In this document: piece by piece, positions 1 to 64,000 of the stretch
Layout: the number at the start of each line of letters is the position of its first letter
Position numbering within the stretch: the first letter of the stretch is position 1
Source of the DNA: an uncultured Lachnospiraceae bacterium
GTDB taxonomy: Bacteria; Bacillota; Clostridia; Lachnospirales; Lachnospiraceae
Length of the DNA: 64,000 nt
Direction: 5' to 3'
Assembly: GCA_949472775.1 (NCBI GenBank)
Contig: CASWVG010000005.1
Span: forward strand, 1-64,000
The notes under the pieces: generated by a model
Database searches by the model: none
Told to the model about the DNA's origin: nothing
Seen by the model: only the letters and a program-made list of their open reading frames with translations
Translations under genes and position numbers: made by a program

Positions 1-664
1 TCTTAAACGCAAAGGCATAGGTCTCCACATTTAACTGTCCGCTCACCGTCAGATTGGTAGGCTTGCCAAAGAAATCGGTGCTATAGTCAACCTGTCCGTC
101 CGGCGTCTGCGGCAGGTTATTTAAATCCATGGTGGTCACCTGGAACATCTCGCCCGCGCCCTCGCAATCGCTGCCCGTGATGATCGGGGTGTGCACATAG
201 ACGAAACCTCTCTCCTGAAAGAAGGTGTGAATCGCGTAAGCGATCAGCGACCGCACACGGAATACTGCCTGGAAAGTATTCGTTCTGGGGCGCAGATGGG
301 AAATGGTGCGCAGATACTCAAAGCTGTGCCGCTTTTTCTGCAGCGGATAATCCGCCGTGGACATTCCCTCCACAATGATTTCCTCCGCCTGCATTTCAAA
401 TTTCTGTTTCGCCTGAGGCGTCGCCACAATCTTTCCCCGCGCCACTATCGCGGAACCCACATTCAGTTTGGAAATCGCATCAAAATTTTCCAGCTTGTCC
501 GCATATACAATCTGCAGCGGCTCGAAAAAGGTGCCGTCGTTTGCCACGATAAAACCGAACGTCTTGGAATCCCGGATACTTCTCACCCAGCCTCCCACTG
601 TCACTTCCTTATCAAAATACGCCTCGCTGTCACGATACAAATCTTTGATATCTGTCAAATCCAT
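1..664 (-). CDS. asnS: Asparaginyl-tRNA synthetase, N-terminal part (cut by window edge)
   Basis: Class II aminoacyl-tRNA synthetase that charges tRNA-Asn in the cytoplasm. The 221 visible residues start with [12 protein letters not shown]. Residues about 20-103 form the OB-fold anticodon-binding domain ([15 protein letters not shown] at 24-38). The class II core follows with HLRPRTNTF at 123-131 and [17 protein letters not shown] at 158-174, a block typical of AsnS rather than AspS or LysS. The C-terminal half lies beyond position 1. It follows the trigger-factor-like gene after only 25 bases and is probably cotranscribed with it. I am confident of the family; only completeness is unknown. 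Confidence 0.95.
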
Positions 665-689
665 TTTCAATGCCCCTCCTGTTTTTATC

Positions 690-1781
690 TCAATCTACAT
701 TAGCCGTGGTTTCATGTATGTTGCTGTTCTCCTTTAAAAAGGCAATCACCTTTTTCCGCATCAGATCCTCTTTCAGGGATTCCATATCCACGCTCTTTTC
801 CAGTTCCTCCTCGGAAGTGTAACCATAGTTCGACATCAGCGCGGAAACCTCTCCTGCGACCTCCTCCTCTGTCGGCACAAGCCCCTCCTTGTCGGCAATC
901 GCCTGGTACATGATATACTGCTTTGCCATCCGCATGCCCTCTTCATCGAAAAGCGCCCGGTACCCTGCCTCGTCGAGCCCTTGATAAAGCTGCATATACT
1001 GCATGAGGGACATGCCGATAGAGGACGCCCTGACGCTCATACTATTCTCTATGCTTGTGATAAAGCGCTGCACCATCTCCTCCGGCGGCTCTTGAAACGT
1101 GCTGTTTTCCATAATGGTGGAAGCCATGGCGTTCTCGATCTCATTTTCATAGGTGCTCTGCACAGACTGGTCATAGAGATTATAAATGTAGTCATTCAGT
1201 TCCTTCGCCGTCTGCGCGCCGCCTATGTTATACCCCTCCTCGCCAAGCTGTTTCACAAGCTCGTCCGTGAGTTCCGGTGCCCTGCTCTCGCTGATGCTGT
1301 TCACCGTCACCTCAAACACCACGTCCTCCCCCGCCAGATCGGGATTGGTGTAAGGATCGGGAAAGGTCAGATTGAGGCTTCGCTTTTCTCCGATATTCGC
1401 GCCGATCAGCCCCTCCTCAAAGCCCTCTATAAACCGCCCGGAACCGATCGTCAGATCAAAACCTGTCCCCGCGCCGCCGTCAAAGGCCGTGCCATCATGG
1501 TATCCGACGAAGTCAATATTCGCCACGTCACCTTCCTGTACCGCTCTGCCCGTCACCGGCGTCTTTTCCGCCTTCGGCTCCAGATAATTATCGTAAATGT
1601 AGCTTTCCACCGCGCCTTCTGGCACTTCCGGCTTATTGACCGTCGCCTCAATTCCCGTATAAGCACCGAGCGTCACATACTTCTCTGCCTTAATATCTTT
1701 TAAATACTCTTTACTGCCGCATGCCGTCAAAAGCAGCGATGAGGCAAACACCGCTGCGACAACACAGATTTTTCTTTTCAT
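690..1781 (-). CDS. Secreted trigger-factor-like peptidyl-prolyl isomerase lipoprotein
   Basis: A 363-residue protein with a lipoprotein signal peptide: positively charged start MKRK, hydrophobic stretch 6-20 and lipobox LLTAC with the lipid-modified Cys at 21. Residues about 84-165 are an FKBP-type domain ([16 protein letters not shown], then [19 protein letters not shown]), and about 170-350 resembles the helical C-terminal domain of trigger factor. Real trigger factor is cytosolic and has a ribosome-binding N-terminal domain, which is missing here. I infer an extracytoplasmic folding factor for exported proteins, comparable in place to PrsA. The start is supported by TGAGGAG six bases upstream. 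It sits directly upstream of asnS on the same strand. Confidence 0.85.
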
Positions 1782-2041
1782 ATCTCCTCAATGCCTCTTT
1801 TCTTAAATCATAAGCAGCAACTGCTCTGTATCCTCACATCTGCTATAAATTCAACCCTTATCTTACCACAGCCGTCCTTCATTTGTCTATATCCGGCCCT
1901 CGCTATTTCGCGGAGTCGTCGCGCCCCTGCATAGATCTCCTGTACACAAAATGCCCGGAAGTCGTATTTTGACGCTTGCGCTACACGAAGATCAATGTTA
2001 AAATATCTTTTACATATATTGTTGAGAACGGAGGCATTCCC

Positions 2042-2518
2042 ATGAGCACGTTAACCATTGTCTTTCTGGTAATTTTGGCGGTTCTGCTGATCGCCGTAGT
2101 GGTATTATATTTCTTAGGAAAGAAAGCCCAGAAAAAACAGGCTGAGCAGCAGGCACAGATCGACGCGATGAAGCAGACCGTATCCATGCTCATCATCGAT
2201 AAAAAACGAATGAAGTTGAAGGATGCAGGGCTTCCCCAAATCATATTGGAGCAGACCCCCAAACTGTTGCGTGGCTCCAAACTCCCTGTGGTGAAAGCCA
2301 AAGTAGGACCCCAGATCATGACACTTATCTGCGAAGAAAAAATTTTTGATTCCGTTCCCGTCAAGAAGGAAGTGAAAGCTGTTGTCAGCGGTATCTACAT
2401 CACAGATGTTAAAGGACTCCACGGCAAGGCGCCGGTAGTCGAGCAGAAGAAAAAGAGCAAATTCAAACAACTGATTGAAAAAGCACAGGAAAAAGCAGGT
2501 GCAAAGCCAGTGAAATAA
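2042..2518 (+). CDS. Conserved small membrane-anchored protein
   Basis: A 158-residue protein with one N-terminal membrane helix (residues 3-25, TIVFLVILAVLLIAVVVLYF) followed by a Gln/Lys-rich helical linker and a compact domain (about 50-130, with KAKVGPQIMTLICEEKIFDSVPVKKEVKAVVSG). The C-terminus is Lys-rich and probably cytoplasmic. I chose the ATG at 2042, ten bases after GGAGG, because the longer reading frame upstream has no ribosome binding site and would place charged residues before the helix. It is transcribed away from the trigger-factor-like gene and convergent with the DUF1934 gene. I do not recognise a function. Confidence 0.75.
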   Translation: MSTLTIVFLVILAVLLIAVVVLYFLGKKAQKKQAEQQAQIDAMKQTVSMLIIDKKRMKLKDAGLPQIILEQTPKLLRGSKLPVVKAKVGPQIMTLICEEKIFDSVPVKKEVKAVVSGIYITDVKGLHGKAPVVEQKKKSKFKQLIEKAQEKAGAKPVK

Positions 2519-2532
2519 CAGGTGCAGCAGTT

Positions 2533-2985
2533 TTACGACAGGAGCGTAAAGCTGCTGTTTTCTTTGGAGCGGATGTCGATTCTGATGTGGCAGTCAGAGA
2601 GGAACTCATAGTTGATATCCAGCGCGTAATCCACATCCACCACAATATTATCTTCCTTTTCTTCTATCGTTATCCGCTTCGTGTCAATCCCCACCAGGAT
2701 CTGCCCGAAAGGCGTATTGTAGTTTGACAGATTCTTTTTATTTTCCTGGAAAACCATATGTACGTTTACCAGGCCGTGACGCGTCAGTTCCACCATCTGC
2801 CCGCCAAACTTAAGACGATTTTTCGTAGGACGGTCAAACCCTTCCGTAACTTCCTCATAAACGACATAGTGCCTGTCGTTCTTCTTATAATAATCTCCCA
2901 CTGTGACCGTCTCGATCTTATCAGCGTCTTCTTCCCGCTGGTCAAACTGTAATCCCTGTAAAGTCAGCAATACTTCTTTCGTCAT
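2533..2985 (-). CDS. DUF1934 beta-barrel protein (YwiB-like)
   Basis: A 150-residue cytoplasmic protein matching the DUF1934 family, whose members have a lipocalin-like barrel and unknown function. Visible family features are the beta-rich pattern HYVVYEEVTEGF, KNRLKFGGQMVELTRHG and TPFGQILVGIDTKRI. No signal peptide or membrane segment is seen. It starts 11 bases after murI ends and has AGAGGG before its ATG, so the two genes are likely one transcript. In other Firmicutes this family often lies beside murI or argS, which fits the neighbourhood here. No catalytic residues can be named. Confidence 0.85.
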   Translation of the reverse strand: MTKEVLLTLQGLQFDQREEDADKIETVTVGDYYKKNDRHYVVYEEVTEGFDRPTKNRLKFGGQMVELTRHGLVNVHMVFQENKKNLSNYNTPFGQILVGIDTKRITIEEKEDNIVVDVDYALDINYEFLSDCHIRIDIRSKENSSFTLLS

Positions 2986-2996
2986 TTTTTATCCCT

Positions 2997-3830
2997 CTAA
3001 AATTCATCAATCCGGATCTGCTTTGCGGACAAAATGCCATAAGGCAGAATGGAATTGGCAAAACGCTGAAACTTATCCGCGGCATCGCTGACAAAAAAGC
3101 GGTACAGCTCCGTCCCAAGTCCTGGCCTGTGCCCGCTCTCCAGACCGCGCTCTGCCAGGAGCGCTTTCAGTTCCCTCGCTGTCTCGTAGGCGGGATTGAC
3201 AAGGGTTACGCCTTCCCCCATAATCTTTCCCACTGTGGAGCGCAACATCGGATAATGGGTACATCCCAGAATCAAGGTGTCTATGCCGCTGTCGATCAGC
3301 TCCGTCAGGTAGCGGCGGGCAATCTCATCCGTCACCGGATCTTCCCACAACCCTTCCTCCACAAGCGGCACAAAGAGCGGGCACGCTTTTCCAATAACAC
3401 TGACATCACTGTCATATTCTTCTATGTAACGGCTGTATATGCCGCTGCTTATGGTGGCTTCCGTCGCCACAACACCGATTTTCTTATTCGCGGTAGCCGC
3501 AAGAGCTGTCCTGGCTCCCGGCTTCACCACGCCGATCATCGGAAGATCCACCTCTTTTTCCAGATCCTCCAGAGCGTACGCACTTGCCGTATTACAGGCG
3601 ACCACGATGGCCTTCACCTGCTGCGTCTCCAGAAATCGCACGATCTGTCTGGAATACCTCGTCACCGTCTCCTTTGACTTATTTCCGTAGGGCACCCGCG
3701 CCGTATCTCCGAAATATACGATCCTCTCATTGGGGAGCTGCCGCATGATCTCGCGTGCCACAGTCAGCCCTCCCACCCCCGAGTCGAACACGCCTATGGG
3801 GCTGTTGTGCCACTCTTCCTGTCCGTTCAT
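2997..3830 (-). CDS. murI: Glutamate racemase
   Basis: A 277-residue cytoplasmic enzyme that converts L-glutamate to D-glutamate for peptidoglycan. The N-terminal motif GVFDSGVGGLTVAREI contains Asp16, and the two catalytic cysteines are Cys79 in VVACNTASA and Cys190 in ILGCTHYP. FGDTARVPYGN at 40-50 is the usual substrate-loop sequence. Length and motifs are complete, so it should be active. It is followed closely by the DUF1934 gene. The start is the first in-frame ATG and has GAAAGG upstream. Confidence 0.97.
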   Translation of the reverse strand: MNGQEEWHNSPIGVFDSGVGGLTVAREIMRQLPNERIVYFGDTARVPYGNKSKETVTRYSRQIVRFLETQQVKAIVVACNTASAYALEDLEKEVDLPMIGVVKPGARTALAATANKKIGVVATEATISSGIYSRYIEEYDSDVSVIGKACPLFVPLVEEGLWEDPVTDEIARRYLTELIDSGIDTLILGCTHYPMLRSTVGKIMGEGVTLVNPAYETARELKALLAERGLESGHRPGLGTELYRFFVSDAADKFQRFANSILPYGILSAKQIRIDEF

Positions 3831-3915
3831 GGTTTCCGACCTTTCCTGCCGTTACGATTCAAACCCACACCGGATTTCAACTTCCTATACGATTATTCCA
3901 TGTGAATCCCAACGA

Positions 3916-4164
3916 CTAATTCTTATCTATAGACAGATTTTCCTTACACCACTCCCAAAATCTGCTGCTTATCACAATCTCATCACCGGAGGCATGCCAG
4001 ATCTCTGCTGCCTCAATCTCGCCCGGCACACCGTCCGGCCTCATCCCATCCAGTGTCTCTACCTCGCACGTCTCCTGCGTAAAACATATTTCCGGATAAA
4101 AGATCCCCAGCCAGACTGCCGCAAATAAAAAAGCTGCCAGCGTTTTTCCTGTCTTCTTCATCAT
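3916..4164 (-). CDS. Small membrane or secreted protein of unknown function
   Basis: An 82-residue reading frame beginning MMKKTGKTLAAFLFAAVW, which forms a Lys-rich start and one hydrophobic segment (residues 7-24), so it is a signal peptide or a single membrane anchor. The remainder is acidic (TLDGMRPDGVPGEIEAAEIW) and has no motif I recognise. GGGAG lies five bases before the ATG at 4164, which is why I prefer this start to the longer frame beginning at 4230. It lies between murI and the gntR gene on the same strand. It may be a genuine short protein, but I cannot support a function. Confidence 0.5.
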   Translation of the reverse strand: MMKKTGKTLAAFLFAAVWLGIFYPEICFTQETCEVETLDGMRPDGVPGEIEAAEIWHASGDEIVISSRFWEWCKENLSIDKN

Positions 4165-4324
4165 CCATACTCCCATCTGCCGTGATTTCCGGCATTGAGA
4201 GTATTCCCGCTTCTTTACGGTCTGATACACCGTTTGCTATTTTTCCATTCACCGTACGGCACGCATTGCATGAAGCACTGACAGCAACCTTGCAAATATA
4301 AATCTGCGCATATATTACGAATAA

Positions 4325-5020
4325 TCAGCGGGAGCTGCGCTTTCCCCTGGGATCGACGCGGATCTGCCGGATAATAGACTGTTCCTGATTATCAATGTGA
4401 AGTCTCGCCGCTGCCGCCGCACTCTCCCTGTCTCCACTCATAATGCTCTCATATATCATCCTATGCTCATTGACCAGGTTTTCATGCCCGCTCTCATCCT
4501 TGATGTATTCGAAGCGGTAGCGGTACATCTGCTCAGACAGATTATTAATCAGCTGGATAAGTCTCTGGTTTCCCGTCGCCTGCACAATGATATCGTGCAG
4601 CGCCACATCCGCCTCCGCGATGGTCACCACCTCGCCCGTCTTCGTCGCCTCCTCAAAACTGTCGCAGGCTCTCTTTAATGCCGCCTTGCCCTCCGCTGTA
4701 ATCCTGTCGCACGCAAGTTCCGCACAGAGCGCATCCAGTGCACGTCTCACCTCCAGCACATCCTGCAGGCTTTTCTCAGTGATCTGCGCCACCTCCGCGC
4801 CCCGCCTCGGAATCATGGTTACCAGACCTTCCAGTTCCAGTTTCCGTATCGCCTCACGGATCGGCGTGCGGCTCACACCCAGACGGTTTGCCAGATGAAT
4901 CTCCATCAGCCTCTCCCCCGGCTTCAGTTCGCCTGTCAGAATAGCACGGCGCAGCGTATTAAACACCACATCCCGCAATGGCAGAAATTCGTCCATATTC
5001 ACAGTGAAATCATGATCCAT
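4325..5020 (-). CDS. GntR-family transcriptional regulator, FadR/FCD subfamily
   Basis: A 231-residue repressor-type regulator. Residues about 10-75 form the winged helix-turn-helix (LRRAILTGELKPGERL, then LGVSRTPIREAIRKLELEGL), and about 85-210 the all-helical FCD effector domain with metal-ligand type residues (ADVALHDIIVQATGN and EHRMIYESIMSG). I chose the ATG at 5020 because GGAGG sits seven bases before it; the frame stays open to 5152, but that stretch overlaps a palindromic repeat. It is the second gene of an ispE-gntR unit. The ispE promoter contains two palindromes of the kind this family binds, so I infer autoregulation. The ligand is unknown. Confidence 0.9.
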   Translation of the reverse strand: MDHDFTVNMDEFLPLRDVVFNTLRRAILTGELKPGERLMEIHLANRLGVSRTPIREAIRKLELEGLVTMIPRRGAEVAQITEKSLQDVLEVRRALDALCAELACDRITAEGKAALKRACDSFEEATKTGEVVTIAEADVALHDIIVQATGNQRLIQLINNLSEQMYRYRFEYIKDESGHENLVNEHRMIYESIMSGDRESAAAAARLHIDNQEQSIIRQIRVDPRGKRSSR

Positions 5021-5034
5021 ACGCATTCCTCCAT

Positions 5035-5054
5035 GATTCCGCTCCAGCGGAATC
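5035..5054 (-). other. Perfect hairpin just before the gntR ribosome binding site
   Basis: GATTCCGC and GCGGAATC form a perfect eight-base stem around a four-base loop. It sits a few bases upstream of the GGAGG that serves gntR. It could affect translation or mRNA stability, but no partner structure is seen. Confidence 0.5.
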
Positions 5055-5105
5055 TCAAATCCCAAGGCAAACAGACTTGTCTGAGACAATGCCCGTGTTT
5101 CAGGC

Positions 5106-5200
5106 ATTCTCCTGTGTGAGAAAAGTCCGCGAAGCAGGCTTAGGCCTTCCAAGTCAGCTTTGCTGACTTTGCTGTGAGCGATCAGATGTATTTCTCACAT
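5106..5200 (-). repeat. Palindromic dispersed repeat, copy 1
   Basis: A block at 5106-5142 matches 33 of 37 bases with 48622-48658, and all four differences are A/G changes. The short arm TGTGAGAAA at 5113-5121 can pair with TTTCTCACA at 5191-5199, which lies inside the last codons of ispE. Between them are a second stem (AAGTCAGC with GCTGACTT, 5151-5169) and a looser stem from 5123 to 5141. The element fills the space between ispE and gntR and so would be in their shared transcript. Confidence 0.7.
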
Positions 5201-6060
5201 TCCCCCCGGACAAACTCTGTCACAAAAACCGCTTCTGCCAGTTCTTCTTTCCTTATCGACGCCGCTATTTTATCCGCCGTCTCCCTCTCCTTGCAAATGC
5301 CAAACACCGTAGGACCGCTGCCGCTCATCAGCGCATTTTCCGCCCCCAGCCCACACATCATCTTTTTCAGTCTCTCGATCACAGGATACTCTTTCACTGT
5401 AACTGTCTCCAGCACATTTCCCATCCTGTCCGTGACCCCTTCCAGGTCTCCCGCCGCAAGAGCCGCCGCCATCCCGTCGATATCCGGGTGAAACGACAGT
5501 TTATCCACCTGTAAATGTCCATAGACAAACGCTGTGGACACGTCAATATCAGGCTTTGCAATCACCAGATGGCAGGCCGGCGGTTCAGACAATGGTGTCA
5601 GAATTTCTCCAATCCCCTCCGAGAGCATGGTACCTCCCCGAATGCAGTAAGGAATGTCAGCCCCAAGCGTCACCCCTGATTCTTTCAGTTCTTCCACGGA
5701 ATATCCCATTCTAAAAAGTGCATTCAGCCCCCGCAGAGTCGCCGCCGCATCAGCGCTTCCGCCTGCCATGCCAGCCGCAATGGGGATTCTTTTGTGCAGG
5801 GTAATGGAAACCCCCTCCTTAATCTGCCGCTTCTCCATCAGAAGCGTCGCCGCCCGATAGACCAGATTATTCTCGTCTGCAGGCAGATTGGCACCCTCTA
5901 TGCAAAAGCCGATCCCCGGCTTTTCCCTTTTTTCAAAAGTCAGATCGTCGCATATATCCACGGTCTGCATGATCATCTTTACCTCGTGATAACCGTCGGG
6001 TCTGCGCCGCAGTACATCCAGTCCCAGATTTATTTTTGCGTATGCTTTTTCTCTTATCAT
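5182..6060 (-). CDS. ispE: 4-diphosphocytidyl-2-C-methyl-D-erythritol kinase
   Basis: A 292-residue GHMP kinase that phosphorylates CDP-methylerythritol in the non-mevalonate isoprenoid pathway. Diagnostic features are the start AYAKINLGLDVL with Lys9, the glycine-rich ATP loop PIAAGMAGGSADAA at about 93-106, and GADIPYC with Asp135. The C-terminal motif MSGSGPTVFGI is also present. GGGAG precedes the ATG. Its promoter at 6154-6182 is nearly consensus and overlaps two GntR-type palindromes, so expression probably responds to the regulator encoded downstream. The last codons form one arm of a palindromic repeat. Confidence 0.96.
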   Translation of the reverse strand: MIREKAYAKINLGLDVLRRRPDGYHEVKMIMQTVDICDDLTFEKREKPGIGFCIEGANLPADENNLVYRAATLLMEKRQIKEGVSITLHKRIPIAAGMAGGSADAAATLRGLNALFRMGYSVEELKESGVTLGADIPYCIRGGTMLSEGIGEILTPLSEPPACHLVIAKPDIDVSTAFVYGHLQVDKLSFHPDIDGMAAALAAGDLEGVTDRMGNVLETVTVKEYPVIERLKKMMCGLGAENALMSGSGPTVFGICKERETADKIAASIRKEELAEAVFVTEFVRGECEKYI

Positions 6061-6140
6061 AACCGCTCCCAGTCAGCCACTGACCTGATGATTTGTCAGT
6101 CTTTCCCGCTTCCGCCTCTTTTACGCAGAAGTCAATGTAC

Positions 6141-6152
6141 TTTGTATACAAA
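6141..6152. promoter_or_regulatory. Palindromic operator, downstream of the ispE -10 box
   Basis: TTTGTATACAAA is a perfect 12-base palindrome at the expected transcription start of ispE. Its core equals the known core of the Bacillus subtilis GntR operator (CTTGTATACAAG). This suggests the FCD-type GntR protein encoded at 4325-5020 binds here. Confidence 0.65.
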
Positions 6153-6153
6153 G

Positions 6154-6182
6154 ATTGTACTTAATTTTGTACAAAATGTCAA
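6154..6182 (-). promoter_or_regulatory. Sigma-A promoter of the ispE-gntR unit
   Basis: Read on the minus strand, TTGACA (6177-6182) and TACAAT (6154-6159) are separated by exactly 17 bases. This is close to perfect vegetative consensus. Palindromes occupy the spacer and the region just after the -10 box. Confidence 0.85.
6165..6176. promoter_or_regulatory. Palindromic operator inside the ispE promoter spacer
   Basis: TTTTGTACAAAA is a perfect 12-base palindrome lying wholly between the -35 and -10 boxes. It is related to the neighbouring TTTGTATACAAA site. A repressor bound here would exclude RNA polymerase. Confidence 0.6.
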
Positions 6183-6370
6183 GTACAGCCTCACTCATTT
6201 CAAAGTTTACCATGTCCGTAAAAGATTAGATAGATTTTTTGATTTTCTGCTTTTTCTCTTCTAATTAAATTAGGAAAATGGTACGATATAATAAATAGAA
6301 AAAGGAGATTGCTGGCGGCAGTCTTTTTGTAACTGCAAATATACATATTTATTGCCAAGGAGGGATACCC

Positions 6371-7036
6371 ATGAGCGTAAATGGAATTACAGGAGCGGGA
6401 AAGAACGCTTACGAAGCACTTACAACCACGCAGCAGACAGAGACAAAACCTGTTGAGGAGATGAAAGACAACTCTTCCGAAAAGGGTGAAAACGGTGTTG
6501 TCTATGAGCCTTCAAAAGATAGTGTCAACATTCCTGTGAAAAAGTATGTACAGAACACAGAGCTTGTTAATAAGATGAAAGCTGATGCTGAGGCACATAC
6601 ACAGCAGTTAAAGAACATTGTCGAGCAGATGATGACCAAACAGAGTCAGGCCTCCGGCATTGCCAGCGGCGACATGTGGAAATTCCTTGCCAGCGGCAAG
6701 TTTGAAGTAGATGAAGCTACCAAGCTGCAGGCACAGGAAGACGTTTCCGAGGACGGCTACTGGGGCGTAAAACAGACCTCCGGCAGAATCCTTGATTTCG
6801 CAACTGCTCTGACAGGCGGAGATCCGAGCAAGATCGAAGACATGCGCGCAGCTTTCAAGAAAGGCTACGAGCAGGCTGAAAAGACCTGGGGCGGCGAACT
6901 TCCTGAAATTTCCAAGAAGACCTACGACGCTGTTATGGCAGGCTTTGACAAGATGGCTGAAGATGCTGCAGCTCAGGACAATGCGACGCAGAATGTGCTG
7001 AATCAGGCTGCTGCCGGACAGATCGCATCTAACTAA
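6371..7036 (+). CDS. Lachnospiraceae-type protein of unknown function
   Basis: A 221-residue protein without signal peptide or membrane segment. Residues 1-60 are low-complexity and polar; residues about 60-90 look like a helix; residues 115-190 are the conserved-looking part (EDGYWGVKQTSGRILDF, ALTGGDPSKIEDMRAAFKKG, EKTWGGELPEISKKTYDAV). I recall similar proteins in related gut Firmicutes, and the last segment resembles DUF5610-type proteins, but I cannot confirm this. AAGGAGG precedes the ATG, a TATAAT-like box lies at about 6285, and a clear terminator follows, so it is probably a single-gene unit with good expression. Confidence 0.75.
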   Translation: MSVNGITGAGKNAYEALTTTQQTETKPVEEMKDNSSEKGENGVVYEPSKDSVNIPVKKYVQNTELVNKMKADAEAHTQQLKNIVEQMMTKQSQASGIASGDMWKFLASGKFEVDEATKLQAQEDVSEDGYWGVKQTSGRILDFATALTGGDPSKIEDMRAAFKKGYEQAEKTWGGELPEISKKTYDAVMAGFDKMAEDAAAQDNATQNVLNQAAAGQIASN

Positions 7037-7050
7037 ACAGCAGAAAGCGA

Positions 7051-7082
7051 AAGGAATCGGAAAAATCCCGGTTCCTTTTTTT
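7051..7082 (+). terminator. Rho-independent terminator
   Basis: GGAATCGG pairs with CCGGTTCC (one G-U pair) across a short A-rich loop and is followed by seven T residues. It ends the transcript of the gene at 6371-7036. Confidence 0.85.
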
Positions 7083-7130
7083 GCACATATCACTAAAAAA
7101 CGCTTCCATAAATCAGCATTTTGTCAAGTA

Positions 7131-7157
7131 TTCCAATCCATGCAAATCAGATATAAT
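7131..7157 (+). promoter_or_regulatory. Possible promoter of the GH42 gene
   Basis: A perfect TATAAT stands at 7152-7157. The best -35 candidates are poor (TTCCAA at 7131 with a 15-base spacer), so an activator may be needed. A small hairpin (GCGGG-AAA-CCCGC, around 7206) lies in the leader. Confidence 0.4.
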
Positions 7158-7266
7158 GTACGCAATGGCAATGAGCAGTGCGCGGACATTGAAATATGAG
7201 AGGCGGGAAACCCGCGCACCGAAACATTTATCTGATTGGATCGCAAAATTATAAAGGAGAACCCAC

Positions 7267-9285
7267 ATGGTTGAATACGAAAAAATCAAGAAAATCCCCT
7301 ACGGCGGAGACTACAACCCGGAGCAGTGGCCCGAGGACACATGGGAGGAGGACATGCGGCTTTTGAAGCTTTCGCACATCGACATTGTCACACTGAATGT
7401 CTTTAGCTGGGCCAGCTTACAGTCCGACGATGACGTCTACCATTTTGAAAAACTGGACAAGATTATGGAACTGGTGAAAAAGCACGGCATGAAAGTGTGC
7501 CTTGCCACTTCCACCGGCGCCCACCCTGCGTGGATGGCAAGAAAGCACCCCGATATCCTGCGTGTGGAGGCAACCGGCATGAAGCGCAAGTTCGGCAGCC
7601 GCCACAATTCCTGCCCCAACAGCCCCACCTACCAGAAATACGCTATGGCACTGGCTTCTAAACTGGCTGACCGCTACAAAAACTATGACAATATTGTGGC
7701 ATGGCATATCTCCAACGAGTACGGCGGGGAGTGTTACTGCGAAAACTGTGAGAAAAAATTCCGGGAATGGCTGAAAGAAAAATACGGGACGATCGAGGAG
7801 GTCAACCGGGCCTGGGACACCGCATTCTGGGGTCACACGTTCTATGACTTTGAGGATATCGTCGCTCCCAATCACCTTTCCGAGCATTGGAGCAATGACC
7901 GCAGCACTTTTCAAGGCATCTCTTTGGACTACCGCCGCTTCAATTCGGAGAGCATTTTAAACGCGTACCGTCTGGAGTATGACGCGGTCCACACCATTAC
8001 CCCCGATATCCCCATCACCACGAATCTGATGGGCACCTATCAGCCTCTGGACTACCAGATGTGGGCCAGATATATGGATTTCGTATCATGGGACAACTAT
8101 CCCGCCAACGACACGCCCGTTTCCGGCACCGCCATGCGCCATGACCTGATGCGCGGCCTTAAGCAGGGAAAACCTTTCGCCCTGATGGAGCAGACGCCAT
8201 CCGTCACCAACTGGCTGCCCTACAATATGCTAAAGCGCCCCGGCGTGATGCGGCTTTGGAGCTATCAGGCAGTCGCCCACGGAGCGGATACGGTCATGTT
8301 TTTCCAGATGAAGCGCAGTATCGGCGCCTGCGAAAAGTACCACGGTGCGGTGATTGACCATGCTGGTCACGAGAACACCAGGGTATTTCGTGAAGTTGCC
8401 GCGCTTGGCGCGGAGCTTGAGCGGCTGGGCAGCCAGACCCTCGGCGCAAGGAGCGACGCCAGGGCCGCCATCGTCTTTGACTGGGACAACTGGTGGGGCA
8501 TCTCCTACTCGGCGGGACCGTCCGTCTTTCTGGATTACTGCAAAGAGGTGGAACGCTATTACAAGGCACTGTTTGACCTGCATATTCCCGTGGACATGAT
8601 CGGCGTGGAGGACGACCTGTCGGCATACGATCTGGTGATCGCGCCGGTGCTCTATATGGTGAAAACAGGCTACGACGAAAAGCTGCGCGCCTACGTGAAA
8701 AACGGCGGCCGTTTCCTGACCACCTTTTTCAGCGGTTATGTGGACGAGCACGACCTCGTGACCGTAGGCGGTTATCCAGGAAAGCTGCGGGATATTCTCG
8801 GCATCTGGGTGGAGGAGGAGGACGCTCTTCCTGCGGACATGCACAACGCCTTCCATTACAAGGGCAGAACCTACCCCGCCTCCATGCTCTGCGACCTGCT
8901 GCACACGGAAGGGGCGGAGGCCCTCGCCTTTTATGAAAAAGATTTCTATGCGGGAATGCCTGTGCTCACGAAAAACGCCTTCGGCAAAGGCTTTGGCTAC
9001 TATGTGGCGACACAGTCCGACGATGCGTTTTATCGGGAATATCTCGGGGAAATCTGCCGTGAAGCGGGAATTGAAGCAATTATGGACGCACCAGAAGGTA
9101 TGGAAGTGACCAGAAGAGTCAATAAAAACGGTACGTTCATATTCCTGCTAAATCATGGGGAAGAGGCGCAAGTGATGGCAATGCCCTTTGCGGGGACGGA
9201 CCTGCTGAGCGGAAAGGCTTATAAAGAGGGAGATGCGCTCACGATTGCCGCAAAGGATGTGGCGATCGTCAGACTATCGACCTGA
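7267..9285 (+). CDS. Beta-galactosidase, glycoside hydrolase family 42
   Basis: A 672-residue intracellular enzyme that hydrolyses terminal beta-D-galactosides. The TIM barrel begins at IPYGGDYNPEQWPEDTWEEDM. The acid/base is Glu151 in WHISNEYGG and the nucleophile Glu309 in FALMEQTPS. Cys116, Cys156, Cys158 and Cys161 match the zinc cluster of GH42 enzymes. A glutamine-amidotransferase-like trimerisation domain (about 400-600) and a short C-terminal beta domain follow, giving the usual family length. No signal peptide is present. AAGGAG lies before the ATG. No transporter or regulator is adjacent, so the sugar source cannot be read from the context. Confidence 0.95.
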   Translation: MVEYEKIKKIPYGGDYNPEQWPEDTWEEDMRLLKLSHIDIVTLNVFSWASLQSDDDVYHFEKLDKIMELVKKHGMKVCLATSTGAHPAWMARKHPDILRVEATGMKRKFGSRHNSCPNSPTYQKYAMALASKLADRYKNYDNIVAWHISNEYGGECYCENCEKKFREWLKEKYGTIEEVNRAWDTAFWGHTFYDFEDIVAPNHLSEHWSNDRSTFQGISLDYRRFNSESILNAYRLEYDAVHTITPDIPITTNLMGTYQPLDYQMWARYMDFVSWDNYPANDTPVSGTAMRHDLMRGLKQGKPFALMEQTPSVTNWLPYNMLKRPGVMRLWSYQAVAHGADTVMFFQMKRSIGACEKYHGAVIDHAGHENTRVFREVAALGAELERLGSQTLGARSDARAAIVFDWDNWWGISYSAGPSVFLDYCKEVERYYKALFDLHIPVDMIGVEDDLSAYDLVIAPVLYMVKTGYDEKLRAYVKNGGRFLTTFFSGYVDEHDLVTVGGYPGKLRDILGIWVEEEDALPADMHNAFHYKGRTYPASMLCDLLHTEGAEALAFYEKDFYAGMPVLTKNAFGKGFGYYVATQSDDAFYREYLGEICREAGIEAIMDAPEGMEVTRRVNKNGTFIFLLNHGEEAQVMAMPFAGTDLLSGKAYKEGDALTIAAKDVAIVRLST

Positions 9286-9393
9286 CACCCGAGAGAACGG
9301 GCTGCTTCCATTTCCACATAGCGATGCATTTCGCAGAAGCAAACAGGATGCGCTGTTTTATTAGGGAACCGTAAATCAGCCAAATATGCAACA

Positions 9394-10995
9394 TTACAGC
9401 GCGTCAATCACGCCCCAGATGCCCTGCTCCTCATACACATTTTTGTAATAGGCGACCTCGGTTCTGATCAGTTCGTCAATGACGCGCATACCGAGAAGTT
9501 CCACAGGCGCTTTGTCATCCGTCATAATCCGGTTTCCCGCTTCATAGGGAACCAGGTTTTCAGAAACGGTATCCATCATTACAAGGAGACTTTCGTCCGC
9601 GACAGTCTCCTTGTGTTTTTTCAGATTCTCAATCATCAGCGGGTTGTCGGAGGCAAAAAGCTCCCTGTTGGTGGAACCCTTCACGTCCACCGTGTAGACC
9701 TCGCCGAAAACGCTGCCAATGGTGTCGGAAAGATAGGCGTTGATGCTGTCCTCCCCGCTGCCCCGCATGTTCATGTTGACCACCATCACGCCGTCCTCCG
9801 CCAGATGCTCCTTCACCAGCGAAAAGAACTCCGTAGATGACATCTGGAAAGGGATCGTGATATCCTGATAAGCGTCCACCATAATTACATCATACTTCCC
9901 GTCAATGGCATTCAGATAAGCCCTGCCGTCGTAAGTGGTCACCGGCACATCCTCCGGCAAATCAAAATAAGTCCGCGCCAGATCTGTGATCTTTTCGTCA
10001 ATCTCCACGCCCTCCACCGGCATGTCCCCAAAGAAAGCCCGGCACTGGTGTGCGTAAGTGCCCGTCCCCATGCCGAGAATCAGCGTATTGCAATCCGCCG
10101 GGTTATCCTTTCCCGTCATAAGCGGCGCCGCCATGGCATAGTCGTAGTACATGCCCGTCAGCCCCTCGTCCTTGATCAGAATGGACTGCACCCCGAATAG
10201 CACATTTGTCGATAATATGACATTCCTGTTGTTTTCTTTCACCTGCAGATAATTGTAAATGGACTCCCCTTCGTATGCCAGATTGCTCTCCCAGAAAGCA
10301 AAACTGTTCGACGCCCCGAAAATACAGCACAGAATAAAGATGACCGCCGACGCCGCGCTTTTCTTCCACCCGCTCTTTTTGCTGACAAAATAGATGATCC
10401 CGAGCCCCAGAAGAATCGCCGCAAAAATCAGAAACGTGACCGAAGTGCCCACCGCCGGAATCGAGATAAAAGTCGGCACAAACGTACCGATAATGCTGCC
10501 GATCGTGTTAAACGCACCGAGCGTCCCCACGATACTGCCGCTGTCCGAAAGGCTCTGTACCGTGTACTTTGCCAGAGACGGCGTCACCGTTCCCAGCAAA
10601 AAAAGCGGAAACACGAAGATCACCATACACGCCGTAAAAGCCGCCCAGATCAGAAAATTCGTATTTACCGCAAAAATAAGCAGCGCGGAAATGCCTATAA
10701 TAATATACTTTCCCACCGCCGGAATCAGCGCAATCCATACTCCTGCAATCAGAATCCGTGTATAGAGCTTGTCCGGGTTCGGATCCTTGTCCGCACTCTT
10801 CCCGCCGTAAATATTACCGAGCGCCATAGCGATCATAATGGTGCCGATAATGATCGTCCACACAATCTGGGAGGAACTGAAATAAGGAGCGAGCAGCCTG
10901 CTCGCCCCCAGCTCCACCGCCATCACGGACATGCCGGCGAAAAATTCCGTCAGGTACAGAAAGATTCTATTCTTTAAAATCGGTGTTGTGTTCAT
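9394..10995 (-). CDS. Membrane-fused spermidine-synthase-like methyltransferase-fold protein
   Basis: A 533-residue protein made of two parts. Residues 1-215 contain about seven membrane helices (starting FLYLTEFFAGMSVMAVELGA), and residues about 285-500 form a SAM-binding Rossmann domain of the spermidine synthase type (TLILGMGTGTYAHQCRA, then VEGVEIDEKITDLA, then VIMVDAYQDITIPFQMSSTEFF). Fused MFS/spermidine-synthase-like proteins of this kind are common in bacteria, but their product is often unproved. The DAYQD loop differs from the aspartate-rich loop of true polyamine synthases. It is convergent with the GH42 gene. No other polyamine genes are nearby. Confidence 0.8.
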   Translation of the reverse strand: MNTTPILKNRIFLYLTEFFAGMSVMAVELGASRLLAPYFSSSQIVWTIIIGTIMIAMALGNIYGGKSADKDPNPDKLYTRILIAGVWIALIPAVGKYIIIGISALLIFAVNTNFLIWAAFTACMVIFVFPLFLLGTVTPSLAKYTVQSLSDSGSIVGTLGAFNTIGSIIGTFVPTFISIPAVGTSVTFLIFAAILLGLGIIYFVSKKSGWKKSAASAVIFILCCIFGASNSFAFWESNLAYEGESIYNYLQVKENNRNVILSTNVLFGVQSILIKDEGLTGMYYDYAMAAPLMTGKDNPADCNTLILGMGTGTYAHQCRAFFGDMPVEGVEIDEKITDLARTYFDLPEDVPVTTYDGRAYLNAIDGKYDVIMVDAYQDITIPFQMSSTEFFSLVKEHLAEDGVMVVNMNMRGSGEDSINAYLSDTIGSVFGEVYTVDVKGSTNRELFASDNPLMIENLKKHKETVADESLLVMMDTVSENLVPYEAGNRIMTDDKAPVELLGMRVIDELIRTEVAYYKNVYEEQGIWGVIDAL

Positions 10996-11096
10996 GCAAA
11001 TTCTCCCTTTATGTTTCTTTTACTCTTCCAGCTTAATGATTAGCTGCTCCATACATACCTTAACATCAATGTATTTTGCTCTCAATCACCGAACGC

Positions 11097-11473
11097 TTAT
11101 TGTTGATGGTCAATAATCCATTGTAAGATTTCCTTTTCACCAATATTACCGGCTGCCATCGCAAGAATTACATAACTTAACTCCTTCTGACTGTATGACA
11201 ATTCATATCCATTTAATACAAGATAAACTAACATAGCATGTGCGCCGAGTCTTTTTTTCCGCCTAACATTGCATGATTTTTTACCAATCCAAAACAAAGT
11301 CGTGCCGCCTTTGCCTGAATGCTTGGATAAAGCTCCTTTCCGCCAAATGACTGAAACGGATTATTTAACGCCAAATCAAGCATTCCTTCATCACGAATAC
11401 CACTACTTCCTCCCGTGGCTTTGATTACACTTGCATGAAATTCTAGCACCTGCTCTTTGCTTAAAATAATCAT
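11097..11473 (-). pseudogene. Doc-type (Fic fold) toxin, frameshifted
   Basis: The first part (from 11473) reads MIILSKEQVLEFHASVIKATG and continues to KNHAMLGGKKD; the C-terminal part is in the -1 frame and reads KKRLGAHAMLVYLVLNGYEL to WIIDHQQ. Together they make a 125-residue Doc toxin, a Fic-fold kinase that inactivates EF-Tu. The two frames meet at a run of seven A residues (11252-11258 on the plus strand as T). The active-site motif, usually HPFxDGNKRxG, reads HAMLGGKKRLG, so several key residues are also lost. The start overlaps the antitoxin stop by four bases. Most likely a dead gene; programmed slippage on the A run is the alternative. Confidence 0.8.
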
Positions 11474-11712
11474 TTTGCCAGAACCTCATATGCTTCCATA
11501 TTCTGCTTTATTAATCGTTCAGATATTGCAAACACATCTTCATCACCGGCAACTTTTTCTTTTTCCGCTCTACTGAAATCAATGACCAAATATCTGGGTA
11601 CAGTATTTTTCAGAATAACCGCCGTTCCATGTTCATCAACTACTTTGGTTACTTTTGAAAAATTTTGATTTGCTTCTGTAATTGAAATCATTGTGTTTGT
11701 GTCTATTGTCAT
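11470..11712 (-). CDS. Phd/YefM-type antitoxin
   Basis: An 80-residue antitoxin starting MTIDTNTMISITEANQNFSKV. The N-terminal half fits the Phd/YefM DNA-binding fold (ITEANQNFSKVTKVVDEHGTAVILKNTVP), and the C-terminal half would wrap the toxin. I chose the ATG at 11712, preceded by GAGAGGTG, rather than 11736. Its stop overlaps the toxin start (ATGA), the usual coupled arrangement. It is intact although its toxin partner is frameshifted. These proteins normally repress their own promoter, which would lie in 11713-11800. Confidence 0.85.
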   Translation of the reverse strand: MTIDTNTMISITEANQNFSKVTKVVDEHGTAVILKNTVPRYLVIDFSRAEKEKVAGDEDVFAISERLIKQNMEAYEVLAK

Positions 11713-11898
11713 GTTATATGCACCTCTCTTCCACATATATCATATGTAAATTCCAGCCAGGAATACAGCCAATTCCAGATTACTAAATTATTCAATGCTG
11801 TTATTCTACCACAACGACACACACAGTTCCATTAAATTTTACTAAATATCCTCGCACCACGCCCAGCGAAGCGAAGGCGGGCAGCCTGCCAGAACACA

Positions 11899-11932
11899 GC
11901 GCGGGCGACGTAATATTACCCGTCGCCCGCGC
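11899..11932. other. Perfect 12-bp GC-rich stem-loop after sipL
   Basis: GCGCGGGCGACG and CGTCGCCCGCGC pair perfectly around a ten-base AT-rich loop (TAATATTACC). It lies 14 bases past the sipL stop codon. There is no T-run on either strand, so it may act as an mRNA 3' end protector or weak terminator. Confidence 0.6.
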
Positions 11933-11946
11933 GTCCGCTTACAAAC

Positions 11947-13503
11947 TCAAATGCCGCCCTTCACCACCAGTATTTTATCTCCCGCACTGATTTCCTCCGT
12001 CGGCAGCTCGTTCACTTCCCTAAGCTGCGCCACCGGCACATAATACTTCTTGCCGATATCCCACAGCGTCTCTCCCGGTCCCACAATACAGATCACCATC
12101 CCCGGCAGGTCGCTGAGCTTATTCAGGTCAAGCGGCTCCACCCGGATATCTGTCACCAGATCGCGGTTCTGCACAGAAAATACAATCACTTTAAACTGCA
12201 ATGCCGCCTTGACGTCCAGCTCGTCGCTGTCAAGCATGGTCACGGTCAGCTGCTCAATACTGCTCCGCAGCTTATAGACACAGGTGGGCAGAATGTTCTC
12301 CGCCTCGATCACATACTGGAACGGCAGTTCATTGACTGTGGAATAAATGGACTTCGCGCCGCCTGCACTCAGATAGAGTGTTGTCACCAGAAGCGTACCC
12401 GTGACGGCAATGCCGTTCTCCACAATGGACTGCTCGTCGATCCTGATTTCCCCGTCGGAGTGGATGAGCTGGTACATCGGCATCTCCGGATTCTGAATCC
12501 GCACATGCTCCGCAATCTTACATTTGCCGTTTCCGGCAAGCAGAAGACTCTTTACTGGCATCTGCGTGGTCAGCGCTTCAATCTCCTTATCCACACCGTA
12601 AACGTCGGAGATCACCTCCAGATTTTCCTCCTCGTAGAGGTGGATATCCAGATCCAGTACCGGCTCCACGCAGAACACTCTCTCCTCGCCGTCAAAATCC
12701 TGCCGCACTTCCACATTGCACTGCCCCAGATGATACTGGATATCGGGAATCATATTCTCCCGGCAGCCATGGCACTCGATAATACCGCTGAAAGGCACCG
12801 TATTTTCATACCACTGTGTTTTGTCGTTATCCCCTTCGCCCTCATACAGGAAAAAGGCGCGCATCTCCCCCTGAATCGAAAGCTTCTCTTCAAGCGCCTT
12901 AAACTCCACATGATCGAAACAGATATGGTGCCATATGGTCTGGAACACGTTAGGCAGATTGCCCGTCAGTTCCATCTCCTCCTTCAGGCGGAAAATGTCT
13001 TTCTTGTGCAGCACCAGCTCTATCACCGGGTAGACGCACTTGCGGTACTCCACAGGCTCCTCATGGTAAAGGTCAACCGCCGTCTCACACTCCACCTGCT
13101 CCTCCCGCTCCAGCGTAAAGGAAACCACCGCCTGTACACTGAATTTGCGCGAGTTGATCAGCCCCACCGTCAGATCCTCGATACAGCTTTCCGAAAGGAT
13201 CGTGTCGCCATTATTTACCCCTTCCATATTGACCTTTTCCTCAAAGGGAATCACCGCCTCCATGCTGGCGCACATCCCCTCCATGTCCGTCAGATACAGT
13301 ATGGACACCACTAGTTTGCCCTTCAGGCCAACCACGTTTTCACCGGGGCGGATCTCCTCCATAATGATCTCGCCTTTACTGCTTAACAGATAGTTTGCAT
13401 CCAGTTTATTATCTGAAATGTTAACGTCCTCTTCCAATACCATCTGCGTGCCGGCTCTACCGTTTATTCGATCCATATGTATCTTTTTCTTCACCAATTC
13501 CAC
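11947..13503 (-). CDS. sipL: SipL-like spore protein with SPOCS (DUF3794) and LysM domains
   Basis: A 518-residue protein with repeated DUF3794/SPOCS domains (about 25-130, 160-290 and 330-440) and a C-terminal LysM domain (about 470-516, GPGETLWDIGKKYYV and KILVVKGG). In Clostridioides difficile, SipL has this architecture and binds SpoIVA to build the spore coat around the forespore. The start MELVKKKIHMDR is a GTG at 13503. The only good ribosome binding site, GGGAGGG, lies in the 3' arm of a long hairpin. No other coat gene is adjacent. I am confident of the family; SipL identity rests on the domain order. Confidence 0.85.
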   Translation of the reverse strand: MELVKKKIHMDRINGRAGTQMVLEEDVNISDNKLDANYLLSSKGEIIMEEIRPGENVVGLKGKLVVSILYLTDMEGMCASMEAVIPFEEKVNMEGVNNGDTILSESCIEDLTVGLINSRKFSVQAVVSFTLEREEQVECETAVDLYHEEPVEYRKCVYPVIELVLHKKDIFRLKEEMELTGNLPNVFQTIWHHICFDHVEFKALEEKLSIQGEMRAFFLYEGEGDNDKTQWYENTVPFSGIIECHGCRENMIPDIQYHLGQCNVEVRQDFDGEERVFCVEPVLDLDIHLYEEENLEVISDVYGVDKEIEALTTQMPVKSLLLAGNGKCKIAEHVRIQNPEMPMYQLIHSDGEIRIDEQSIVENGIAVTGTLLVTTLYLSAGGAKSIYSTVNELPFQYVIEAENILPTCVYKLRSSIEQLTVTMLDSDELDVKAALQFKVIVFSVQNRDLVTDIRVEPLDLNKLSDLPGMVICIVGPGETLWDIGKKYYVPVAQLREVNELPTEEISAGDKILVVKGGI

Positions 13504-13511
13504 AAAAAATG

Positions 13512-13554
13512 CCCTCCCTGCGTATAGTTACTATAAATCTATGCGCAGGGAGGG
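13512..13554 (-). promoter_or_regulatory. Hairpin that buries the sipL ribosome binding site
   Basis: On the minus strand CCCTCCCTGCGCATAG pairs with CTATACGCAGGGAGGG at 15 of 16 positions around an 11-base loop. The 3' arm contains the GGGAGGG that would serve the GTG at 13503, and it is followed by a run of six T residues. It could block translation, or act as a terminator for upstream read-through. Confidence 0.7.
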
Positions 13555-13587
13555 GCGGATATGTTTCTTATTTTGGCCGGAAATTGC

Positions 13588-13687
13588 GACAACGTAATAG
13601 GTAATTGCGAAACTCATCAAATCGTGGCTTTTTTTGTGCAAATTCAACAACCTTAAAAGAGTTTCGCAATTGCCTAGACAACGTAAT
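13588..13687. repeat. 78-bp element with 17-bp inverted ends and 11-bp flanking direct repeats
   Basis: AGGTAATTGCGAAACTC (13599-13615) is inverted as GAGTTTCGCAATTGCCT (13659-13675) with one mismatch. GACAACGTAAT stands directly on both sides (13588-13598 and 13677-13687). No reading frame fits inside. The form is that of a very small MITE-like insertion or a site-specific recombination remnant. Confidence 0.6.
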
Positions 13688-13741
13688 CATGAAAGGGGAA
13701 CGCAAAGCATTCTCTGAATCAAGCACGCCGGCGCCCGGTTT

Positions 13742-14401
13742 TTACAGATACGATTTCGTCCGCTTCATATCGGTGACAAAATCGGGATTGTCTTTTTTCA
13801 TCAGGTCATAAAGCTTATACGCGTTATCGTGATCCTTGATCAATGCCTGCAGTTCGCTCTCCGTTATGCCGACCAGCTGGATGAATTGGGTCTTGCCATA
13901 TAACGTGTCCTGCGTCTGCGCTTCCGTATCGGCAATCGTCAAAAGAGCTGTGATGTCTGACTCCACACCCGTATGTAAAGACTTTCCCCCGCCCGAAACA
14001 TACTCGAAGGGATCAAAAAACCTTTCCTGTGTATAAGTATATCTGGCAAGATTCAGCATCATGTCAATCGCCCACATACACGCCTCGTCTGTCTCTTCCT
14101 TAAGCTTGATCGTCATTTCATAACCCCATTTACTCCACTCGCCGCCAAGCGCTTTTTCATTGGCGTAAAGCTGGGTCATGCCGTATGTTACTATGTGCTT
14201 ATAGCCTTTCGGAGATGGGTAAATGGAAAATCCGTCAAGGTAATTGTTTCCCCCAAAGACGGCTCTCGACGCCATGTCTGTGGCATAGTGCCCGGGCTTC
14301 ACTCCGGGATAAAGCCTTTCAAATTCCTTGTCAATAATTTCCCATCCTGGCGCCCACTCGGGATCGTCTTCCACCCTCTTTCTAAACTCCTCTATCGTCA
14401 T
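13742..14401 (-). CDS. SUFU (suppressor of fused) domain protein
   Basis: A 219-residue cytoplasmic protein that matches the bacterial SUFU domain along nearly its whole length: SIYPSPKGYKHIVTYGMTQL (about 58-77), GYEMTIKLK, ACMWAIDMMLNLARYTYT and IQLVGITESELQAL. In bacteria this domain is often found in polymorphic-toxin immunity proteins and in stand-alone genes of unknown role. No toxin gene is visible nearby. I chose the ATG at 14401 because AGGAGG lies eight bases before it. It follows pyrD on the same strand but without obvious functional link. Confidence 0.85.
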   Translation of the reverse strand: MTIEEFRKRVEDDPEWAPGWEIIDKEFERLYPGVKPGHYATDMASRAVFGGNNYLDGFSIYPSPKGYKHIVTYGMTQLYANEKALGGEWSKWGYEMTIKLKEETDEACMWAIDMMLNLARYTYTQERFFDPFEYVSGGGKSLHTGVESDITALLTIADTEAQTQDTLYGKTQFIQLVGITESELQALIKDHDNAYKLYDLMKKDNPDFVTDMKRTKSYL

Positions 14402-14509
14402 TTCCGTTTCCTCCTGCCTTCCCAGCATTTCCCATTGCGTCAGCCATATTCGCCACGCTGCTGGCATAGTTTCTCCTAATCAGCATACGGCATTCCTTTT
14501 GCGCATTTC

Positions 14510-15412
14510 CTACGAGACCGCCCCGACCAGCTCCGTCACATTCTCAATCCCATACTGCCTCATATAAGCCTCAATCCCTTCCACCACTTCCACCGTAGTG
14601 TAGGGATTCACAAAGTTCATCGCACCCACGGCCACAGCGCTCGCCCCGGCAAGCAGGAATTCAATCGCATCCTCCGCGCTTCCGATACCGCCCATACCGA
14701 TAATCGGAATCTTCACCGCCTGCGCCGTCTGGTAAACCATCCGCACGGCCACAGGCTTGACCGCAGGGCCGGACATGCCGCCCGTCTTATTGGCAAGTAC
14801 AAACTTTTTCCTGTGTATATCAATCTTCATGCCTGTGATCGTGTTAATCATGGAAAGCGCGTCGGCTCCCGCCGCCTCCGCCGCTTTAGCCATCTCTGTA
14901 ATGTCCGTCACATTCGGGCTCAGCTTCATAATCACCGGCTGTTTCGCCTTTTTCTTAATCTGCGACGTAATGTCGTAGAGGGAATCTGCCTTCTGCCCGA
15001 AAGCGATCGCCCCCTCTTTCACATTGGGGCAGGACACATTGATTTCCAGCATGGAAACGGACGTGTCCGAAAGACGCTCCACCACTTCCAGATAGTCCTC
15101 CACGGTTTTGCCGCACACATTTACAATGACATTGGTGTCATAATTTTTCAAAAATTCCAGGTCTCTCTCCATAAAAACGTCAATCCCCGGGTTCTGCAGG
15201 CCGATGGCGTTTAACATGCCGCCGTACACTTCCGCCACACGGGGCGTTGGATTGCCTTCCCAGGGCACATTCGCCACACCCTTGGTCACCACCGCGCCAA
15301 GTCTGTTCAAATCCACAAAATCACTGTACTCCATGCCGGAACCGAAAGTGCCGGACGCTGTCATAACAGGATTTTTAAAGGTGACTCCCGCAATTTTTAC
15401 CTCTGTATTCAT
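14510..15412 (-). CDS. pyrD: Dihydroorotate dehydrogenase, catalytic subunit (class 1B)
   Basis: A 300-residue FMN enzyme that oxidises dihydroorotate to orotate in pyrimidine synthesis. Features are the start KIAGVTFKNPVMTASGTFG, NVSCPNVKEGAIAFGQ with the class 1B catalytic Cys (about 130), and the FMN-phosphate site GMGGIGSAEDAIEFLLAGA near 245-265. The start overlaps the pyrK stop by four bases, which couples their translation and fits the PyrDB/PyrK heterotetramer that passes electrons to NAD. It is complete and should be active. Confidence 0.96.
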   Translation of the reverse strand: MNTEVKIAGVTFKNPVMTASGTFGSGMEYSDFVDLNRLGAVVTKGVANVPWEGNPTPRVAEVYGGMLNAIGLQNPGIDVFMERDLEFLKNYDTNVIVNVCGKTVEDYLEVVERLSDTSVSMLEINVSCPNVKEGAIAFGQKADSLYDITSQIKKKAKQPVIMKLSPNVTDITEMAKAAEAAGADALSMINTITGMKIDIHRKKFVLANKTGGMSGPAVKPVAVRMVYQTAQAVKIPIIGMGGIGSAEDAIEFLLAGASAVAVGAMNFVNPYTTVEVVEGIEAYMRQYGIENVTELVGAVS

Positions 15413-16185
15413 AGATCCACCTCCCCTGCCTCAAAAACCGGCCCTTCCGTACAGATGCGGGCATTGTGTACATGGGAATGCGCGTCCACTTCCGTTGTCC
15501 GGCATACACAGCCAAGACAGGCGCCCACGCCGCATGCCATGCGCTCCTCCAGAGAAATATAGGCTTCGATCCCGTTCTGCTCCGCATACTTTTTAATTGC
15601 CTGGAGCATCGGCATCGGTCCGCAGGCCATAATCACCTCCGCGTGGAGCGCGTAGGCTTTGATGATATCCATCACATTGCCTCTGGTTCCCACACTGCCG
15701 TCCTCCGTTGCCACATAGACGTCACCGTACTCTGCCAGATCCTCCTCCAGAAAAAGGTCTTTATTCCGATAGCCGAGCAGAATCTGTTTCTTCTCATCCA
15801 TCGCTTTGGCCAGCTCCAGAATAGGCGGAATGCCGATCCCGCCGCCCATCAGAAAGGCCCGCTTTCCCTTCGCCTTGTCGACAGGAAATCCATTTCCAAG
15901 CACACCGAGCACTTCCAGCCTGTCGCCCACTTTGCAGGTTGAAAACTCCGCCGTCCCCTTTCCTGCCACACGGTACACGAGCCGCAGCCTGTTTTTCTCC
16001 TTGTCCGCCTCGCAGATGCTGATGGGGCGGGGCAGGAGCATACTCTCACCGTGTGGATAAACCGCCACAAACTGGCCCGGCTGGGCATTTTTCGCAAGCT
16101 TTGTCTCCAGCCAGAGGTCATAGATCTGTTCGCCTATCTGTTTTTGTGATATTACTATCGCCGTAACTTTTCTCTTTTGCGCCAT
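15409..16185 (-). CDS. pyrK: Dihydroorotate dehydrogenase, electron transfer subunit
   Basis: A 258-residue FAD and [2Fe-2S] protein that passes electrons from PyrDB to NAD. The ferredoxin-reductase-like FAD domain covers about 1-100 (PGQFVAVYPHGESMLLPRPISI), the NAD domain about 105-215 (FLMGGGIGIPPILELAK and ACGPMPMLQAI), and the C-terminal cluster motif is CGVGACLGCVC with a fourth Cys in ARICTEGP. I chose the ATG at 16185 behind GAAAGG; the upstream in-frame extension overlaps an A/T-rich spacer and is not conserved in character. It overlaps pyrD by four bases. Confidence 0.95.
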   Translation of the reverse strand: MAQKRKVTAIVISQKQIGEQIYDLWLETKLAKNAQPGQFVAVYPHGESMLLPRPISICEADKEKNRLRLVYRVAGKGTAEFSTCKVGDRLEVLGVLGNGFPVDKAKGKRAFLMGGGIGIPPILELAKAMDEKKQILLGYRNKDLFLEEDLAEYGDVYVATEDGSVGTRGNVMDIIKAYALHAEVIMACGPMPMLQAIKKYAEQNGIEAYISLEERMACGVGACLGCVCRTTEVDAHSHVHNARICTEGPVFEAGEVDL

Positions 16186-16210
16186 ATGCGGTTCCTTTCT
16201 GGTTGTTTTT

Positions 16211-16726
16211 TTAATAGTATACCACAATCCCCGCTGCTTGTCTTTCCATTGCCAGAAGCCATTCCTTCTTTTCGAGACCACCCGCGTACCCCGTCAGGCT
16301 CCCGTCTGACCCTAAAACCCTGTGGCATGGGATAATGAGCGAGATGGGATTGCGCCCGACAGCACTGCCTGCCGCCTGCGCCGACATGGATGCAAGTCCA
16401 CGCCGTTTTGCAATGCCTTCGGCAATCTTCGCATAGGTCGTTGTCCGGCCAAAGGGAATCGCCAGCATCTCCTCCCACACCTCTTTCTGGAAAGGCGTGC
16501 CTTTCAGTTTCATCGGCGGCGTAAAGGCAGGCTTCTTCCCGCTAAAATACAGAGCAAGCCATTCTTCCGTCTGTGCAAAAACAGGCAGGTCTTTCTCCTC
16601 GTGCTCCTGATCCAGTTTTGCCGCAAAATATTTCTGCCCCTCAAACCACAAGCCCGTCAGTGCATGTCCGTCTGACGCGAGCAATATCTTTCCGAGAGGG
16701 GAATCGCAGTCATGTGTGTATTCCAT
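16211..16726 (-). CDS. ogt: Methylated-DNA--protein-cysteine methyltransferase
   Basis: A 171-residue DNA repair protein that takes O6-alkyl groups from guanine onto its own cysteine. The active-site motif PCHRV lies at about 133-137, preceded by the helix-turn-helix part FGRTTTYAKIAEGIAKRRG and AAGSAVGRNPISLIIPCHRV. The N-terminal ribonuclease-like domain starts SPLGKILLASDGHALTGLWF. AGGAGG lies before the ATG. It is probably cotranscribed with the EamA gene upstream, 21 bases away. The symbol ogt is by family; agt or mgt names are equally possible. Confidence 0.93.
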   Translation of the reverse strand: MEYTHDCDSPLGKILLASDGHALTGLWFEGQKYFAAKLDQEHEEKDLPVFAQTEEWLALYFSGKKPAFTPPMKLKGTPFQKEVWEEMLAIPFGRTTTYAKIAEGIAKRRGLASMSAQAAGSAVGRNPISLIIPCHRVLGSDGSLTGYAGGLEKKEWLLAMERQAAGIVVYY

Positions 16727-16747
16727 CGATATACCTCCTGTGAGTCC

Positions 16748-17161
16748 TCATATTACCATAATCAGTGTCCCCGCCCCGATCAGCACACAGCCGATCAACG
16801 ACCTCGCGGTAAACTCCTCGTGAAGAAAAACGAACGCCAGTATGAGAGTGATCACCACACTCAGCTTGTCGATCGGCACCACCTTGGACGCCTCCCCCAT
16901 CTGCAGGGCATGGTAATAGCACAGCCACGATGCGCCGGTTGCAAGCCCGGAAAGAATCAGAAAAATCCAGCTTTTTCTACTGATTTCCGCGATTCCGCCC
17001 TGTGCATTCGTCAAAAACACCATACCCCACGACATAACGACAACCACAACCGTCCGTATCGCCGTGGCGAGATTGGAATTAACGCCCTCTATACCGATTT
17101 TTGCAAGGATTGAAGTCAATGCCGCAAACACTGCGGACAGAATTGCAAACAGAAACCACAT
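16748..17161 (-). CDS. Half-size EamA-family transporter
   Basis: A 137-residue membrane protein with four predicted helices (about 3-22, 33-52, 65-85 and 95-136) and one EamA domain instead of the usual two. WLCYYHALQMGEASKVVPIDKLSVVITL is the family signature region, and FLHEEFTARSLIGCVLIGAG the last helix. Such single-domain members work as dimers and export small metabolites or drugs; the substrate is unknown. GGAGG precedes the ATG. It lies just upstream of ogt. Confidence 0.85.
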   Translation of the reverse strand: MWFLFAILSAVFAALTSILAKIGIEGVNSNLATAIRTVVVVVMSWGMVFLTNAQGGIAEISRKSWIFLILSGLATGASWLCYYHALQMGEASKVVPIDKLSVVITLILAFVFLHEEFTARSLIGCVLIGAGTLIMVI

Positions 17162-17395
17162 ACGCCGCCACCTCCACTTTATTTATAACTATTTTTCCCC
17201 ATAAAATCAAGTTTACAACCAAACAAGAAGCGGCAAATTTTCACATATTAAACAATTCTGTCTCCTTTCCTGCCACATTATAATTAAGCCTGTAAACATA
17301 ATGACTGGCAAACAAGGAGAAGCCTGAATGGAACTTTTCAACACATTAAAGTTTATTTCAAGGCAAAAACTGCCTATTATAACAACATCATGTAG

Positions 17396-17539
17396 TTTTA
17401 TGGCATGGATCTTTGCGGAGGCTCGCGAAAAAATCTTGGGCTCTGTATGGTTTATCCCAAATCATATGCAGGTACGGAGAACGAAAGAAAGCTGATGCGG
17501 GTACTCGATAAAGCGGCTGAAAGTCTGTCATGCACTTAA
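17396..17539 (+). pseudogene. Fragment of a flavodoxin-like or NAD(P)H oxidoreductase gene
   Basis: An open stretch without start codon reads FYGMDLCGGSRKNLGLCMVY then AGTENERKLMRVLDKAAESL and ends at TAA. It resembles the C-terminal end of small flavodoxin-fold oxidoreductases. A TAG stops the same frame directly upstream, and an apparent start at 17328 (ATG after AAGGAG) leads into a different frame. I read this as the decayed remnant of a gene. The family assignment is tentative. Confidence 0.4.
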
Positions 17540-17589
17540 TACATCGTCAGATATCATACCGATAGACCCGCAATCGGTACCACAGTCCA

Positions 17590-18159
17590 CTATAGATCGG
17601 GGAACGCGATTACCGGCTCAGGGGCTGTCCGATGCTCCCCGATTCTTTTCTCCATCCAGACCATGTCATACCATCTGCCGAATTTATAGCCGCACTGATG
17701 GAATTTTCCGACCATCGAATATCCCAGACGGCTGTGAAATGCCACACTGCCGTTGGTCAGGTATTCGTCTTCCACATCACAGCAGGCGATGCAGGCATTT
17801 AGGTTTAAAATATGCTGCGCTCGGGAAATTTCCTCCAGCGCAGTATAGAGCCTGCGTCCGATGCCAAGCCCTCTCTTATCTTCCTTCACATAGACAGAAA
17901 CCTCCGCCGCCCAGTCGTAGGCCGCCCTGTTTTTAAAGACGCCCGTGTAGGCATACCCGGAAATTTCTCCATCCGTTTCCGCCACAATATAAGGATATTT
18001 TTTCAGTGTGTTTTCTATTCGTTTCTGAAAGTCACTCCGTTTGGGTGTCTCATACTCAAAGGTAATTGCCGTATGTTCGACGTAGGGCGCATAAATTTCC
18101 AAAAGCGCCTGCGCATCACCGCCGCAGGCTGTTCTGATTCTGATATCTTTCGTTCCCAT
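17590..18159 (-). CDS. GNAT acetyltransferase, phosphinothricin-acetyltransferase-like
   Basis: A 189-residue acetyl-CoA-dependent N-acetyltransferase. The sequence IRTACGGDAQALLEIYAPYV, the strand EVSVYVKEDKRGLGIGRRLY with the acetyl-CoA binding loop (RGLGIG, about 99-104), and HSRLGYSMVGKFHQCGYKFG with the aromatic C-terminus are typical of the Pat/bar-like subfamily (COG1247). Members acetylate methionine derivatives or similar amino acid analogues. The ribosome binding site AGGAGG is unusually far (13 bases) from the ATG. The neighbouring genes give no hint of substrate. Confidence 0.88.
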   Translation of the reverse strand: MGTKDIRIRTACGGDAQALLEIYAPYVEHTAITFEYETPKRSDFQKRIENTLKKYPYIVAETDGEISGYAYTGVFKNRAAYDWAAEVSVYVKEDKRGLGIGRRLYTALEEISRAQHILNLNACIACCDVEDEYLTNGSVAFHSRLGYSMVGKFHQCGYKFGRWYDMVWMEKRIGEHRTAPEPVIAFPDL

Positions 18160-18191
18160 ACTTTCTGCTAAATCCTCCTGCCGGCAGTCCT

Positions 18192-18752
18192 TTATTTGTC
18201 TGCCGCCGTCTTCTTCCTGAGCTTCAGTTCTATCCCCTGTCGCCCGGCAGCTTCCCGAAACATCCCTGCCGCATATGCACTTTTTTCTTTCTGCACCATA
18301 CTGTTTGCTGCTTCGTCAGCGGCAATCTGATCCATTACAGCCCTGATCCCAGACATCGGGAGCAGATTCACTGCAAGGCAGAAGAAATTCTTTTTCCGGC
18401 CGTCATTGTAATCGGCGAGCAGTCTATGTAAAATCTCCGCTTTCTCCTTCTGTTCGGCATTGTAATTTTCTATGCCGATCTCCGCCGCCCTCTGCAAATC
18501 GGCTTTCTGCCTTTTATGCGTGATGAACGAATCAAATGCATCGATCCCCTCATACTTTTCGCACGGGTACTCCCCGCACTCATGGCAATACGCAATCTTT
18601 CCGTGCTCCAGACTGCATTTTGCAATCCTGCACGGCTGGTTCCCGCTGCCCCCGCCACAGCCCGGGCAGTGCCCGCCCAGACGCATGGTGCAAAGCCCGC
18701 AGTTCAGTCCGCAAAGCGACAGCCATTGATTTTCCCTTATAAAATCCTTCAT
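18192..18752 (-). CDS. DUF3795 cysteine-rich protein
   Basis: A 186-residue protein whose first 75 residues carry a dense Cys pattern (CGLNCGLCTMRLGGHCPGC, then CRIAKC, then CHECGEYPCEKY), typical of DUF3795 and suggesting a metal site. The rest is helical and polar (AEIGIENYNAEQKEKAEILH). No membrane segment. I chose the ATG at 18752 behind GGAGG at a rather long 12-base spacing; a longer frame starts at 18854 and adds another CxxC. Function is unknown for the family. Confidence 0.8.
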   Translation of the reverse strand: MKDFIRENQWLSLCGLNCGLCTMRLGGHCPGCGGGSGNQPCRIAKCSLEHGKIAYCHECGEYPCEKYEGIDAFDSFITHKRQKADLQRAAEIGIENYNAEQKEKAEILHRLLADYNDGRKKNFFCLAVNLLPMSGIRAVMDQIAADEAANSMVQKEKSAYAAGMFREAAGRQGIELKLRKKTAADK

Positions 18753-19202
18753 GTGATTATTTTTCCTCCGCCAGCAGTCCTGGCACCTCTCCAGGGGCAC
18801 AAACGCATCGTCCCCCACTGAGAAGCCTGTTTCCGGGCCGTCACCATACCTCACTCACATACACTGCCTCTGTACAATGCTTTTCAGCTTGCGCTATCAG
18901 CATTTTTATTAAGGTATTTTTTACATGTATCGTCCTAAATTTAACATAGCGCCGAAAAGAAAGCAAATCTTCCCTCCAAAATCCACTTACTATTTTCCAG
19001 AATTAACTATTTATTGAATTATTTCCCAATATTTACCATATTTTATGCGGTACATTTAATTTATATTTTTCTACATTAAAATGCGATACAGTAAAAATGT
19101 CGTTATGACAATGATGATACACAATGGCATGCAGACTATTTGCGAAGTCTGCCTTACCTTTAGACAAAGCTGAAGCACCCTTGCTTCGGCACGGAGAAAA
19201 CA
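18753..19202. other. Intergenic region, no gene seen
   Basis: This AT-rich region separates the DUF3795 gene from the XRE regulator. Near its right end two hairpins lie in the XRE leader: GCAGACT with AGTCTGC (19132-19153) and GCTGAAGC with GCTTCGGC (19170-19191, one G-U type mismatch). I see no clear promoter or coding frame. Confidence 0.5.
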
Positions 19203-19562
19203 ATGGAATTCGGTGCATTTCTGGCTAAACTGCGAAAAGAAAAGGGCTGCCTGCAGAAAGAAGTTGCCGCCTATCTGAACGTAACCGTGGCAACTGTTTC
19301 CAACTATGAAAAAGGTGTACATACACCCGATCTCAACACTCTGATTAAGCTTGCGGACTTTTATGACGTATCCACAGATTTTCTTTTACAGCGGACCCGG
19401 TACCGCGCCAGCATCAGCATGTTGAACAAACGTCTTTCCGCGGAATATACCGTCAGCGACCTGATCAACACAACATTGGAGCTGGATCGTCACAACACCG
19501 CTGCTCTTTTGGATTACTATGAACTGCTGACACTCCGAAACTCTGTCAATCGGACAACGTAA
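19203..19562 (+). CDS. XRE-family transcriptional regulator
   Basis: A 119-residue regulator with an N-terminal helix-turn-helix of the Cro/CI type (FGAFLAKLRKEKGCLQKEVA, then NVTVATVSNYEKGVHTPDLN, residues about 3-60). The C-terminal half (about 65-119) is helical (YTVSDLINTTLELDRHNTAA) and probably mediates dimerisation. CGGAG stands before the ATG. It stands alone between two genes of other types, and its leader contains two hairpins. The regulated genes are unknown. Confidence 0.9.
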   Translation: MEFGAFLAKLRKEKGCLQKEVAAYLNVTVATVSNYEKGVHTPDLNTLIKLADFYDVSTDFLLQRTRYRASISMLNKRLSAEYTVSDLINTTLELDRHNTAALLDYYELLTLRNSVNRTT

Positions 19563-19808
19563 ACACTTTCGATAAGACATAACAGAAATCATACTGTTAT
19601 GCTCCCACAACAAGCGGCAGGAACTTCAGCTTCCGGCAAATCGCCAGGCTCCTAACCGCTTTGTTTGTGTTGCCAGAATTTTCTTTCCCCGACACTTTTA
19701 CCGGGTCTAAAGTGATTTTACCACATCCCTTTTTCATTACAAGGCAAACATTCCAACGTTTATCATTCGTTTCCAACTTAAAAATCAGTACAGATAAAAC
19801 TAATTTGC
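19563..19808. other. Intergenic region, one hairpin
   Basis: CATAACAG and CTGTTATG (19578-19601) form a perfect eight-base stem just after the XRE gene. There is no T-run, so it is a weak terminator candidate. Otherwise I see no gene here. Confidence 0.45.
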
Positions 19809-19837
19809 TTGACAATAATACTATATAGTATTATTCT
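19809..19837 (+). promoter_or_regulatory. Promoter with a 22-bp perfect palindrome in the spacer
   Basis: TTGACA (19809-19814) and TATTCT (19832-19837) are 17 bases apart. The bases 19814-19835 form a perfect AT-rich palindrome centred on the spacer (half-site AATAATACTAT). This is the layout of a repressor operator, most like MarR- or TetR-type sites. Confidence 0.7.
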
Positions 19838-19958
19838 ATATGATATAAACGGATCTATAATAAATGAACACAAGGATTTCAACATGAAAAAATACGCGCC
19901 GCACAAACAGCTTTTAGGAAAAATTTTACAACTGTTACAGGGAAGGAGACCAACGAAA

Positions 19959-20426
19959 ATGGAAATGAACATGATCAAATCGGGAATACGCGCATTGCGT
20001 GAAAACGCCCAGGTCGCTTATATCGCGTCCGTCAGCGAGGAAGGATTTCCTCAGATCAAGGGCATGCTTGTCTTAGAGCACGAGAGTATGAAAACCCACT
20101 ATTTTTCCACCAACACCAGTTCGAAGCGGGTATCACAGTTTCTGCGGAATCCGAAAGCGTCCGTGTACTATGTGGACGACACCGAAAATCAGTATAAAGG
20201 CGCACTGTTTACGGGAACCATGGAGGTCTGCACCGACCACGAGACCAAGGCGTTTCTCTGGCGGGACGGGTTCGAGATATATTACCCGAAAGGTGTGGAT
20301 GATGAAGATTACTGCGTATTGAAATTTACCCCCAGGACCGTCAACTACTATTACGGTCTGAACAATGTGACTCTGTCGATAGATGAAATTGCCGATAATA
20401 CCCCGACCAGCTCATCCCAGTCATGA
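19959..20426 (+). CDS. Pyridoxamine-5'-phosphate-oxidase-fold flavoprotein
   Basis: A 155-residue split-barrel protein (PPOX fold) that likely binds FMN or another flavin. Visible pattern: NAQVAYIASVSEEGFPQIKG, then THYFSTNTSSKRVSQFLRNP, then YKGALFTGTMEV and CVLKFTPRTVNYYYGL, as in general stress protein 26-like members. I chose the ATG at 19959 with AAGGAG nine bases upstream; an in-frame ATG at 19884 behind AAGGA would add 25 residues. The upstream promoter has a perfect palindrome, so the gene is likely repressed by an unlinked regulator. Its 3' end overlaps the convergent HAD gene by 76 bases. Confidence 0.85.
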   Translation: MEMNMIKSGIRALRENAQVAYIASVSEEGFPQIKGMLVLEHESMKTHYFSTNTSSKRVSQFLRNPKASVYYVDDTENQYKGALFTGTMEVCTDHETKAFLWRDGFEIYYPKGVDDEDYCVLKFTPRTVNYYYGLNNVTLSIDEIADNTPTSSSQS

Positions 20427-21121
20427 ATATGCAGATAGTCAAACGCTGCCGCCATCCCATGATTCTCCTGAATCACCGGATTCACGTCATACGGCGCGCT
20501 GCCTTCGTAGAGCACGGGATAAATACCGGCTCCATGCGCGCCGATCACATCCGCTTTCATGCTGTCGCCGCAGTACCAGACCTGTTCCGCCTTAAGGCGG
20601 GCTTTTTGCAGCGCCGTCTCAAACAGCATCCTGTCCGGCTTTCTGACCACATACTCACTGGACGCCATAATGAACTCAAACTGATTATTCGGAAGAAGCC
20701 TGTTGATCCGTCTGGTGAGTGCCCGTCCCGACCAGCCGATATTGCTGACCACCGCCGTGCGGATACCCTCCGCTTTGAGATAGGCCAACATTTCTTCCGT
20801 CTTTGGCATCACAGCGCCTTTTGAAGCTGCCGTCCACTCGATCTCCTCCAGCTCTTCATAGGAAACGCTGAAAGTAAGACCCAGATATTCGTAGATCAGC
20901 CGCGTAAACTGCCACTGGTGGATTTCTATGCCGTTATCCCTCTCCTTCTGAAACCGTTCATACAGTTTCCGCACCTCAGCGTAAATTTGTTTTGCGGTAA
21001 GGTTGCGCGGATTATCCACGATATAGGGAAATGCCGCTTCCTCGCAGCGCAGCGCGTCAAACTCCGGCTCACAAAGAAGCGTATGTCCGTAATCAAACAA
21101 AATCATCTCTGGCTTTCTCAT
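20351..21121 (-). CDS. HAD-superfamily hydrolase
   Basis: A 256-residue phosphatase-type protein. Motif I is FDYGHTLL (Asp9 is the nucleophile; the second Asp of the usual DxD is Gly), motif II is VVSNIGWSG, motif III has Lys in VRKPDRMLF, and motif IV is YCGDSMKADVIGAHGAG. The helical cap lies between about 20 and 100. The DxG form of motif I is seen in some HAD subgroups and does not by itself mean loss of activity. The substrate is unknown. It is transcribed just downstream of pyrC and overlaps the PPOX gene tail to tail. Confidence 0.9.
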   Translation of the reverse strand: MRKPEMILFDYGHTLLCEPEFDALRCEEAAFPYIVDNPRNLTAKQIYAEVRKLYERFQKERDNGIEIHQWQFTRLIYEYLGLTFSVSYEELEEIEWTAASKGAVMPKTEEMLAYLKAEGIRTAVVSNIGWSGRALTRRINRLLPNNQFEFIMASSEYVVRKPDRMLFETALQKARLKAEQVWYCGDSMKADVIGAHGAGIYPVLYEGSAPYDVNPVIQENHGMAAAFDYLHIHDWDELVGVLSAISSIDRVTLFRP

Positions 21122-21162
21122 TTGTATATTCCCTTTCTTTTCTTACTGGCTTTCCAAATGCT

Positions 21163-22437
21163 CTATCCGCGGTACACAATCTTCCCCCCGCAGATGGTAT
21201 AGCTTACCACCCCCGGCATGGTCTCTCCCACAAAAGGCGAATTGGCGGCTTTTGACACGAACTCCTTCACCACCCATTCCTTCTTCGGATCAAATATGAC
21301 CAGATCCGCAGGGCCGCCCTCTCCCAGATATCCGGCATTGAGATGATACAGCTTCGCCGGGGCAAGACTCATCTTCTCCATCAATTCCATCATGGAGAGA
21401 TACCCCTTGTCCACCAGTTCCCGAATCCCCAGCGACAGGGCTGTCTCCAACCCGATAATGCCGCTCGGCGCCTCGGTAATCGGCTTTGCCTTTTCCTCCG
21501 CGCTGTGGGGCGCGTGATCCGTGGCAATCATGTCGATCGTACCGTCCCGCAGCCCTTCAATAATCGCAAGGCGGTCTTCCTCTTCCCGCAGGGGCGGATT
21601 CATTTTCGCAAGCGTACCATACCTAATGACAGCCTCCTGCGTCAAAGTAAAATGATGGGGCGTCGCCTCCGCAAAAATACGCCGGCTCTTTTTTTTCGCC
21701 TGACGCACCAGTTCCACCGCCTCTTTTGTGCTGATATGCTGGATGGAAAGGTCCGCTTCCTCCTCCACGGCAATCTGCAGATCCCGCTCCACCATGGAAA
21801 TCTCCGCTTCTCTGGGGGAACCGCCTATGCCGTAGTGCACGGCTGCCTTCCCCGCATTCACACCGTTATTTTTGATAAATGCCGGATTCTCTTCATGAAG
21901 ACTCACAGGTTTCCCGCACTTCGCCGCCGTTCGCAGCGCCGTCCGCAGCAGCGCCTCATCCATCAGCGGGATGCCGTCATCCGTAAAGCCTGCTGCCCCC
22001 TGCCCGCTAAGCGCCTCCATATCCGTCAGTTCTCTGCCCTGTAATCCCATCGTCACATTGGCACAGGTATAGACATGAATCCCTGTCTCTTTTCCCTTAT
22101 TCAGCACATATGCCAAGATGTCCGGATTATCCACCGCCGGCTTCGTGTTCGCCATCAGCACCACGGAAGTAAAGCCGCCCTTTGCCGCCGCAGCCGCACC
22201 AGTGTGGATATCCTCTTTATAAGTAAACCCCGGATCCCGGAAATGTACATGTACATCCACAAGTCCTGGAGCTACTATTTGACCGCTTAAGTCAATTATG
22301 TCCGCGGCATCTTCCGTAAGCGCCCCCCGCGGCACAATCCTCTGAATGGTCCCGCTCTCCGCATCAATCAAAATATCATAATAGCCTTCCGTACCCGAGG
22401 CCGGGTCTGTCATATATCCGTTCTTTAAAATAAGCAT
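21163..22437 (-). CDS. pyrC: Dihydroorotase
   Basis: A 424-residue zinc amidohydrolase that cyclises carbamoyl-aspartate to dihydroorotate. Metal and substrate motifs are DVHVHFRDPGFTYKEDI (about 59-75), HEENPAFI, the catalytic DHAPHSAEEK near 306-315 and GGPADLVIFDP near the end. It belongs to the same pathway as pyrK-pyrD, 5 kb away. GAGG lies before the ATG. It has its own promoter (22550-22579) and a leader with a terminator-like stem, which suggests attenuation of expression. Confidence 0.95.
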   Translation of the reverse strand: MLILKNGYMTDPASGTEGYYDILIDAESGTIQRIVPRGALTEDAADIIDLSGQIVAPGLVDVHVHFRDPGFTYKEDIHTGAAAAAKGGFTSVVLMANTKPAVDNPDILAYVLNKGKETGIHVYTCANVTMGLQGRELTDMEALSGQGAAGFTDDGIPLMDEALLRTALRTAAKCGKPVSLHEENPAFIKNNGVNAGKAAVHYGIGGSPREAEISMVERDLQIAVEEEADLSIQHISTKEAVELVRQAKKKSRRIFAEATPHHFTLTQEAVIRYGTLAKMNPPLREEEDRLAIIEGLRDGTIDMIATDHAPHSAEEKAKPITEAPSGIIGLETALSLGIRELVDKGYLSMMELMEKMSLAPAKLYHLNAGYLGEGGPADLVIFDPKKEWVVKEFVSKAANSPFVGETMPGVVSYTICGGKIVYRG

Positions 22438-22478
22438 GCTATTTACCTCAGCTTTCCTATCCCACCTGCCCTTAAATT

Positions 22479-22533
22479 AAAAAACGCCGTTCGGCTTATT
22501 CCTTTTCTTTCCTCCCAAAATACGCCGAACGAC
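22479..22533 (-). terminator. Terminator-like stem in the pyrC leader (possible attenuator)
   Basis: On the minus strand GTCGTTCGGC (22524-22533) pairs with GCCGAACGGC (22486-22495) at ten positions with one G-U pair. It is followed directly by GTTTTTT. It lies between the pyrC promoter and its start codon, 41 bases before the ATG, so it would stop transcription unless relieved. Confidence 0.65.
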
Positions 22534-22549
22534 CTATTTTTATATTTCC

Positions 22550-22579
22550 AGTATATAGTAAGCCGTTCGGCTAAGTCAA
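22550..22579 (-). promoter_or_regulatory. Promoter of pyrC with palindrome in the spacer
   Basis: On the minus strand TTGACT (22574-22579) and TATACT (22550-22555) are 18 bases apart. The spacer contains AGCCGAACGGCT, an imperfect palindrome that shares its core with both arms of the terminator-like stem downstream. Confidence 0.75.
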
Positions 22580-22587
22580 CATTTCCT

Positions 22588-23016
22588 TTACTCAAACACC
22601 ACCGGCTTCTGCGAAAACTCTGTCTTCACCACCACATAGGGATAACTCGCCACAGGCTTGCTCTTCTCCTCCGGCGACGGTCCGATCAGATTGGTGTCGA
22701 TATAGACCGCGTTCGCCGTCTCATACAGATCATTCACCGCAATGCTGTAACCGCCCGTCTGCTGCGTCCCGTAACCCACGCAGATATAGAGAAATCCCTG
22801 GTCTTCAAAAGTCAGCTTAAAAGTATCTGTTTTCCGCTCCTCAATCTTTGCCAGAAGTTCTTCCGGGATATTATCCTCCGCAATCACCGTGTAATCCAGA
22901 TCCTTGATCTTCTCCATGGGGTTCTGTTTCTGCCCACAGGAATACACCGCGAAACACAGCAGGCAGACCAGCCCTATACTGACTATTCTCCTCTGATACT
23001 CACTCAATCCGGTCAT
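22588..23016 (-). CDS. PrcB-like lipoprotein
   Basis: A 142-residue putative lipoprotein. The signal peptide is MTGLSEYQRRIVSIGLVCLL followed by CFAVYSCG, with the lipidated Cys at about 28. The C-terminal half (GGYSIAVNDLYETANAVYID, then SYPYVVVKTEFSQKPVVFE) matches the PrcB C-terminal domain, named after a Treponema protease-complex subunit that stabilises a partner protease. GGAGG precedes the ATG at 23016; the longer frame to 23076 lacks such a site. No protease gene is next to it, so its partner is unknown. Confidence 0.8.
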   Translation of the reverse strand: MTGLSEYQRRIVSIGLVCLLCFAVYSCGQKQNPMEKIKDLDYTVIAEDNIPEELLAKIEERKTDTFKLTFEDQGFLYICVGYGTQQTGGYSIAVNDLYETANAVYIDTNLIGPSPEEKSKPVASYPYVVVKTEFSQKPVVFE

Positions 23017-23136
23017 AATTTCCTCCGCATATCTGTCACAATTCACACCCATACCAGTTTCTGCATCCATTTGCAATGATCCGATGTGGCTTGCAACCGC
23101 ATATCTTCTTACTATCTAATTTATTATGCGAAGGCA

Positions 23137-23166
23137 TTGTCTATTCCTATAGATTAATGCTATACT
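23137..23166 (+). promoter_or_regulatory. Promoter of plsC
   Basis: TTGTCT (23137-23142) and TATACT (23161-23166) are 18 bases apart. The start codon of the acyltransferase gene follows 39 bases later. Confidence 0.7.
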
Positions 23167-23204
23167 TATTAAAATAATGATCAAAACACAGAAAGGTTTT
23201 TCCC

Positions 23205-23966
23205 ATGATACGTCTGATACTAGTTGCCACCTTCGTTGTGCTGTTTCTGATTTTCAGCATTCCACTTTTAATCTTTGAATACTTTCTCGGAAAGTTTAAC
23301 CAGAGCGCCAAGGACAAAAGTTCACTTGCCATTGTCAACTGGGCTTTTCGTTGCGTTCTCTTTCTATCCGGCGTGTCCGTCACAGTGATCGGTGAAGAAA
23401 ATGTCCCCAGGGACGTTCCCGTACTGTACATCGGAAATCACCGAAGCTATTTCGACATCGTTATGACCTATGTGCGCGTTCCCAGACCCACGGGATACAT
23501 CGCCAAGATTGGTATGCTCAAAGTGCCGCTTCTCGCAAACTGGATGAAAAACCTGCACTGTCTTTTCCTCGACCGGAAGGATATCAAACAGGGCATGAAG
23601 ACCATTCTCACGGCAGTAGAAAAAGTAAAATCCGGTATCTCCATCTGTATCTTTCCTGAGGGAAGCCGCAGCACCGAGCCGGACGAATTTCTGCCTTTCC
23701 ATGGCGGCAGCTTTAAAATCGCTGAAAAATCCGGCTGTCCCATCATCCCTATAAGCATCAACAACGCCGAGCAGGTCTGGGAAGCCCATCTGCCAAAAAT
23801 CAAGAAGACCCACGTTGTCATCGAATATGGCAGACCCATCTACATAAAAGACCTCAGCAAAGACCAGAAACGCCGCATCGATGATACGGTATTATCTGTC
23901 ATTAAGGAAATGTACTTTAAAAATAAGGAGCTTATTCTTCCGCCACCACCAGCTCATCATCCATAA
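23205..23966 (+). CDS. plsC: 1-acyl-sn-glycerol-3-phosphate acyltransferase
   Basis: A 253-residue membrane-bound acyltransferase of phospholipid synthesis that makes phosphatidic acid from lysophosphatidic acid. An N-terminal membrane helix (residues 2-26) is followed by the catalytic motif NHRSYFD (HX4D, about 84-90), the acceptor motif FPEGSRS near 150, and the later motif PIIPISINNAEQV. Length is normal. GAAAGG lies before the ATG. The last 35 bases overlap the convergent GH9-like gene. Substrate preference cannot be told from sequence. Confidence 0.93.
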   Translation: MIRLILVATFVVLFLIFSIPLLIFEYFLGKFNQSAKDKSSLAIVNWAFRCVLFLSGVSVTVIGEENVPRDVPVLYIGNHRSYFDIVMTYVRVPRPTGYIAKIGMLKVPLLANWMKNLHCLFLDRKDIKQGMKTILTAVEKVKSGISICIFPEGSRSTEPDEFLPFHGGSFKIAEKSGCPIIPISINNAEQVWEAHLPKIKKTHVVIEYGRPIYIKDLSKDQKRRIDDTVLSVIKEMYFKNKELILPPPPAHHP

Positions 23967-25542
23967 TGGCCGCAAACAAAAGCAGCAGCTCCGCGTTCTG
24001 GTCCACCTGGTTCATGATCCCCAGGCTCACATCCACGTCGCGGTAATTGCGCCCGCCGACGCCGTCCAGATAGGAGATGGACTGCAGATTGCGTCCCAGC
24101 ATATAGTGGGCATGGTTTTCCAGTACCGTCCCGTACTCGTGGTTCGTGATAATGTGATCCACAACGGCAAGTCTCGCCATATCCCGCAAAAGCCCGGCAT
24201 TGCCGCCCTGCTTTTCATCCGTATTCACCAGAAGCTTGGAATCCTTGGACGCATAGGAAATCGTTTCTCCCTTGCGCATCAGGTTCTGTGTCGCAGCCTC
24301 GCACAGATTCATATCCACCTTCTGTTTCGTGGAAAGATAAGTCACGTATCCCCAGAAAACATAATCATTATCCAGATCCGGATCCGGATTCTGCGTCAGA
24401 TAAGACTTTACTGCGCTGTGGTAGTGGTAACCTCCCGTAGCGCGGTAAAGCTCCGCCGCCGCAAAGAAATACTGCCCCTCCGACACATCCGCCAGATAAT
24501 TCTCCGCGTAACGGTAAGCCCTGTCCGAAGCCTGCAGGCAGAGAGTCGCAAACTCCCTGTCATAACTCTGGTACAGATAGCTGAATTTGGCCATGGTTGC
24601 CGCATAATGGATGGTCGCCTCCATGGTAATGCCATCTATATAGAGAATGTAACCTGCGTTCTTATTATCCACGGAACTGACAGAAGCATACACCGCCCCG
24701 CTTGTGTCCTGCATCTTGAGAAGCCAGTCGATCTCATACTTCACCTCATCGAGCACATCGGGAATCCCGTTTCCACTCTCCGGTATCCCCATATTGTCGC
24801 CCAGATCATCGGGATAAAGTTCATAGGCGAGCAGCAGCGTATTGACCGCCTGGCAGCCGCTTACCACGTCCCGGCTCCCGATCTCATCCACATGCCAGCC
24901 GCCCGACACATCGCACTTGATCATCGCCTCATCCTTCATCTGCGCCTCTCTGGAATGGCAGGCATTGTGTGCCGCCTCCCCGGCAAGTTCTGCGGAAAGC
25001 GTCAGACCGCATCTGCTCAGATAATATTGTTTAAACACCCTGTTCAAAAGCGCTTTGTAAGGATCCTCAATGATCTCAAAGGCGTAGGAGCGCCCGATCG
25101 ACGCTGCCTGTATGTAGTATGACCCCACCGTATTAAAATCTGTAAAATCCGCGTAGCTGATATAGGCGCTGACAGAAACATCATACCCTTTACTCTCAAC
25201 TTTACCCGTATAGACTTCCCGTCCAGTCTCCGCATCCAGAACGGAAAAGGTTTCCGGCGGCGTCTCGCCGTTTATCATAGCCACCTTTTTGCTGCCCGCG
25301 GCATAACCTACCTGGTCTACCAGAATGTTCGGCAGGCTCTCCGGCACTTCATAATCGAACTCCGGCGAGAGCCCGAGACTGGTGAACTCGTCCGTCTCCT
25401 CTTTGCTCGTCAGTGAATCCACTTGAAAATCCTGCAGATTTCCGCAGCCCGTCGCAACCGTAAAAGAAAGGGTGAGGACGAGAATCATGCCTGTTATTTT
25501 TTTTACCATCGCACTCTTTTGCATAATTACCTTCCCAATCAT
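23932..25542 (-). CDS. GH9-like lipoprotein, probably non-catalytic
   Basis: A 536-residue surface lipoprotein (signal peptide ending VATGC, Cys33). Residues about 72-157 form the N-terminal Ig-like domain of cellulases (LPNILVDQVGYAAGSKKVAMI), and about 160-530 the (alpha/alpha)6 barrel of glycoside hydrolase family 9. The usual DAGD catalytic-base motif is replaced: the region reads SGGWHVDEIGSRDVVSGC at 213-230. The acid Glu of the C-terminal NE motif appears as Gln in MNQVDQNAELL (510-520). I infer a protein that may bind a glucan without cleaving it. The start at 25542 has AGGAG; 25524 is an alternative. Its 3' end overlaps plsC. Confidence 0.8.
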   Translation of the reverse strand: MIGKVIMQKSAMVKKITGMILVLTLSFTVATGCGNLQDFQVDSLTSKEETDEFTSLGLSPEFDYEVPESLPNILVDQVGYAAGSKKVAMINGETPPETFSVLDAETGREVYTGKVESKGYDVSVSAYISYADFTDFNTVGSYYIQAASIGRSYAFEIIEDPYKALLNRVFKQYYLSRCGLTLSAELAGEAAHNACHSREAQMKDEAMIKCDVSGGWHVDEIGSRDVVSGCQAVNTLLLAYELYPDDLGDNMGIPESGNGIPDVLDEVKYEIDWLLKMQDTSGAVYASVSSVDNKNAGYILYIDGITMEATIHYAATMAKFSYLYQSYDREFATLCLQASDRAYRYAENYLADVSEGQYFFAAAELYRATGGYHYHSAVKSYLTQNPDPDLDNDYVFWGYVTYLSTKQKVDMNLCEAATQNLMRKGETISYASKDSKLLVNTDEKQGGNAGLLRDMARLAVVDHIITNHEYGTVLENHAHYMLGRNLQSISYLDGVGGRNYRDVDVSLGIMNQVDQNAELLLLFAAIMDDELVVAEE

Positions 25543-25669
25543 CTGTTCTCCTGTGGACTTCGATTCCGCTCCCCGCACAATGCCCACCAGATTCCACTTC
25601 GCCGTCCAATGTCATCATGTACAGTTTAACACATTTTCCTTCGCTATAACAGATTGCATTTTCTGGCGG

Positions 25670-26833
25670 TTAAAACGAAGTGTCGCTATCTTCCGCGGAA
25701 TACACTATCTCCCCATCGATCAGCGTATACAAAGTCTTGGTAAATACTTCCATGGGATTTCCGGTAAAAACCGCGATATCGGCGTCCTTGCCCGGCGCAA
25801 GGCTGCCCACCCTGTGGTCCACGCCGCAGATTTTCGCCGCGTTGATCGTGATGGATCGCAGGCCTTCCTCCGGGGACATGCCGGCCTTTACCGCAAGCCC
25901 CGCGCAGATCGGCAGAAACTGAATCTTGGAAACGGGATGATCTGTGGTAATCGCGGTCAGAATACCTCGCTCCGCCAAAAGCCCTACCGTCTTAAACGCC
26001 ATATTCTGTACCTCGATTTTATTTCGGCTCGCCATGTCGGGCCCGACAATCGCCGGAAATCCGGCCTCCTTCAATTCCTCCATAATCAGGTGCCCCTCGC
26101 TGCAATGGTCCAGCGTCATCCGAAGTCCGAACTCTTTGGCAATGCGCACAGCCGTCAAAATATCATCGGCTCGATGCACATGTGCCTTTAGGGGAATTTC
26201 CCCGTGAAGAACGGGCAGCCAGCATTCATAGCGGAAATCTATCTCCTCATCTGGATTCTTTTCCCGCTTTTTCCGATAAGTCTCCGCCTTTGTCAGCTCC
26301 TCGCGCAAAAGCGCGGCGATCGCCATGCGGGTGGAGGGGGATACCCCCTGCCCCGAATAGTTGACCTTCGGATTTTCCCCGAACGCCACCTTCATGGCGG
26401 CAGGCGCTTTCACAATCATATTGTCTATACATCTGCCATGTGTCTTCACGAAGGCGAACTGCCCGCCCACCACATTGGCGCTGCCGGGGCCGATCATTGC
26501 AGAGGTGATGCCCGCCTGCATGGCGTCCCTGAACGCGGCGTCCATGGGATTGATCGCGTCAATGGCTCGCAGATATGGCGTGACGGGGTCAACATTTTCA
26601 TTGCAGTCGTCCCCCTCCATTCCTTTCTTCTCCTCCGTGATTCCCATATGACAATGTGCCTCGATAATTCCCGGCATCACCAGATCGCCCGCCACGTCGA
26701 GAATCTCTCCTTCTGCCTCCGGACAGTCCCTCATTTCTCCCACAGCGGCGATCTTTCCATCCCGGATTTCGACAAACCCATCCGCAAAATCGCGCCCTTC
26801 CATGGTTTTTATATTTCCGTGAACAATTAACAT
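25670..26833 (-). CDS. Metal-dependent amidohydrolase, imidazolonepropionase/dihydroorotase-like superfamily
   Basis: A 387-residue cytoplasmic enzyme of the amidohydrolase superfamily. Metal site: GIIEAHCHMGI (HxH, about 57-59), Lys-containing middle region, HVHRADDI with His about 222, DHCSEGH, and TDHPVSKIQFLP with the catalytic Asp near 300. The start LIVHGNIKTMEGRDFADGFV and end GKDADIAVFTGNP are the flanking beta-sandwich. The family includes hydrolases of unknown substrate. GGAGG precedes the ATG at 26833; a longer frame to 26902 lacks a site. Substrate unknown. Confidence 0.88.
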   Translation of the reverse strand: MLIVHGNIKTMEGRDFADGFVEIRDGKIAAVGEMRDCPEAEGEILDVAGDLVMPGIIEAHCHMGITEEKKGMEGDDCNENVDPVTPYLRAIDAINPMDAAFRDAMQAGITSAMIGPGSANVVGGQFAFVKTHGRCIDNMIVKAPAAMKVAFGENPKVNYSGQGVSPSTRMAIAALLREELTKAETYRKKREKNPDEEIDFRYECWLPVLHGEIPLKAHVHRADDILTAVRIAKEFGLRMTLDHCSEGHLIMEELKEAGFPAIVGPDMASRNKIEVQNMAFKTVGLLAERGILTAITTDHPVSKIQFLPICAGLAVKAGMSPEEGLRSITINAAKICGVDHRVGSLAPGKDADIAVFTGNPMEVFTKTLYTLIDGEIVYSAEDSDTSF

Positions 26834-26931
26834 GTATTTCCTCCAGCGATATTTGCCGTGTCCTTGTGCAGAAGACTGAGATTTTCTTTGCATTTGGCGC
26901 ACTGCGCCCCACTCGACTTTTTTGCTTACTT

Positions 26932-27951
26932 TTATTGCAGTTTACTCATCGGATTCACCGGTTCCCCATCCTTGGTCAGCTTGAAATACACATTCGTGCC
27001 TTCCAGACTGTAATATTTCGTAGGCGCCGCCACCGTGCCGATGCCGTCACCCACATGCACGAAGCTGCCCTCGGATACGGTAATGTTCTCAAGCTGTCCG
27101 TAAGTCAGTTCATAGCCGTTGCCCAGTTCCATCACCACCGTATTGCCTGTTCCGGAATCATAGCTGACAGAGGTCACGCGCCCGTCCGCCGCCGCCGAAA
27201 TATTCTCTCCCTGCGTGGCGGAAATAACGATTGCCGGGTTGTATTTGTACTGATCCAGGGTCGGGAAATAGATGGTCTGATCCATACTGTAATTGATGAG
27301 CACATCGCCCACGATCGGCCACACAAGTCCATCTTCCTCGCTGAAATCAAGCTCCGGCTGCACGGTGGTGGAAATCGCTTCCGCCTGTACTTCTTCACTT
27401 ATCACGTCGTCCACCGTCTCATCGAACATACCGGCTTCTTCCTGCTTCTTATCCGTATCACTGCTCTTTTTTTCAGATGCGGATTTTTCCACCGGGTCAT
27501 CCTTCTCAGGCTCGTCCTTCTCTGCCTGCCCGGACTTCTTCTCGTCCTTCTTTTCCTCCAGTTCCTGTTCCTGATCCTTTTCCTTCACTTTTTCTTCAAT
27601 GGTTTTCGTTTCCGTTGTATTCTTCCCGGACTTCTTATCCGATTTTAAGCCGCTCTCCGTGTTTTCCACATGCACGGAATTTGCTTCCTGGAAATTGGGG
27701 TCGTAATCCAGATCATCCGTCCCGACGCCCGCAAAAAGCGTGTCAAGCTCCTCGCCGGACACCATGTTTTCCGCCAGCTCCGTACTGCCCTGTTCCAGTG
27801 CCTCGAAATCCACCACATAGTCTTCCTTCTCCGCGCGGTTGTTATTTCTTACATAAACACCGGTCACTGTCAGCGCCGCCAGGACGAACACCGAGGACGC
27901 CAGCATGATGATTCTCTCTTTTCTGATACTACTTCTGTTTCTTCTCGCCAT
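26932..27951 (-). CDS. spoIIQ: SpoIIQ-like sporulation protein with degenerate LytM domain
   Basis: A 339-residue protein with one N-terminal membrane helix (about 16-38), a long charged linker rich in Lys, Glu and Asp (about 95-190), and a C-terminal M23/LytM fold (about 220-335: VWPIVGDVLINYSMD, GRVTSVSYDSGTGNTVVMEL, YGQLENITVSEGSFVHVGDG). SpoIIQ in the forespore membrane pairs with SpoIIIAH to form the channel between mother cell and forespore. All metal-binding His and Asp of LytM are missing here: HGxGY reads LGNGY and HLHF reads VYFKL. It lies just downstream of spoIID, as in other Clostridia. Start at 27951 with AGGAGG. Confidence 0.85.
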   Translation of the reverse strand: MARRNRSSIRKERIIMLASSVFVLAALTVTGVYVRNNNRAEKEDYVVDFEALEQGSTELAENMVSGEELDTLFAGVGTDDLDYDPNFQEANSVHVENTESGLKSDKKSGKNTTETKTIEEKVKEKDQEQELEEKKDEKKSGQAEKDEPEKDDPVEKSASEKKSSDTDKKQEEAGMFDETVDDVISEEVQAEAISTTVQPELDFSEEDGLVWPIVGDVLINYSMDQTIYFPTLDQYKYNPAIVISATQGENISAAADGRVTSVSYDSGTGNTVVMELGNGYELTYGQLENITVSEGSFVHVGDGIGTVAAPTKYYSLEGTNVYFKLTKDGEPVNPMSKLQ

Positions 27952-28056
27952 GAAACTCGCCTCCTGTTTTTCTTCCGATGCCGCGCAGACCGTCCGTCCG
28001 AACACAAACAGCCCCCGCACCGGGTTTCTCTGATAGTTTTACCCAAATTTTCCGCC

Positions 28057-29016
28057 TTATTCAAAATTTGCTAATTCCGTCTGAAAAAAGAAGGCAGCGA
28101 GAATCTCCCGATAGCTTTCCCCATTTTCCGCCATTCGGGCAGCTGCATACTGACTCATACCATAACCATGTCCCACCCCTGTCACATGAAAAAGCGCCTG
28201 TTCCTCCTCCCTTTCCATCTCAAAGGACGCGGAAGCCAGACCGAAAAGATGGCGAAACGTCTCGCCGTCCAGTCTTTCTGCCTCCCCGTCAACGTCAATA
28301 TATGACACGCTCGTCATATATCCTTCCCCATCAAAAGAAAATTTTCCCTCTTCCCAGAGCTTCTGTTCCTCAAAGTCCCCCTCCAGAACGCTCCTCAATT
28401 TTTCAAGATAGCGTTCCCTGTCTACTCTTACCACACTATGGCAGTCCGGCGCCTCCCTGTCCTGCTCACAAGAGACCGCCGAGAGATACGGGCAGTCCTC
28501 ATCCCCCGCGTCCCTGGTGGAACCGTTGCTCACTCTGAAATAGGACGCCCGGACCGGATCACCCTTGTAGGTCAGAATTTTTCCCACTGTCTCCCGTACC
28601 GCCTGCCTGCTCTTTTTTAAAAATTCTTCCTGCCCTGCCGCTTCCTTATAAAACTTTGCCAGCCCGTCCCCGTCCACAATGACTTTCTTTTCTCCCTGTT
28701 CCGCATAAAGAGCCGCCATTTCTGTGCGCAGAAGCACCGCCTGCGCTTTTCGCGCCTCCATTCCATAGTCCTCCGGCATCACAAGGCAGAGCCTGTACGT
28801 CAGGTATTCCTCCAGCGTCAGCTCCCAGACGCCCCATTCCACAACCGTCTCCACCAGATATCCGTCTTCCTTTTTATTCCCTTTCAGAAGGTCCGCTTCC
28901 TCCCCCACATGCCCCCAGAGGCAGGCGCAGACATAAGGCAATAAAAAAACAAACAAAAGGAAGCTGCCCGCATCCCTTTTGTTTGTTCTTTTTGAAACGA
29001 TTCCATATTTGTTCAT
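28057..29016 (-). CDS. spoIID: Stage II sporulation protein D
   Basis: A 319-residue protein with an N-terminal membrane helix (about 16-34) and a SpoIID domain (MPEDYGMEARKAQAVLLRTE and the C-terminal HGYGMSQYAAARMAENG). SpoIID is a lytic transglycosylase that drives membrane movement during engulfment. The usual catalytic Glu just before the conserved MP is Val79 here (LCLVMPEDY; codon 28780-28782). GTGGGG lies before the ATG at 29016; the longer frame overlaps the EF-hand gene. The next gene is the SpoIIQ-like one. Both are expected to depend on sporulation sigma factors, although I see no clear promoter. Confidence 0.9.
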   Translation of the reverse strand: MNKYGIVSKRTNKRDAGSFLLFVFLLPYVCACLWGHVGEEADLLKGNKKEDGYLVETVVEWGVWELTLEEYLTYRLCLVMPEDYGMEARKAQAVLLRTEMAALYAEQGEKKVIVDGDGLAKFYKEAAGQEEFLKKSRQAVRETVGKILTYKGDPVRASYFRVSNGSTRDAGDEDCPYLSAVSCEQDREAPDCHSVVRVDRERYLEKLRSVLEGDFEEQKLWEEGKFSFDGEGYMTSVSYIDVDGEAERLDGETFRHLFGLASASFEMEREEEQALFHVTGVGHGYGMSQYAAARMAENGESYREILAAFFFQTELANFE

Positions 29017-29062
29017 GTGACACCCCACATAAATCCTATGCGGATGTCCTTTTTTTATGCAC

Positions 29063-30130
29063 CTAACTTTTTTCGTTATACACTGCCATATCCAACTGCT
29101 GCAAAGTGGATACTGTCCCGTTCTCATACAGGAAAATCCCTGTCTTTCGGATCATGGCGTTGGTTTCATTGGTCTTTTCGGCATTCAGGGAAAACTGTGT
29201 TCCCACCCGGGAAAGGCCGATGGCTCCCACTCCCAGGTCTGAAAGGTGATACATCTTATCCTCTCCGTTTTCATCCTTTGTCCAGATCAGAAGCTTCTCC
29301 CAGATGGGATCCGCCTCGTCAATCCAGCCGTTACCGTCCGAATCATATTTAGAAAGATCTTTAAAGCCGTCGCCGCTCTTTGTGCCGAAAAGTTCGCTGC
29401 CGTCATTGATCTTCCCGTCCCCGTTCAGATCAAGAGCCAAAAAGCCGCTGCCCGCCTGCAGGCTTGAAATCTCTTCCTCCTCGCCGTCGCAGTCCAGATC
29501 GAAGAAAAACTTCTGATCGGATACCTGCGCGATATTGGTATCCAGGTTGATTACCAGTGGATCTTTAAATGTAGCAATGGATGTCACCACATTCTCCTCA
29601 TAGTACTCCTCAAATCTGCGGCTCATGCCAAACTCAAGATTGAAGGACAGCTCCCTCCCGTCTGCGGTTTTTACCGTACCCTGTGTGGAAAATGTAGTAT
29701 GTTCCTCCTCCATGTGATAGCGCTGCATCTGGTAGCCCTGCACCGTAAACATGGTGGTACCGCCAGCCGCCGCTATCGGGCTGTTGCTCATATCTCTCTT
29801 CCCGCGAAAACGGAACAGCAGCTCCAGCAGAAACTCCACGCACTGTTGTTTGATCGTGCGCACTGCCTCCTGCTCGTCGTTTCTCGTGGATAAGTGCCAC
29901 CCGCCGGTCACGTTGTTCATATGTGCGGAGAGGTCTTTCAGATTCGCCTTATCCTTGTCGTCTCCCTCCCCGGCAGTCATCTCTCCAGTGCCAGGCTGAT
30001 CCTCAAAAAGAGAATTTAATCCTTCTTTTCCGCCCGCGAACGTGCCGCCCACAGACCTGGCTCTCACGCTCGTTATAGAACGGCTGGTTCTGGAGGACTG
30101 CATCCCTATGGTACCGGAATTAATTATCAA
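29063..30130 (-). CDS. EF-hand calcium-binding-type protein of unknown function
   Basis: A 355-residue soluble protein. Residues 1-60 are Ser/Gly-rich (starting MIINSGTIGMQSSRTSRSIT), about 110-210 form a beta-rich domain (DGRELSFNLEFGMSRRFEEY), and about 215-300 carry two or three calcium-loop sequences (DLDCDGEEEE, DLNGDGKINDGSE, DSDGNGWIDEAD). The end (LGVGAIGLSRVGTQF) resembles repeat proteins common in gut Firmicutes. No signal peptide is visible, though the family is sometimes thought to be exported. GGAGG lies before the ATG, and its leader contains a strong hairpin (30230-30278). Confidence 0.75.
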   Translation of the reverse strand: MIINSGTIGMQSSRTSRSITSVRARSVGGTFAGGKEGLNSLFEDQPGTGEMTAGEGDDKDKANLKDLSAHMNNVTGGWHLSTRNDEQEAVRTIKQQCVEFLLELLFRFRGKRDMSNSPIAAAGGTTMFTVQGYQMQRYHMEEEHTTFSTQGTVKTADGRELSFNLEFGMSRRFEEYYEENVVTSIATFKDPLVINLDTNIAQVSDQKFFFDLDCDGEEEEISSLQAGSGFLALDLNGDGKINDGSELFGTKSGDGFKDLSKYDSDGNGWIDEADPIWEKLLIWTKDENGEDKMYHLSDLGVGAIGLSRVGTQFSLNAEKTNETNAMIRKTGIFLYENGTVSTLQQLDMAVYNEKS

Positions 30131-30533
30131 AGTTCCCTCCTTTTTGTTTAAGACCGCTTTCTACGCCTGCCTGTGCACCAGACAGCGCCTTCCCTGACGC
30201 CCGGCAACGAATAAGTTTCCCCACCCGCAGCGCCACCTGCACACTGCGTCAGTCGCAGTATTCCCTGTGCAGGAGCGCATAAAAAAGACGGTACCCTTAT
30301 GGAAACTCCTTTTCCCTAAAAATACCGTCCCTGGTCTCAACATTATTCAAATTCCAGAAAAAAAGCCCTGGCCATGAGCCATTTCCCTGTAATTTATATA
30401 TCGGAACTTTTCTGATTTACTTAACACCCCGCACGCAGAATGCTGCTTTTCAGACATTCTCCCGGGCAGGACATCGAACTTCTCCGCAGAGCAGCCTTGC
30501 TGCCAGTGCCCACAAGTCCTTCCTGCTCTGTTT
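30131..30533 (-). other. Structured leader or non-coding RNA region between two genes
   Basis: Read on the minus strand this gap has several stems in a row: CAGAGCAG with CTGCTCTG (30528 to 30487), a CCCG-based hairpin with AGAATG/CATTCT (around 30437-30464), the terminator at 30281-30329, and CCTGCACA/TGTGCAGG enclosing CTGCG/CGCAG (30236-30273), all before the EF-hand gene. I see no coding frame, no tRNA and no riboswitch I can name. It may hold a small RNA. Confidence 0.5.
30281..30329 (-). terminator. Rho-independent terminator after the LamG gene
   Basis: On the minus strand GACGGTA and TACCGTC pair and are followed at once by six T residues; a smaller stem (GGAAA/TTTCC) lies within. 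It ends transcription from the LamG gene or from the structured region between the genes. Confidence 0.75.
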
Positions 30534-31523
30534 TCAAGATGCAATGTATGCTGTATACATACTGCTGATCTGGCTTTCATCCAGCATCTGTTTCCATATA
30601 TGTACCTCGTCGTAGCTGGCGCGGAACAGTTCGTCATAACAACTGATCCCGAGATAGGCATACACGCTCTCGGCATCCATGTGTAACAGCGACACTTCCC
30701 CTGAACCAATCAGTTCGCTGTTCAGATACAGATAACCCATTGCCCTTCCCTCCGGAGCCCCGGAGGAAGCAGATGCGTCCACGCATATAGTTATGTAAAC
30801 CCATTCGTTCAGATTGACCCACTTTTTCTGTTCCATGGAAGGGCGTATCTCACAGGAATTGTTCAAAGCTGCGTCGATGGTATTAAAGATCGGCACAACC
30901 TGCTCCCCTTCCTCCGTGGTTTTCCTGTTGATGGAGAGATAACTCTGGCTGCCTCCCACATCCATCAGATGGGAACCGATCATCAGAAAGGGCGACCAGT
31001 CAAACAACTCGTCCGCACGGAACCAGAAAGAAATCGTATAGGATCCGTTCAAAGGCTCCACGCCCTGCAGCGCCACACCGTAACTGCCGTCCAGATAAAG
31101 TGCGTCCCCTTCAACCCCTTCCGTAAACAGTGGAAACACATCCTCCGATGGCGTCGGATAGGTACCTTCGTTAAAGCGTCCCTCATCCCCCGCTCTCGTC
31201 ACCACAGCCGCATCGCTCAGCTTCCCGTTAAACGAATAGCTGTAATCCGCCTTCGGGACATTGCTCAAAAGCACATCATTGATGATCTCCTTGGAAGAAG
31301 AGTCAACCTCCGGCTTTTCCGGCCCCAGCTCCGGCAGTGCAACATTCGCCATGGCGTCTGTGGAAGTTTTGTCCGCCGGCACACTCTCCTGTGCGTCATT
31401 ATTTTGTTGTGTTTTGCTTTGCAGCGCTTCATAGATCAGCGCAGCCGCCACAAGCAGTACAATCAAAACTGAGACGAGAGGGCGTACGATGCCCCCTGTC
31501 TCCTTTTTCACCCCATTATGCAT
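30534..31523 (-). CDS. Membrane-anchored LamG/concanavalin-like protein
   Basis: A 329-residue protein with one N-terminal membrane helix (about 15-37), an acidic, Ser- and Thr-rich linker (about 38-85), and a C-terminal LamG-like beta-sandwich (about 95-320: YSFNGKLSDAAVVTRAGDEG, NGSYTISFWFRADELF, WVYITICVDASASSG, YDEVHIWKQMLDESQISSMY). Domains of this kind bind glycans or proteins; no catalytic residues are implied. I chose the ATG at 31523 because GGGGTG stands five bases before it. It follows the hydratase gene after 28 bases and may share its transcript. Confidence 0.8.
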   Translation of the reverse strand: MHNGVKKETGGIVRPLVSVLIVLLVAAALIYEALQSKTQQNNDAQESVPADKTSTDAMANVALPELGPEKPEVDSSSKEIINDVLLSNVPKADYSYSFNGKLSDAAVVTRAGDEGRFNEGTYPTPSEDVFPLFTEGVEGDALYLDGSYGVALQGVEPLNGSYTISFWFRADELFDWSPFLMIGSHLMDVGGSQSYLSINRKTTEEGEQVVPIFNTIDAALNNSCEIRPSMEQKKWVNLNEWVYITICVDASASSGAPEGRAMGYLYLNSELIGSGEVSLLHMDAESVYAYLGISCYDELFRASYDEVHIWKQMLDESQISSMYTAYIAS

Positions 31524-31551
31524 AACACCCCAATACATTTAACTTGACCAG

Positions 31552-33849
31552 TCAATTTACCCTGTTGTAGTTGATGAGACACCCCTTTAAAATAATCTGC
31601 CTCTCCTCGTCTGTCAGTTCCCCCAGAGTCAGGGTAAACGGCTGAAGCGTTCCCTCCTCCACACATACCCGGTATGCATCAATGTTCGCCGCTTTCTCCT
31701 CCACCGCTTTACGGATGCCCGGGAAAAACAGATAGTCCAGATTCTTAAAAGGCAGCTCTCCCGCCTCAATCAGAAACGGCAGCATACCCCAGTTGATCAG
31801 GTTGGAGCGATATCTCTTGGTCGCATACTCGTTGGCGATATTCGCCCAGCCGCCAAGCACCTTCTGGCAGCTTGCCGCCTGTTCTCTGGCAGAACCGTCT
31901 CCTGGCTTCACCGCAAAAATTGTGGAACCGAACCCTGTATTTTCATGGGATGCATCCTCGAAAGACTTCTTGATCACACCCATCACCGGCTTCACATCGG
32001 GATGTGCCTGACAGGGGTGCTCTCCCTGCATTCTCGCCTTCTCCGCCCTCTGGATATCCTTGGCACGGCCCACATATTCGGGATCCTTTCTGGAAAGCGT
32101 AAACTCCGCAAGCCCAAGGGGGTTGGAACGGTAGGAAGAAGTTTCCCCGGAAGGAATCAGCTCGTCCGTCGTTGTTACAGGATCATGGATCTCCGACACT
32201 ACCCGCAGCACCAGATTCTCCGGCAGCGCACCCATGGCAGGCCAGTCTTTGATGTTCGGTCCAAACTGAATCTCCACACTCTCGTCCGCCGCACCCTTGG
32301 AATCGAAAACACGGTTCTTATAAATATTTGCGTCAAAGTGATACTTGTATTTTCCGATTTCCCCATCAAACTCGGTTGCCGGCGTAAGCATGCCTCTGTT
32401 TGCCGCTGTAGCCGCAATAGACCTGGCGTCCATAAGCGCCACGGAAGAAATCTGTCCGTTTTGAAGCTTAGAGCCTTCCCTGTTGGGGAAGTTCCTTGTG
32501 GAGTGACGGATGCTGAACGCATTGTTTGCCGGGGTATCACCCGCGCCGAAGCAGGGACCGCAGAAAGCAGTTTTTAATACCGCGCCCGTCTCTAAAATCG
32601 CCGCCGCACAGCCGTTTTTAATCAGCTCCATGTACACAGGCATGGAAGCCGGGTACACGCTTAACGTAAAGCCGTCAGAACCGATGTAGGACCCCCGCAG
32701 GATATCAGCCGCCGCACAGATATTCTCAAAGCCGCCCCCCGCACAGCCCGCAATAATCCCTTGATCCACCATAAACTTACCGTCCACAACCTTATCCTGT
32801 AAAGAATAAGGCACCGCGCCGTCCAGGCTGACTTTCGCCCGTTCCTCCACGTCGTGAAGCACATCTTTCAGATTCGCGTTCACCTCGTCGATGGTGTAAG
32901 TGTTACTCGGGTGGAAAGGCATGGCAATCATGGGACGGATTTTCGACAGATCCACGGTAATCATGCCGTCATAGTACGCCACCTCTCCCGGATTTAACTC
33001 CCTGTATTCCTCTTTCCTGCCGTGGACGTCATAAAAGTCCTTGATCTCGTCGTCTGTCCGCCAGATGGAAGACAGGCAGGTGGTTTCCGTGGTCATCACG
33101 TCGATGCCGATACGGAAGTCCGCACTCAGCGCCGACACACCCGGACCCACGAACTCCATCACCTTATTTTTCACATAGCCGTTCCCGAACACCGCTCCGA
33201 TGATGGCAAGCGCCACATCCTGCGGACCGACGCCTTTCACGGGCTCGCCTGTCAGGTACACGCCGATCACACCGGGCATATTGATATCGTAAGTCTGGGA
33301 TAAGAGCTGCTTTACAAGCTCCGGCCCGCCCTCTCCCATCGCCATCGTGCCGAGCGCGCCATATCTTGTGTGGGAGTCGGAGCCTAAAATCATCCTGCCA
33401 CCGCCCGCAAGCATCTCCCTTGCATACTGGTGGATGACCGCCTGATGGGGCGGTACATAGACACCGCCATACCTCTTGGCGCAGGTAAGGCCGAACATGT
33501 GGTCATCCTCGTTGATCGTGCCGCCCACCGCGCACAAGGAATTGTGGCAGTTGGTAAGCACGTAGGGAATGGGAAACCTGGTAAGCCCCGAAGCCCTCGC
33601 CGTCTGGATGATCCCCACGAAAGTAATGTCGTGGGACGTCAGTTTATCAAATGTAATCTTTAATTTCTCCATATTGCCGGAGGTATTGTGGGATTCCAGA
33701 ATGCCATAAGCAATCGTATTCTTCGCCGCTTCGTTTTTCGATACATCCCGCCCGGTCTTATTTTTAATCTGCGCCGCCGCATCCGCATTATCCGGAATGA
33801 TTTCCGTCCCGTTTAACAGATACGCACCGCGCTGTGTTAATTCAATCAT
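31552..33849 (-). CDS. Aconitase-family hydratase (YbhJ-like)
   Basis: A 765-residue [4Fe-4S] hydro-lyase of the aconitase superfamily, closest in type to the E. coli YbhJ group rather than to true aconitase. Cluster ligands include the FCGPCFG motif near 445; other signature parts are [39 protein letters not shown] and the swivelling C-terminal domain ([19 protein letters not shown]). The reaction is unknown. I chose the ATG at 33849 with GGAGGAG seven bases upstream; the longer frame to 33891 lacks a site. The promoter at 33909-33937 is near consensus. Confidence 0.85.
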
Positions 33850-33908
33850 ACGCTCCTCCATGTCTGTGTGATTCTTTCCGTGTTTCTCCATTTATAACTA
33901 CCTAAATT

Positions 33909-33937
33909 ATTATAAAGGATAAGTGCCTCAGGTGCAA
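33909..33937 (-). promoter_or_regulatory. Promoter of the aconitase-family hydratase gene
   Basis: On the minus strand TTGCAC (33932-33937) and TATAAT (33909-33914) are 17 bases apart. The ATG at 33849 follows after a short leader. Confidence 0.8.
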
Positions 33938-33963
33938 CACACTTCCCAATACCCGTTTTTAAA

Positions 33964-35277
33964 TCACCCTTCCACATACTTCATATAATACCCGTAGTCC
34001 TCCTTCTTACAGTTGACCCGCATCCGCACGCCGTCCTCTACGTACTCCGTCTCAAAGACCACCGCATTTTCATTCAGATAGGACACTGCCCTGCCGTCCG
34101 TGTAAGGAATCAGAAGCGTACACTCCCTATATCCGCCGGCAAGCTTTTCCTCGATCAGGCAGATCAGCTCCTCCATCCCGATCCTCTTTTTTGCGGACAG
34201 ATAAATCGCATCGCCGGAGACAGCAGGCAGGTGCGAGGTCAGCTCCTCCGCCGCCACCCCGGAAAGCCCCGGCAGCGCGTCAGGAGAAACCAGATCTGAC
34301 TTATTGTAGATATAGAGCATGGGAACACCGTCCGCCTGCAGCTTCTTTAGGGTCTGATTGGTGACAGCGATCTGCTCCTTATAATGCTCATCGCTGTAAT
34401 CCACCACCTGTATGAGAAGATCCGCCTCCTTTGCCTCCTCAAGCGTAGACTGAAACGCTTCCACCAGGTTATGCGGCAGTTTGTGGATAAAGCCAACCGT
34501 ATCCGAAAGCAGGAACGCGTGATGCTCCGGCGGCATAATCTTTCGCACAGTCGTATCAAGCGTGGCAAAAAGCATGTCCTTCTCCAGGACATGTCTCTCC
34601 ACGTCCTCCCCCTCATCCGCGCCGTACAGGTCAAGCATGGCGTTTAACAGTGTGGATTTTCCCGCGTTGGTATAACCCACCAGAGCCACCCTGGGAAGCC
34701 CCGACTTCACACGGCGTTTTCTCTGTGTCTCCCGCTCATTCCCCACTTCCTTCAATTCCCGTCGAAGCTCCGACAGTCTCTTTTCCAGTACACGCCTGTC
34801 CAGTTCCAGCTTCGTCTCCCCGGCACCCCTGTTACTCAAAGAACCGCTGGCGCCGCCCTGACGGGAGAGCGCGGCATGCAGCCCCACAAGCCTGGGCAGC
34901 ATATATTGCAGTCTCGCCACCTCCACCTGCAGCTTTGCCTCACGGGACCTGGCCCTTCTCGCAAAGATATCCAGAATCAGCGCACTCCTGTCCAGAATCG
35001 GTTTCTCCAGACGCTCCTGCAGATTCCGCATCTGCATAGGCGATAAGGAGTTGTCAAAAATGATAACATCCACGTCATATTCTTCTGCCATCCGCTTCAC
35101 CTCGTCTACCTTGCCCGTACCGATATAGAAAGCCTTGTGCACCGTCTCCAGCGTCTGGGAGGTCACACCCGCCACTTCCATGTCGCAGGCCTCGGCCAAT
35201 GCCCCAAGTTCCTCTAAAGAAGTGAGATAGTCCTCCCCGTCATTCAAATTAGCACCTACCAACAAAACCCGCTCCAT
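33964..35277 (-). CDS. hflX: GTPase HflX
   Basis: A 437-residue ribosome-associated GTPase that splits stalled ribosomes under stress. The N-terminal HflX domain (about 1-190, LSPMQMRNLQERLEKPILDR and SGSLSNRGAGETKLELDRR) is followed by the G domain with the P-loop GYTNAGKSTLL (about 202-212), DTVGF and the NKSD motif. The C-terminus binds the ribosome. GGGAGGGG lies before the ATG. It stands between the Hsp70 gene and the hydratase gene on the same strand. All motifs are intact. Confidence 0.96.
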   Translation of the reverse strand: MERVLLVGANLNDGEDYLTSLEELGALAEACDMEVAGVTSQTLETVHKAFYIGTGKVDEVKRMAEEYDVDVIIFDNSLSPMQMRNLQERLEKPILDRSALILDIFARRARSREAKLQVEVARLQYMLPRLVGLHAALSRQGGASGSLSNRGAGETKLELDRRVLEKRLSELRRELKEVGNERETQRKRRVKSGLPRVALVGYTNAGKSTLLNAMLDLYGADEGEDVERHVLEKDMLFATLDTTVRKIMPPEHHAFLLSDTVGFIHKLPHNLVEAFQSTLEEAKEADLLIQVVDYSDEHYKEQIAVTNQTLKKLQADGVPMLYIYNKSDLVSPDALPGLSGVAAEELTSHLPAVSGDAIYLSAKKRIGMEELICLIEEKLAGGYRECTLLIPYTDGRAVSYLNENAVVFETEYVEDGVRMRVNCKKEDYGYYMKYVEG

Positions 35278-35393
35278 CGACCCCTCCCTGAAATAAAACT
35301 TTTAGACAACTGTAAATCACCATATCTTCCTAATTGTGCAAATGATATGTGATTTGTACAATCCCGACACCTAAAGTGTTTTTCTATAGTATA

Positions 35394-37085
35394 CTAAAAT
35401 TCCTCTAATTCTTTCAGAAATTCCCTGAACGCCTCTTTCGCCCGCTCGATCGTCCCCGGATCGTAGGTGTTCAATGCCTGCTCGTACTTGTGAAGCTCCT
35501 GCGATATGAAATATCTTTTGTCTCCCAGACTCTCCTCATACATCCGCTCCCCCAGCGTGAGCAGGTACTTATTCTCCTCCCTGTCCCTCGGATGAATTTT
35601 TAAATAGGAAAGCGTCTCAAACCGCGCCGTAATCTCCTCCGGTGTCATATCCGCGTTTCTGCCGCCGAAAACCTGCTTCTCCCGCTTCCCGGTGGACACT
35701 ACCTTTACCTCCACCTCCAGGATGGAATTGATGTCATACGTGTAGGTGACATCCACTGACTCCTCACCCGCAGGGGCGGACGGCACTTCTATATTCAGCT
35801 CCCCCAGAGAAAGATTGTTTTTCGCAAAGCGGCTCTCCCCCTGCAGCACATTGATCCGGATTTTCGTCTGGTCGTCCCGCACCGTGTAGAGCCTTTCCGT
35901 CCGGCTTGCCGGAATAATCGTATTTCTCTCGATAATGGGGCAGAACACGCCGTTCTCAAAATAACCCTTCTCCCACTCTCTGACCACTTCCGTGCCAAGT
36001 GTAAAAGGGCAGACATCCGTGAGGATCACCTCTTTTATCGCCTCTTTCCGTTCCTTCATGGCGCCCTGAATCGCCGCGCCGAGAGCCACCGCCTCGTCCG
36101 GATTGATGTTGGTATCGGGGATCACCCGGAACAGTTTGCTCACAAACCGGCGGATCACCGGGCTCTTTGTCGCCCCACCCACCAGCACCACCTTATCAAT
36201 GTCGGAAAGCCGGATATGCGCGTCGGAGAGACTGCGCCGCACAGGCTGCCTGATCTTCTCAAGCAGTTCCTCGCAGGCACTTTCGTAGGCGGAAAGCTCC
36301 ACCGTAAAGGAAAACGCCTCCTCACCGATCTTGCACTCCATAACAGAAGTCTTTCCCTCCGAGAAGCCAATCTTACACTTATCCGCCTGTTTATGGATAT
36401 GGCGCAGGGTCTTTGCGTCGAGTGAAAGCAAGTCAAACTGCGGGAATTTATCAAAAAACATCTCCTCCAGTACATTCGTAAAATCCTCGCCGCCAAGGAA
36501 ATTGTCCCCCGCCACGGCGCGCACTTCCAGAATGTTGTCGATCCGTTCCAATACAGACACATCGAAGGTACCACCACCTAAATCAAACACCAGAAACCGC
36601 ATATGTCCCTGGCTCTGATACAGGCCGTAGGCGATCGCTGCCGCCGTGGGCTCGCTGATGATCCGCTCCACCTTAAGCCCCGCCAGCTCCCCGGCTCTTC
36701 TGGTGGCGCGCCGTCTCTCGTCGTTGAAATATGCGGGCACACTGATCACCGCCTCCGTGACAGGCTCTCCCAGAAATGCCTCCGCATCTTCCTTGAGCGC
36801 GCGAAGCACAAAGGAAGAAAGCTCCTCCGCCGTAAAGGTCTTGTGCAGAAGGTTAAATTTCCTGCCGCTGCCCATATCCCTCTTGAATACGGACGCCGCA
36901 CTACCCGGATAGAGAAGCCCTCTCTCCACCGCCAGGTCCCCCACATAAATCTGTTCTTCCTCGTCCATGCTCACCACGGAGGGCGTCAGCCGCTTTCCAA
37001 GCCGGTTCGGTATGATCTGCGGTCCTTCCTCCGTGAAATAAGCAGCCAGACTGTTGGTCGTTCCCAAGTCAATTCCGATAATCAT
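35394..37085 (-). CDS. Hsp70-family chaperone (HscC-like)
   Basis: A 563-residue cytoplasmic Hsp70, shorter than DnaK (about 610-640). The nucleotide-binding domain has IIGIDLGTTNSLAAYF, VISVPAYFNDERRRATRRAG, FLVFDLGGGTFDVSVL and VVLVGGATKSPVI. The substrate domain (about 385-480) is followed by a shortened lid. This is the HscC-type subgroup, which works with a dedicated J protein. I chose the ATG at 37085 because GGAGG lies six bases before it. The gene directly upstream encodes a giant TPR protein with a J-like start, which I take to be its partner. Confidence 0.9.
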   Translation of the reverse strand: MIIGIDLGTTNSLAAYFTEEGPQIIPNRLGKRLTPSVVSMDEEEQIYVGDLAVERGLLYPGSAASVFKRDMGSGRKFNLLHKTFTAEELSSFVLRALKEDAEAFLGEPVTEAVISVPAYFNDERRRATRRAGELAGLKVERIISEPTAAAIAYGLYQSQGHMRFLVFDLGGGTFDVSVLERIDNILEVRAVAGDNFLGGEDFTNVLEEMFFDKFPQFDLLSLDAKTLRHIHKQADKCKIGFSEGKTSVMECKIGEEAFSFTVELSAYESACEELLEKIRQPVRRSLSDAHIRLSDIDKVVLVGGATKSPVIRRFVSKLFRVIPDTNINPDEAVALGAAIQGAMKERKEAIKEVILTDVCPFTLGTEVVREWEKGYFENGVFCPIIERNTIIPASRTERLYTVRDDQTKIRINVLQGESRFAKNNLSLGELNIEVPSAPAGEESVDVTYTYDINSILEVEVKVVSTGKREKQVFGGRNADMTPEEITARFETLSYLKIHPRDREENKYLLTLGERMYEESLGDKRYFISQELHKYEQALNTYDPGTIERAKEAFREFLKELEEF

Positions 37086-37165
37086 TTTTTCCTCCATGTC
37101 AGAGCAGCTCCCTGCTCAGACTTACTTTTCTATCTGTTAAATCCCTTCGCTCTTACTTTTTCCTT

Positions 37166-40100
37166 TTATTTCACAGGATTCCCTTTCCTGTGGAACAGCC
37201 GTGACACAAGCCCCTGTTTCTGTCCTGCATCCTTCGACTTTCCCCCGTCTTCCGGCCGCGTATGTCCGCCAGGTTTCCCCGAAAATCCGCCTCCGCTGCG
37301 TATGATCTCCAGCAGGAATCCAGCCTCCGTCATTTTTACGTCTCTTCTCAGCGTCTCCTCAAACAGCGCCGCCGCCCTCTCGAATTCCCCTTCACAGTAA
37401 TAGTAGCAGCCAAGCCAGAAAGAAGCCTCATAGCATTTTTTGTACTCGCAGCCCGGGCACGGCCTTTGCTGTTCCATCTTTTCAAAAGCCTGCTTCGCCT
37501 TCTCCTTTTCTCCAAGTATCAGATCGCACCAGGCAAGCCACCCGCTGTGCAGAGGCGCATATCGGGGAGAAAACCTGTAATCTTCCGGCTCAATGTTTCT
37601 CTTTGCAAGACAGTCGAGTGCTTTTTTCGCATAGCGCTCCGCTTTCTCGCGCTCCCCTATCATATAATAGCATGCTCCCGTGCGCCATTCCATCTGGAAT
37701 TTTCTCTCCCAGTTCTCCCCGTACAGCGCCGCCGCATCCTGATATTTTTTTGCCCCTTCCGCAAAATAGCACGCTTCCGTCAGATGATCCGCCCATTCCC
37801 GGTACAGTTCCGCCAGCTCCTCTTTGTTCGCTGCGCGCCCAAGCCAGGATTTTTTCATCTCATCAAAAATGGCCAGACCTTCCTGCACTTTGCCCATAGC
37901 GAGCAGGGCATAGGACACATCGGCATAATATTCCTTTGTGTCACCGACCTGTTTCCGCCTTTCTTCCTCCACCCGCAGCGCTTCCTCCGGGCGTCCCATA
38001 TCCCGATAGCAGTCGTCCAGCGTATCCCACAGATCCGCATTCGCCGGGAAAACTGCCAGCCCCTCTCTGCAGCAGACGATGGCCTTCTCGTAATCTCCCA
38101 GGCCCCGGCAGCAGTCCGCCATACCCCGGTATGCCTTGACCGACATGTCCTTTTCCTTCATGGTCTCCAACGCCTGCCGGTAAGCCTCATAGCCCTTTGC
38201 AAACTGTCTGTCATTTTTATAGGCAACGCCGATATTCTCCCAGAGGATATACCGTTCCTCCTCCGGCACGGTTCCGCCTGCAAGAGCCTCCTCATAGTCC
38301 GCCACGGCAAGCGCGATCTCCATTGCATCCACATACAGATTACCCCGGTCCCACAGACGGTATCCCCGGTTCTGGGTAACCTCCATCTGCTTATTGATAT
38401 AACGCAGCGCCGCCTCATAATCCGCACGCTTATACTCCTCGCTATGCAGACTCCTATAACATTGGAAAAGCCTTAAATTCGTATCCCGGTAAGTCTCGTC
38501 CTGCTCCACCGCCTTTGTAAAGTAACTGGCAGCCTGCCGCAGTTCCCCTGCCACTTGATAACATACACCTATACCGAAATAAAATTCTGTGTGATGGTAA
38601 ACTTCCTCCACCCTCTTATACTGCAAAAGCGCCTTGTCAAAAAGCTCCGAATCCCGCAGGAGATTACCTAGCACAAGCACATAGTAAGGCTCCTCCGGGT
38701 CTAACATGATGGCTCCCTGAACAAGCTCTATCGCTGTATCAAGTTTCTCTTCCCTCTCAAATAAAAGCCCCTTCTCAAAAAGCAGCTCCGCCCGGTCAAT
38801 GGCATCCCGGTCCCCCGCCTCTTTCTCCGTCTCGTCTTTCGTCTCCTTAAGCAGCGCATTCAGGATTTCCAGAGGACGTTTCCGGCTCTCCGCGTCCTCC
38901 GAAAGCATTCTCAGAATCTTCGCCTCCTGAAAGCGCAGCTTTTTGGAAAACTCCACTCCATTTTCTCTCGCCCTCTCTATCACACCAAGCGCATCCTTGT
39001 ACTGGTTATGATCATAAAAGATCATCGCCGCGTAGAGGTACGGTTTTTCATAGCCCGCATACAGATCTATGGCGCGATAATAATCGTCCACCACCTGCTG
39101 CGCCTTCCCCATATGGTAGCACGCTTCCTGTCTGACGAGATAAGCGGGATAAAACCCTTCATCCGCCTCCAGAACGTCATCGCAGACCTCTGTTGCCTTC
39201 TCATACTCTTTCCGGAAAAGATACCTGTCCGCCAGATAGTATTTGCAGTCAATACGGATTCTTTCGTCCGCCTCCAGTTCAATCGCCGTTTTTGTCTCCC
39301 GCTCCCCCTCCTCCGGCTTTTCGGTGCAGTAATAGCAGACGCCGAGAAGGCGATGGCTCTGTGCCGCCTTTGAAGCCTTTTCCTTCTCGTCATCCTCATT
39401 TTCCTCCACGCATTTCAGATGCGCCTGATATACGGGAATTGCTTTCTCATAGCACTCCAGTCTGTAAAGCGCCCACGCCTTCAGCTCAAGACCGTCCTCC
39501 TCTGTCTCCAGCTCACTGTCCTCCGCAAGCAGGTCAAGAATATCCTCATACCGCTCCAGATCAAACAGCCGCCATCCCAGAAACGAGCGCAGTTCTTTCC
39601 CGGAAAGTTCCCCGTAAGGCTCCCCTTTGTCAAGTGCCTCCCGCAGCTCGGGAACGAGCGCGCTGCCGATCTCCTTCTGCAGTCCCAACAGCTCCTCATC
39701 CCGCCGGTTCACCTTAATCAGCTCATTTACATACTTGCCCGCCTGATCCCAGTTCTGCTGATCCACAAGATGGTGCATGGCAAAATATTTTGCCATATAA
39801 TAGTCCGGCTCCTTGGCAAGAACCGACTCCCACTGCGCAAATCCTCTTTCTTCTTCCCCCGTATCATAAAAGATTTTTCCGGTCCAGACCCGGACATAAC
39901 CGTCCTCGGGATAGCGCCCGATCAGCTCCTCTGCCAGTTCCTTTCCCTTTTCACATTCATTCAGCCGGATAGAAAGGCGTAACCGTTCCACATCCTCATA
40001 AGGGTGGTAAACCCCGTGCCTTTTCATATCCGAAAGCCTCTGGGACACACCCTCCGTCTCGTCGTTCTCCAGTCGGTTTTTTATGTCAAAATACTCCTTG

Positions 40101-40672
40101 ATATAATCGTCCGTCTCCTCGTCGTTCTCCGGCTCACAGCCATCCAGCGCCTCAAACAGACTGTAATCGAGAAAGTCGCCCGTATTGACATGGTACTCAA
40201 TATGTTTCAGAAAGTTGACATGGAACTCCTCTTTCAGCGCATCGAAATCCTCCATCACATGAAATGTCTGATCAAGCAGCACCCATACAGTCTGCGGCAA
40301 AAAGGAATGCCCCGACAGAAAACCGAGAAGCTGTTCTCTCGCTTCCAGAAACGTATCCAGGCCTGCACAGATCGGGTCGTCAAAAAGCGCCTTCCAGTTC
40401 TCCTGCTCTCTGCGCAAAAGAATATCTCGGTAAATTCCCCGCACGCGCTTCATCCACAGCCCGACCTCGCCCTGCGGCTCTTCCTCTTCTTCCTCGTCCT
40501 GCTGCCCGGCAAAGCGGAGCGCCTCTTCGTATGCCTCGCGCAGACGCTTAAAGCCCTCCGGGTCGTCCTCCGGATTCGTGCCCTTCAAAAGCGTAAGGTA
40601 ACTCTGTCTGATCTGCTCTTCTTCCTTCGTCTCCGAAAGCCCCAATATCTGAAATGCCAGTTTTTTATCCAT
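37166..40672 (-). CDS. Giant TPR-repeat protein with J-domain-like N-terminus
   Basis: A 1168-residue cytoplasmic protein. Residues about 1-60 resemble a J domain (LAFQILGLSETKEEEQIRQS, then PEGFKRLREAYEEALRFAG), but the HPD tripeptide that activates Hsp70 is absent; the loop reads KGTNPEDDPEG. The rest is almost wholly helical with at least 20 TPR-like units (for example FWLGCYYYCEGEFERAAALF and YKNDRQFAKGYEAYRQALE). TPR scaffolds bind client proteins. It follows glgP and precedes the HscC-like gene on the same strand, which supports a chaperone pair. The start at 40672 has GGGAGGG; the longer frame to 40774 does not. Confidence 0.82.
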   Translation of the reverse strand: MDKKLAFQILGLSETKEEEQIRQSYLTLLKGTNPEDDPEGFKRLREAYEEALRFAGQQDEEEEEEPQGEVGLWMKRVRGIYRDILLRREQENWKALFDDPICAGLDTFLEAREQLLGFLSGHSFLPQTVWVLLDQTFHVMEDFDALKEEFHVNFLKHIEYHVNTGDFLDYSLFEALDGCEPENDEETDDYIKEYFDIKNRLENDETEGVSQRLSDMKRHGVYHPYEDVERLRLSIRLNECEKGKELAEELIGRYPEDGYVRVWTGKIFYDTGEEERGFAQWESVLAKEPDYYMAKYFAMHHLVDQQNWDQAGKYVNELIKVNRRDEELLGLQKEIGSALVPELREALDKGEPYGELSGKELRSFLGWRLFDLERYEDILDLLAEDSELETEEDGLELKAWALYRLECYEKAIPVYQAHLKCVEENEDDEKEKASKAAQSHRLLGVCYYCTEKPEEGERETKTAIELEADERIRIDCKYYLADRYLFRKEYEKATEVCDDVLEADEGFYPAYLVRQEACYHMGKAQQVVDDYYRAIDLYAGYEKPYLYAAMIFYDHNQYKDALGVIERARENGVEFSKKLRFQEAKILRMLSEDAESRKRPLEILNALLKETKDETEKEAGDRDAIDRAELLFEKGLLFEREEKLDTAIELVQGAIMLDPEEPYYVLVLGNLLRDSELFDKALLQYKRVEEVYHHTEFYFGIGVCYQVAGELRQAASYFTKAVEQDETYRDTNLRLFQCYRSLHSEEYKRADYEAALRYINKQMEVTQNRGYRLWDRGNLYVDAMEIALAVADYEEALAGGTVPEEERYILWENIGVAYKNDRQFAKGYEAYRQALETMKEKDMSVKAYRGMADCCRGLGDYEKAIVCCREGLAVFPANADLWDTLDDCYRDMGRPEEALRVEEERRKQVGDTKEYYADVSYALLAMGKVQEGLAIFDEMKKSWLGRAANKEELAELYREWADHLTEACYFAEGAKKYQDAAALYGENWERKFQMEWRTGACYYMIGEREKAERYAKKALDCLAKRNIEPEDYRFSPRYAPLHSGWLAWCDLILGEKEKAKQAFEKMEQQRPCPGCEYKKCYEASFWLGCYYYCEGEFERAAALFEETLRRDVKMTEAGFLLEIIRSGGGFSGKPGGHTRPEDGGKSKDAGQKQGLVSRLFHRKGNPVK

Positions 40673-40782
40673 AAAAAATCCCTCCCGGTTTCCGCCCTTA
40701 TTATAATAACATATGACCACCGTAAAATCGAGTAGAGCCTCCTTCGCACATGACAAAGGAGGCTCCGCAATCACTTATCCAT

Positions 40783-43299
40783 TCACTTTACAATTCTTTT
40801 CACCACAGAATCCGCTGTCGTCACGGGGTCTTTGGGAATTACGACCTTATCGAGCTTCCAGATATCATCCACATACTCCTGAATGGTTCTGTCGGAAGTA
40901 AACTTGCCGGAGCACGCCACGTTTAAGATAGCGCTTCTCGCCCATCCCTTCTCGTCCCGGTAAGCAGCCTCCACCTTTTTCTGTGCCTCCGCGTAAGCCT
41001 TGAAATCCTTCAGGATAAAGTAGGTGTCCGCCTTTGAGGTACTCTGCGTATTTAACAGAGAGTTGTACAGGGAGCGGAACAGATCCGGGTCGCCGGGTGC
41101 GTATGTGCCGTTGATCAGCTGCATCAGCACCTTTCTCACGTCGGGATCGTTGTTAAAGATATCCGTGGGATGATAGCCGCCGTAATTCTCGTAGCGGATC
41201 ACCTCGTCGGAGGACAGACCGAAGATAAATGCGTTCTCCTCTCCCACTTCTTCCACGATCTCCACGTTCGCACCGTCCATCGTACCGATGGTCAGCGCGC
41301 CGTTTAACATAAACTTCATGTTTCCTGTTCCGGAAGCCTCCTTACTTGCAGTGGAAATCTGCTCGGACACATCCGCCGCCGCGAAGATAAGCTCCGCGTT
41401 GGACACACGGTAGTTCTCGATAAACACCACTTTGATCTTTCCGTTAATGGCAGGATCGTTGTTCACCACGTCCGCCACGGAATTGATCAGCTTGATGGTA
41501 AGTTTCGCGTTCTTGTAGCCTGCTGCCGCCTTCGCGCCGAAAATGAACGTTCTGGGATAGAAGTCCATATCCGGGTGCTCTTTCAGCTCATTGTAGAGAT
41601 ACATCACATGTAGGATGTTCAAAAGCTGACGCTTGTACTCGTGCAGACGTTTTACCTGCACGTCAAAGATGGAACGGGGATCGACTTCGATGCCGTTGTG
41701 CTCCAAAATGTAATCCGCCAGGCGCACCTTGTTCTGGTACTTGATATTCATAAACTCCTGCTGCGCTTTCTCATCGTCAGCATAGATTTTCAGCTTGTTG
41801 ATCTTCGGCAGATCCGTGATCCAGTCATTTCCCACATGCGCGGTCACCCAGTCCGCCAGAAGCGGGTTCGCGTGAAGTAGGAAACGTCTCTGCGTAATAC
41901 CGTTCGTCTTATTGTTGAACTTCTCTGGCATCATCTCGTAGAAGTCTTTCAACTCCTGATTCTTCAGTATTTCTGTATGCAATCTTGCCACACCGTTCAC
42001 CGAGTAGCCAGCCGCAATCGCCAGATGCGCCATCTTAACCTGTCCGTCATAGATGATCGCCATTTTTCTGACTTTCTCATGATTTCCGGGATACATCTGC
42101 TCAATTCTCGCAATAAAGCGGCGGTTGATCTCCTCCACGATCTGATACACTCTCGGAAGCAGTCTTGAGAACAGCTCGATCGGCCATTTCTCCAGCGCCT
42201 CGGACATAATCGTGTGGTTCGTGTACGCGCATGTCTTAGTCGTCACCTCCCACGCCTCGTCCCATGTCAGATAATGTTCATCCATCAGAATGCGCATCAG
42301 CTCCGCAACCGCAACGGTGGGATGAGTATCATTTAACTGGAAGGTCACCTTCTCGTGGAACTTCCTGATGTCGTCATGGTTTCTCATATACTTCGCCACT
42401 GCCGTCTGTACTGACGCAGAGATGAAGAAATACTGCTGTTTTAAGCGAAGCTCCTTGCCCGCGTAGTGATTGTCGTTGGGGTAGAGTACCTCCACGATAT
42501 TTCTTGCCAGATTTTCCTGCTCCACCGCTTTCTGGTAATCGCCCTTGTCAAAGGAATCGAGCTGGAAACAGTTTACAGGCTCTGCATCCCAGATGCGCAA
42601 GGTGTTGACGATGCCACTTCCATACCCTACAACAGGCAGATCATAAGGAACCGCCGTCACCGCCTGATAGCCCTCCTGCTTAAAGTTGCTTCTGCCGTTC
42701 TCATCTACATACACGTTCACATAGCCGCCGAAGCGCACTTCTTTCGCATACTCCGGCCGGCGCAGTTCAAAGGGGTTTCCGTCTTTGAGCCAGTTATCCG
42801 GCACCTCCACCTGATAGCCGTCACGAATTTCCTGCTTGAACATGCCGTAGCGATACCGAATGCCGCAGCCGTAAGCTTCATAGCCGAGCGTCGCCAGAGA
42901 ATCAAGGAAACATGCCGCCAGACGACCCAGACCGCCGTTACCCAGCGCTGCGTCAGGCTCCTGATCCTCCACCACATTGATGTCAATGCCAAGCTCCTCA
43001 AGCGCCTGCGAGAACACCTTATATGCCTGCAGATTAATCATGTTATTTCCGAGAGCACGGCCCATCAGAAATTCCATAGACAGATAATAAACCATTTTCG
43101 GATCCTGTCTCTCAAACTCCTTCTGGGACTTTAACCACTGATCCACAATGGCGTCCTTGACCGCATAGGACACAGCCTGGAAAATCTGCTGGTCAGTCGC
43201 CTCCTCAAGCGTCTTTCTGTAAAGGGTTTTTACATTGTAAAGAACGCTTCTCTTAAAAAGCTCTGTATCAAAAGTTGTCGTAGGTGCCTTTTTAATCAT
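40783..43299 (-). CDS. glgP: Glycogen/starch/alpha-glucan phosphorylase
   Basis: An 838-residue PLP enzyme that releases glucose-1-phosphate from alpha-1,4-glucans. The motif EASGTGNMKFMLNGA contains the Lys that binds PLP, and FNDTHP-type (FQLNDTHPTVAVAELMR) and DEHYLTWDEAW are also present. The N-terminus YYLSMEFLMGRALGNN and EPDAALGNGGLGRLAACFLDSLAT are diagnostic. Length is normal. I chose the ATG at 43299 behind GGAGGAG; the longer frame to 43356 lacks a site. It is upstream of the TPR gene on the same strand, with 110 bases between the two coding regions. Confidence 0.97.
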   Translation of the reverse strand: MIKKAPTTTFDTELFKRSVLYNVKTLYRKTLEEATDQQIFQAVSYAVKDAIVDQWLKSQKEFERQDPKMVYYLSMEFLMGRALGNNMINLQAYKVFSQALEELGIDINVVEDQEPDAALGNGGLGRLAACFLDSLATLGYEAYGCGIRYRYGMFKQEIRDGYQVEVPDNWLKDGNPFELRRPEYAKEVRFGGYVNVYVDENGRSNFKQEGYQAVTAVPYDLPVVGYGSGIVNTLRIWDAEPVNCFQLDSFDKGDYQKAVEQENLARNIVEVLYPNDNHYAGKELRLKQQYFFISASVQTAVAKYMRNHDDIRKFHEKVTFQLNDTHPTVAVAELMRILMDEHYLTWDEAWEVTTKTCAYTNHTIMSEALEKWPIELFSRLLPRVYQIVEEINRRFIARIEQMYPGNHEKVRKMAIIYDGQVKMAHLAIAAGYSVNGVARLHTEILKNQELKDFYEMMPEKFNNKTNGITQRRFLLHANPLLADWVTAHVGNDWITDLPKINKLKIYADDEKAQQEFMNIKYQNKVRLADYILEHNGIEVDPRSIFDVQVKRLHEYKRQLLNILHVMYLYNELKEHPDMDFYPRTFIFGAKAAAGYKNAKLTIKLINSVADVVNNDPAINGKIKVVFIENYRVSNAELIFAAADVSEQISTASKEASGTGNMKFMLNGALTIGTMDGANVEIVEEVGEENAFIFGLSSDEVIRYENYGGYHPTDIFNNDPDVRKVLMQLINGTYAPGDPDLFRSLYNSLLNTQSTSKADTYFILKDFKAYAEAQKKVEAAYRDEKGWARSAILNVACSGKFTSDRTIQEYVDDIWKLDKVVIPKDPVTTADSVVKRIVK

Positions 43300-43459
43300 C
43301 TCTCTCCTCCTCGTTAACCCTGCTGTCAGATTAGGTTTATTTACATTCATTTCCATTATAGCCTGTATTTTTCCGTTTGACTATATAAAGATTGAAATTT
43401 ACCGTTTCCGTCCAGAAAACTTCATGATTTGATACTTCCGCGCTGTTCGCTGCCGGCAG

Positions 43460-46615
<3,156 letters not shown>

Positions 46616-46640
46616 AGTGTCCTTCCTTTCTTAACATCAG

Positions 46641-46995
46641 AAAGGCCCCGTCCCGTAAAAGGACGAGGCCAAAGTTCTCGTGATACCACCTGTTACGACG
46701 TACCGACTGACTCGCGCACGCTATACGGCGATTTCCTTTCGCCGTCCCGCTTGACGAGACCCATCTATACGGTTCCCGATAACGGCGGGACGCCGTCAGA
46801 GCCTACTGTCTCACCGCCTGCACTGCGCGTTCTCCGAAAGGGATTCCAGCCGGGCAGCCGCACATGCGGCGAAAGTTCAGTCTGAAACTCAGAAGTGATC
46901 TTCTCCGGTCTCCTACTCGTACCGGTCTTCCACCCTCACCGGCTCGCTGCGACTTTTAAAAATCGGATACTGTCTTCCTCAATGTCTCTGCCTAT
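46641..46995 (-). promoter_or_regulatory. T-box riboswitch (tRNA-Ile) in the ileS leader
   Basis: On the minus strand the leader contains the T-box AACAGGTGGTATCACGAG (around 46677-46694) and a terminator with GGCCTCGTCC and GGACGGGGCC (46641-46670). The specifier loop reads GAAGATCACTTCTGAG, in which ATC is the isoleucine codon (46897-46899). The AGCGAGCCGG-type stem I sequence is also present. Uncharged tRNA-Ile would favour read-through. Confidence 0.92.
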
Positions 46996-47009
46996 GATAA
47001 CTGCTTATC

Positions 47010-47038
47010 ATTTTGGCATTGAAAGGCGGGCTTGTCAA
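47010..47038 (-). promoter_or_regulatory. Promoter of the ileS T-box leader
   Basis: On the minus strand TTGACA (47033-47038) is followed after 17 bases by CAAAAT (47010-47015). The T-box leader begins soon after. Confidence 0.7.
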
Positions 47039-47102
47039 GACAATTTATTGTTAATTTTCCCGGTTGTGCCCTCACAGGCAAAAAGCAGGATTCATTTGCT
47101 CA

Positions 47103-48590
47103 TCAATCTCCAAAACAGATCGGTTCCACATCCTCATCTAAGGGTTTCATCTCATACTCCGGCAGACTGTCCAGAAGTTCTTCCAGACAAAGGGTTGTGC
47201 TGCCGACCACGTCATGGGCGAGCAGGACGACCTTCTTCCGTCCGAGGGTGGTCGATACGCCGTTTTCAATCAGCTGCTTCGGGTTCGGGTTTTTGACCGC
47301 ATCCTCCAGGCTTGCGTTCCAATCGTAATATATGTAGCCTCTCCTTGTCATTTCACGAATGATGGCTTTGCCCGTTTTCTTATTAAAGTCGTTGACGCTG
47401 CCGCCCGGAAAACGGAACAGGCTGGTCTCCACCCCCGTCGCTTCGTACACAGTCTGTCTCGCCTTTTCAAAATCCGTCACATAACTGTCCACACTCGCGT
47501 ACAAGGCGTCGTAGTCATGGTGGTCACAGTGAATGCCGATGGTATGTCCCTCCGCCACAATCTGACGCGCCACCTCTGGGTGCTGTCTCACATTCTCGCC
47601 CACCAGAAAGAATGTCGCCTTGATATTCCTCTCCCGCAATATCTCTAGTACCTTCCGGGTGTTCTCCTCGGAGGGGCCATCGTCAAAAGTCAGATACATG
47701 GTCTTTGGATGAAAATAGTAGGCGATCCCCTGCACAATACCGTCCGCGATCTGCTGCTGATATTCCGCAAGGTTTAATTTCCAACGCTCCACCGCATTGG
47801 AGAGAAATCCTGTCTCAATCAGGCAGGCGGGCATGGAAGTGTTTTTGGTCACATAAAAATCCGCGTCGCTTTGCAGTTCCCGCTCTGTAGCTTCTGTACT
47901 TTTTAACGTCTGCTGTCTGATTAACTGTGCCAGCCTCTTACTGTCTGCCCGGTCGACATCCTCCGTATACCACACTTCCATCCCGTTCACCCCTACGCCT
48001 TCTTCCGTGGCGTTCTGATGGATGCTGATATAAATATCAGCGCCGGACCGGTTTGCCTGCGCCACGCGCATTTCCTTCGCAACGTAGATATCCGTCTCTC
48101 TGGACATGATCACCTGATATCCCTTTTCTTTCAGTTGGTCCCTCACAAGCAGAGCAATGGCAAGATTCAGGTCCTTTTCCCGGACGCCTCCTCTGGCACA
48201 GCCCTCGTCCATGCCGCCGTGCCCCGGATCCAGATAGACTGTTGGAATATGTGCTGCTACCGGCTGTGCATTCTCATCCCCTCCGAAAACTGCCGCCTGC
48301 GCCGTCACCAGAGCGAGCGGCAGCACCATCCGCTCTGCCCATATCTCCTCTGCCCCTTCCCCGTCAAACGGCGTATCCGCCGCGGTTCCCTTTTCTGTCT
48401 GCCACAACGTTTCCGTAAGAAAGCGGATGCCGCCCGCCGCCGCAAGCTTCACTGACAGCACTGTCGTCAGGCTGACGATACACAGTGCTGCGGTCAATGT
48501 ATACATCCTCCTTGCCAGACGTCTTTTTCTCCGCTCCCTCGTCTCATAACCGCAGACGTATTCCCACGTGAACGATGACTCTCCGTACAT
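47103..48590 (-). CDS. Fusion of N-acetylmuramoyl-L-alanine amidase and polysaccharide deacetylase
   Basis: A 495-residue exported or membrane-anchored protein. Residues 1-28 are basic, followed by a membrane segment (about 29-52). Residues about 115-290 are an Amidase_3 domain (VYLDPGHGGMDEGC, SIHQNATEE, LIETGFLSNAVE), which cuts stem peptides from peptidoglycan. Residues about 298-480 are a NodB-type deacetylase (YLTFDDGPSEENTRK, HCDHHDYDAL, FRFPGGSVN), which removes acetyl groups from glycan. One protein could thus cut and deacetylate the wall. GAGGAG lies before the ATG. An array of 11-bp repeats and a palindromic repeat lie directly upstream. Confidence 0.92.
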   Translation of the reverse strand: MYGESSFTWEYVCGYETRERRKRRLARRMYTLTAALCIVSLTTVLSVKLAAAGGIRFLTETLWQTEKGTAADTPFDGEGAEEIWAERMVLPLALVTAQAAVFGGDENAQPVAAHIPTVYLDPGHGGMDEGCARGGVREKDLNLAIALLVRDQLKEKGYQVIMSRETDIYVAKEMRVAQANRSGADIYISIHQNATEEGVGVNGMEVWYTEDVDRADSKRLAQLIRQQTLKSTEATERELQSDADFYVTKNTSMPACLIETGFLSNAVERWKLNLAEYQQQIADGIVQGIAYYFHPKTMYLTFDDGPSEENTRKVLEILRERNIKATFFLVGENVRQHPEVARQIVAEGHTIGIHCDHHDYDALYASVDSYVTDFEKARQTVYEATGVETSLFRFPGGSVNDFNKKTGKAIIREMTRRGYIYYDWNASLEDAVKNPNPKQLIENGVSTTLGRKKVVLLAHDVVGSTTLCLEELLDSLPEYEMKPLDEDVEPICFGD

Positions 48591-48621
48591 AACTGATGCT
48601 CCTCTCTTGTATGCTGTGTAA

Positions 48622-48680
48622 ATTCTCCTATGTGAGAAAAGTCCACAAAGCAGACTTAGTACTTTCTGTACTTCTCACAT
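48622..48680 (-). repeat. Palindromic dispersed repeat, copy 2
   Basis: The first 37 bases match the element at 5106-5142 at 33 positions. ATGTGAGAA (48630-48638) pairs with TTCTCACAT (48672-48680), and two smaller stems lie inside (AAGTC/GACTT and AGTAC/GTACT), which could form a three-way junction. It lies in the leader of the amidase-deacetylase gene. Confidence 0.7.
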
Positions 48681-48696
48681 TAAGCATATAAAAGAG

Positions 48697-48781
48697 GCGC
48701 ATCATAATTTCATCTAAGTTGCATCATAATGCCATAATATTTGCATCAAAAACCCATCTTTTTTGCATCAAAGTTGCATCA
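48697..48781. promoter_or_regulatory. Array of direct repeats phased at 11 bp
   Basis: TTGCATCA occurs at 48719, 48741, 48763 and 48774, with a near copy GCGCATCA at 48697. The spacings are 22, 22, 22 and 11 bases. Degenerate units at 48708, 48730 and 48752 keep the same register, giving eight positions one helical turn apart. This is the expected layout of a multi-site operator for an OmpR-type regulator. Confidence 0.7.
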
Positions 48782-48796
48782 TCACTTCTCGAACTG

Positions 48797-49627
48797 TCAG
48801 CGGGATACTTTCAAAAACAGCTCATTGATCCCCTCATAGAATCCCAGCGTCACCACCGTCTGCCCGTTCCCCATGCCCGCAAACACATATTTGCGAAAAT
48901 ACGGCGTCGTCTCCAGGAGCGGGTTGTCCGACTCATAGGGCAAAGGTTCGCAAAGTCCCATATATGCCGCCCATTCCTCCATCAGCGCGTCCGCGTCGAT
49001 CTCTTCCCACAAGAGCGGCGTCCTCACATAAAATTCATATATTTTTCCGTCATCCGCGTCGATATAGGCATCCATCAGACGGTTTGTCTTATCCGCGTTT
49101 TTCTGGGAATTGGACAGGCTCATCTTCCAGACTGCCACATTGTTGCGCGGCTCCAGCACATCAATCGCTGAGTAAAGGGTAACGTCGTAGGAAGACGCGT
49201 CCACCTCCCTCACCTGCTCTGGCAGGATTCCCTTATCCTTAAGCAGCGTAAGCCCCTCGTTGCAGGTAGCATAAATCTGCTCGTCCGTGATCTCTCTGCC
49301 CGACGGTCCCCTGCGGTTCACCACGAAGGCATAGGAACCTTCCAGTTCCTGATAATCCACCTCCGCATCCGCTTCATGCGTCATGGCGCTCGTCTCGCTC
49401 TCGGGAAACGTCTGGCCGCTCAGACAGCATGACAGAATATAGAGCTTTTCATTGCTGTTCATCTGGTAGCGGTATCCCTCCCCGGCGTTTTCCACACTTT
49501 CCGTATGGGGTCTGTCCAGAATGCTCTGATCCTTATACTCCGCCAATGCCTCCGGCCCCCAGATGGACAGAAACATGGCTAACACCGCCAACAGCGGAAC
49601 CGTCAGATAATATATCTTACTTTTCAT
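48797..49627 (-). CDS. Exported protein of unknown function beside a two-component system
   Basis: A 276-residue protein with an N-terminal hydrophobic segment (about 6-30, YLTVPLLAVLAMFLSIWGPEA), so it is exported or anchored. The remainder is a mixed alpha/beta domain without motifs I know (VVNRRGPSGREITDEQIYAT, VDASSYDVTLYSAIDVLEPR). Its place right after the histidine kinase suggests a role in signal input, similar to YycH/YycI type accessory proteins, but there is no visible similarity to them. GGAG precedes the ATG. The 11-bp repeat array lies just past its stop codon. Confidence 0.65.
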   Translation of the reverse strand: MKSKIYYLTVPLLAVLAMFLSIWGPEALAEYKDQSILDRPHTESVENAGEGYRYQMNSNEKLYILSCCLSGQTFPESETSAMTHEADAEVDYQELEGSYAFVVNRRGPSGREITDEQIYATCNEGLTLLKDKGILPEQVREVDASSYDVTLYSAIDVLEPRNNVAVWKMSLSNSQKNADKTNRLMDAYIDADDGKIYEFYVRTPLLWEEIDADALMEEWAAYMGLCEPLPYESDNPLLETTPYFRKYVFAGMGNGQTVVTLGFYEGINELFLKVSR

Positions 49628-49680
49628 AAGTATTGTTCTCCACGGGAAATACTAAAAAAGCCTGTCTGCATGTATGCGTC

Positions 49681-51237
49681 CTAATTCCTGCACGTCAAAG
49701 CTGCAAGGATGAAACTGAAACAGGAACCTTCCCCAACTTTGCTCTCAATCTGTAACCTGCTGTGATGTATTTTTAGAATCTCCACGCACAGCGCAAGTCC
49801 GAGCCCCGCTCCGTTCTTGCTTCTTGCCCGTGACTTGTCCACCATGTAAAAGGCCTTGACGATCTTAGCCTGTTCTTCCTCTGGTATGCCGATCCCGTAA
49901 TCCCTCACTGAGATCCGATAGCCACCGTCAGCCCTCTCACCTGTCACCTCGACCACGCCCGTCCTGCCGCCGGATACCGATGCCTCAGACACACCGACCA
50001 TATCAGCCCCCTTCTGGTCTGCCGCCTTGCCGCCCATTCCGTCCACACCCGCCATGTCAGGGCCTGCGCTATCCACCGCAACCGTACTGTCCGCCTTCGA
50101 TGCGGCGCTGCTCTCCGAAGCCTTGCAGGCATTGTCGATCAGATTGACAAGCACCGTCTTGATCAGATTGGCTTCCATCTGTACCACGGCTTCTTCGTAC
50201 ACAAAGCGGATATCCATATCCCTTTTCTCCGCAAACATTTCCCGCAGGTATGCGAACAATTCTCCCACCGGCGTTTCCTGCATCTGCGCCTCATCCTGTT
50301 TTGCCACGATGATATCCAGAAGGCGAAATGACATGGCCTCTAAGCGTTTGCCCTCCGTATAAATATAATTTGCCGACATGATGCTCTTTTCCTCATCCAG
50401 CTTGTGGGAGCGCAGCATGTCCGCGTATCCGATGATCGCCGTCAGAGGCGTTTTCAGTTCGTGGGCAAAAGCGCCCATAAACTCTTCTCTCGCCTCGATC
50501 TCCTCCTCCAGCTTGCAGATATTCTCCTCCAGCGCATTTGCCATCCTGTTAAAATCCCCGGTGAGCTGCCCTAACTCATCCCGGCTGACCTGTCTGGCGC
50601 GGTATGTGTAATCCCCCGCCGCCATTTCTCTGGTCGCCTTCGTCAGCAGGCGGATCGGCTTCGTCAAAAGGGATGCAATAAACAGCATGATGACTGTACC
50701 GGTCAATAGTATGACTACCGTCACTTTTCGATATAGGGAAAACCCCATGGCACGTTCTGAAAACACCCCCGTCACATCCTTCATGGTTTCCAGATACAGA
50801 ATCCGGTTCAGCGCATTGATGGATACGCAGGTGTGCACATAGAAGCTGTCCTGTGCACGGATCACACGGTAGGATTTGGTATGCTCATCCGTCTGCGGAA
50901 GCAGCCCTTCATCCGCACTAAATCCGCCGCTTGTATATAATATGTTTTTCTCCTCATCCGCAATCCGAAGGAGGCGCCCGCCACCCTGTCCGCCCATTTC
51001 CAGTTTGGACGCGATCTCCTCCACCACGCTGTCGGGCAGGACGCTGTATTTGAGCGGCACATTCAAAGCCGCCGTCTCAAAGGCAAAACTTAAAATACTG
51101 CTCTCGTCGAGCGACTGTCCCACCTCTCTGTCCAGAGAAGTCTCAAACACATAGTTTACAAAGTAAAACCCGCTGAATCCCAGTGCCAGCGCCAGCACAA
51201 TCATGGTAGACAGTACCAATTTGATTGAAAATTTCAT
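49681..51237 (-). CDS. Sensor histidine kinase
   Basis: A 518-residue membrane kinase. TM1 is at about 7-27 and TM2 at about 172-192, with an extracellular sensor of about 140 residues between. HAMP is at 193-245 and the phospho-acceptor His259 lies in AHELKTPL. The ATPase domain has the N box NLIDNACKAS (364-373) and G1 RDYGIGIPEE. Between them is an unusual Ala/Gly/Ser/Asp-rich insert of about 50 residues (375-425). The start overlaps the response regulator stop by four bases (ATGA). Its output is the regulator next to it, and the repeat array near 48.7 kb is a possible target. Confidence 0.93.
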   Translation of the reverse strand: MKFSIKLVLSTMIVLALALGFSGFYFVNYVFETSLDREVGQSLDESSILSFAFETAALNVPLKYSVLPDSVVEEIASKLEMGGQGGGRLLRIADEEKNILYTSGGFSADEGLLPQTDEHTKSYRVIRAQDSFYVHTCVSINALNRILYLETMKDVTGVFSERAMGFSLYRKVTVVILLTGTVIMLFIASLLTKPIRLLTKATREMAAGDYTYRARQVSRDELGQLTGDFNRMANALEENICKLEEEIEAREEFMGAFAHELKTPLTAIIGYADMLRSHKLDEEKSIMSANYIYTEGKRLEAMSFRLLDIIVAKQDEAQMQETPVGELFAYLREMFAEKRDMDIRFVYEEAVVQMEANLIKTVLVNLIDNACKASESSAASKADSTVAVDSAGPDMAGVDGMGGKAADQKGADMVGVSEASVSGGRTGVVEVTGERADGGYRISVRDYGIGIPEEEQAKIVKAFYMVDKSRARSKNGAGLGLALCVEILKIHHSRLQIESKVGEGSCFSFILAALTCRN

Positions 51238-51893
51238 TCCTGCACCTCTAAGCGATAGCCCACCTTGTACACCGCCACCAGATTATGCTCCCAACCCAGC
51301 TTTTTTCGCAGGCGCTGTACATGCAGATCAAGCGTCCTGCTGTCCGCAAAGTATTCTCCTTCCCACACCTTCTCATATAAGGTCTCCCGAAACAGGGCGA
51401 CGTTTTTATTTTTCATAAAGAGGAGCAGAAGGCCGAACTCTTTATTCGTCAGCTCCACGGGGCGTCCCGCCTTGGTCACCCTGCGTGCGTCCACATCCAC
51501 CGTCACGTCACCCGCTGTAAGATGCTGCTCCGCTTTGTTGTAACGCCTGAGCACCGCCTCCACCCTCGCCACCAGTTCCACCACGTCGAAAGGTTTTACC
51601 AGATAATCGTCGGCTCCCAGCTTCAGTCCCTTCACCCGGTGCTTCACCTCATGCTTGGCAGTGATAAAAATCACCGGAATCCCCAGAGGGCGTATGTACT
51701 CCATCACATCATATCCATCCGCACCCGGCAGCATGATATCCAGAAGAACAAGTTCAAACTCTTCCTTCTCGATCAGGTCAATTGCCTCCAGGCCATCCTG
51801 CACTGTCGTACAGTGATACCCTGCGGAAGTAAGATTTAAGTCTATCAAATCACAGATCGGTTTTTCATCATCTACAATCAGTATTTTAATCAT
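51234..51893 (-). CDS. OmpR-family response regulator
   Basis: A 219-residue DNA-binding response regulator. The receiver domain (1-115) has the acidic pair DDE (8-10), phospho-acceptor Asp52 in LLDIMLPGADG, and Lys near 100. The winged helix (about 125-219) includes RPVELTNKEFGLLLLFMKN and VWEGEYFADSRTLDLHVQRL, typical of OmpR/PhoB proteins. It overlaps the kinase by four bases and the upstream gene by eight, so all three are translated together. OmpR-type dimers bind direct repeats about 11 bases apart, which fits the repeat array near 48.7 kb. Confidence 0.96.
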   Translation of the reverse strand: MIKILIVDDEKPICDLIDLNLTSAGYHCTTVQDGLEAIDLIEKEEFELVLLDIMLPGADGYDVMEYIRPLGIPVIFITAKHEVKHRVKGLKLGADDYLVKPFDVVELVARVEAVLRRYNKAEQHLTAGDVTVDVDARRVTKAGRPVELTNKEFGLLLLFMKNKNVALFRETLYEKVWEGEYFADSRTLDLHVQRLRKKLGWEHNLVAVYKVGYRLEVQE

Positions 51894-52998
51894 TTGTGGA
51901 CTGCCACCCCCAATAATCCCGCGCTTTTTCTACCAGTATTTCCATCGTGTCTTCATCGCTGCACCGGTATACATCCCTGATTTCCGTATCCGGCAAAAAC
52001 CCGCCGGTTCTCTGGTAATAGATCCTGTAATCACTCTCAATGAGAAGCTCCCCGCCCTCGCCTTCATAACTGTATCTGGCAAGAATCACGATGTCTTTGA
52101 GCCCATCCCCGTCGATATCCCGACAGGTAACACCTTTGAGCGCATAGAGATTGTCGTACTCTCCCATCGGCTGCAATACCGATACGATATCTCCCTGCTC
52201 GTTCACCAGATAAATCATAAATATGTCATAATCCGCAATCCGGTATGTCCCCGGCGTCACCTGCAGCTTACCGAGCTTACCGAACGTCCGCAGATAACAC
52301 TGTTCCGGAATAACCCGGAAACGGTTCCTCTGCAGTTCCTGCAAAGTGGTCGCTGTGTACAGAAATTCCGTAGAATCCCCGTCCCGGACAAAAGCCGCAA
52401 TGGAATCCGCGCTCTTATTCATGCCAAAGCGGTTAATCTTTTCTGAAATCCGATAATCCCGGTAAAAACCGTTTCCCGACTGATTCTGGAAAAGCACGTC
52501 CCCCACCTTGTAAGTTTCACCCGCATAGATGCCGCTCTCATTGAGGCAGGAGGTGATAAGCACAATATCCATGTTGCCGTCCCGGTTCAGATCCTGAAAG
52601 GAGACCGCCGCAATGGACTGCACAGGCTGTCTCATCCGCCCTCGGACGCAGTAGTTTGTCTCAAGCTGCTCCGTCCGATAGAGAATCTGTCCGTCCGCGT
52701 CCACGATAAACAGCGCCAGACGGTTATACTGCGCATCAAAGGCAGGCACCATCAGAATGCTGTCCTCCTCATCCGGCTCCAGAGGGAATATCTGGTCTTC
52801 CACCACGAGAAAACCGCCGTCCGCAATCCCGTCCCGGTTCTCAATCGACAGGAACCGGTCATAGTACGCCTCGTACTCCGCCAGCACGGAAGTCTCTTCT
52901 ACTTTCTCCGGAGCAGCCTGCACTGCCAATTCCGTAAACGGCAAACAGCAGATCAGTACCGTCAGCGCCAGTGCATTCCTGTATCTACACCTGTTCAT
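51886..52998 (-). CDS. Secreted VCBS/FG-GAP-like repeat protein
   Basis: A 370-residue exported protein with a signal peptide (about 8-29, ALALTVLICCLPFTELAVQA) and two calcium-type loops in DLNRDGNMDIVLITS and DIDGDGLKDIVILARYS. These DxDGDG sequences are typical of FG-GAP/VCBS beta-propeller proteins. The role is unknown; it may be a structural or sensing part of the envelope locus. Its last codons overlap the response regulator start by eight bases, which ties it to the signalling genes. GGAG precedes the ATG. Confidence 0.8.
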   Translation of the reverse strand: MNRCRYRNALALTVLICCLPFTELAVQAAPEKVEETSVLAEYEAYYDRFLSIENRDGIADGGFLVVEDQIFPLEPDEEDSILMVPAFDAQYNRLALFIVDADGQILYRTEQLETNYCVRGRMRQPVQSIAAVSFQDLNRDGNMDIVLITSCLNESGIYAGETYKVGDVLFQNQSGNGFYRDYRISEKINRFGMNKSADSIAAFVRDGDSTEFLYTATTLQELQRNRFRVIPEQCYLRTFGKLGKLQVTPGTYRIADYDIFMIYLVNEQGDIVSVLQPMGEYDNLYALKGVTCRDIDGDGLKDIVILARYSYEGEGGELLIESDYRIYYQRTGGFLPDTEIRDVYRCSDEDTMEILVEKARDYWGWQSTND

Positions 52999-53022
52999 TC
53001 GTCACACTCCTATATAGCACAA

Positions 53023-54948
53023 TCACTTATCACTTCCCTCTTTCTCAAACACCGCTCTCACGCAAAGCCCGTTCTCCGGTATCTCCAATTCCAGAGATGT
53101 CCCCTCAATAGTTTCCATCCCCTGTCCGGCACTGATTTCCCATCCAGCAAAGCGATATCCTTCATTGGCTGTTGCCGAAATGGTAATCGGGTAATCCGTA
53201 AAATATTCTCCCTTCCATTTTCCCTGGCCGTCAAAAGTCGGCGTTATTGTATTCAAAGTAATCTGCCCAGCGGCCGTGTCCGACATTTCGAGTTTCACAG
53301 TCGCAAGACAACCTTCCAGCCCGAAATTTTCTTCCAGATACTGCGCAGCATATGGTTTTCTACCCTTGATAAATGCCCGGATATCCGCCACTTCCTCATC
53401 AAAACGGTACACACCTTCTTCCCCGTAAAACCGCCGCAGATGCGCCTCCATCGGCTCCCGCATCAAAGCAAGCCATTCCCTGATCACCCGCTCCGTATTT
53501 TCCACTGAAAAAGTTTCATTGGCAAGATCCATCAGTGTAAGGGAAAACTCCTTTTTAAACGCATCACTCTGGCATAAATTGCAAAACGCTGAGTTACTCT
53601 TTATGGTACTGCCCAGTGTATCATCCTTCATCACCTCTTCCCGAAGTGCACTTGTGTTGACATCAAACAACATCCACCGCCATCTGCCGTCTTCATAATT
53701 TACCCGTCTCTCTGTATTTTTAACCGGCTTGCGCGCTCTCCAGAAAGCCTCGTTCGTACCAGGCCAGTCTTCGGTACCAATATAAATCTCTGTCGCGTAA
53801 TAATCAATAAAACTTTGCAGATCAATGGTATAGTCAAGAGACTCATAATTCTCCGCTGTTGTAAAATCAGTATCCTGCAGATAATTCAGCATGCTTACAT
53901 AAACTGCCCAGTCCGCCTCGCTCTCCCGGGTCAGTTTATTATTTTTCATTATAATAATGTTGTCAGCATCAACACCATAATAATAGCTGAGATATGTGTT
54001 TGTATATCTTTCGGTAAGCCAGTAGACGCCCCAGTATTCACCATTCAAAAACATGACGCATGGCTCGTAATTCATCGTGCAAAAATTTCTGTCCTTCGTC
54101 TGTGTGGACACAAACATATCGCGAAATTTGGCAATAGCATCCTGGCCACCCGCGGTAAGTGTCACCGTGTCTGCCATATAGCCAGTTCCAAACAAATCCG
54201 AATAGAACCGCGTCGCCAGGCTGTAAATCTTCCTGGCATAAAAGTTCAGACTTTTTGGCAGGTAGGCACGGCTGCTGCCTCCCTGAATCCGCATACCGCA
54301 GGGCTGCTTCAGGGATACCTCCCGCTCCGCGTTGAAAATCTGAATGTCCACCAGACGCTCCCATGCCATTCCATGATTATAAAAATTTGCATTCTCCCAC
54401 AAGGGATTCCCGTTTTCGTCTAGATTGTTATCATATTTACGCCCAAGAACATAAATGCCTGTATCGTAATCAAAGAGATTTTCGGGCGCCGTCACGATAG
54501 ACATGACATTCATATCCCGGTATCCCGCCTTCTCATCATAACACACAAAATAACTTTCCGTTTTCACCTCACCAAAATTTCCGTCAACATTCTGACTTAC
54601 TGCTCTGACAATCGTACATTTGTCAACAGTATAGTCCGGCAGCTTATACTGCGGATCATCCACCAGATCCGTTCTCGCGGAATATACATTTGGCTGCGAA
54701 GTCGCGTCATCAATAAAAATAGGAGTCGTGTACAGAAACGCATTTTCGTCCGGTACAGAACCGTCCAGCGTGTAATAGATTTTTTCCCCGAATGGAGCAG
54801 ACAATTTCAGCTCAAAAGGCTCCTCGTAAAATCCCGATTTTCTGGAAAAGCACAATTCCTTTGGGCAGTAATTGTCGCACAAAAGAAGCAGGCACAGAGT
54901 CCCACATATGAACAGCAAACAAAACAATGCACATTTTCGGCTCATCAT
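53023..54948 (-). CDS. CotH kinase-family protein, copy B
   Basis: A 641-residue exported or anchored protein (hydrophobic start about 6-25). Residues about 38-130 form a chitobiase/FN3-like carbohydrate-type domain (SGFYEEPFELKLSAP, IYYTLDGSVPDENA). Residues about 165-510 are a CotH kinase-like domain (GMRIQGGSSRAYLPKSLNFY, VMFLNGEYWGVYWLTERYT, DLQSFIDYYATEIYIGTEDW, WRWMLFDVNTSALR). The end (about 560-641) resembles a bacterial repeat domain (GYRFAGWEISAGQG). Family members are atypical protein kinases. The position usually DxD reads DVN here. It overlaps the DUF4956 gene by four bases. Confidence 0.85.
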   Translation of the reverse strand: MMSRKCALFCLLFICGTLCLLLLCDNYCPKELCFSRKSGFYEEPFELKLSAPFGEKIYYTLDGSVPDENAFLYTTPIFIDDATSQPNVYSARTDLVDDPQYKLPDYTVDKCTIVRAVSQNVDGNFGEVKTESYFVCYDEKAGYRDMNVMSIVTAPENLFDYDTGIYVLGRKYDNNLDENGNPLWENANFYNHGMAWERLVDIQIFNAEREVSLKQPCGMRIQGGSSRAYLPKSLNFYARKIYSLATRFYSDLFGTGYMADTVTLTAGGQDAIAKFRDMFVSTQTKDRNFCTMNYEPCVMFLNGEYWGVYWLTERYTNTYLSYYYGVDADNIIIMKNNKLTRESEADWAVYVSMLNYLQDTDFTTAENYESLDYTIDLQSFIDYYATEIYIGTEDWPGTNEAFWRARKPVKNTERRVNYEDGRWRWMLFDVNTSALREEVMKDDTLGSTIKSNSAFCNLCQSDAFKKEFSLTLMDLANETFSVENTERVIREWLALMREPMEAHLRRFYGEEGVYRFDEEVADIRAFIKGRKPYAAQYLEENFGLEGCLATVKLEMSDTAAGQITLNTITPTFDGQGKWKGEYFTDYPITISATANEGYRFAGWEISAGQGMETIEGTSLELEIPENGLCVRAVFEKEGSDK

Positions 54949-55619
54949 CCCACTGTCTCTCCAGACTGTGCCACCCAGTTTACAGACTGAATGCCCGGAA
55001 CAGTCAGAAGCGCATCCAATACATCAAGATTAATTTCGCCCTTTGTTCCGATTTCGCAAATCATTTCCTCGTGTCCGACATCCTTGTTTACCGTCCGCAC
55101 CCGAAAACTGACAACATAAGGCTTCAATTTCTCCTCGAACTGTTTCCTGTCAATCGCCTGTTCTCCGCCGCTCACGACCAGCAAATATCTATTCCGGATT
55201 CCCGGCACTTTGCTGGACAAAATCAAGATTACCGCGATAAACAACACTGTGGTAAACGTCAGCCGCCAGTTCTGGGAACTCACACAGAGCCCTTCCGCCA
55301 TCGCCCAGAAAATAAACATGGTATCCCGGCTGTCCTTTACCGCCGTCCGAAAACGTACGATAGACAGCGCGCCCACCATACCAAGCGACACGGCAATATT
55401 ACTGCTGATCATCAGCATGACCACCACGGTAATCAGATGCATAATTACAAGAGACCAGTTAAATTTCCTGTTGTAGGCAATTTTCTCAGCGGAAATATAA
55501 TATGTCAGAAAGATAATCATTCCCACTGCCAGGCCGCACATCAGTATAATCAGCGTTGTTTTCACGCCATACTCGCTGCTGTTTGTATAAAAATACTCCA
55601 GAACCTCTTCCTTCGACAT
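54945..55619 (-). CDS. DUF4956 membrane protein, copy B
   Basis: A 224-residue membrane protein with three or four helices in residues about 20-140 and a soluble C-terminal domain (about 145-224). The family signature is SLGMVGALSIVRFRTAVKDSRDTMFIFW. The first helices include TTLIILMCGLAVGMIIFLTY. DUF4956 proteins are regularly found next to VTC-type polyphosphate polymerase genes. A membrane partner or channel role for the polymer is my inference. I chose the ATG at 55619, preceded by GAGGAG, because the frame upstream overlaps the VTC gene. The stop overlaps the CotH start. Confidence 0.9.
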   Translation of the reverse strand: MSKEEVLEYFYTNSSEYGVKTTLIILMCGLAVGMIIFLTYYISAEKIAYNRKFNWSLVIMHLITVVVMLMISSNIAVSLGMVGALSIVRFRTAVKDSRDTMFIFWAMAEGLCVSSQNWRLTFTTVLFIAVILILSSKVPGIRNRYLLVVSGGEQAIDRKQFEEKLKPYVVSFRVRTVNKDVGHEEMICEIGTKGEINLDVLDALLTVPGIQSVNWVAQSGETVG

Positions 55620-55633
55620 AATAAACCTGCTCC

Positions 55634-56341
55634 TCAGTAATTGAAACCATAATAAACGGAACGTCCGGCACAATATTTGCTGTAAGCGCCCTGCGTCAGA
55701 TGAAACTGCGTAAACAGGGCGGACAAAAACCCCATAAGCTTCCCGCTGTATTTCACTTCCAGAACCACATTTCCCCACAAGATTGGCGTATAACAGACAT
55801 CCGGTGAAAAAATATCCATATTGGATTCGGAGGATCTGACATTCATGTCCAGCGTCACACGCGTGTCATACATGGGATATTTGTATGCCAGCCTGTCATA
55901 CGCAATCTGGACAACAGGACGATACAACCCCTGCATCATAATACCATATGCTATCCGGCTGGTCCTGGAACTGTTAAAATACTTTTGAAGCACCTTTACA
56001 TTCCCGTGTAAAAGTTCCACTGCGTCGGGCATCGATACAATCAGGCTCAGTTTCTGCTGGAGGTCATTGGACTTTTGCTTGATTTCCAATTTGCACAGAG
56101 ACGCATCCCCGTCATAAATCCGGAGACGCACCTTTTTACGGTCGGATACACCCGCGAGCTTTTCCGCGAAATCAATCTGATTAACTGAATCAAAATACAC
56201 ACTTTTCACCAAATACGGACTGTCTGTACAATGCCCGTCTCTCTGCAGCAGCCTGTCCAACTGTTTTTCAATCGCCAAAGCCTTGACAAGCGGCACAATA
56301 TATTTAATTTCCCTTCTCTGGGAATAAAGCTCTCCGCCCAT
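55634..56341 (-). CDS. VTC-domain polyphosphate polymerase, copy B
   Basis: A 235-residue soluble protein that is nearly all VTC domain, the tunnel-shaped catalytic domain of eukaryotic Vtc4 which makes polyphosphate from ATP. Key positively charged positions are visible: REIKYIV, KKVRLRIYDGD, LEIKQKSND, YDTRVTLDMNVR, VLEVKYSG and YSKYCAGR. No SPX domain is present, as usual in bacteria. It lies 14 bases before the DUF4956 gene and has its own promoter (56403-56431). Function as a polymerase is inferred from family knowledge; substrate could be another nucleotide-derived polymer. Confidence 0.88.
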   Translation of the reverse strand: MGGELYSQRREIKYIVPLVKALAIEKQLDRLLQRDGHCTDSPYLVKSVYFDSVNQIDFAEKLAGVSDRKKVRLRIYDGDASLCKLEIKQKSNDLQQKLSLIVSMPDAVELLHGNVKVLQKYFNSSRTSRIAYGIMMQGLYRPVVQIAYDRLAYKYPMYDTRVTLDMNVRSSESNMDIFSPDVCYTPILWGNVVLEVKYSGKLMGFLSALFTQFHLTQGAYSKYCAGRSVYYGFNY

Positions 56342-56402
56342 TGTACAATCCGGCTCCTCTCCTGCATACAGAAATAGCGCTGTTTCTGACTAAACCTCAA
56401 CA

Positions 56403-56431
56403 AGTATAGCACTAACCGGCCGCGTTTTCAA
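56403..56431 (-). promoter_or_regulatory. Promoter of the second VTC-DUF4956-CotH module
   Basis: On the minus strand TTGAAA (56426-56431) and TATACT (56403-56408) are 17 bases apart, in the gap between the GH5 gene and the VTC gene. It suggests that this module and the signalling genes after it can be transcribed on their own. Confidence 0.75.
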
Positions 56432-56458
56432 TCGTTCCCCTCTCAATTTAAGATTTCA

Positions 56459-57559
56459 TCATTGCCGCCCTTTTCCCCGGGTAAGCATCTCCACCATCTC
56501 CTGCTCTTTCCATACAAGGGACTCTCTGTCAATCAATTTCCGATCGTCCCCTTCATCCCACCAGAAACAGGTCACACCGCTCTCCTGCGCCCGCATCAGA
56601 TAATACTGCAGCCATTCCAGACGATCCTCCCTGTTTCCCTTGTCCTCACTGCCAAATTCCGTTATGATCACCGGAATATTCTTTTTCACATAATTCTTTT
56701 CAAGCCACGCAAACAGTGTGTCTATCTTTTCCGTGTCTTTCTGGTCTTCTGCGTCAAAACGCTTATTTTCCCTATCCCCGTCACAAAAAGAATAAGGAAT
56801 ATAAGCGTGCACCGATACAATAATATGCCCCTTTATATACTGAACCGCTTCAAGCGCCTCTGCCTCATAACGGTTTGCATAGGGACAGATCAGCAGATAC
56901 CTGTCCTCGTTTTCTCCCCCCACCGAGCGCACCGTATCCACAAAAACCCGGTTCAGACGATTGGTCATCGCCTGCAGTTCCTTCGTTCCCGGCGTCCACT
57001 CGAACTCCGAATCGCGCAGTCTCGGTTCATTCATCCCTTCAAACAAAAGCTTCTCGTCATAGTCGCGAAAACACTGTGCAATCTGCGTCCACACCCGGGA
57101 AAGCCTTTCACCGATCTCTTTTTCCCGCTCCGGCTTCAGGTCGAGCCACATTTCGTGGTGCGTATCCAGAATCACATACAGTTCTTCCGCCAGCGCCATG
57201 TCAACAACTTCCTGCACGCGGTCCAGCCACGCCTGCTCTATCGTTCCTTCCTCGTCCAGATGTTCGTCCCAGGTTACCGGTATCCGTACGCTTTTAAATC
57301 CGGCGTCCTTTACCGCCCAGAACAGCTCCTGCCTGATAGGCGGGTTATTCCAGAATGTCTCATAATCCTCTACAGACGCTTCGGACATATGCTCCCGCAC
57401 ACCGGTAGCATCCAGATTGTTTCCGATGTTAATGCCGTTTCCCAAAGCCTGTACAAAACGCATACCTTCCTTCCTCCGATAATCGGTATAACACAACGCG
57501 CCAGCCACCGTGGCCAGTGCCACTCCTATGACCGCGCCCAGTATGATCTTTTTATTCAT
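56459..57559 (-). CDS. GH5 endoglucanase, membrane-anchored or secreted
   Basis: A 366-residue glycoside hydrolase with a hydrophobic segment at about 5-25 (KIILGAVIGVALATVAGALC). The TIM barrel starts GNGINIGNNLDA; the acid/base is Glu178 in FEGMNEPR and the nucleophile Glu301 in VIITEFGSED, with RIPVTWDEH and HAYIPYSFC also typical. Members cut beta-1,4-glucans such as cellulose. It lies in an operon with polymer-acylation genes, like the cellulase genes of cellulose-synthesis operons. I chose the ATG at 57559; a GTG at 57583 overlapping the preceding stop codon is also possible. Confidence 0.88.
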   Translation of the reverse strand: MNKKIILGAVIGVALATVAGALCYTDYRRKEGMRFVQALGNGINIGNNLDATGVREHMSEASVEDYETFWNNPPIRQELFWAVKDAGFKSVRIPVTWDEHLDEEGTIEQAWLDRVQEVVDMALAEELYVILDTHHEMWLDLKPEREKEIGERLSRVWTQIAQCFRDYDEKLLFEGMNEPRLRDSEFEWTPGTKELQAMTNRLNRVFVDTVRSVGGENEDRYLLICPYANRYEAEALEAVQYIKGHIIVSVHAYIPYSFCDGDRENKRFDAEDQKDTEKIDTLFAWLEKNYVKKNIPVIITEFGSEDKGNREDRLEWLQYYLMRAQESGVTCFWWDEGDDRKLIDRESLVWKEQEMVEMLTRGKGRQ

Positions 57560-57579
57560 ATTTGCTACTATCCTTTTCC

Positions 57580-58428
57580 TCACTGCGCCGTCGCTTCCCT
57601 ATTTTGCAAAATCAGATGTTCTCCGTCACTTTGAAACACCACATCCGCTTCTCCCGAAAAGAGAAGCCTGCTGCCATACTGTCTGCCACAGTGCACAATC
57701 TCCTCGTCTGCCGTTTTCGATGTAACCACAGCATAAACCGGCTGCAGTGTTTCAAACAGCTCATCCGACGCGCTGTTTGCCCTCCCGTGATGAGGTACTT
57801 TATATAGACTCACCTCCGGCAGATTCATAAGCAGAAGTTCCTCGCTGCGTTTTCTGAGGGCGTCCCCACCAAAAAACATCCGGACATTCCCGTGCTCCGC
57901 CAGCACCGCGAGAGAATAATTGTTATCCTCTTTATAATGGTTTTCCTGCGGCGGATATATGAGCAGACTCATATATTCCATGTTCATCTTCCATACATGG
58001 TTCGGATAGTATACCCGAATCCCCGCCTCTTTACAATAACTTTTTATCGCCTCAAGCTCCTCTTTTTCCCTGTCATAGTAGGGCAGAATCACCTTATCCA
58101 CAGTGACCGACTGCAAAACAGCCATCGCTCCACCGATATGGTCCAGATCCGGATGCGTCAGAATAAGCGCATCCAGTTTTTCAATCCCCGCCTTTCGCAA
58201 AACTTCCAGAATGGTCTCCCCGTCCTGCGCTTCACCGGCATCAATCATCACCGCCGCCTCACCGTGCCCCATAATAATGCAGTCGGCATCATCTTTTGTC
58301 TGTAGAACACGCACCTGCAGCTCCTCATCGCTTTTGGATAAAGCAACGCCGCCTCCGGCCGCCCGGTATGCAGACCCCAATATAAGTATCAGCGCAATCC
58401 ACGCGCAAACCACCGCCGCTTTTCTCAT
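57580..58428 (-). CDS. Exported metallo-beta-lactamase-fold protein, ComEC-like
   Basis: A 282-residue protein with a hydrophobic N-terminal segment (about 4-24) followed by an MBL domain resembling the soluble C-terminal domain of ComEC/Rec2 (VRVLQTKDDADCIIMGHGEA, then LTHPDLDHIGGAMAVLQS with the HxxxDH-like motif, FFGGDALRKRSEEL, KVPHHGRANSASDEL). It has no ComEC membrane channel. Proteins of this group are nuclease or phosphodiesterase candidates. The substrate in this polymer locus is unknown. AGGAG stands before the ATG at 58428. Confidence 0.85.
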   Translation of the reverse strand: MRKAAVVCAWIALILILGSAYRAAGGGVALSKSDEELQVRVLQTKDDADCIIMGHGEAAVMIDAGEAQDGETILEVLRKAGIEKLDALILTHPDLDHIGGAMAVLQSVTVDKVILPYYDREKEELEAIKSYCKEAGIRVYYPNHVWKMNMEYMSLLIYPPQENHYKEDNNYSLAVLAEHGNVRMFFGGDALRKRSEELLLMNLPEVSLYKVPHHGRANSASDELFETLQPVYAVVTSKTADEEIVHCGRQYGSRLLFSGEADVVFQSDGEHLILQNREATAQ

Positions 58429-58441
58429 TTCCAGACTCCTG

Positions 58442-59647
58442 TCAATCCTCAAAAAATGCAAATGCCCTCTCACTGATATTATATGGATAAACCTCTATAA
58501 TCAGATAGTCATACTCCTCTTCCTGGATCAGTTTCTCATAATCAATATCATTATAATTTGATCTGGCCCACACCAGATCGATCTGGCTGCACATAGGTGC
58601 CAAAAAACAGGCAACCGGGGACATATAAGTGTCGCGCAGACAAAGGATTCTGGGTCCGTCCGGATTTTCCGTATTGACGATACGGTCCCGGTTCACCACA
58701 CCTTCCAGATAGACAGCACTCCCGGGATTTTCATACCGGTCTTCCCCGTCCGGCTCCAGGTCAATAAACGCTTCGTGAAAGCTCCCCGCTTTTCTCTCGC
58801 CGCTCTCCAGATCATACCACTTCATTCCCGTTTCAAACTTCGGATATAAAACCGTATAGTCTTCCTTACCGGCATACAGAATCCCCGTTTCCCTGCCAAT
58901 GGCTCCTATGGTTGCCTGGCGGTACACATCCGCACGGTAATTCTCCCTGTCGCAGAAAAAATGTTCCGTATCCCAGTCGTCGCCAAAATCATCCCGTATC
59001 TTATCCACAAGCGCCCCGGCAGCGACAAAGGCTGCCTCCGACGTCCACATATGATCTGTCCGGTAAAACAGTTCCTCCTGCATCATGCCCGAATTTTCCA
59101 GCGGCCCGCGCAGATCAAGCGTCCTCACCTGATTTTGCTGCAGATACAAAAGAAGCTCATCCTGAACGGCATTGGTATCGTTTACGGGAAGTTTCCTGTC
59201 CTCTCCCATCAGAGAATACATCACCTTTGTGGGCGGCATGACAAAAATCGTCTCCGCTCCCCGTTCCTCAGCACAGCGTGCCGCCCTTCCCACCCGCTTC
59301 GCATACTCCATCAGACTGTCGTCCTTCCCCTCAATAACAGCGCCATAATATATCATACCTTTTTCGCCTGTTACGAAAGAAAAGTTCCGATATTCCCGCT
59401 TGTGTAATACGCGCTGCGTCATGCCATACAGTTCCGTAAAGGCGTTTCCTGTCACATCCCTCTGCAAAGCCTCTGATAGTTCAAAAGCCGCCTCTCCCGC
59501 CTGTTCAAAGTCCGAAGCCTTCGACAACTTTTCAAGAAAAACTCCAATCTCATCCTGCTTTTCATACATATGATATCCTGAAAAGGCAAAAAGCCCCGCC
59601 AGAAAACAGAACAGAAATATATACTTTTTCCGGAAATATGCTTTCAT
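58442..59647 (-). CDS. AlgX/AlgJ-like (DHHW-type) SGNH-fold protein
   Basis: A 401-residue exported or anchored protein with a hydrophobic segment at about 8-25 (KYIFLFCFLAGLFAFSGY). Residues about 85-390 fit the AlgX/AlgJ acetyltransferase fold, including FVMPPTKVMYSLMG, the FYRTDHMWTSEAAFVAAG block that holds the DH pair, and RILCLRDTYMSP with the strand before the likely Ser nucleophile region. Partners of MBOAT proteins, these enzymes transfer acyl groups to exported polysaccharide. It lies 45 bases after the MBOAT gene. I chose the ATG at 59647. Confidence 0.85.
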   Translation of the reverse strand: MKAYFRKKYIFLFCFLAGLFAFSGYHMYEKQDEIGVFLEKLSKASDFEQAGEAAFELSEALQRDVTGNAFTELYGMTQRVLHKREYRNFSFVTGEKGMIYYGAVIEGKDDSLMEYAKRVGRAARCAEERGAETIFVMPPTKVMYSLMGEDRKLPVNDTNAVQDELLLYLQQNQVRTLDLRGPLENSGMMQEELFYRTDHMWTSEAAFVAAGALVDKIRDDFGDDWDTEHFFCDRENYRADVYRQATIGAIGRETGILYAGKEDYTVLYPKFETGMKWYDLESGERKAGSFHEAFIDLEPDGEDRYENPGSAVYLEGVVNRDRIVNTENPDGPRILCLRDTYMSPVACFLAPMCSQIDLVWARSNYNDIDYEKLIQEEEYDYLIIEVYPYNISERAFAFFED

Positions 59648-59695
59648 CATACCTCCCTTTCCGCGCCCGTGTAAATCCTGTCATTCTTCTAAAGT

Positions 59696-61087
59696 TCAAT
59701 ACAGCGAATACAAAAACGGTCTGCCCAGCCCCTGCATCAGATAGCTGATTGAAAGCAGCAATGCCGCAAGCATGACAATGGGATAGCAAACCGTGATAAC
59801 CGCCTTGGCAAGCCCTCCTCTCCTGCCCTTTACCAGCCAGTTGTTGACCTTCTTTGTCACTGGTGTGCAAAAGAAAATGCCTGCGGCCAGATACATCCAG
59901 TACTCTCTGAGAAGCGTCCCCGTCATGGGGTTCCATATCCCATTGAAATTTACCCCGAACATATTCATATAATACTGTCCTGCCTGATACAGATCAACAG
60001 CCCGGAAAACAACCCAGCCCAGAGCGATCACCACAAGCGTATACAGCCTCATAACTGCCTTGTGGGAAGTGACTCCCGTATATCCTATAAAACGCTCCGC
60101 CAGGATAAACAGAAACTGCCACAGGCACCACATGAGAAACTTCCCCGAAACACCATACCACAGCCCGATCGCAAGCCACGTCAAAAAGAGGTTTCGCACC
60201 ATCGTATCCATGTTTTTCTGTCTGCTCCCGCCAAGCGGTTCATACACGTACTGCCCGAACCACTTTGTCAGCGAGATGTAAAACCGGTTCCAAAAGCCGC
60301 TCACCGAAAGTGCCGTATACGGGTAATTCATGTTTTCTTCCAGAATTATGCCAAACATCAGACTTAAACCCACCGCCATATCCGCATAGCCGGAAACATC
60401 AAAATAAATCTGCAATGCAAAAGCAAGCAGTCCGATCCATGCCATCAGAATTGGAACCGTGGCATTTTCACGCCCCATTGCGGAATAGTTAAACACAATA
60501 TCCGCAAGCTGTGCCAGCGTATCTGCCAGAAGCACCTTTTTGGCCAGCCCGGTCACAAATCTGCTGCAGCCGACCGCACTGCGGCGCAGGGTCATCTTCC
60601 TTGCAAGCAGTTGCTTTTGGAACACCTCAAATCTCATGGCCGGTCCGGCAGTCAGCTTCGGGAAATAGAAAAGATACAGACCAAGTGTAGCCGGGTTCTT
60701 TACCGCCGGCGTTTCTTTGGAATAGACATCCGCCAGATAGGAAATGCCGGAAAGCATCACAAAGGAAAGCCCCACCGGCAAAAGGCTTCCCTGCGCATAA
60801 ATATATTTAAAGAAAATCACGGGCGCCATATTACATATAATTCCCAAAAGAAACGCCGCCCGTCCCCGTCCTTCCTTACGCCTGCCCAGCACAATTCCAA
60901 ACACACCGTTTAACAGCAGCAAAACAAGCACGACCGCCGCTCCAGTCAGTGTTCCAAAGGCACAAAAAGCCAGGCTTGCCAGAAACAGCCACACCCTTTG
61001 CAGCGTCTTGCTAAAAAAACACAGATAATATCCCAAAAGTGTAATCGGGAAAAAAAAGATCAAAAATGTCATGCTTGCAAAAGACAT
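59696..61087 (-). CDS. MBOAT-family acyltransferase (AlgI-like) with altered catalytic His
   Basis: A 463-residue membrane protein with about ten helices. AlgI-type features are LFYFPKLTAGPAMRFEVFQ, YFDVSGYADMAVGLSLMFG, NYPYTALSVSGFWNRFYISL and FGQYVYEPLGGSRQKNM. In the family these proteins pass acetyl groups across the membrane to an AlgX/AlgJ-like partner, which is the next gene. The conserved GLWHG motif reads GLWYG, with Tyr311 in place of the catalytic His (codon 60155-60157). AGGGAGG precedes the ATG. Activity is therefore doubtful or altered. Confidence 0.9.
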   Translation of the reverse strand: MSFASMTFLIFFFPITLLGYYLCFFSKTLQRVWLFLASLAFCAFGTLTGAAVVLVLLLLNGVFGIVLGRRKEGRGRAAFLLGIICNMAPVIFFKYIYAQGSLLPVGLSFVMLSGISYLADVYSKETPAVKNPATLGLYLFYFPKLTAGPAMRFEVFQKQLLARKMTLRRSAVGCSRFVTGLAKKVLLADTLAQLADIVFNYSAMGRENATVPILMAWIGLLAFALQIYFDVSGYADMAVGLSLMFGIILEENMNYPYTALSVSGFWNRFYISLTKWFGQYVYEPLGGSRQKNMDTMVRNLFLTWLAIGLWYGVSGKFLMWCLWQFLFILAERFIGYTGVTSHKAVMRLYTLVVIALGWVVFRAVDLYQAGQYYMNMFGVNFNGIWNPMTGTLLREYWMYLAAGIFFCTPVTKKVNNWLVKGRRGGLAKAVITVCYPIVMLAALLLSISYLMQGLGRPFLYSLY

Positions 61088-61097
61088 AAACGCCTCC

Positions 61098-62690
61098 CTA
61101 CCTTCTGGCGATATAATAAAGCGGAATCAGAAATACACAGGCTGTCAGAAACAGCCATACCCCATGCCAGTTTCTGACACCGGTGGTAAACACCGCACTC
61201 TTATGCAGTACGGAAAGCTGCGACGGAATCGCATCCCCATGTTTGCGGAGAGCTGTTTTCATGCGGTAAAGCTCATCTTCATAAGTTCTCGCATCCCGCA
61301 CAAGCACCGTTTTATCGTCAAGCTCATATTCTTCCAGACTATACTCGGTTTCCTCCATATAGACATGCCGCCAGCGATACCATTCCCTCTCCTGCGCGCC
61401 GCCAAGATGAGCCGCAATTTCCTCTATTTTGTTCATTATATGTTCTTCGGAAAAGGATCCTCTGCGCAATTCAAGATAGCGTTTTTCCATTTTCCTGATA
61501 AAGGTATTGTCCCTGCAAAGCTGCTCAAACCACGGCTTCGTCTGGAATGCGAGCGCATCCGTATCAAGCGGCTCATGTTTATAGTTGTCAATCGTGCCGT
61601 CGTAATCCCATGCCGGTCCCATCGTCAGTTTCCCGCCCCTGTCTTTAAAGCAGTAGGTCGAAAAATTGCCGCTATCATAGCTGCCGAAAAACTCATTCAT
61701 AAGAAAGTAATCCACAAAAGAATCGACGTCAATGATATTGTCGTAAGTAGAAAATACGTCCTGCTCGTCCGAATACAGAACCCTTTCAATCCTGCTCAGA
61801 TCATCCTCAATATAAGAAACCGTATCCTCCGAAACGTCATATCTTGACGGATAAAGCAGCCCGAACCACTCCGCCGCAAATCCCTGCTCCCTCGCATAAG
61901 TGTTTAACATCAGACCCTCTTCATCCAGCCTGTCGCGCCGTACAAGATATGCGTTAAACACATCCCCCGCCCGGTATTTGCTGATGTTCACCCGATCAGC
62001 ACCCTGCCTGATACTTTCACCGAGCAGAAACACGCCTTGATATGTATATTTGCCGTCCGTTTGCAAAATCACTTCACAATATTCATTATCCGGCGTGTAG
62101 GGCATAATCTCGGAAGAGATGCTGTAAACAAGATAATTCCTCATCATGCTCTTATCCGCCATACTGCCGTTTAAAATCCACTCATGCTCCTCTCCCATGC
62201 CAAGAATATCCAAATCCCGGTACTCTCCCGACTCGGAGACAAGCTTTATCATATACTGTGCCTTTTCATAGAGCATCGAAGAATTGCCTCTTCGTTTAAT
62301 CCGCATCCGGCTTACCACACACGGCTCACCATCCAGACTGTTTACACCTCCATCCCCATCGTACAGCCGGAATACACCTTCCACATATGGCTCCACGCCT
62401 TCTAATGGTATAAATCTCCCGTCCTCGGGATTCTGCCTTGTGGTAATGGGCGGTTCCTCCTCCATCTCTAAAACCACCACCGGCAAATGCGACTTAAAAT
62501 ACTCATTTAACGTAAAATCCTCATTGATTCCGGCTAACGGATCCTTCTCCCGGGGCGCAGCAGAAAGCGGCGCAGCATAGCTGTTTTTTACCGTATCCTT
62601 ATGCAGTTCGTGATAACCCGCCGCCGCAGCCATACACACTGCCAGGCCGCCCAGGCACGCCAACAGGCCTTTCAATCGGTATCCCAACAT
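61098..62690 (-). CDS. CotH kinase-family protein, copy A
   Basis: A 530-residue membrane protein with a helix at each end (about 8-26 and 505-526), so its kinase-like domain should lie outside the membrane. CotH signatures include RMRIKRRGNSSMLYEKAQYM, EWILNGSMADKSMMRNYL, YQGVFLLGESIRQGADRVNI, DVDSFVDYFLMNEFFGSYDS and MGPAWDYDGTIDN, with the DYD metal-type motif intact. CotH of Bacillus phosphorylates spore coat proteins; here the context suggests envelope proteins. It lies 11 bases before the DUF4956 copy A stop on the transcript and 10 bases before the MBOAT start. Confidence 0.88.
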   Translation of the reverse strand: MLGYRLKGLLACLGGLAVCMAAAAGYHELHKDTVKNSYAAPLSAAPREKDPLAGINEDFTLNEYFKSHLPVVVLEMEEEPPITTRQNPEDGRFIPLEGVEPYVEGVFRLYDGDGGVNSLDGEPCVVSRMRIKRRGNSSMLYEKAQYMIKLVSESGEYRDLDILGMGEEHEWILNGSMADKSMMRNYLVYSISSEIMPYTPDNEYCEVILQTDGKYTYQGVFLLGESIRQGADRVNISKYRAGDVFNAYLVRRDRLDEEGLMLNTYAREQGFAAEWFGLLYPSRYDVSEDTVSYIEDDLSRIERVLYSDEQDVFSTYDNIIDVDSFVDYFLMNEFFGSYDSGNFSTYCFKDRGGKLTMGPAWDYDGTIDNYKHEPLDTDALAFQTKPWFEQLCRDNTFIRKMEKRYLELRRGSFSEEHIMNKIEEIAAHLGGAQEREWYRWRHVYMEETEYSLEEYELDDKTVLVRDARTYEDELYRMKTALRKHGDAIPSQLSVLHKSAVFTTGVRNWHGVWLFLTACVFLIPLYYIARR

Positions 62691-62701
62691 ATGCCATCCC
62701 T

Positions 62702-63379
62702 TTATCTGTTAATCTCATCATTCTGACAAACCAGATTCACCGCCGTTACAAGCTTACTCTTATAAAATATATCCGGAATATTTCCCTGTTTTTTTACTTT
62801 CTCAATCACCTTTTCTGAAACCTCATAGATATATTCCGCGCTCTCAGCCGTGGAGTTATCCACACGCATCCTCGCATGTCCATTGAATCTGTTCTCCACA
62901 AGCTTCTCCACTTCCGCCGCATGTTCCTGCGGGCAGCGGATAATCAGCAGATATCTCTCGTTGCTCTTCACAGCCCCGAAGAGAATCAGCACAAGAAAGA
63001 TCACAAGCGTACCCACGCCCGCCATCACATACTCGGAGACGCCGCAGCAGATTCCCACCGCAATTCCCCAGAAAATATATGACGTATCCCGCGGATCTTT
63101 GATCGCCGTGCGGAAGCGTACGATAGAAAGCGCGCCGACCATGCCAAGCGAAAGTGCTATGTTGTTTCCGATCACATTCATCACCAGCGTCGTGACAAGC
63201 GTCAGCATCAGTAAAGAGACGTTAAACCGCGCGCTGTAAGACGCCCCCGAATGGGATATCCGGTAGGAAAGATAGATCACCGCCCCAAGCACTGCGGCTA
63301 CCAGAAAATTTAGTATCATATCCTGTAATGTCAACGCTCCCGTATTTGCCGAAAAATAATTCATCAACTGTTCTTTCAT
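62702..63379 (-). CDS. DUF4956 membrane protein, copy A
   Basis: A 225-residue membrane protein with the same plan as copy B. Helices lie in about 20-40, 53-75 and 98-135, and a soluble domain follows. The signature region SLGMVGALSIVRFRTAIKDPRDTSYIFW is nearly identical to copy B, so the two came from a common ancestor. It lies between VTC copy A and CotH copy A. GGAGAGG stands before the ATG. The role is inferred only from its constant pairing with VTC-domain genes. Confidence 0.92.
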   Translation of the reverse strand: MKEQLMNYFSANTGALTLQDMILNFLVAAVLGAVIYLSYRISHSGASYSARFNVSLLMLTLVTTLVMNVIGNNIALSLGMVGALSIVRFRTAIKDPRDTSYIFWGIAVGICCGVSEYVMAGVGTLVIFLVLILFGAVKSNERYLLIIRCPQEHAAEVEKLVENRFNGHARMRVDNSTAESAEYIYEVSEKVIEKVKKQGNIPDIFYKSKLVTAVNLVCQNDEINR

Positions 63380-63450
63380 TATCCTGTTCCTCTCCTCTAC
63401 ACGTTCTTATGGACTTTGCAGTAAGCGCAAAGTCCCGGGCTGAACTGTTA

Positions 63451-64000
63451 TTATTCGGTTCCTCTCATGCTTATGCTCCGCGCCATGCAATATTTGCTCG
63501 CCGACACCTGCGGTTGTCCGTGGAGCGACAGCAGATCGCGCACATAGCTTAACAGAAAATGGTTAAATTTAACTTCAAGCGTCGTGACGCCCCGTTCCGA
63601 CACGGGATAAGTCAGCAGATTTCCGGCAAACAGATCCAGATGACTCTCCGTCGCCCTGATATTGGCATCCAGCGTAATGCGGATATCATTTTCCCGGACA
63701 AACCAGGCAGTTCTGTCATACTCCACCACACAGCGCGGACGATAGGCCTTTTCCTGCATGGTGAGATACATATCCTGCGCAAAAGAATCTTCCCGGAGCA
63801 GCAGACATGTATAATTTCCCTCCATCATCTGCTCCGCCTCCTGCCTTGAGACAAGTAGGGAACGTTTCCTCTGAAAATCACCTGTTTTCTCTTTCAGTTC
63901 CAGCTTCGCGCTCTTTGCTTCCGGATCATATACCCTGAGGCGGATTTTTCTTCTTTCCCCTATGCCATCTGATTTTTCACGAAAGTCCGTGTCGTCCGGC
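63451..64000 (-). CDS. VTC-domain polyphosphate polymerase, copy A (cut by right edge)
   Basis: The C-terminal 182 residues of a VTC-domain protein; the start lies beyond 64000. The reading frame continues upstream without stop from the apparent Met at 63828, and includes ERRKIRLRVYDPEAKSAKL and LELKEKTGD, which are core VTC strands. Later motifs are RPRCVVEYDRTAWF, NDIRITLDANIRATE, VTTLEVKFNHF and ASKYCMARSIS. These match copy B position by position. It is the first visible gene of the envelope locus, which probably begins outside the window. Confidence 0.9.
   Translation of the reverse strand, partial: PDDTDFREKSDGIGERRKIRLRVYDPEAKSAKLELKEKTGDFQRKRSLLVSRQEAEQMMEGNYTCLLLREDSFAQDMYLTMQEKAYRPRCVVEYDRTAWFVRENDIRITLDANIRATESHLDLFAGNLLTYPVSERGVTTLEVKFNHFLLSYVRDLLSLHGQPQVSASKYCMARSISMRGTE

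Follow-up and report, generated by a model that had tools for sequence, protein, structure and literature searches.

The gene cluster at the end of the window, by which we mean the whole stretch of 64,000 nucleotides that was analysed, is most likely a cellulose-type exopolysaccharide locus related to the clostridial ccsZABHI locus, to which two VTC-DUF4956-CotH trios have been added. Our whole explanation is that the trios serve this locus as accessories for polyphosphate export and for phosphorylation by CotH; we give it a probability of about 0.38, and the mechanism of the trios within it is one that we infer. All the named genes of the cluster were confirmed by Pfam and lie on the minus strand throughout. 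In the order of transcription the first is VTC copy 1, which is cut by the window end (63451..64000, Pfam VTC E 2.5e-27) and whose full gene spans contig 63451-64152 (2.8e-39) from a TTG start that is uncertain. It is followed by DUF4956 copy 1 (62702..63379, 4.1e-13), a membrane protein with a C-terminal ferredoxin-like domain, by the kinase-like CotH copy 1 (61098..62690, 1.9e-54), whose residues 6-24 and 510-528 form hydrophobic segments by hydropathy, and by a CcsH/DltB-like MBOAT O-acyltransferase (59696..61087, 1.5e-23), for which the NCBIfam DltB match is below the cut-off. Then come a CcsI-like, AlgX-like SGNH protein (58442..59650, Pfam ALGX 5.4e-13), a ComEC-hydrolase-like MBL-fold protein (57580..58473, Pfam Lactamase_B 1.1e-14; NCBIfam ComEC below cut-off) whose called start may be internal, and a CcsZ-like GH5 endoglucanase (56459..57583, 2.9e-55), all three with a hydrophobic N-terminus. 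The order continues with VTC copy 2 (55634..56341, 2.5e-29), DUF4956 copy 2 (54945..55619, 1.1e-12), for which we chose as start an ATG behind a GAGGAG-like site, giving 224 aa as in the ORF of the same-genus genome G033, and CotH copy 2 (53023..54948, Pfam CotH 9.3e-32), which by Pfam has N-terminal chitobiase-C/Fn3-associated domains and a C-terminal InlB-B-type repeat. An FG-GAP-like protein with a hydrophobic N-terminus (51886..52998), a response regulator (51234..51893) and a histidine kinase (49681..51237) end the series. Pfam thus supports, gene by gene, the layout given by the first-pass annotation, namely two trios in one order with MBOAT, AlgX-like, MBL-fold and GH5 genes between them and a response regulator/kinase pair after the second; the FG-GAP-like gene was absent from that description. 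In G033, 15 genes stand in the same order and are 81-98% identical with dN/dS of 0.03-0.22, and therefore the arrangement is not due to chance.

A GT2 synthase with a PilZ domain (contig 64174-66498) sits 21 bases upstream of VTC copy 1, just beyond the window. Among solved structures it matches cellulose synthases best (E 2e-74), and it scores 389 bits against NCBIfam CelA, which is under the cut-off of 699, so cellulose as the product is not proven; a mixed-linkage glucan would be an alternative (compare Romboutsia RiGT2, PMC10374906). For the GH5 protein the best solved chains were an endoglucanase, a xyloglucanase and a beta-1,3-1,4-glucanase. The roles of these families in glucan synthesis, acylation and hydrolysis are well established, and here the synthase would polymerise and extrude a beta-glucan that the MBOAT and AlgX-like proteins would acylate and the GH5 enzyme would trim or release. 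That the locus concerns a polymer had been proposed before, and the cellulose-synthase-like enzyme adjoining trio 1 bears this out. According to excerpts of the report on the clostridial cellulose synthase locus ccsZABHI (PMC7710045), the BcsA-like GT2 with PilZ (CcsA) is common to both loci, and GH5 (CcsZ), MBOAT (CcsH) and the SGNH acyltransferase (CcsI) have counterparts here, the last matched as ALGX and not under the DHHW name of CcsI; the locus here differs in adding VTC, DUF4956, CotH and MBL-fold genes. A CcsB-like gene was not found by phmmer among the ORFs of at least 150 aa in trio loci L013, L015-L017 and L020-L142, which include the same-genus cluster L102 and leave out the window sequence itself. 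The query, a G358 gene that is CcsB by position only, matched nothing but G358 itself, in two overlapping loci.

VTC and DUF4956 occur in the identical 64 of 398 genomes (E <= 0.001; with the cut-off that Pfam sets, DUF4956 is found in 62), and this pairing points to a testable two-component enzyme. A VTC gene on the same strand lies within 1.5 kb of 76 of the 78 DUF4956 hits, one of these pairings relying on a VTC fragment below cut-off, and 6 of 82 VTC hits are without DUF4956 within that distance; for this tally gene fragments were merged and one CotH place of the genome itself was added. No VTC-DUF4956 gene fusion was seen among 265 loci. Among the named DUF4956 loci, which are the best 80 of 584, are biased to near relatives and in many cases stop at contig edges, VTC is present in 78 and CotH in 75. 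The trios are thus real units, as the first-pass annotation had it, and the search of other genomes showed that they are not rarely neighbours elsewhere. In the locus listing, GGDEF/EAL labelled as fused is mostly a separate gene. A trio beside an exopolysaccharide locus is also found in Gram-positive pel loci, which in excerpts of two reports (PMC7112168, PMC12345266) hold cotH, a poly-phosphate polymerase gene, DUF4956 and DUF4832. Those loci have Pel whereas the synthase here is cellulose-like, and a Pfam scan of 18 genes, from window position 43460 to contig position 68063, gave no Pel family (pelDEADAFG). The consulted part of the 2025 paper states that the arrangement was not found outside the Pel locus in its analyses (PMC12345266), and the trio loci found here contradict this. 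The trio beside Pel is already published; what is new is the wider spread of the trio, the strict pairing of VTC with DUF4956 and the proposed mechanism. The NELoc-2 locus of C. perfringens, as given in parts of PMC2879425 and PMC11677781, has two VTC genes, CotH and two 222-226 aa genes that are annotated as tubulin/FtsZ and that we take for DUF4956, and it also has a 685 aa protein, a HEAT protein and a glycosyltransferase; it is of the glycosyltransferase/HEAT type whereas the locus here is of the BcsA/acyltransferase type.

The two trios of the cluster belong to separate lineages. Copy 1 and copy 2 are 33% identical in DUF4956, 37% in VTC and 24% in CotH, and in the DUF4956 tree copy 1 groups with synthase-linked trios and copy 2 with synthase-less ones, a single clade for both being rejected (p 0.0004). 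This tree holds 79 of the 82 DUF4956 ORFs of the named loci, those of L062 and L071 having been removed by the motif and length filter. Local duplication as the origin of the two trios is ruled out by these groupings, which favour the earlier suggestion of two specialised modules over one doubled module. Trio 1 would accompany the synthase and trio 2 would be a separate accessory module at the same site. To the reading that trio 2 is a resident module of unrelated function, serving a surface protein for instance, and only a neighbour of the glucan cluster we give a little less than an even chance; it is compatible with any of the other readings. Two genus members (L127 and L130) have trio 2 by itself at this site, its lineage is linked to synthase-less loci, and the trio is preceded by a promoter-like site (56403..56431; TTGAAA-17-TATACT with TG preceding the second hexamer) that matches at 10/12 in a consensus scan, which found 29 sites in the region against 19.6 expected. 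In a comparison with G033, G449 and G032, G033 has a similar sequence and so does G449, whose trio 2 is on its own and whose second hexamer reads TATAAT, and G032 lacks it. However, trio 2 and GH5 are on the same strand with a gap of 117 bases that is kept in G033, and doubled parts also occur in L030 and L133 and, by our reading of sizes and order, in NELoc-2.

For trios acting as accessories of the glucan locus, a possible mechanism is that VTC makes polyphosphate out of cytoplasmic ATP and that DUF4956, as its membrane partner, passes the chain through to the outside. There, where little ATP is available, an anchored CotH would take polyphosphate as the phosphate donor and transfer phosphate to the glucan or to a protein of the matrix, which would make the matrix negatively charged and let it aggregate through metal bridges. 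In the yeast VTC complex, as described in excerpts of PMC9911596, a tunnel-domain polymerase works with a membrane channel so that synthesis and translocation are coupled; we infer the same for the bacterial pair, with the difference that DUF4956 is another membrane family. This mechanism would tie together the role of a bacterial VTC despite a PPK1-family gene, the nature of DUF4956 and the phosphate donor for an external CotH, and if the donor idea is true, exopolysaccharides phosphorylated with no ATP outside the cell would represent a new type of matrix chemistry. It is unlikely, though worth stating, that bacteria in general use VTC-DUF4956 to export polyphosphate as the donor for membrane-anchored CotH kinases that phosphorylate exopolysaccharides; with the same low likelihood the substrates would be the cellulose-like glucan here and, elsewhere, Pel and the polymers of chitin-synthase-like GT2 enzymes. 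Counted for the mechanism were the synthase with PilZ, the 15-gene conservation, the VTC residues, the VTC-DUF4956 pairing, the CotH Asp residues and topology, the presence of a PPK1-family gene and a GT2 gene pointing the same way in 48 of the first 55 named loci. Counted against it were the use of ATP by CotH in vitro, the invariance of Trp361 of CotH, Glu10 of VTC, the 14 of 64 VTC-positive genomes in which CotH was not seen, the control Bacteroides ihuae, which has VTC and DUF4956 without CotH, and the presence of a trio in the fetched flank of only 3 (G000, G353 and G406) of the 11 BcsA-type genes, which come from 10 of 391 class-sample genomes. The tree with the BcsA-type genes omits the broken copy of G393, and its trio rows were fetched by DUF4956.

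Results from S. intermedius also count against the mechanism because a simple chain in which VTC feeds CotH predicts one phenotype for mutants of all three genes. In the consulted part of PMC12345266 phenotypes are given for two of the three: in one medium aggregation fell by more than half in the DUF4956-like and CotH mutants, no change is listed for the mutant in the polyphosphate-polymerase gene, and Pel was still made in each, at a higher level in one and a lower level in the other. These opposite shifts in Pel, with no VTC-gene effect stated, favour a regulatory alternative that we consider improbable, in which CotH and an MgtC/ACT-like DUF4956 tune polymer amount or chain length by protein phosphorylation or sensing and VTC plays a minor part. 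It comes close to what has been published as a suggestion on the Pel trio, a regulatory role of CotH is put forward in the excerpted text of PMC7112168, and the ferredoxin-like fold at the C-terminus of DUF4956 (copy 1 model, mean pLDDT 86.5) has matches to MgtC 7qa5 and to an ACT domain as well; the invariance of the GMVGA core of DUF4956 is partly built in by the motif filter. VTC is, however, unlikely to be a side player because it shares its 64 genomes with DUF4956, and a hydrophobic N-terminal segment in 65 of the 75 CotH proteins of the named loci (best 80 of 584) places the kinase away from cytoplasmic regulators.

The same segment was found in 48 of 60 CotH proteins in a topology sample, for which 60 of about 80 places were fetched in stretches that differ in size and are in some cases mostly drawn to include VTC. 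Of these 48, 47 are in VTC-positive genomes and 32 are beside VTC, and in this sample none of the 12 without the segment is beside VTC, which also holds by gene coordinates alone; spore-type CotH may be one clade and therefore the contrast does not stand for many independent events. The hydrophobicity cut of 1.9 was set after the first table. The CotH proteins of L213 and L214, with values of 1.81 and 1.63, resemble signal peptides, and those of L221 and L246 may be incomplete. The kinase-like domain with two catalytic Asp residues is present by Pfam, profile and alignment, and a profile of 42 sequences (40 of the 75 CotH rows of the named loci and two of this genome) matches the solved spore CotH structure 5jd9 (E 2.2e-18). 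Trp361, beside the second catalytic Asp, is invariant in all 42 rows and, we assume, could hold a nucleotide. The spacing of the catalytic Asp residues is 23 both here and in the spore kinase of B. subtilis, which, in excerpts of PMC7821199, phosphorylates with ATP in vitro and is inactive as D228Q and D251A; unlike it, the trio CotH proteins are predicted to be membrane-anchored or secreted, often with extra domains. Each catalytic Asp is kept in 41 of the 42 rows, which would be needless if CotH were a mere anchor. This argues against a further and rather less probable alternative, that polyphosphate itself is the product, secreted by VTC-DUF4956 as a co-polymer or metal binder and primed by CotH or anchored by it to protein or glycan, although the kept polymerase residues of VTC, the strictness of DUF4956 as membrane partner and the VTC-positive genomes without CotH are all in its favour.

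The VTC proteins are tunnel domains of about 230 aa with hydrophobic ends in 0 of 38, and catalytic basic and Glu residues are present by Pfam, profile and alignment. A profile of the five VTC proteins of this genome matches yeast Vtc4 3g3q (E 4e-8), and their basic residues align with Vtc4 K200, R264, R266, K281, K294, R361 and R373, while E193 and K220 were equated with Vtc4 E426 and K458 by motif and not by the best printed alignment. In excerpts of PMC9911596, the triple change R264A/R266A/E426N impairs Vtc4. The rows of the VTC alignment were motif-filtered (38 passed, of which 37 were used with five from this genome), and therefore the invariance of R8, E10, K12 and Y13 is partly built in. 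A PPK1-family gene is also in this genome, and storage polyphosphate therefore does not depend on VTC. It is quite unlikely that VTC is instead a hydrolase of tripolyphosphate or nucleotides, or a sensor of them, and that the trio has no connection with polyphosphate. The PPK1-family gene and Glu10 at the position of Vtc4 T198, which we mapped as an acidic-patch site of tripolyphosphatases from part of PMC4641920, would suit this reading, but the other patch positions that we mapped stay basic (R8, K96, K195) and K220, motif-matched to the catalytic K458, is invariant.

One claim of the first-pass annotation finds no support, namely that the response regulator/kinase pair belongs to the machine. 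The FG-GAP-response regulator-histidine kinase block is conserved in the genus, also in members without the glucan cluster, and therefore the pair is not specific to the cluster; the histidine kinase was matched in 34 of 41 genus genomes (E <= 1e-60).

All the genes named by the first-pass annotation, including the two trios of VTC (polyphosphate-polymerase-like domain), DUF4956 (membrane protein) and CotH (kinase-like) genes, were borne out by Pfam on the minus strand, and VTC copy 1 is interrupted by the end of the window, which spans bases 1-64000 of contig C5. Beyond the window, 21 bases upstream of VTC copy 1, lies a gene for a 774 aa GT2 protein with a PilZ domain (contig 64174-66498), and next above this synthase comes a gene whose 522 aa product has several hydrophobic segments. 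Bacterial cellulose synthases are the closest solved structures of the synthase (E 2e-74 over residues 26-583), yet it scored 389 bits against the NCBIfam cellulose synthase model, whose cut-off is 699; its sequence may safely be called cellulose-like but cellulose as its product is not proven. In the available part of PMC10374906, a Romboutsia GT2 bearing PilZ is reported to produce mixed-linkage glucan. The synthase is rare, being found in 2 of 61 relatives and 10 of 391 class genomes (E <= 1e-60; the own genome, 3.36 Mb and 84.55% complete, is counted in both). GT2 with PilZ, GH5, MBOAT and an SGNH protein are common to the window cluster and the clostridial cellulose synthase locus ccsZABHI, as described in the accessible text of PMC7710045. 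A genome of the class sample, G358, has the ccs arrangement GH5-synthase-unknown-MBOAT-ALGX with no trio in the stretch that was fetched, and no relatives of its gene at the CcsB position were found in the other loci searched. The window's type differs from the ccs arrangement in that it is without a gene at the CcsB position but has the trio.

When 398 genomes of the phylum were searched, VTC was found in 64 and DUF4956 in the same 64 (E <= 0.001; DUF4956 in 62 at Pfam's cut-off), a co-occurrence with a Fisher p of 1e-75 when relatedness is ignored. A same-strand VTC was within 1.5 kb of 76 of the 78 DUF4956 matches and upstream in 68, and 6 of the 82 VTC matches were without a same-strand DUF4956 within that distance. 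The same 3 of 14 control genomes were positive for both; one of them, Bacteroides ihuae, had no CotH match, and B. subtilis, a named control, had a CotH match and no VTC match. CotH was present in 50 of the 64 VTC-bearing genomes compared to 6 of the 334 others, and within 6 kb of VTC in 38 of the 64. Among 80 loci fetched through DUF4956, the best of 584, VTC was present in 78 and CotH in 75, and a hydrophobic N-terminal segment was seen in 65 of these 75 CotH compared to 0 of 38 VTC. In a phylum sample of 60 CotH, 48 had this segment, of which 47 were in VTC-bearing genomes and 32 adjoined VTC in the fetched stretch. None of the 12 CotH without it was beside VTC, 4 were in VTC-free genomes and 7, of 364-373 aa, were spore-CotH-like (Fisher p, with no correction for relatedness, 2e-5 for adjacency, 0.004 for genome). 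The VTC-DUF4956 pair thus accompanies CotH proteins whose predicted place of action is outside the membrane.

In G033, a genome of the same genus, a run of 15 genes that starts with the synthase and stops at a 276 aa gene after the kinase is in identical order, at 81-98% identity and dN/dS 0.03-0.22, and part of the 522 aa gene is also present at the contig edge. Of the 34 genus genomes with the kinase, 7 were examined at the same site. The FG-GAP, response regulator and histidine kinase block was present in 7/7, the trio was absent in 5/7 (one stretch ended by a contig end), trio 2 stood alone in the other two (G032 and G449), and the synthase was found at this site in 0/7. In a tree of 91 proteins, DUF4956 copy 1 was one of 19 rows in a branch that takes in all 18 rows linked to BcsA-type (cellulose-synthase-like) GT2s (SH-aLRT 86, not starred), and copy 2 grouped with synthase-less trios (support 99, starred). 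A tree that joins both copies was rejected (p 0.0004, the group having been defined once the tree was known); we read the two trios as two modules and not as one duplication. Upstream of trio 2 is a promoter-like site, by consensus match only; similar sequence is present in G033 and also in G449, there as TATAAT, and was not found in G032. Doubled parts occur elsewhere: locus L030 has a second DUF4956-CotH pair, and L133 has a second DUF4956 copy (3290-3985) with the core SIGLIGAL as against the usual SLGMVGAL, a changed GMVGA core, which is perhaps a degenerate partner. By our reading of the available part of PMC2879425, C. perfringens NELoc-2 also has doubled trio parts.

A same-direction GT2 gene was present in 48 of the first 55 of the 80 loci (L020-L074), where 12 were BcsA-type and the other 36 belonged to a different GT2 type (8 of these 36 checked by Pfam), and was near in two of the later 25 (L080 and L088), the split at L074 having been chosen after the list had been viewed. 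A gene of about 713 aa was found in 36 of the 80 (one scanned member of this family, L028:8849-10987 and relatives, had no Pfam match) and a HEAT gene in 32. A GGDEF-EAL protein comes next in 18 loci (one phmmer query; one member checked), and in L067 GGDEF-EAL is fused to GT2. In the BcsA tree the trio-bearing rows, fetched by DUF4956, fall into two groups separated by trio-free rows. The trio is optional for BcsA-type genes, since only 3 of 11 in the class sample have one in the fetched flank. The loci described here are counter-examples to the statement in PMC12345266 that the trio arrangement was seen in Pel loci alone. MBL-fold proteins related to that of the window directly adjoin the trio in L035, L072 and L074 and also occur in the flanks of L022, L028 and L083; the trio-adjacent protein may serve the system as a phosphodiesterase on the outer side. 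The contig of L066, with a full trio and GT2, is labelled a Micrarchaeota archaeon MAG, possibly by mis-binning.

The CotH profile (42 sequences) matched the solved spore CotH 5jd9 (E 2.2e-18). D339 and D362, each kept in 41/42, have the spacing of D228 and D251 in B. subtilis CotH, where change of either inactivates the kinase according to the available text of PMC7821199. Basic residues of VTC align to Vtc4 K200, R264, R266, K281, K294, R361 and R373, and we read E193 and K220, through the LEVK and SKY motifs, as probable counterparts of Vtc4 E426 and K458. Glu10 of VTC is at the position of Vtc4 T198 and, by our own mapping onto the accessible part of PMC4641920, may recall tripolyphosphatases. 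The model of DUF4956 copy 1 (mean pLDDT 86.5) has helices followed by a ferredoxin-like domain; R88, R90 and K94, invariant in 56 sequences, lie in a stretch of lower pLDDT (66-78) which is a possible polyanion contact.

From the observed genes, order, conservation, pairing and residues, and the predicted membrane sides of the proteins, we propose that glucan would be synthesized, acylated and trimmed, to judge from the families, and that VTC-DUF4956 would make and export polyphosphate, which CotH, outside, would take as phosphate donor with the glucan or a matrix protein as putative substrate. Among the open-access papers listed for DUF4956, CotH and secreted kinases, no proposal that polyphosphate feeds CotH was found. 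The strongest evidence against this mechanism is from S. intermedius in the available part of PMC12345266: deletions of the DUF4956-like and CotH genes cut aggregation in artificial sputum by over half, the polyphosphate-polymerase-gene deletion is absent from the list of changed mutants given there, and Pel was still produced in all these deletions, its amount shifting in opposite directions in the DUF4956-like and CotH mutants. The own genome, with its five VTC genes and a PPK1-family gene, is an example that such redundancy can occur, and it may bear on that result.

The own genome holds further variants. On contig C13 (L015:2441-8055), VTC and DUF4956 are accompanied by a CotH that carries LTD and chitobiase-C domains and by a Cthe_2159 carbohydrate-binding protein; this group adjoins genes that by eye resemble rmlA/rmlB. 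The trio on contig C60 (L016:496-5828) adjoins a response regulator and a histidine kinase of its own, and a trio is beside such a pair also at the distant loci L080, L086, L095 and L098. On contig C1, VTC-DUF4956 (L017:3991-8289) has a small GT2 on one side and, on the other, a membrane-like protein of 649 aa, with no CotH there among the CotH places of the genome. Two more CotH genes (L018 and L019; G000:C1:64426-65514 and C1:77178-78260) are about 13 kb apart, away from the sole VTC on this contig, near 15 kb.
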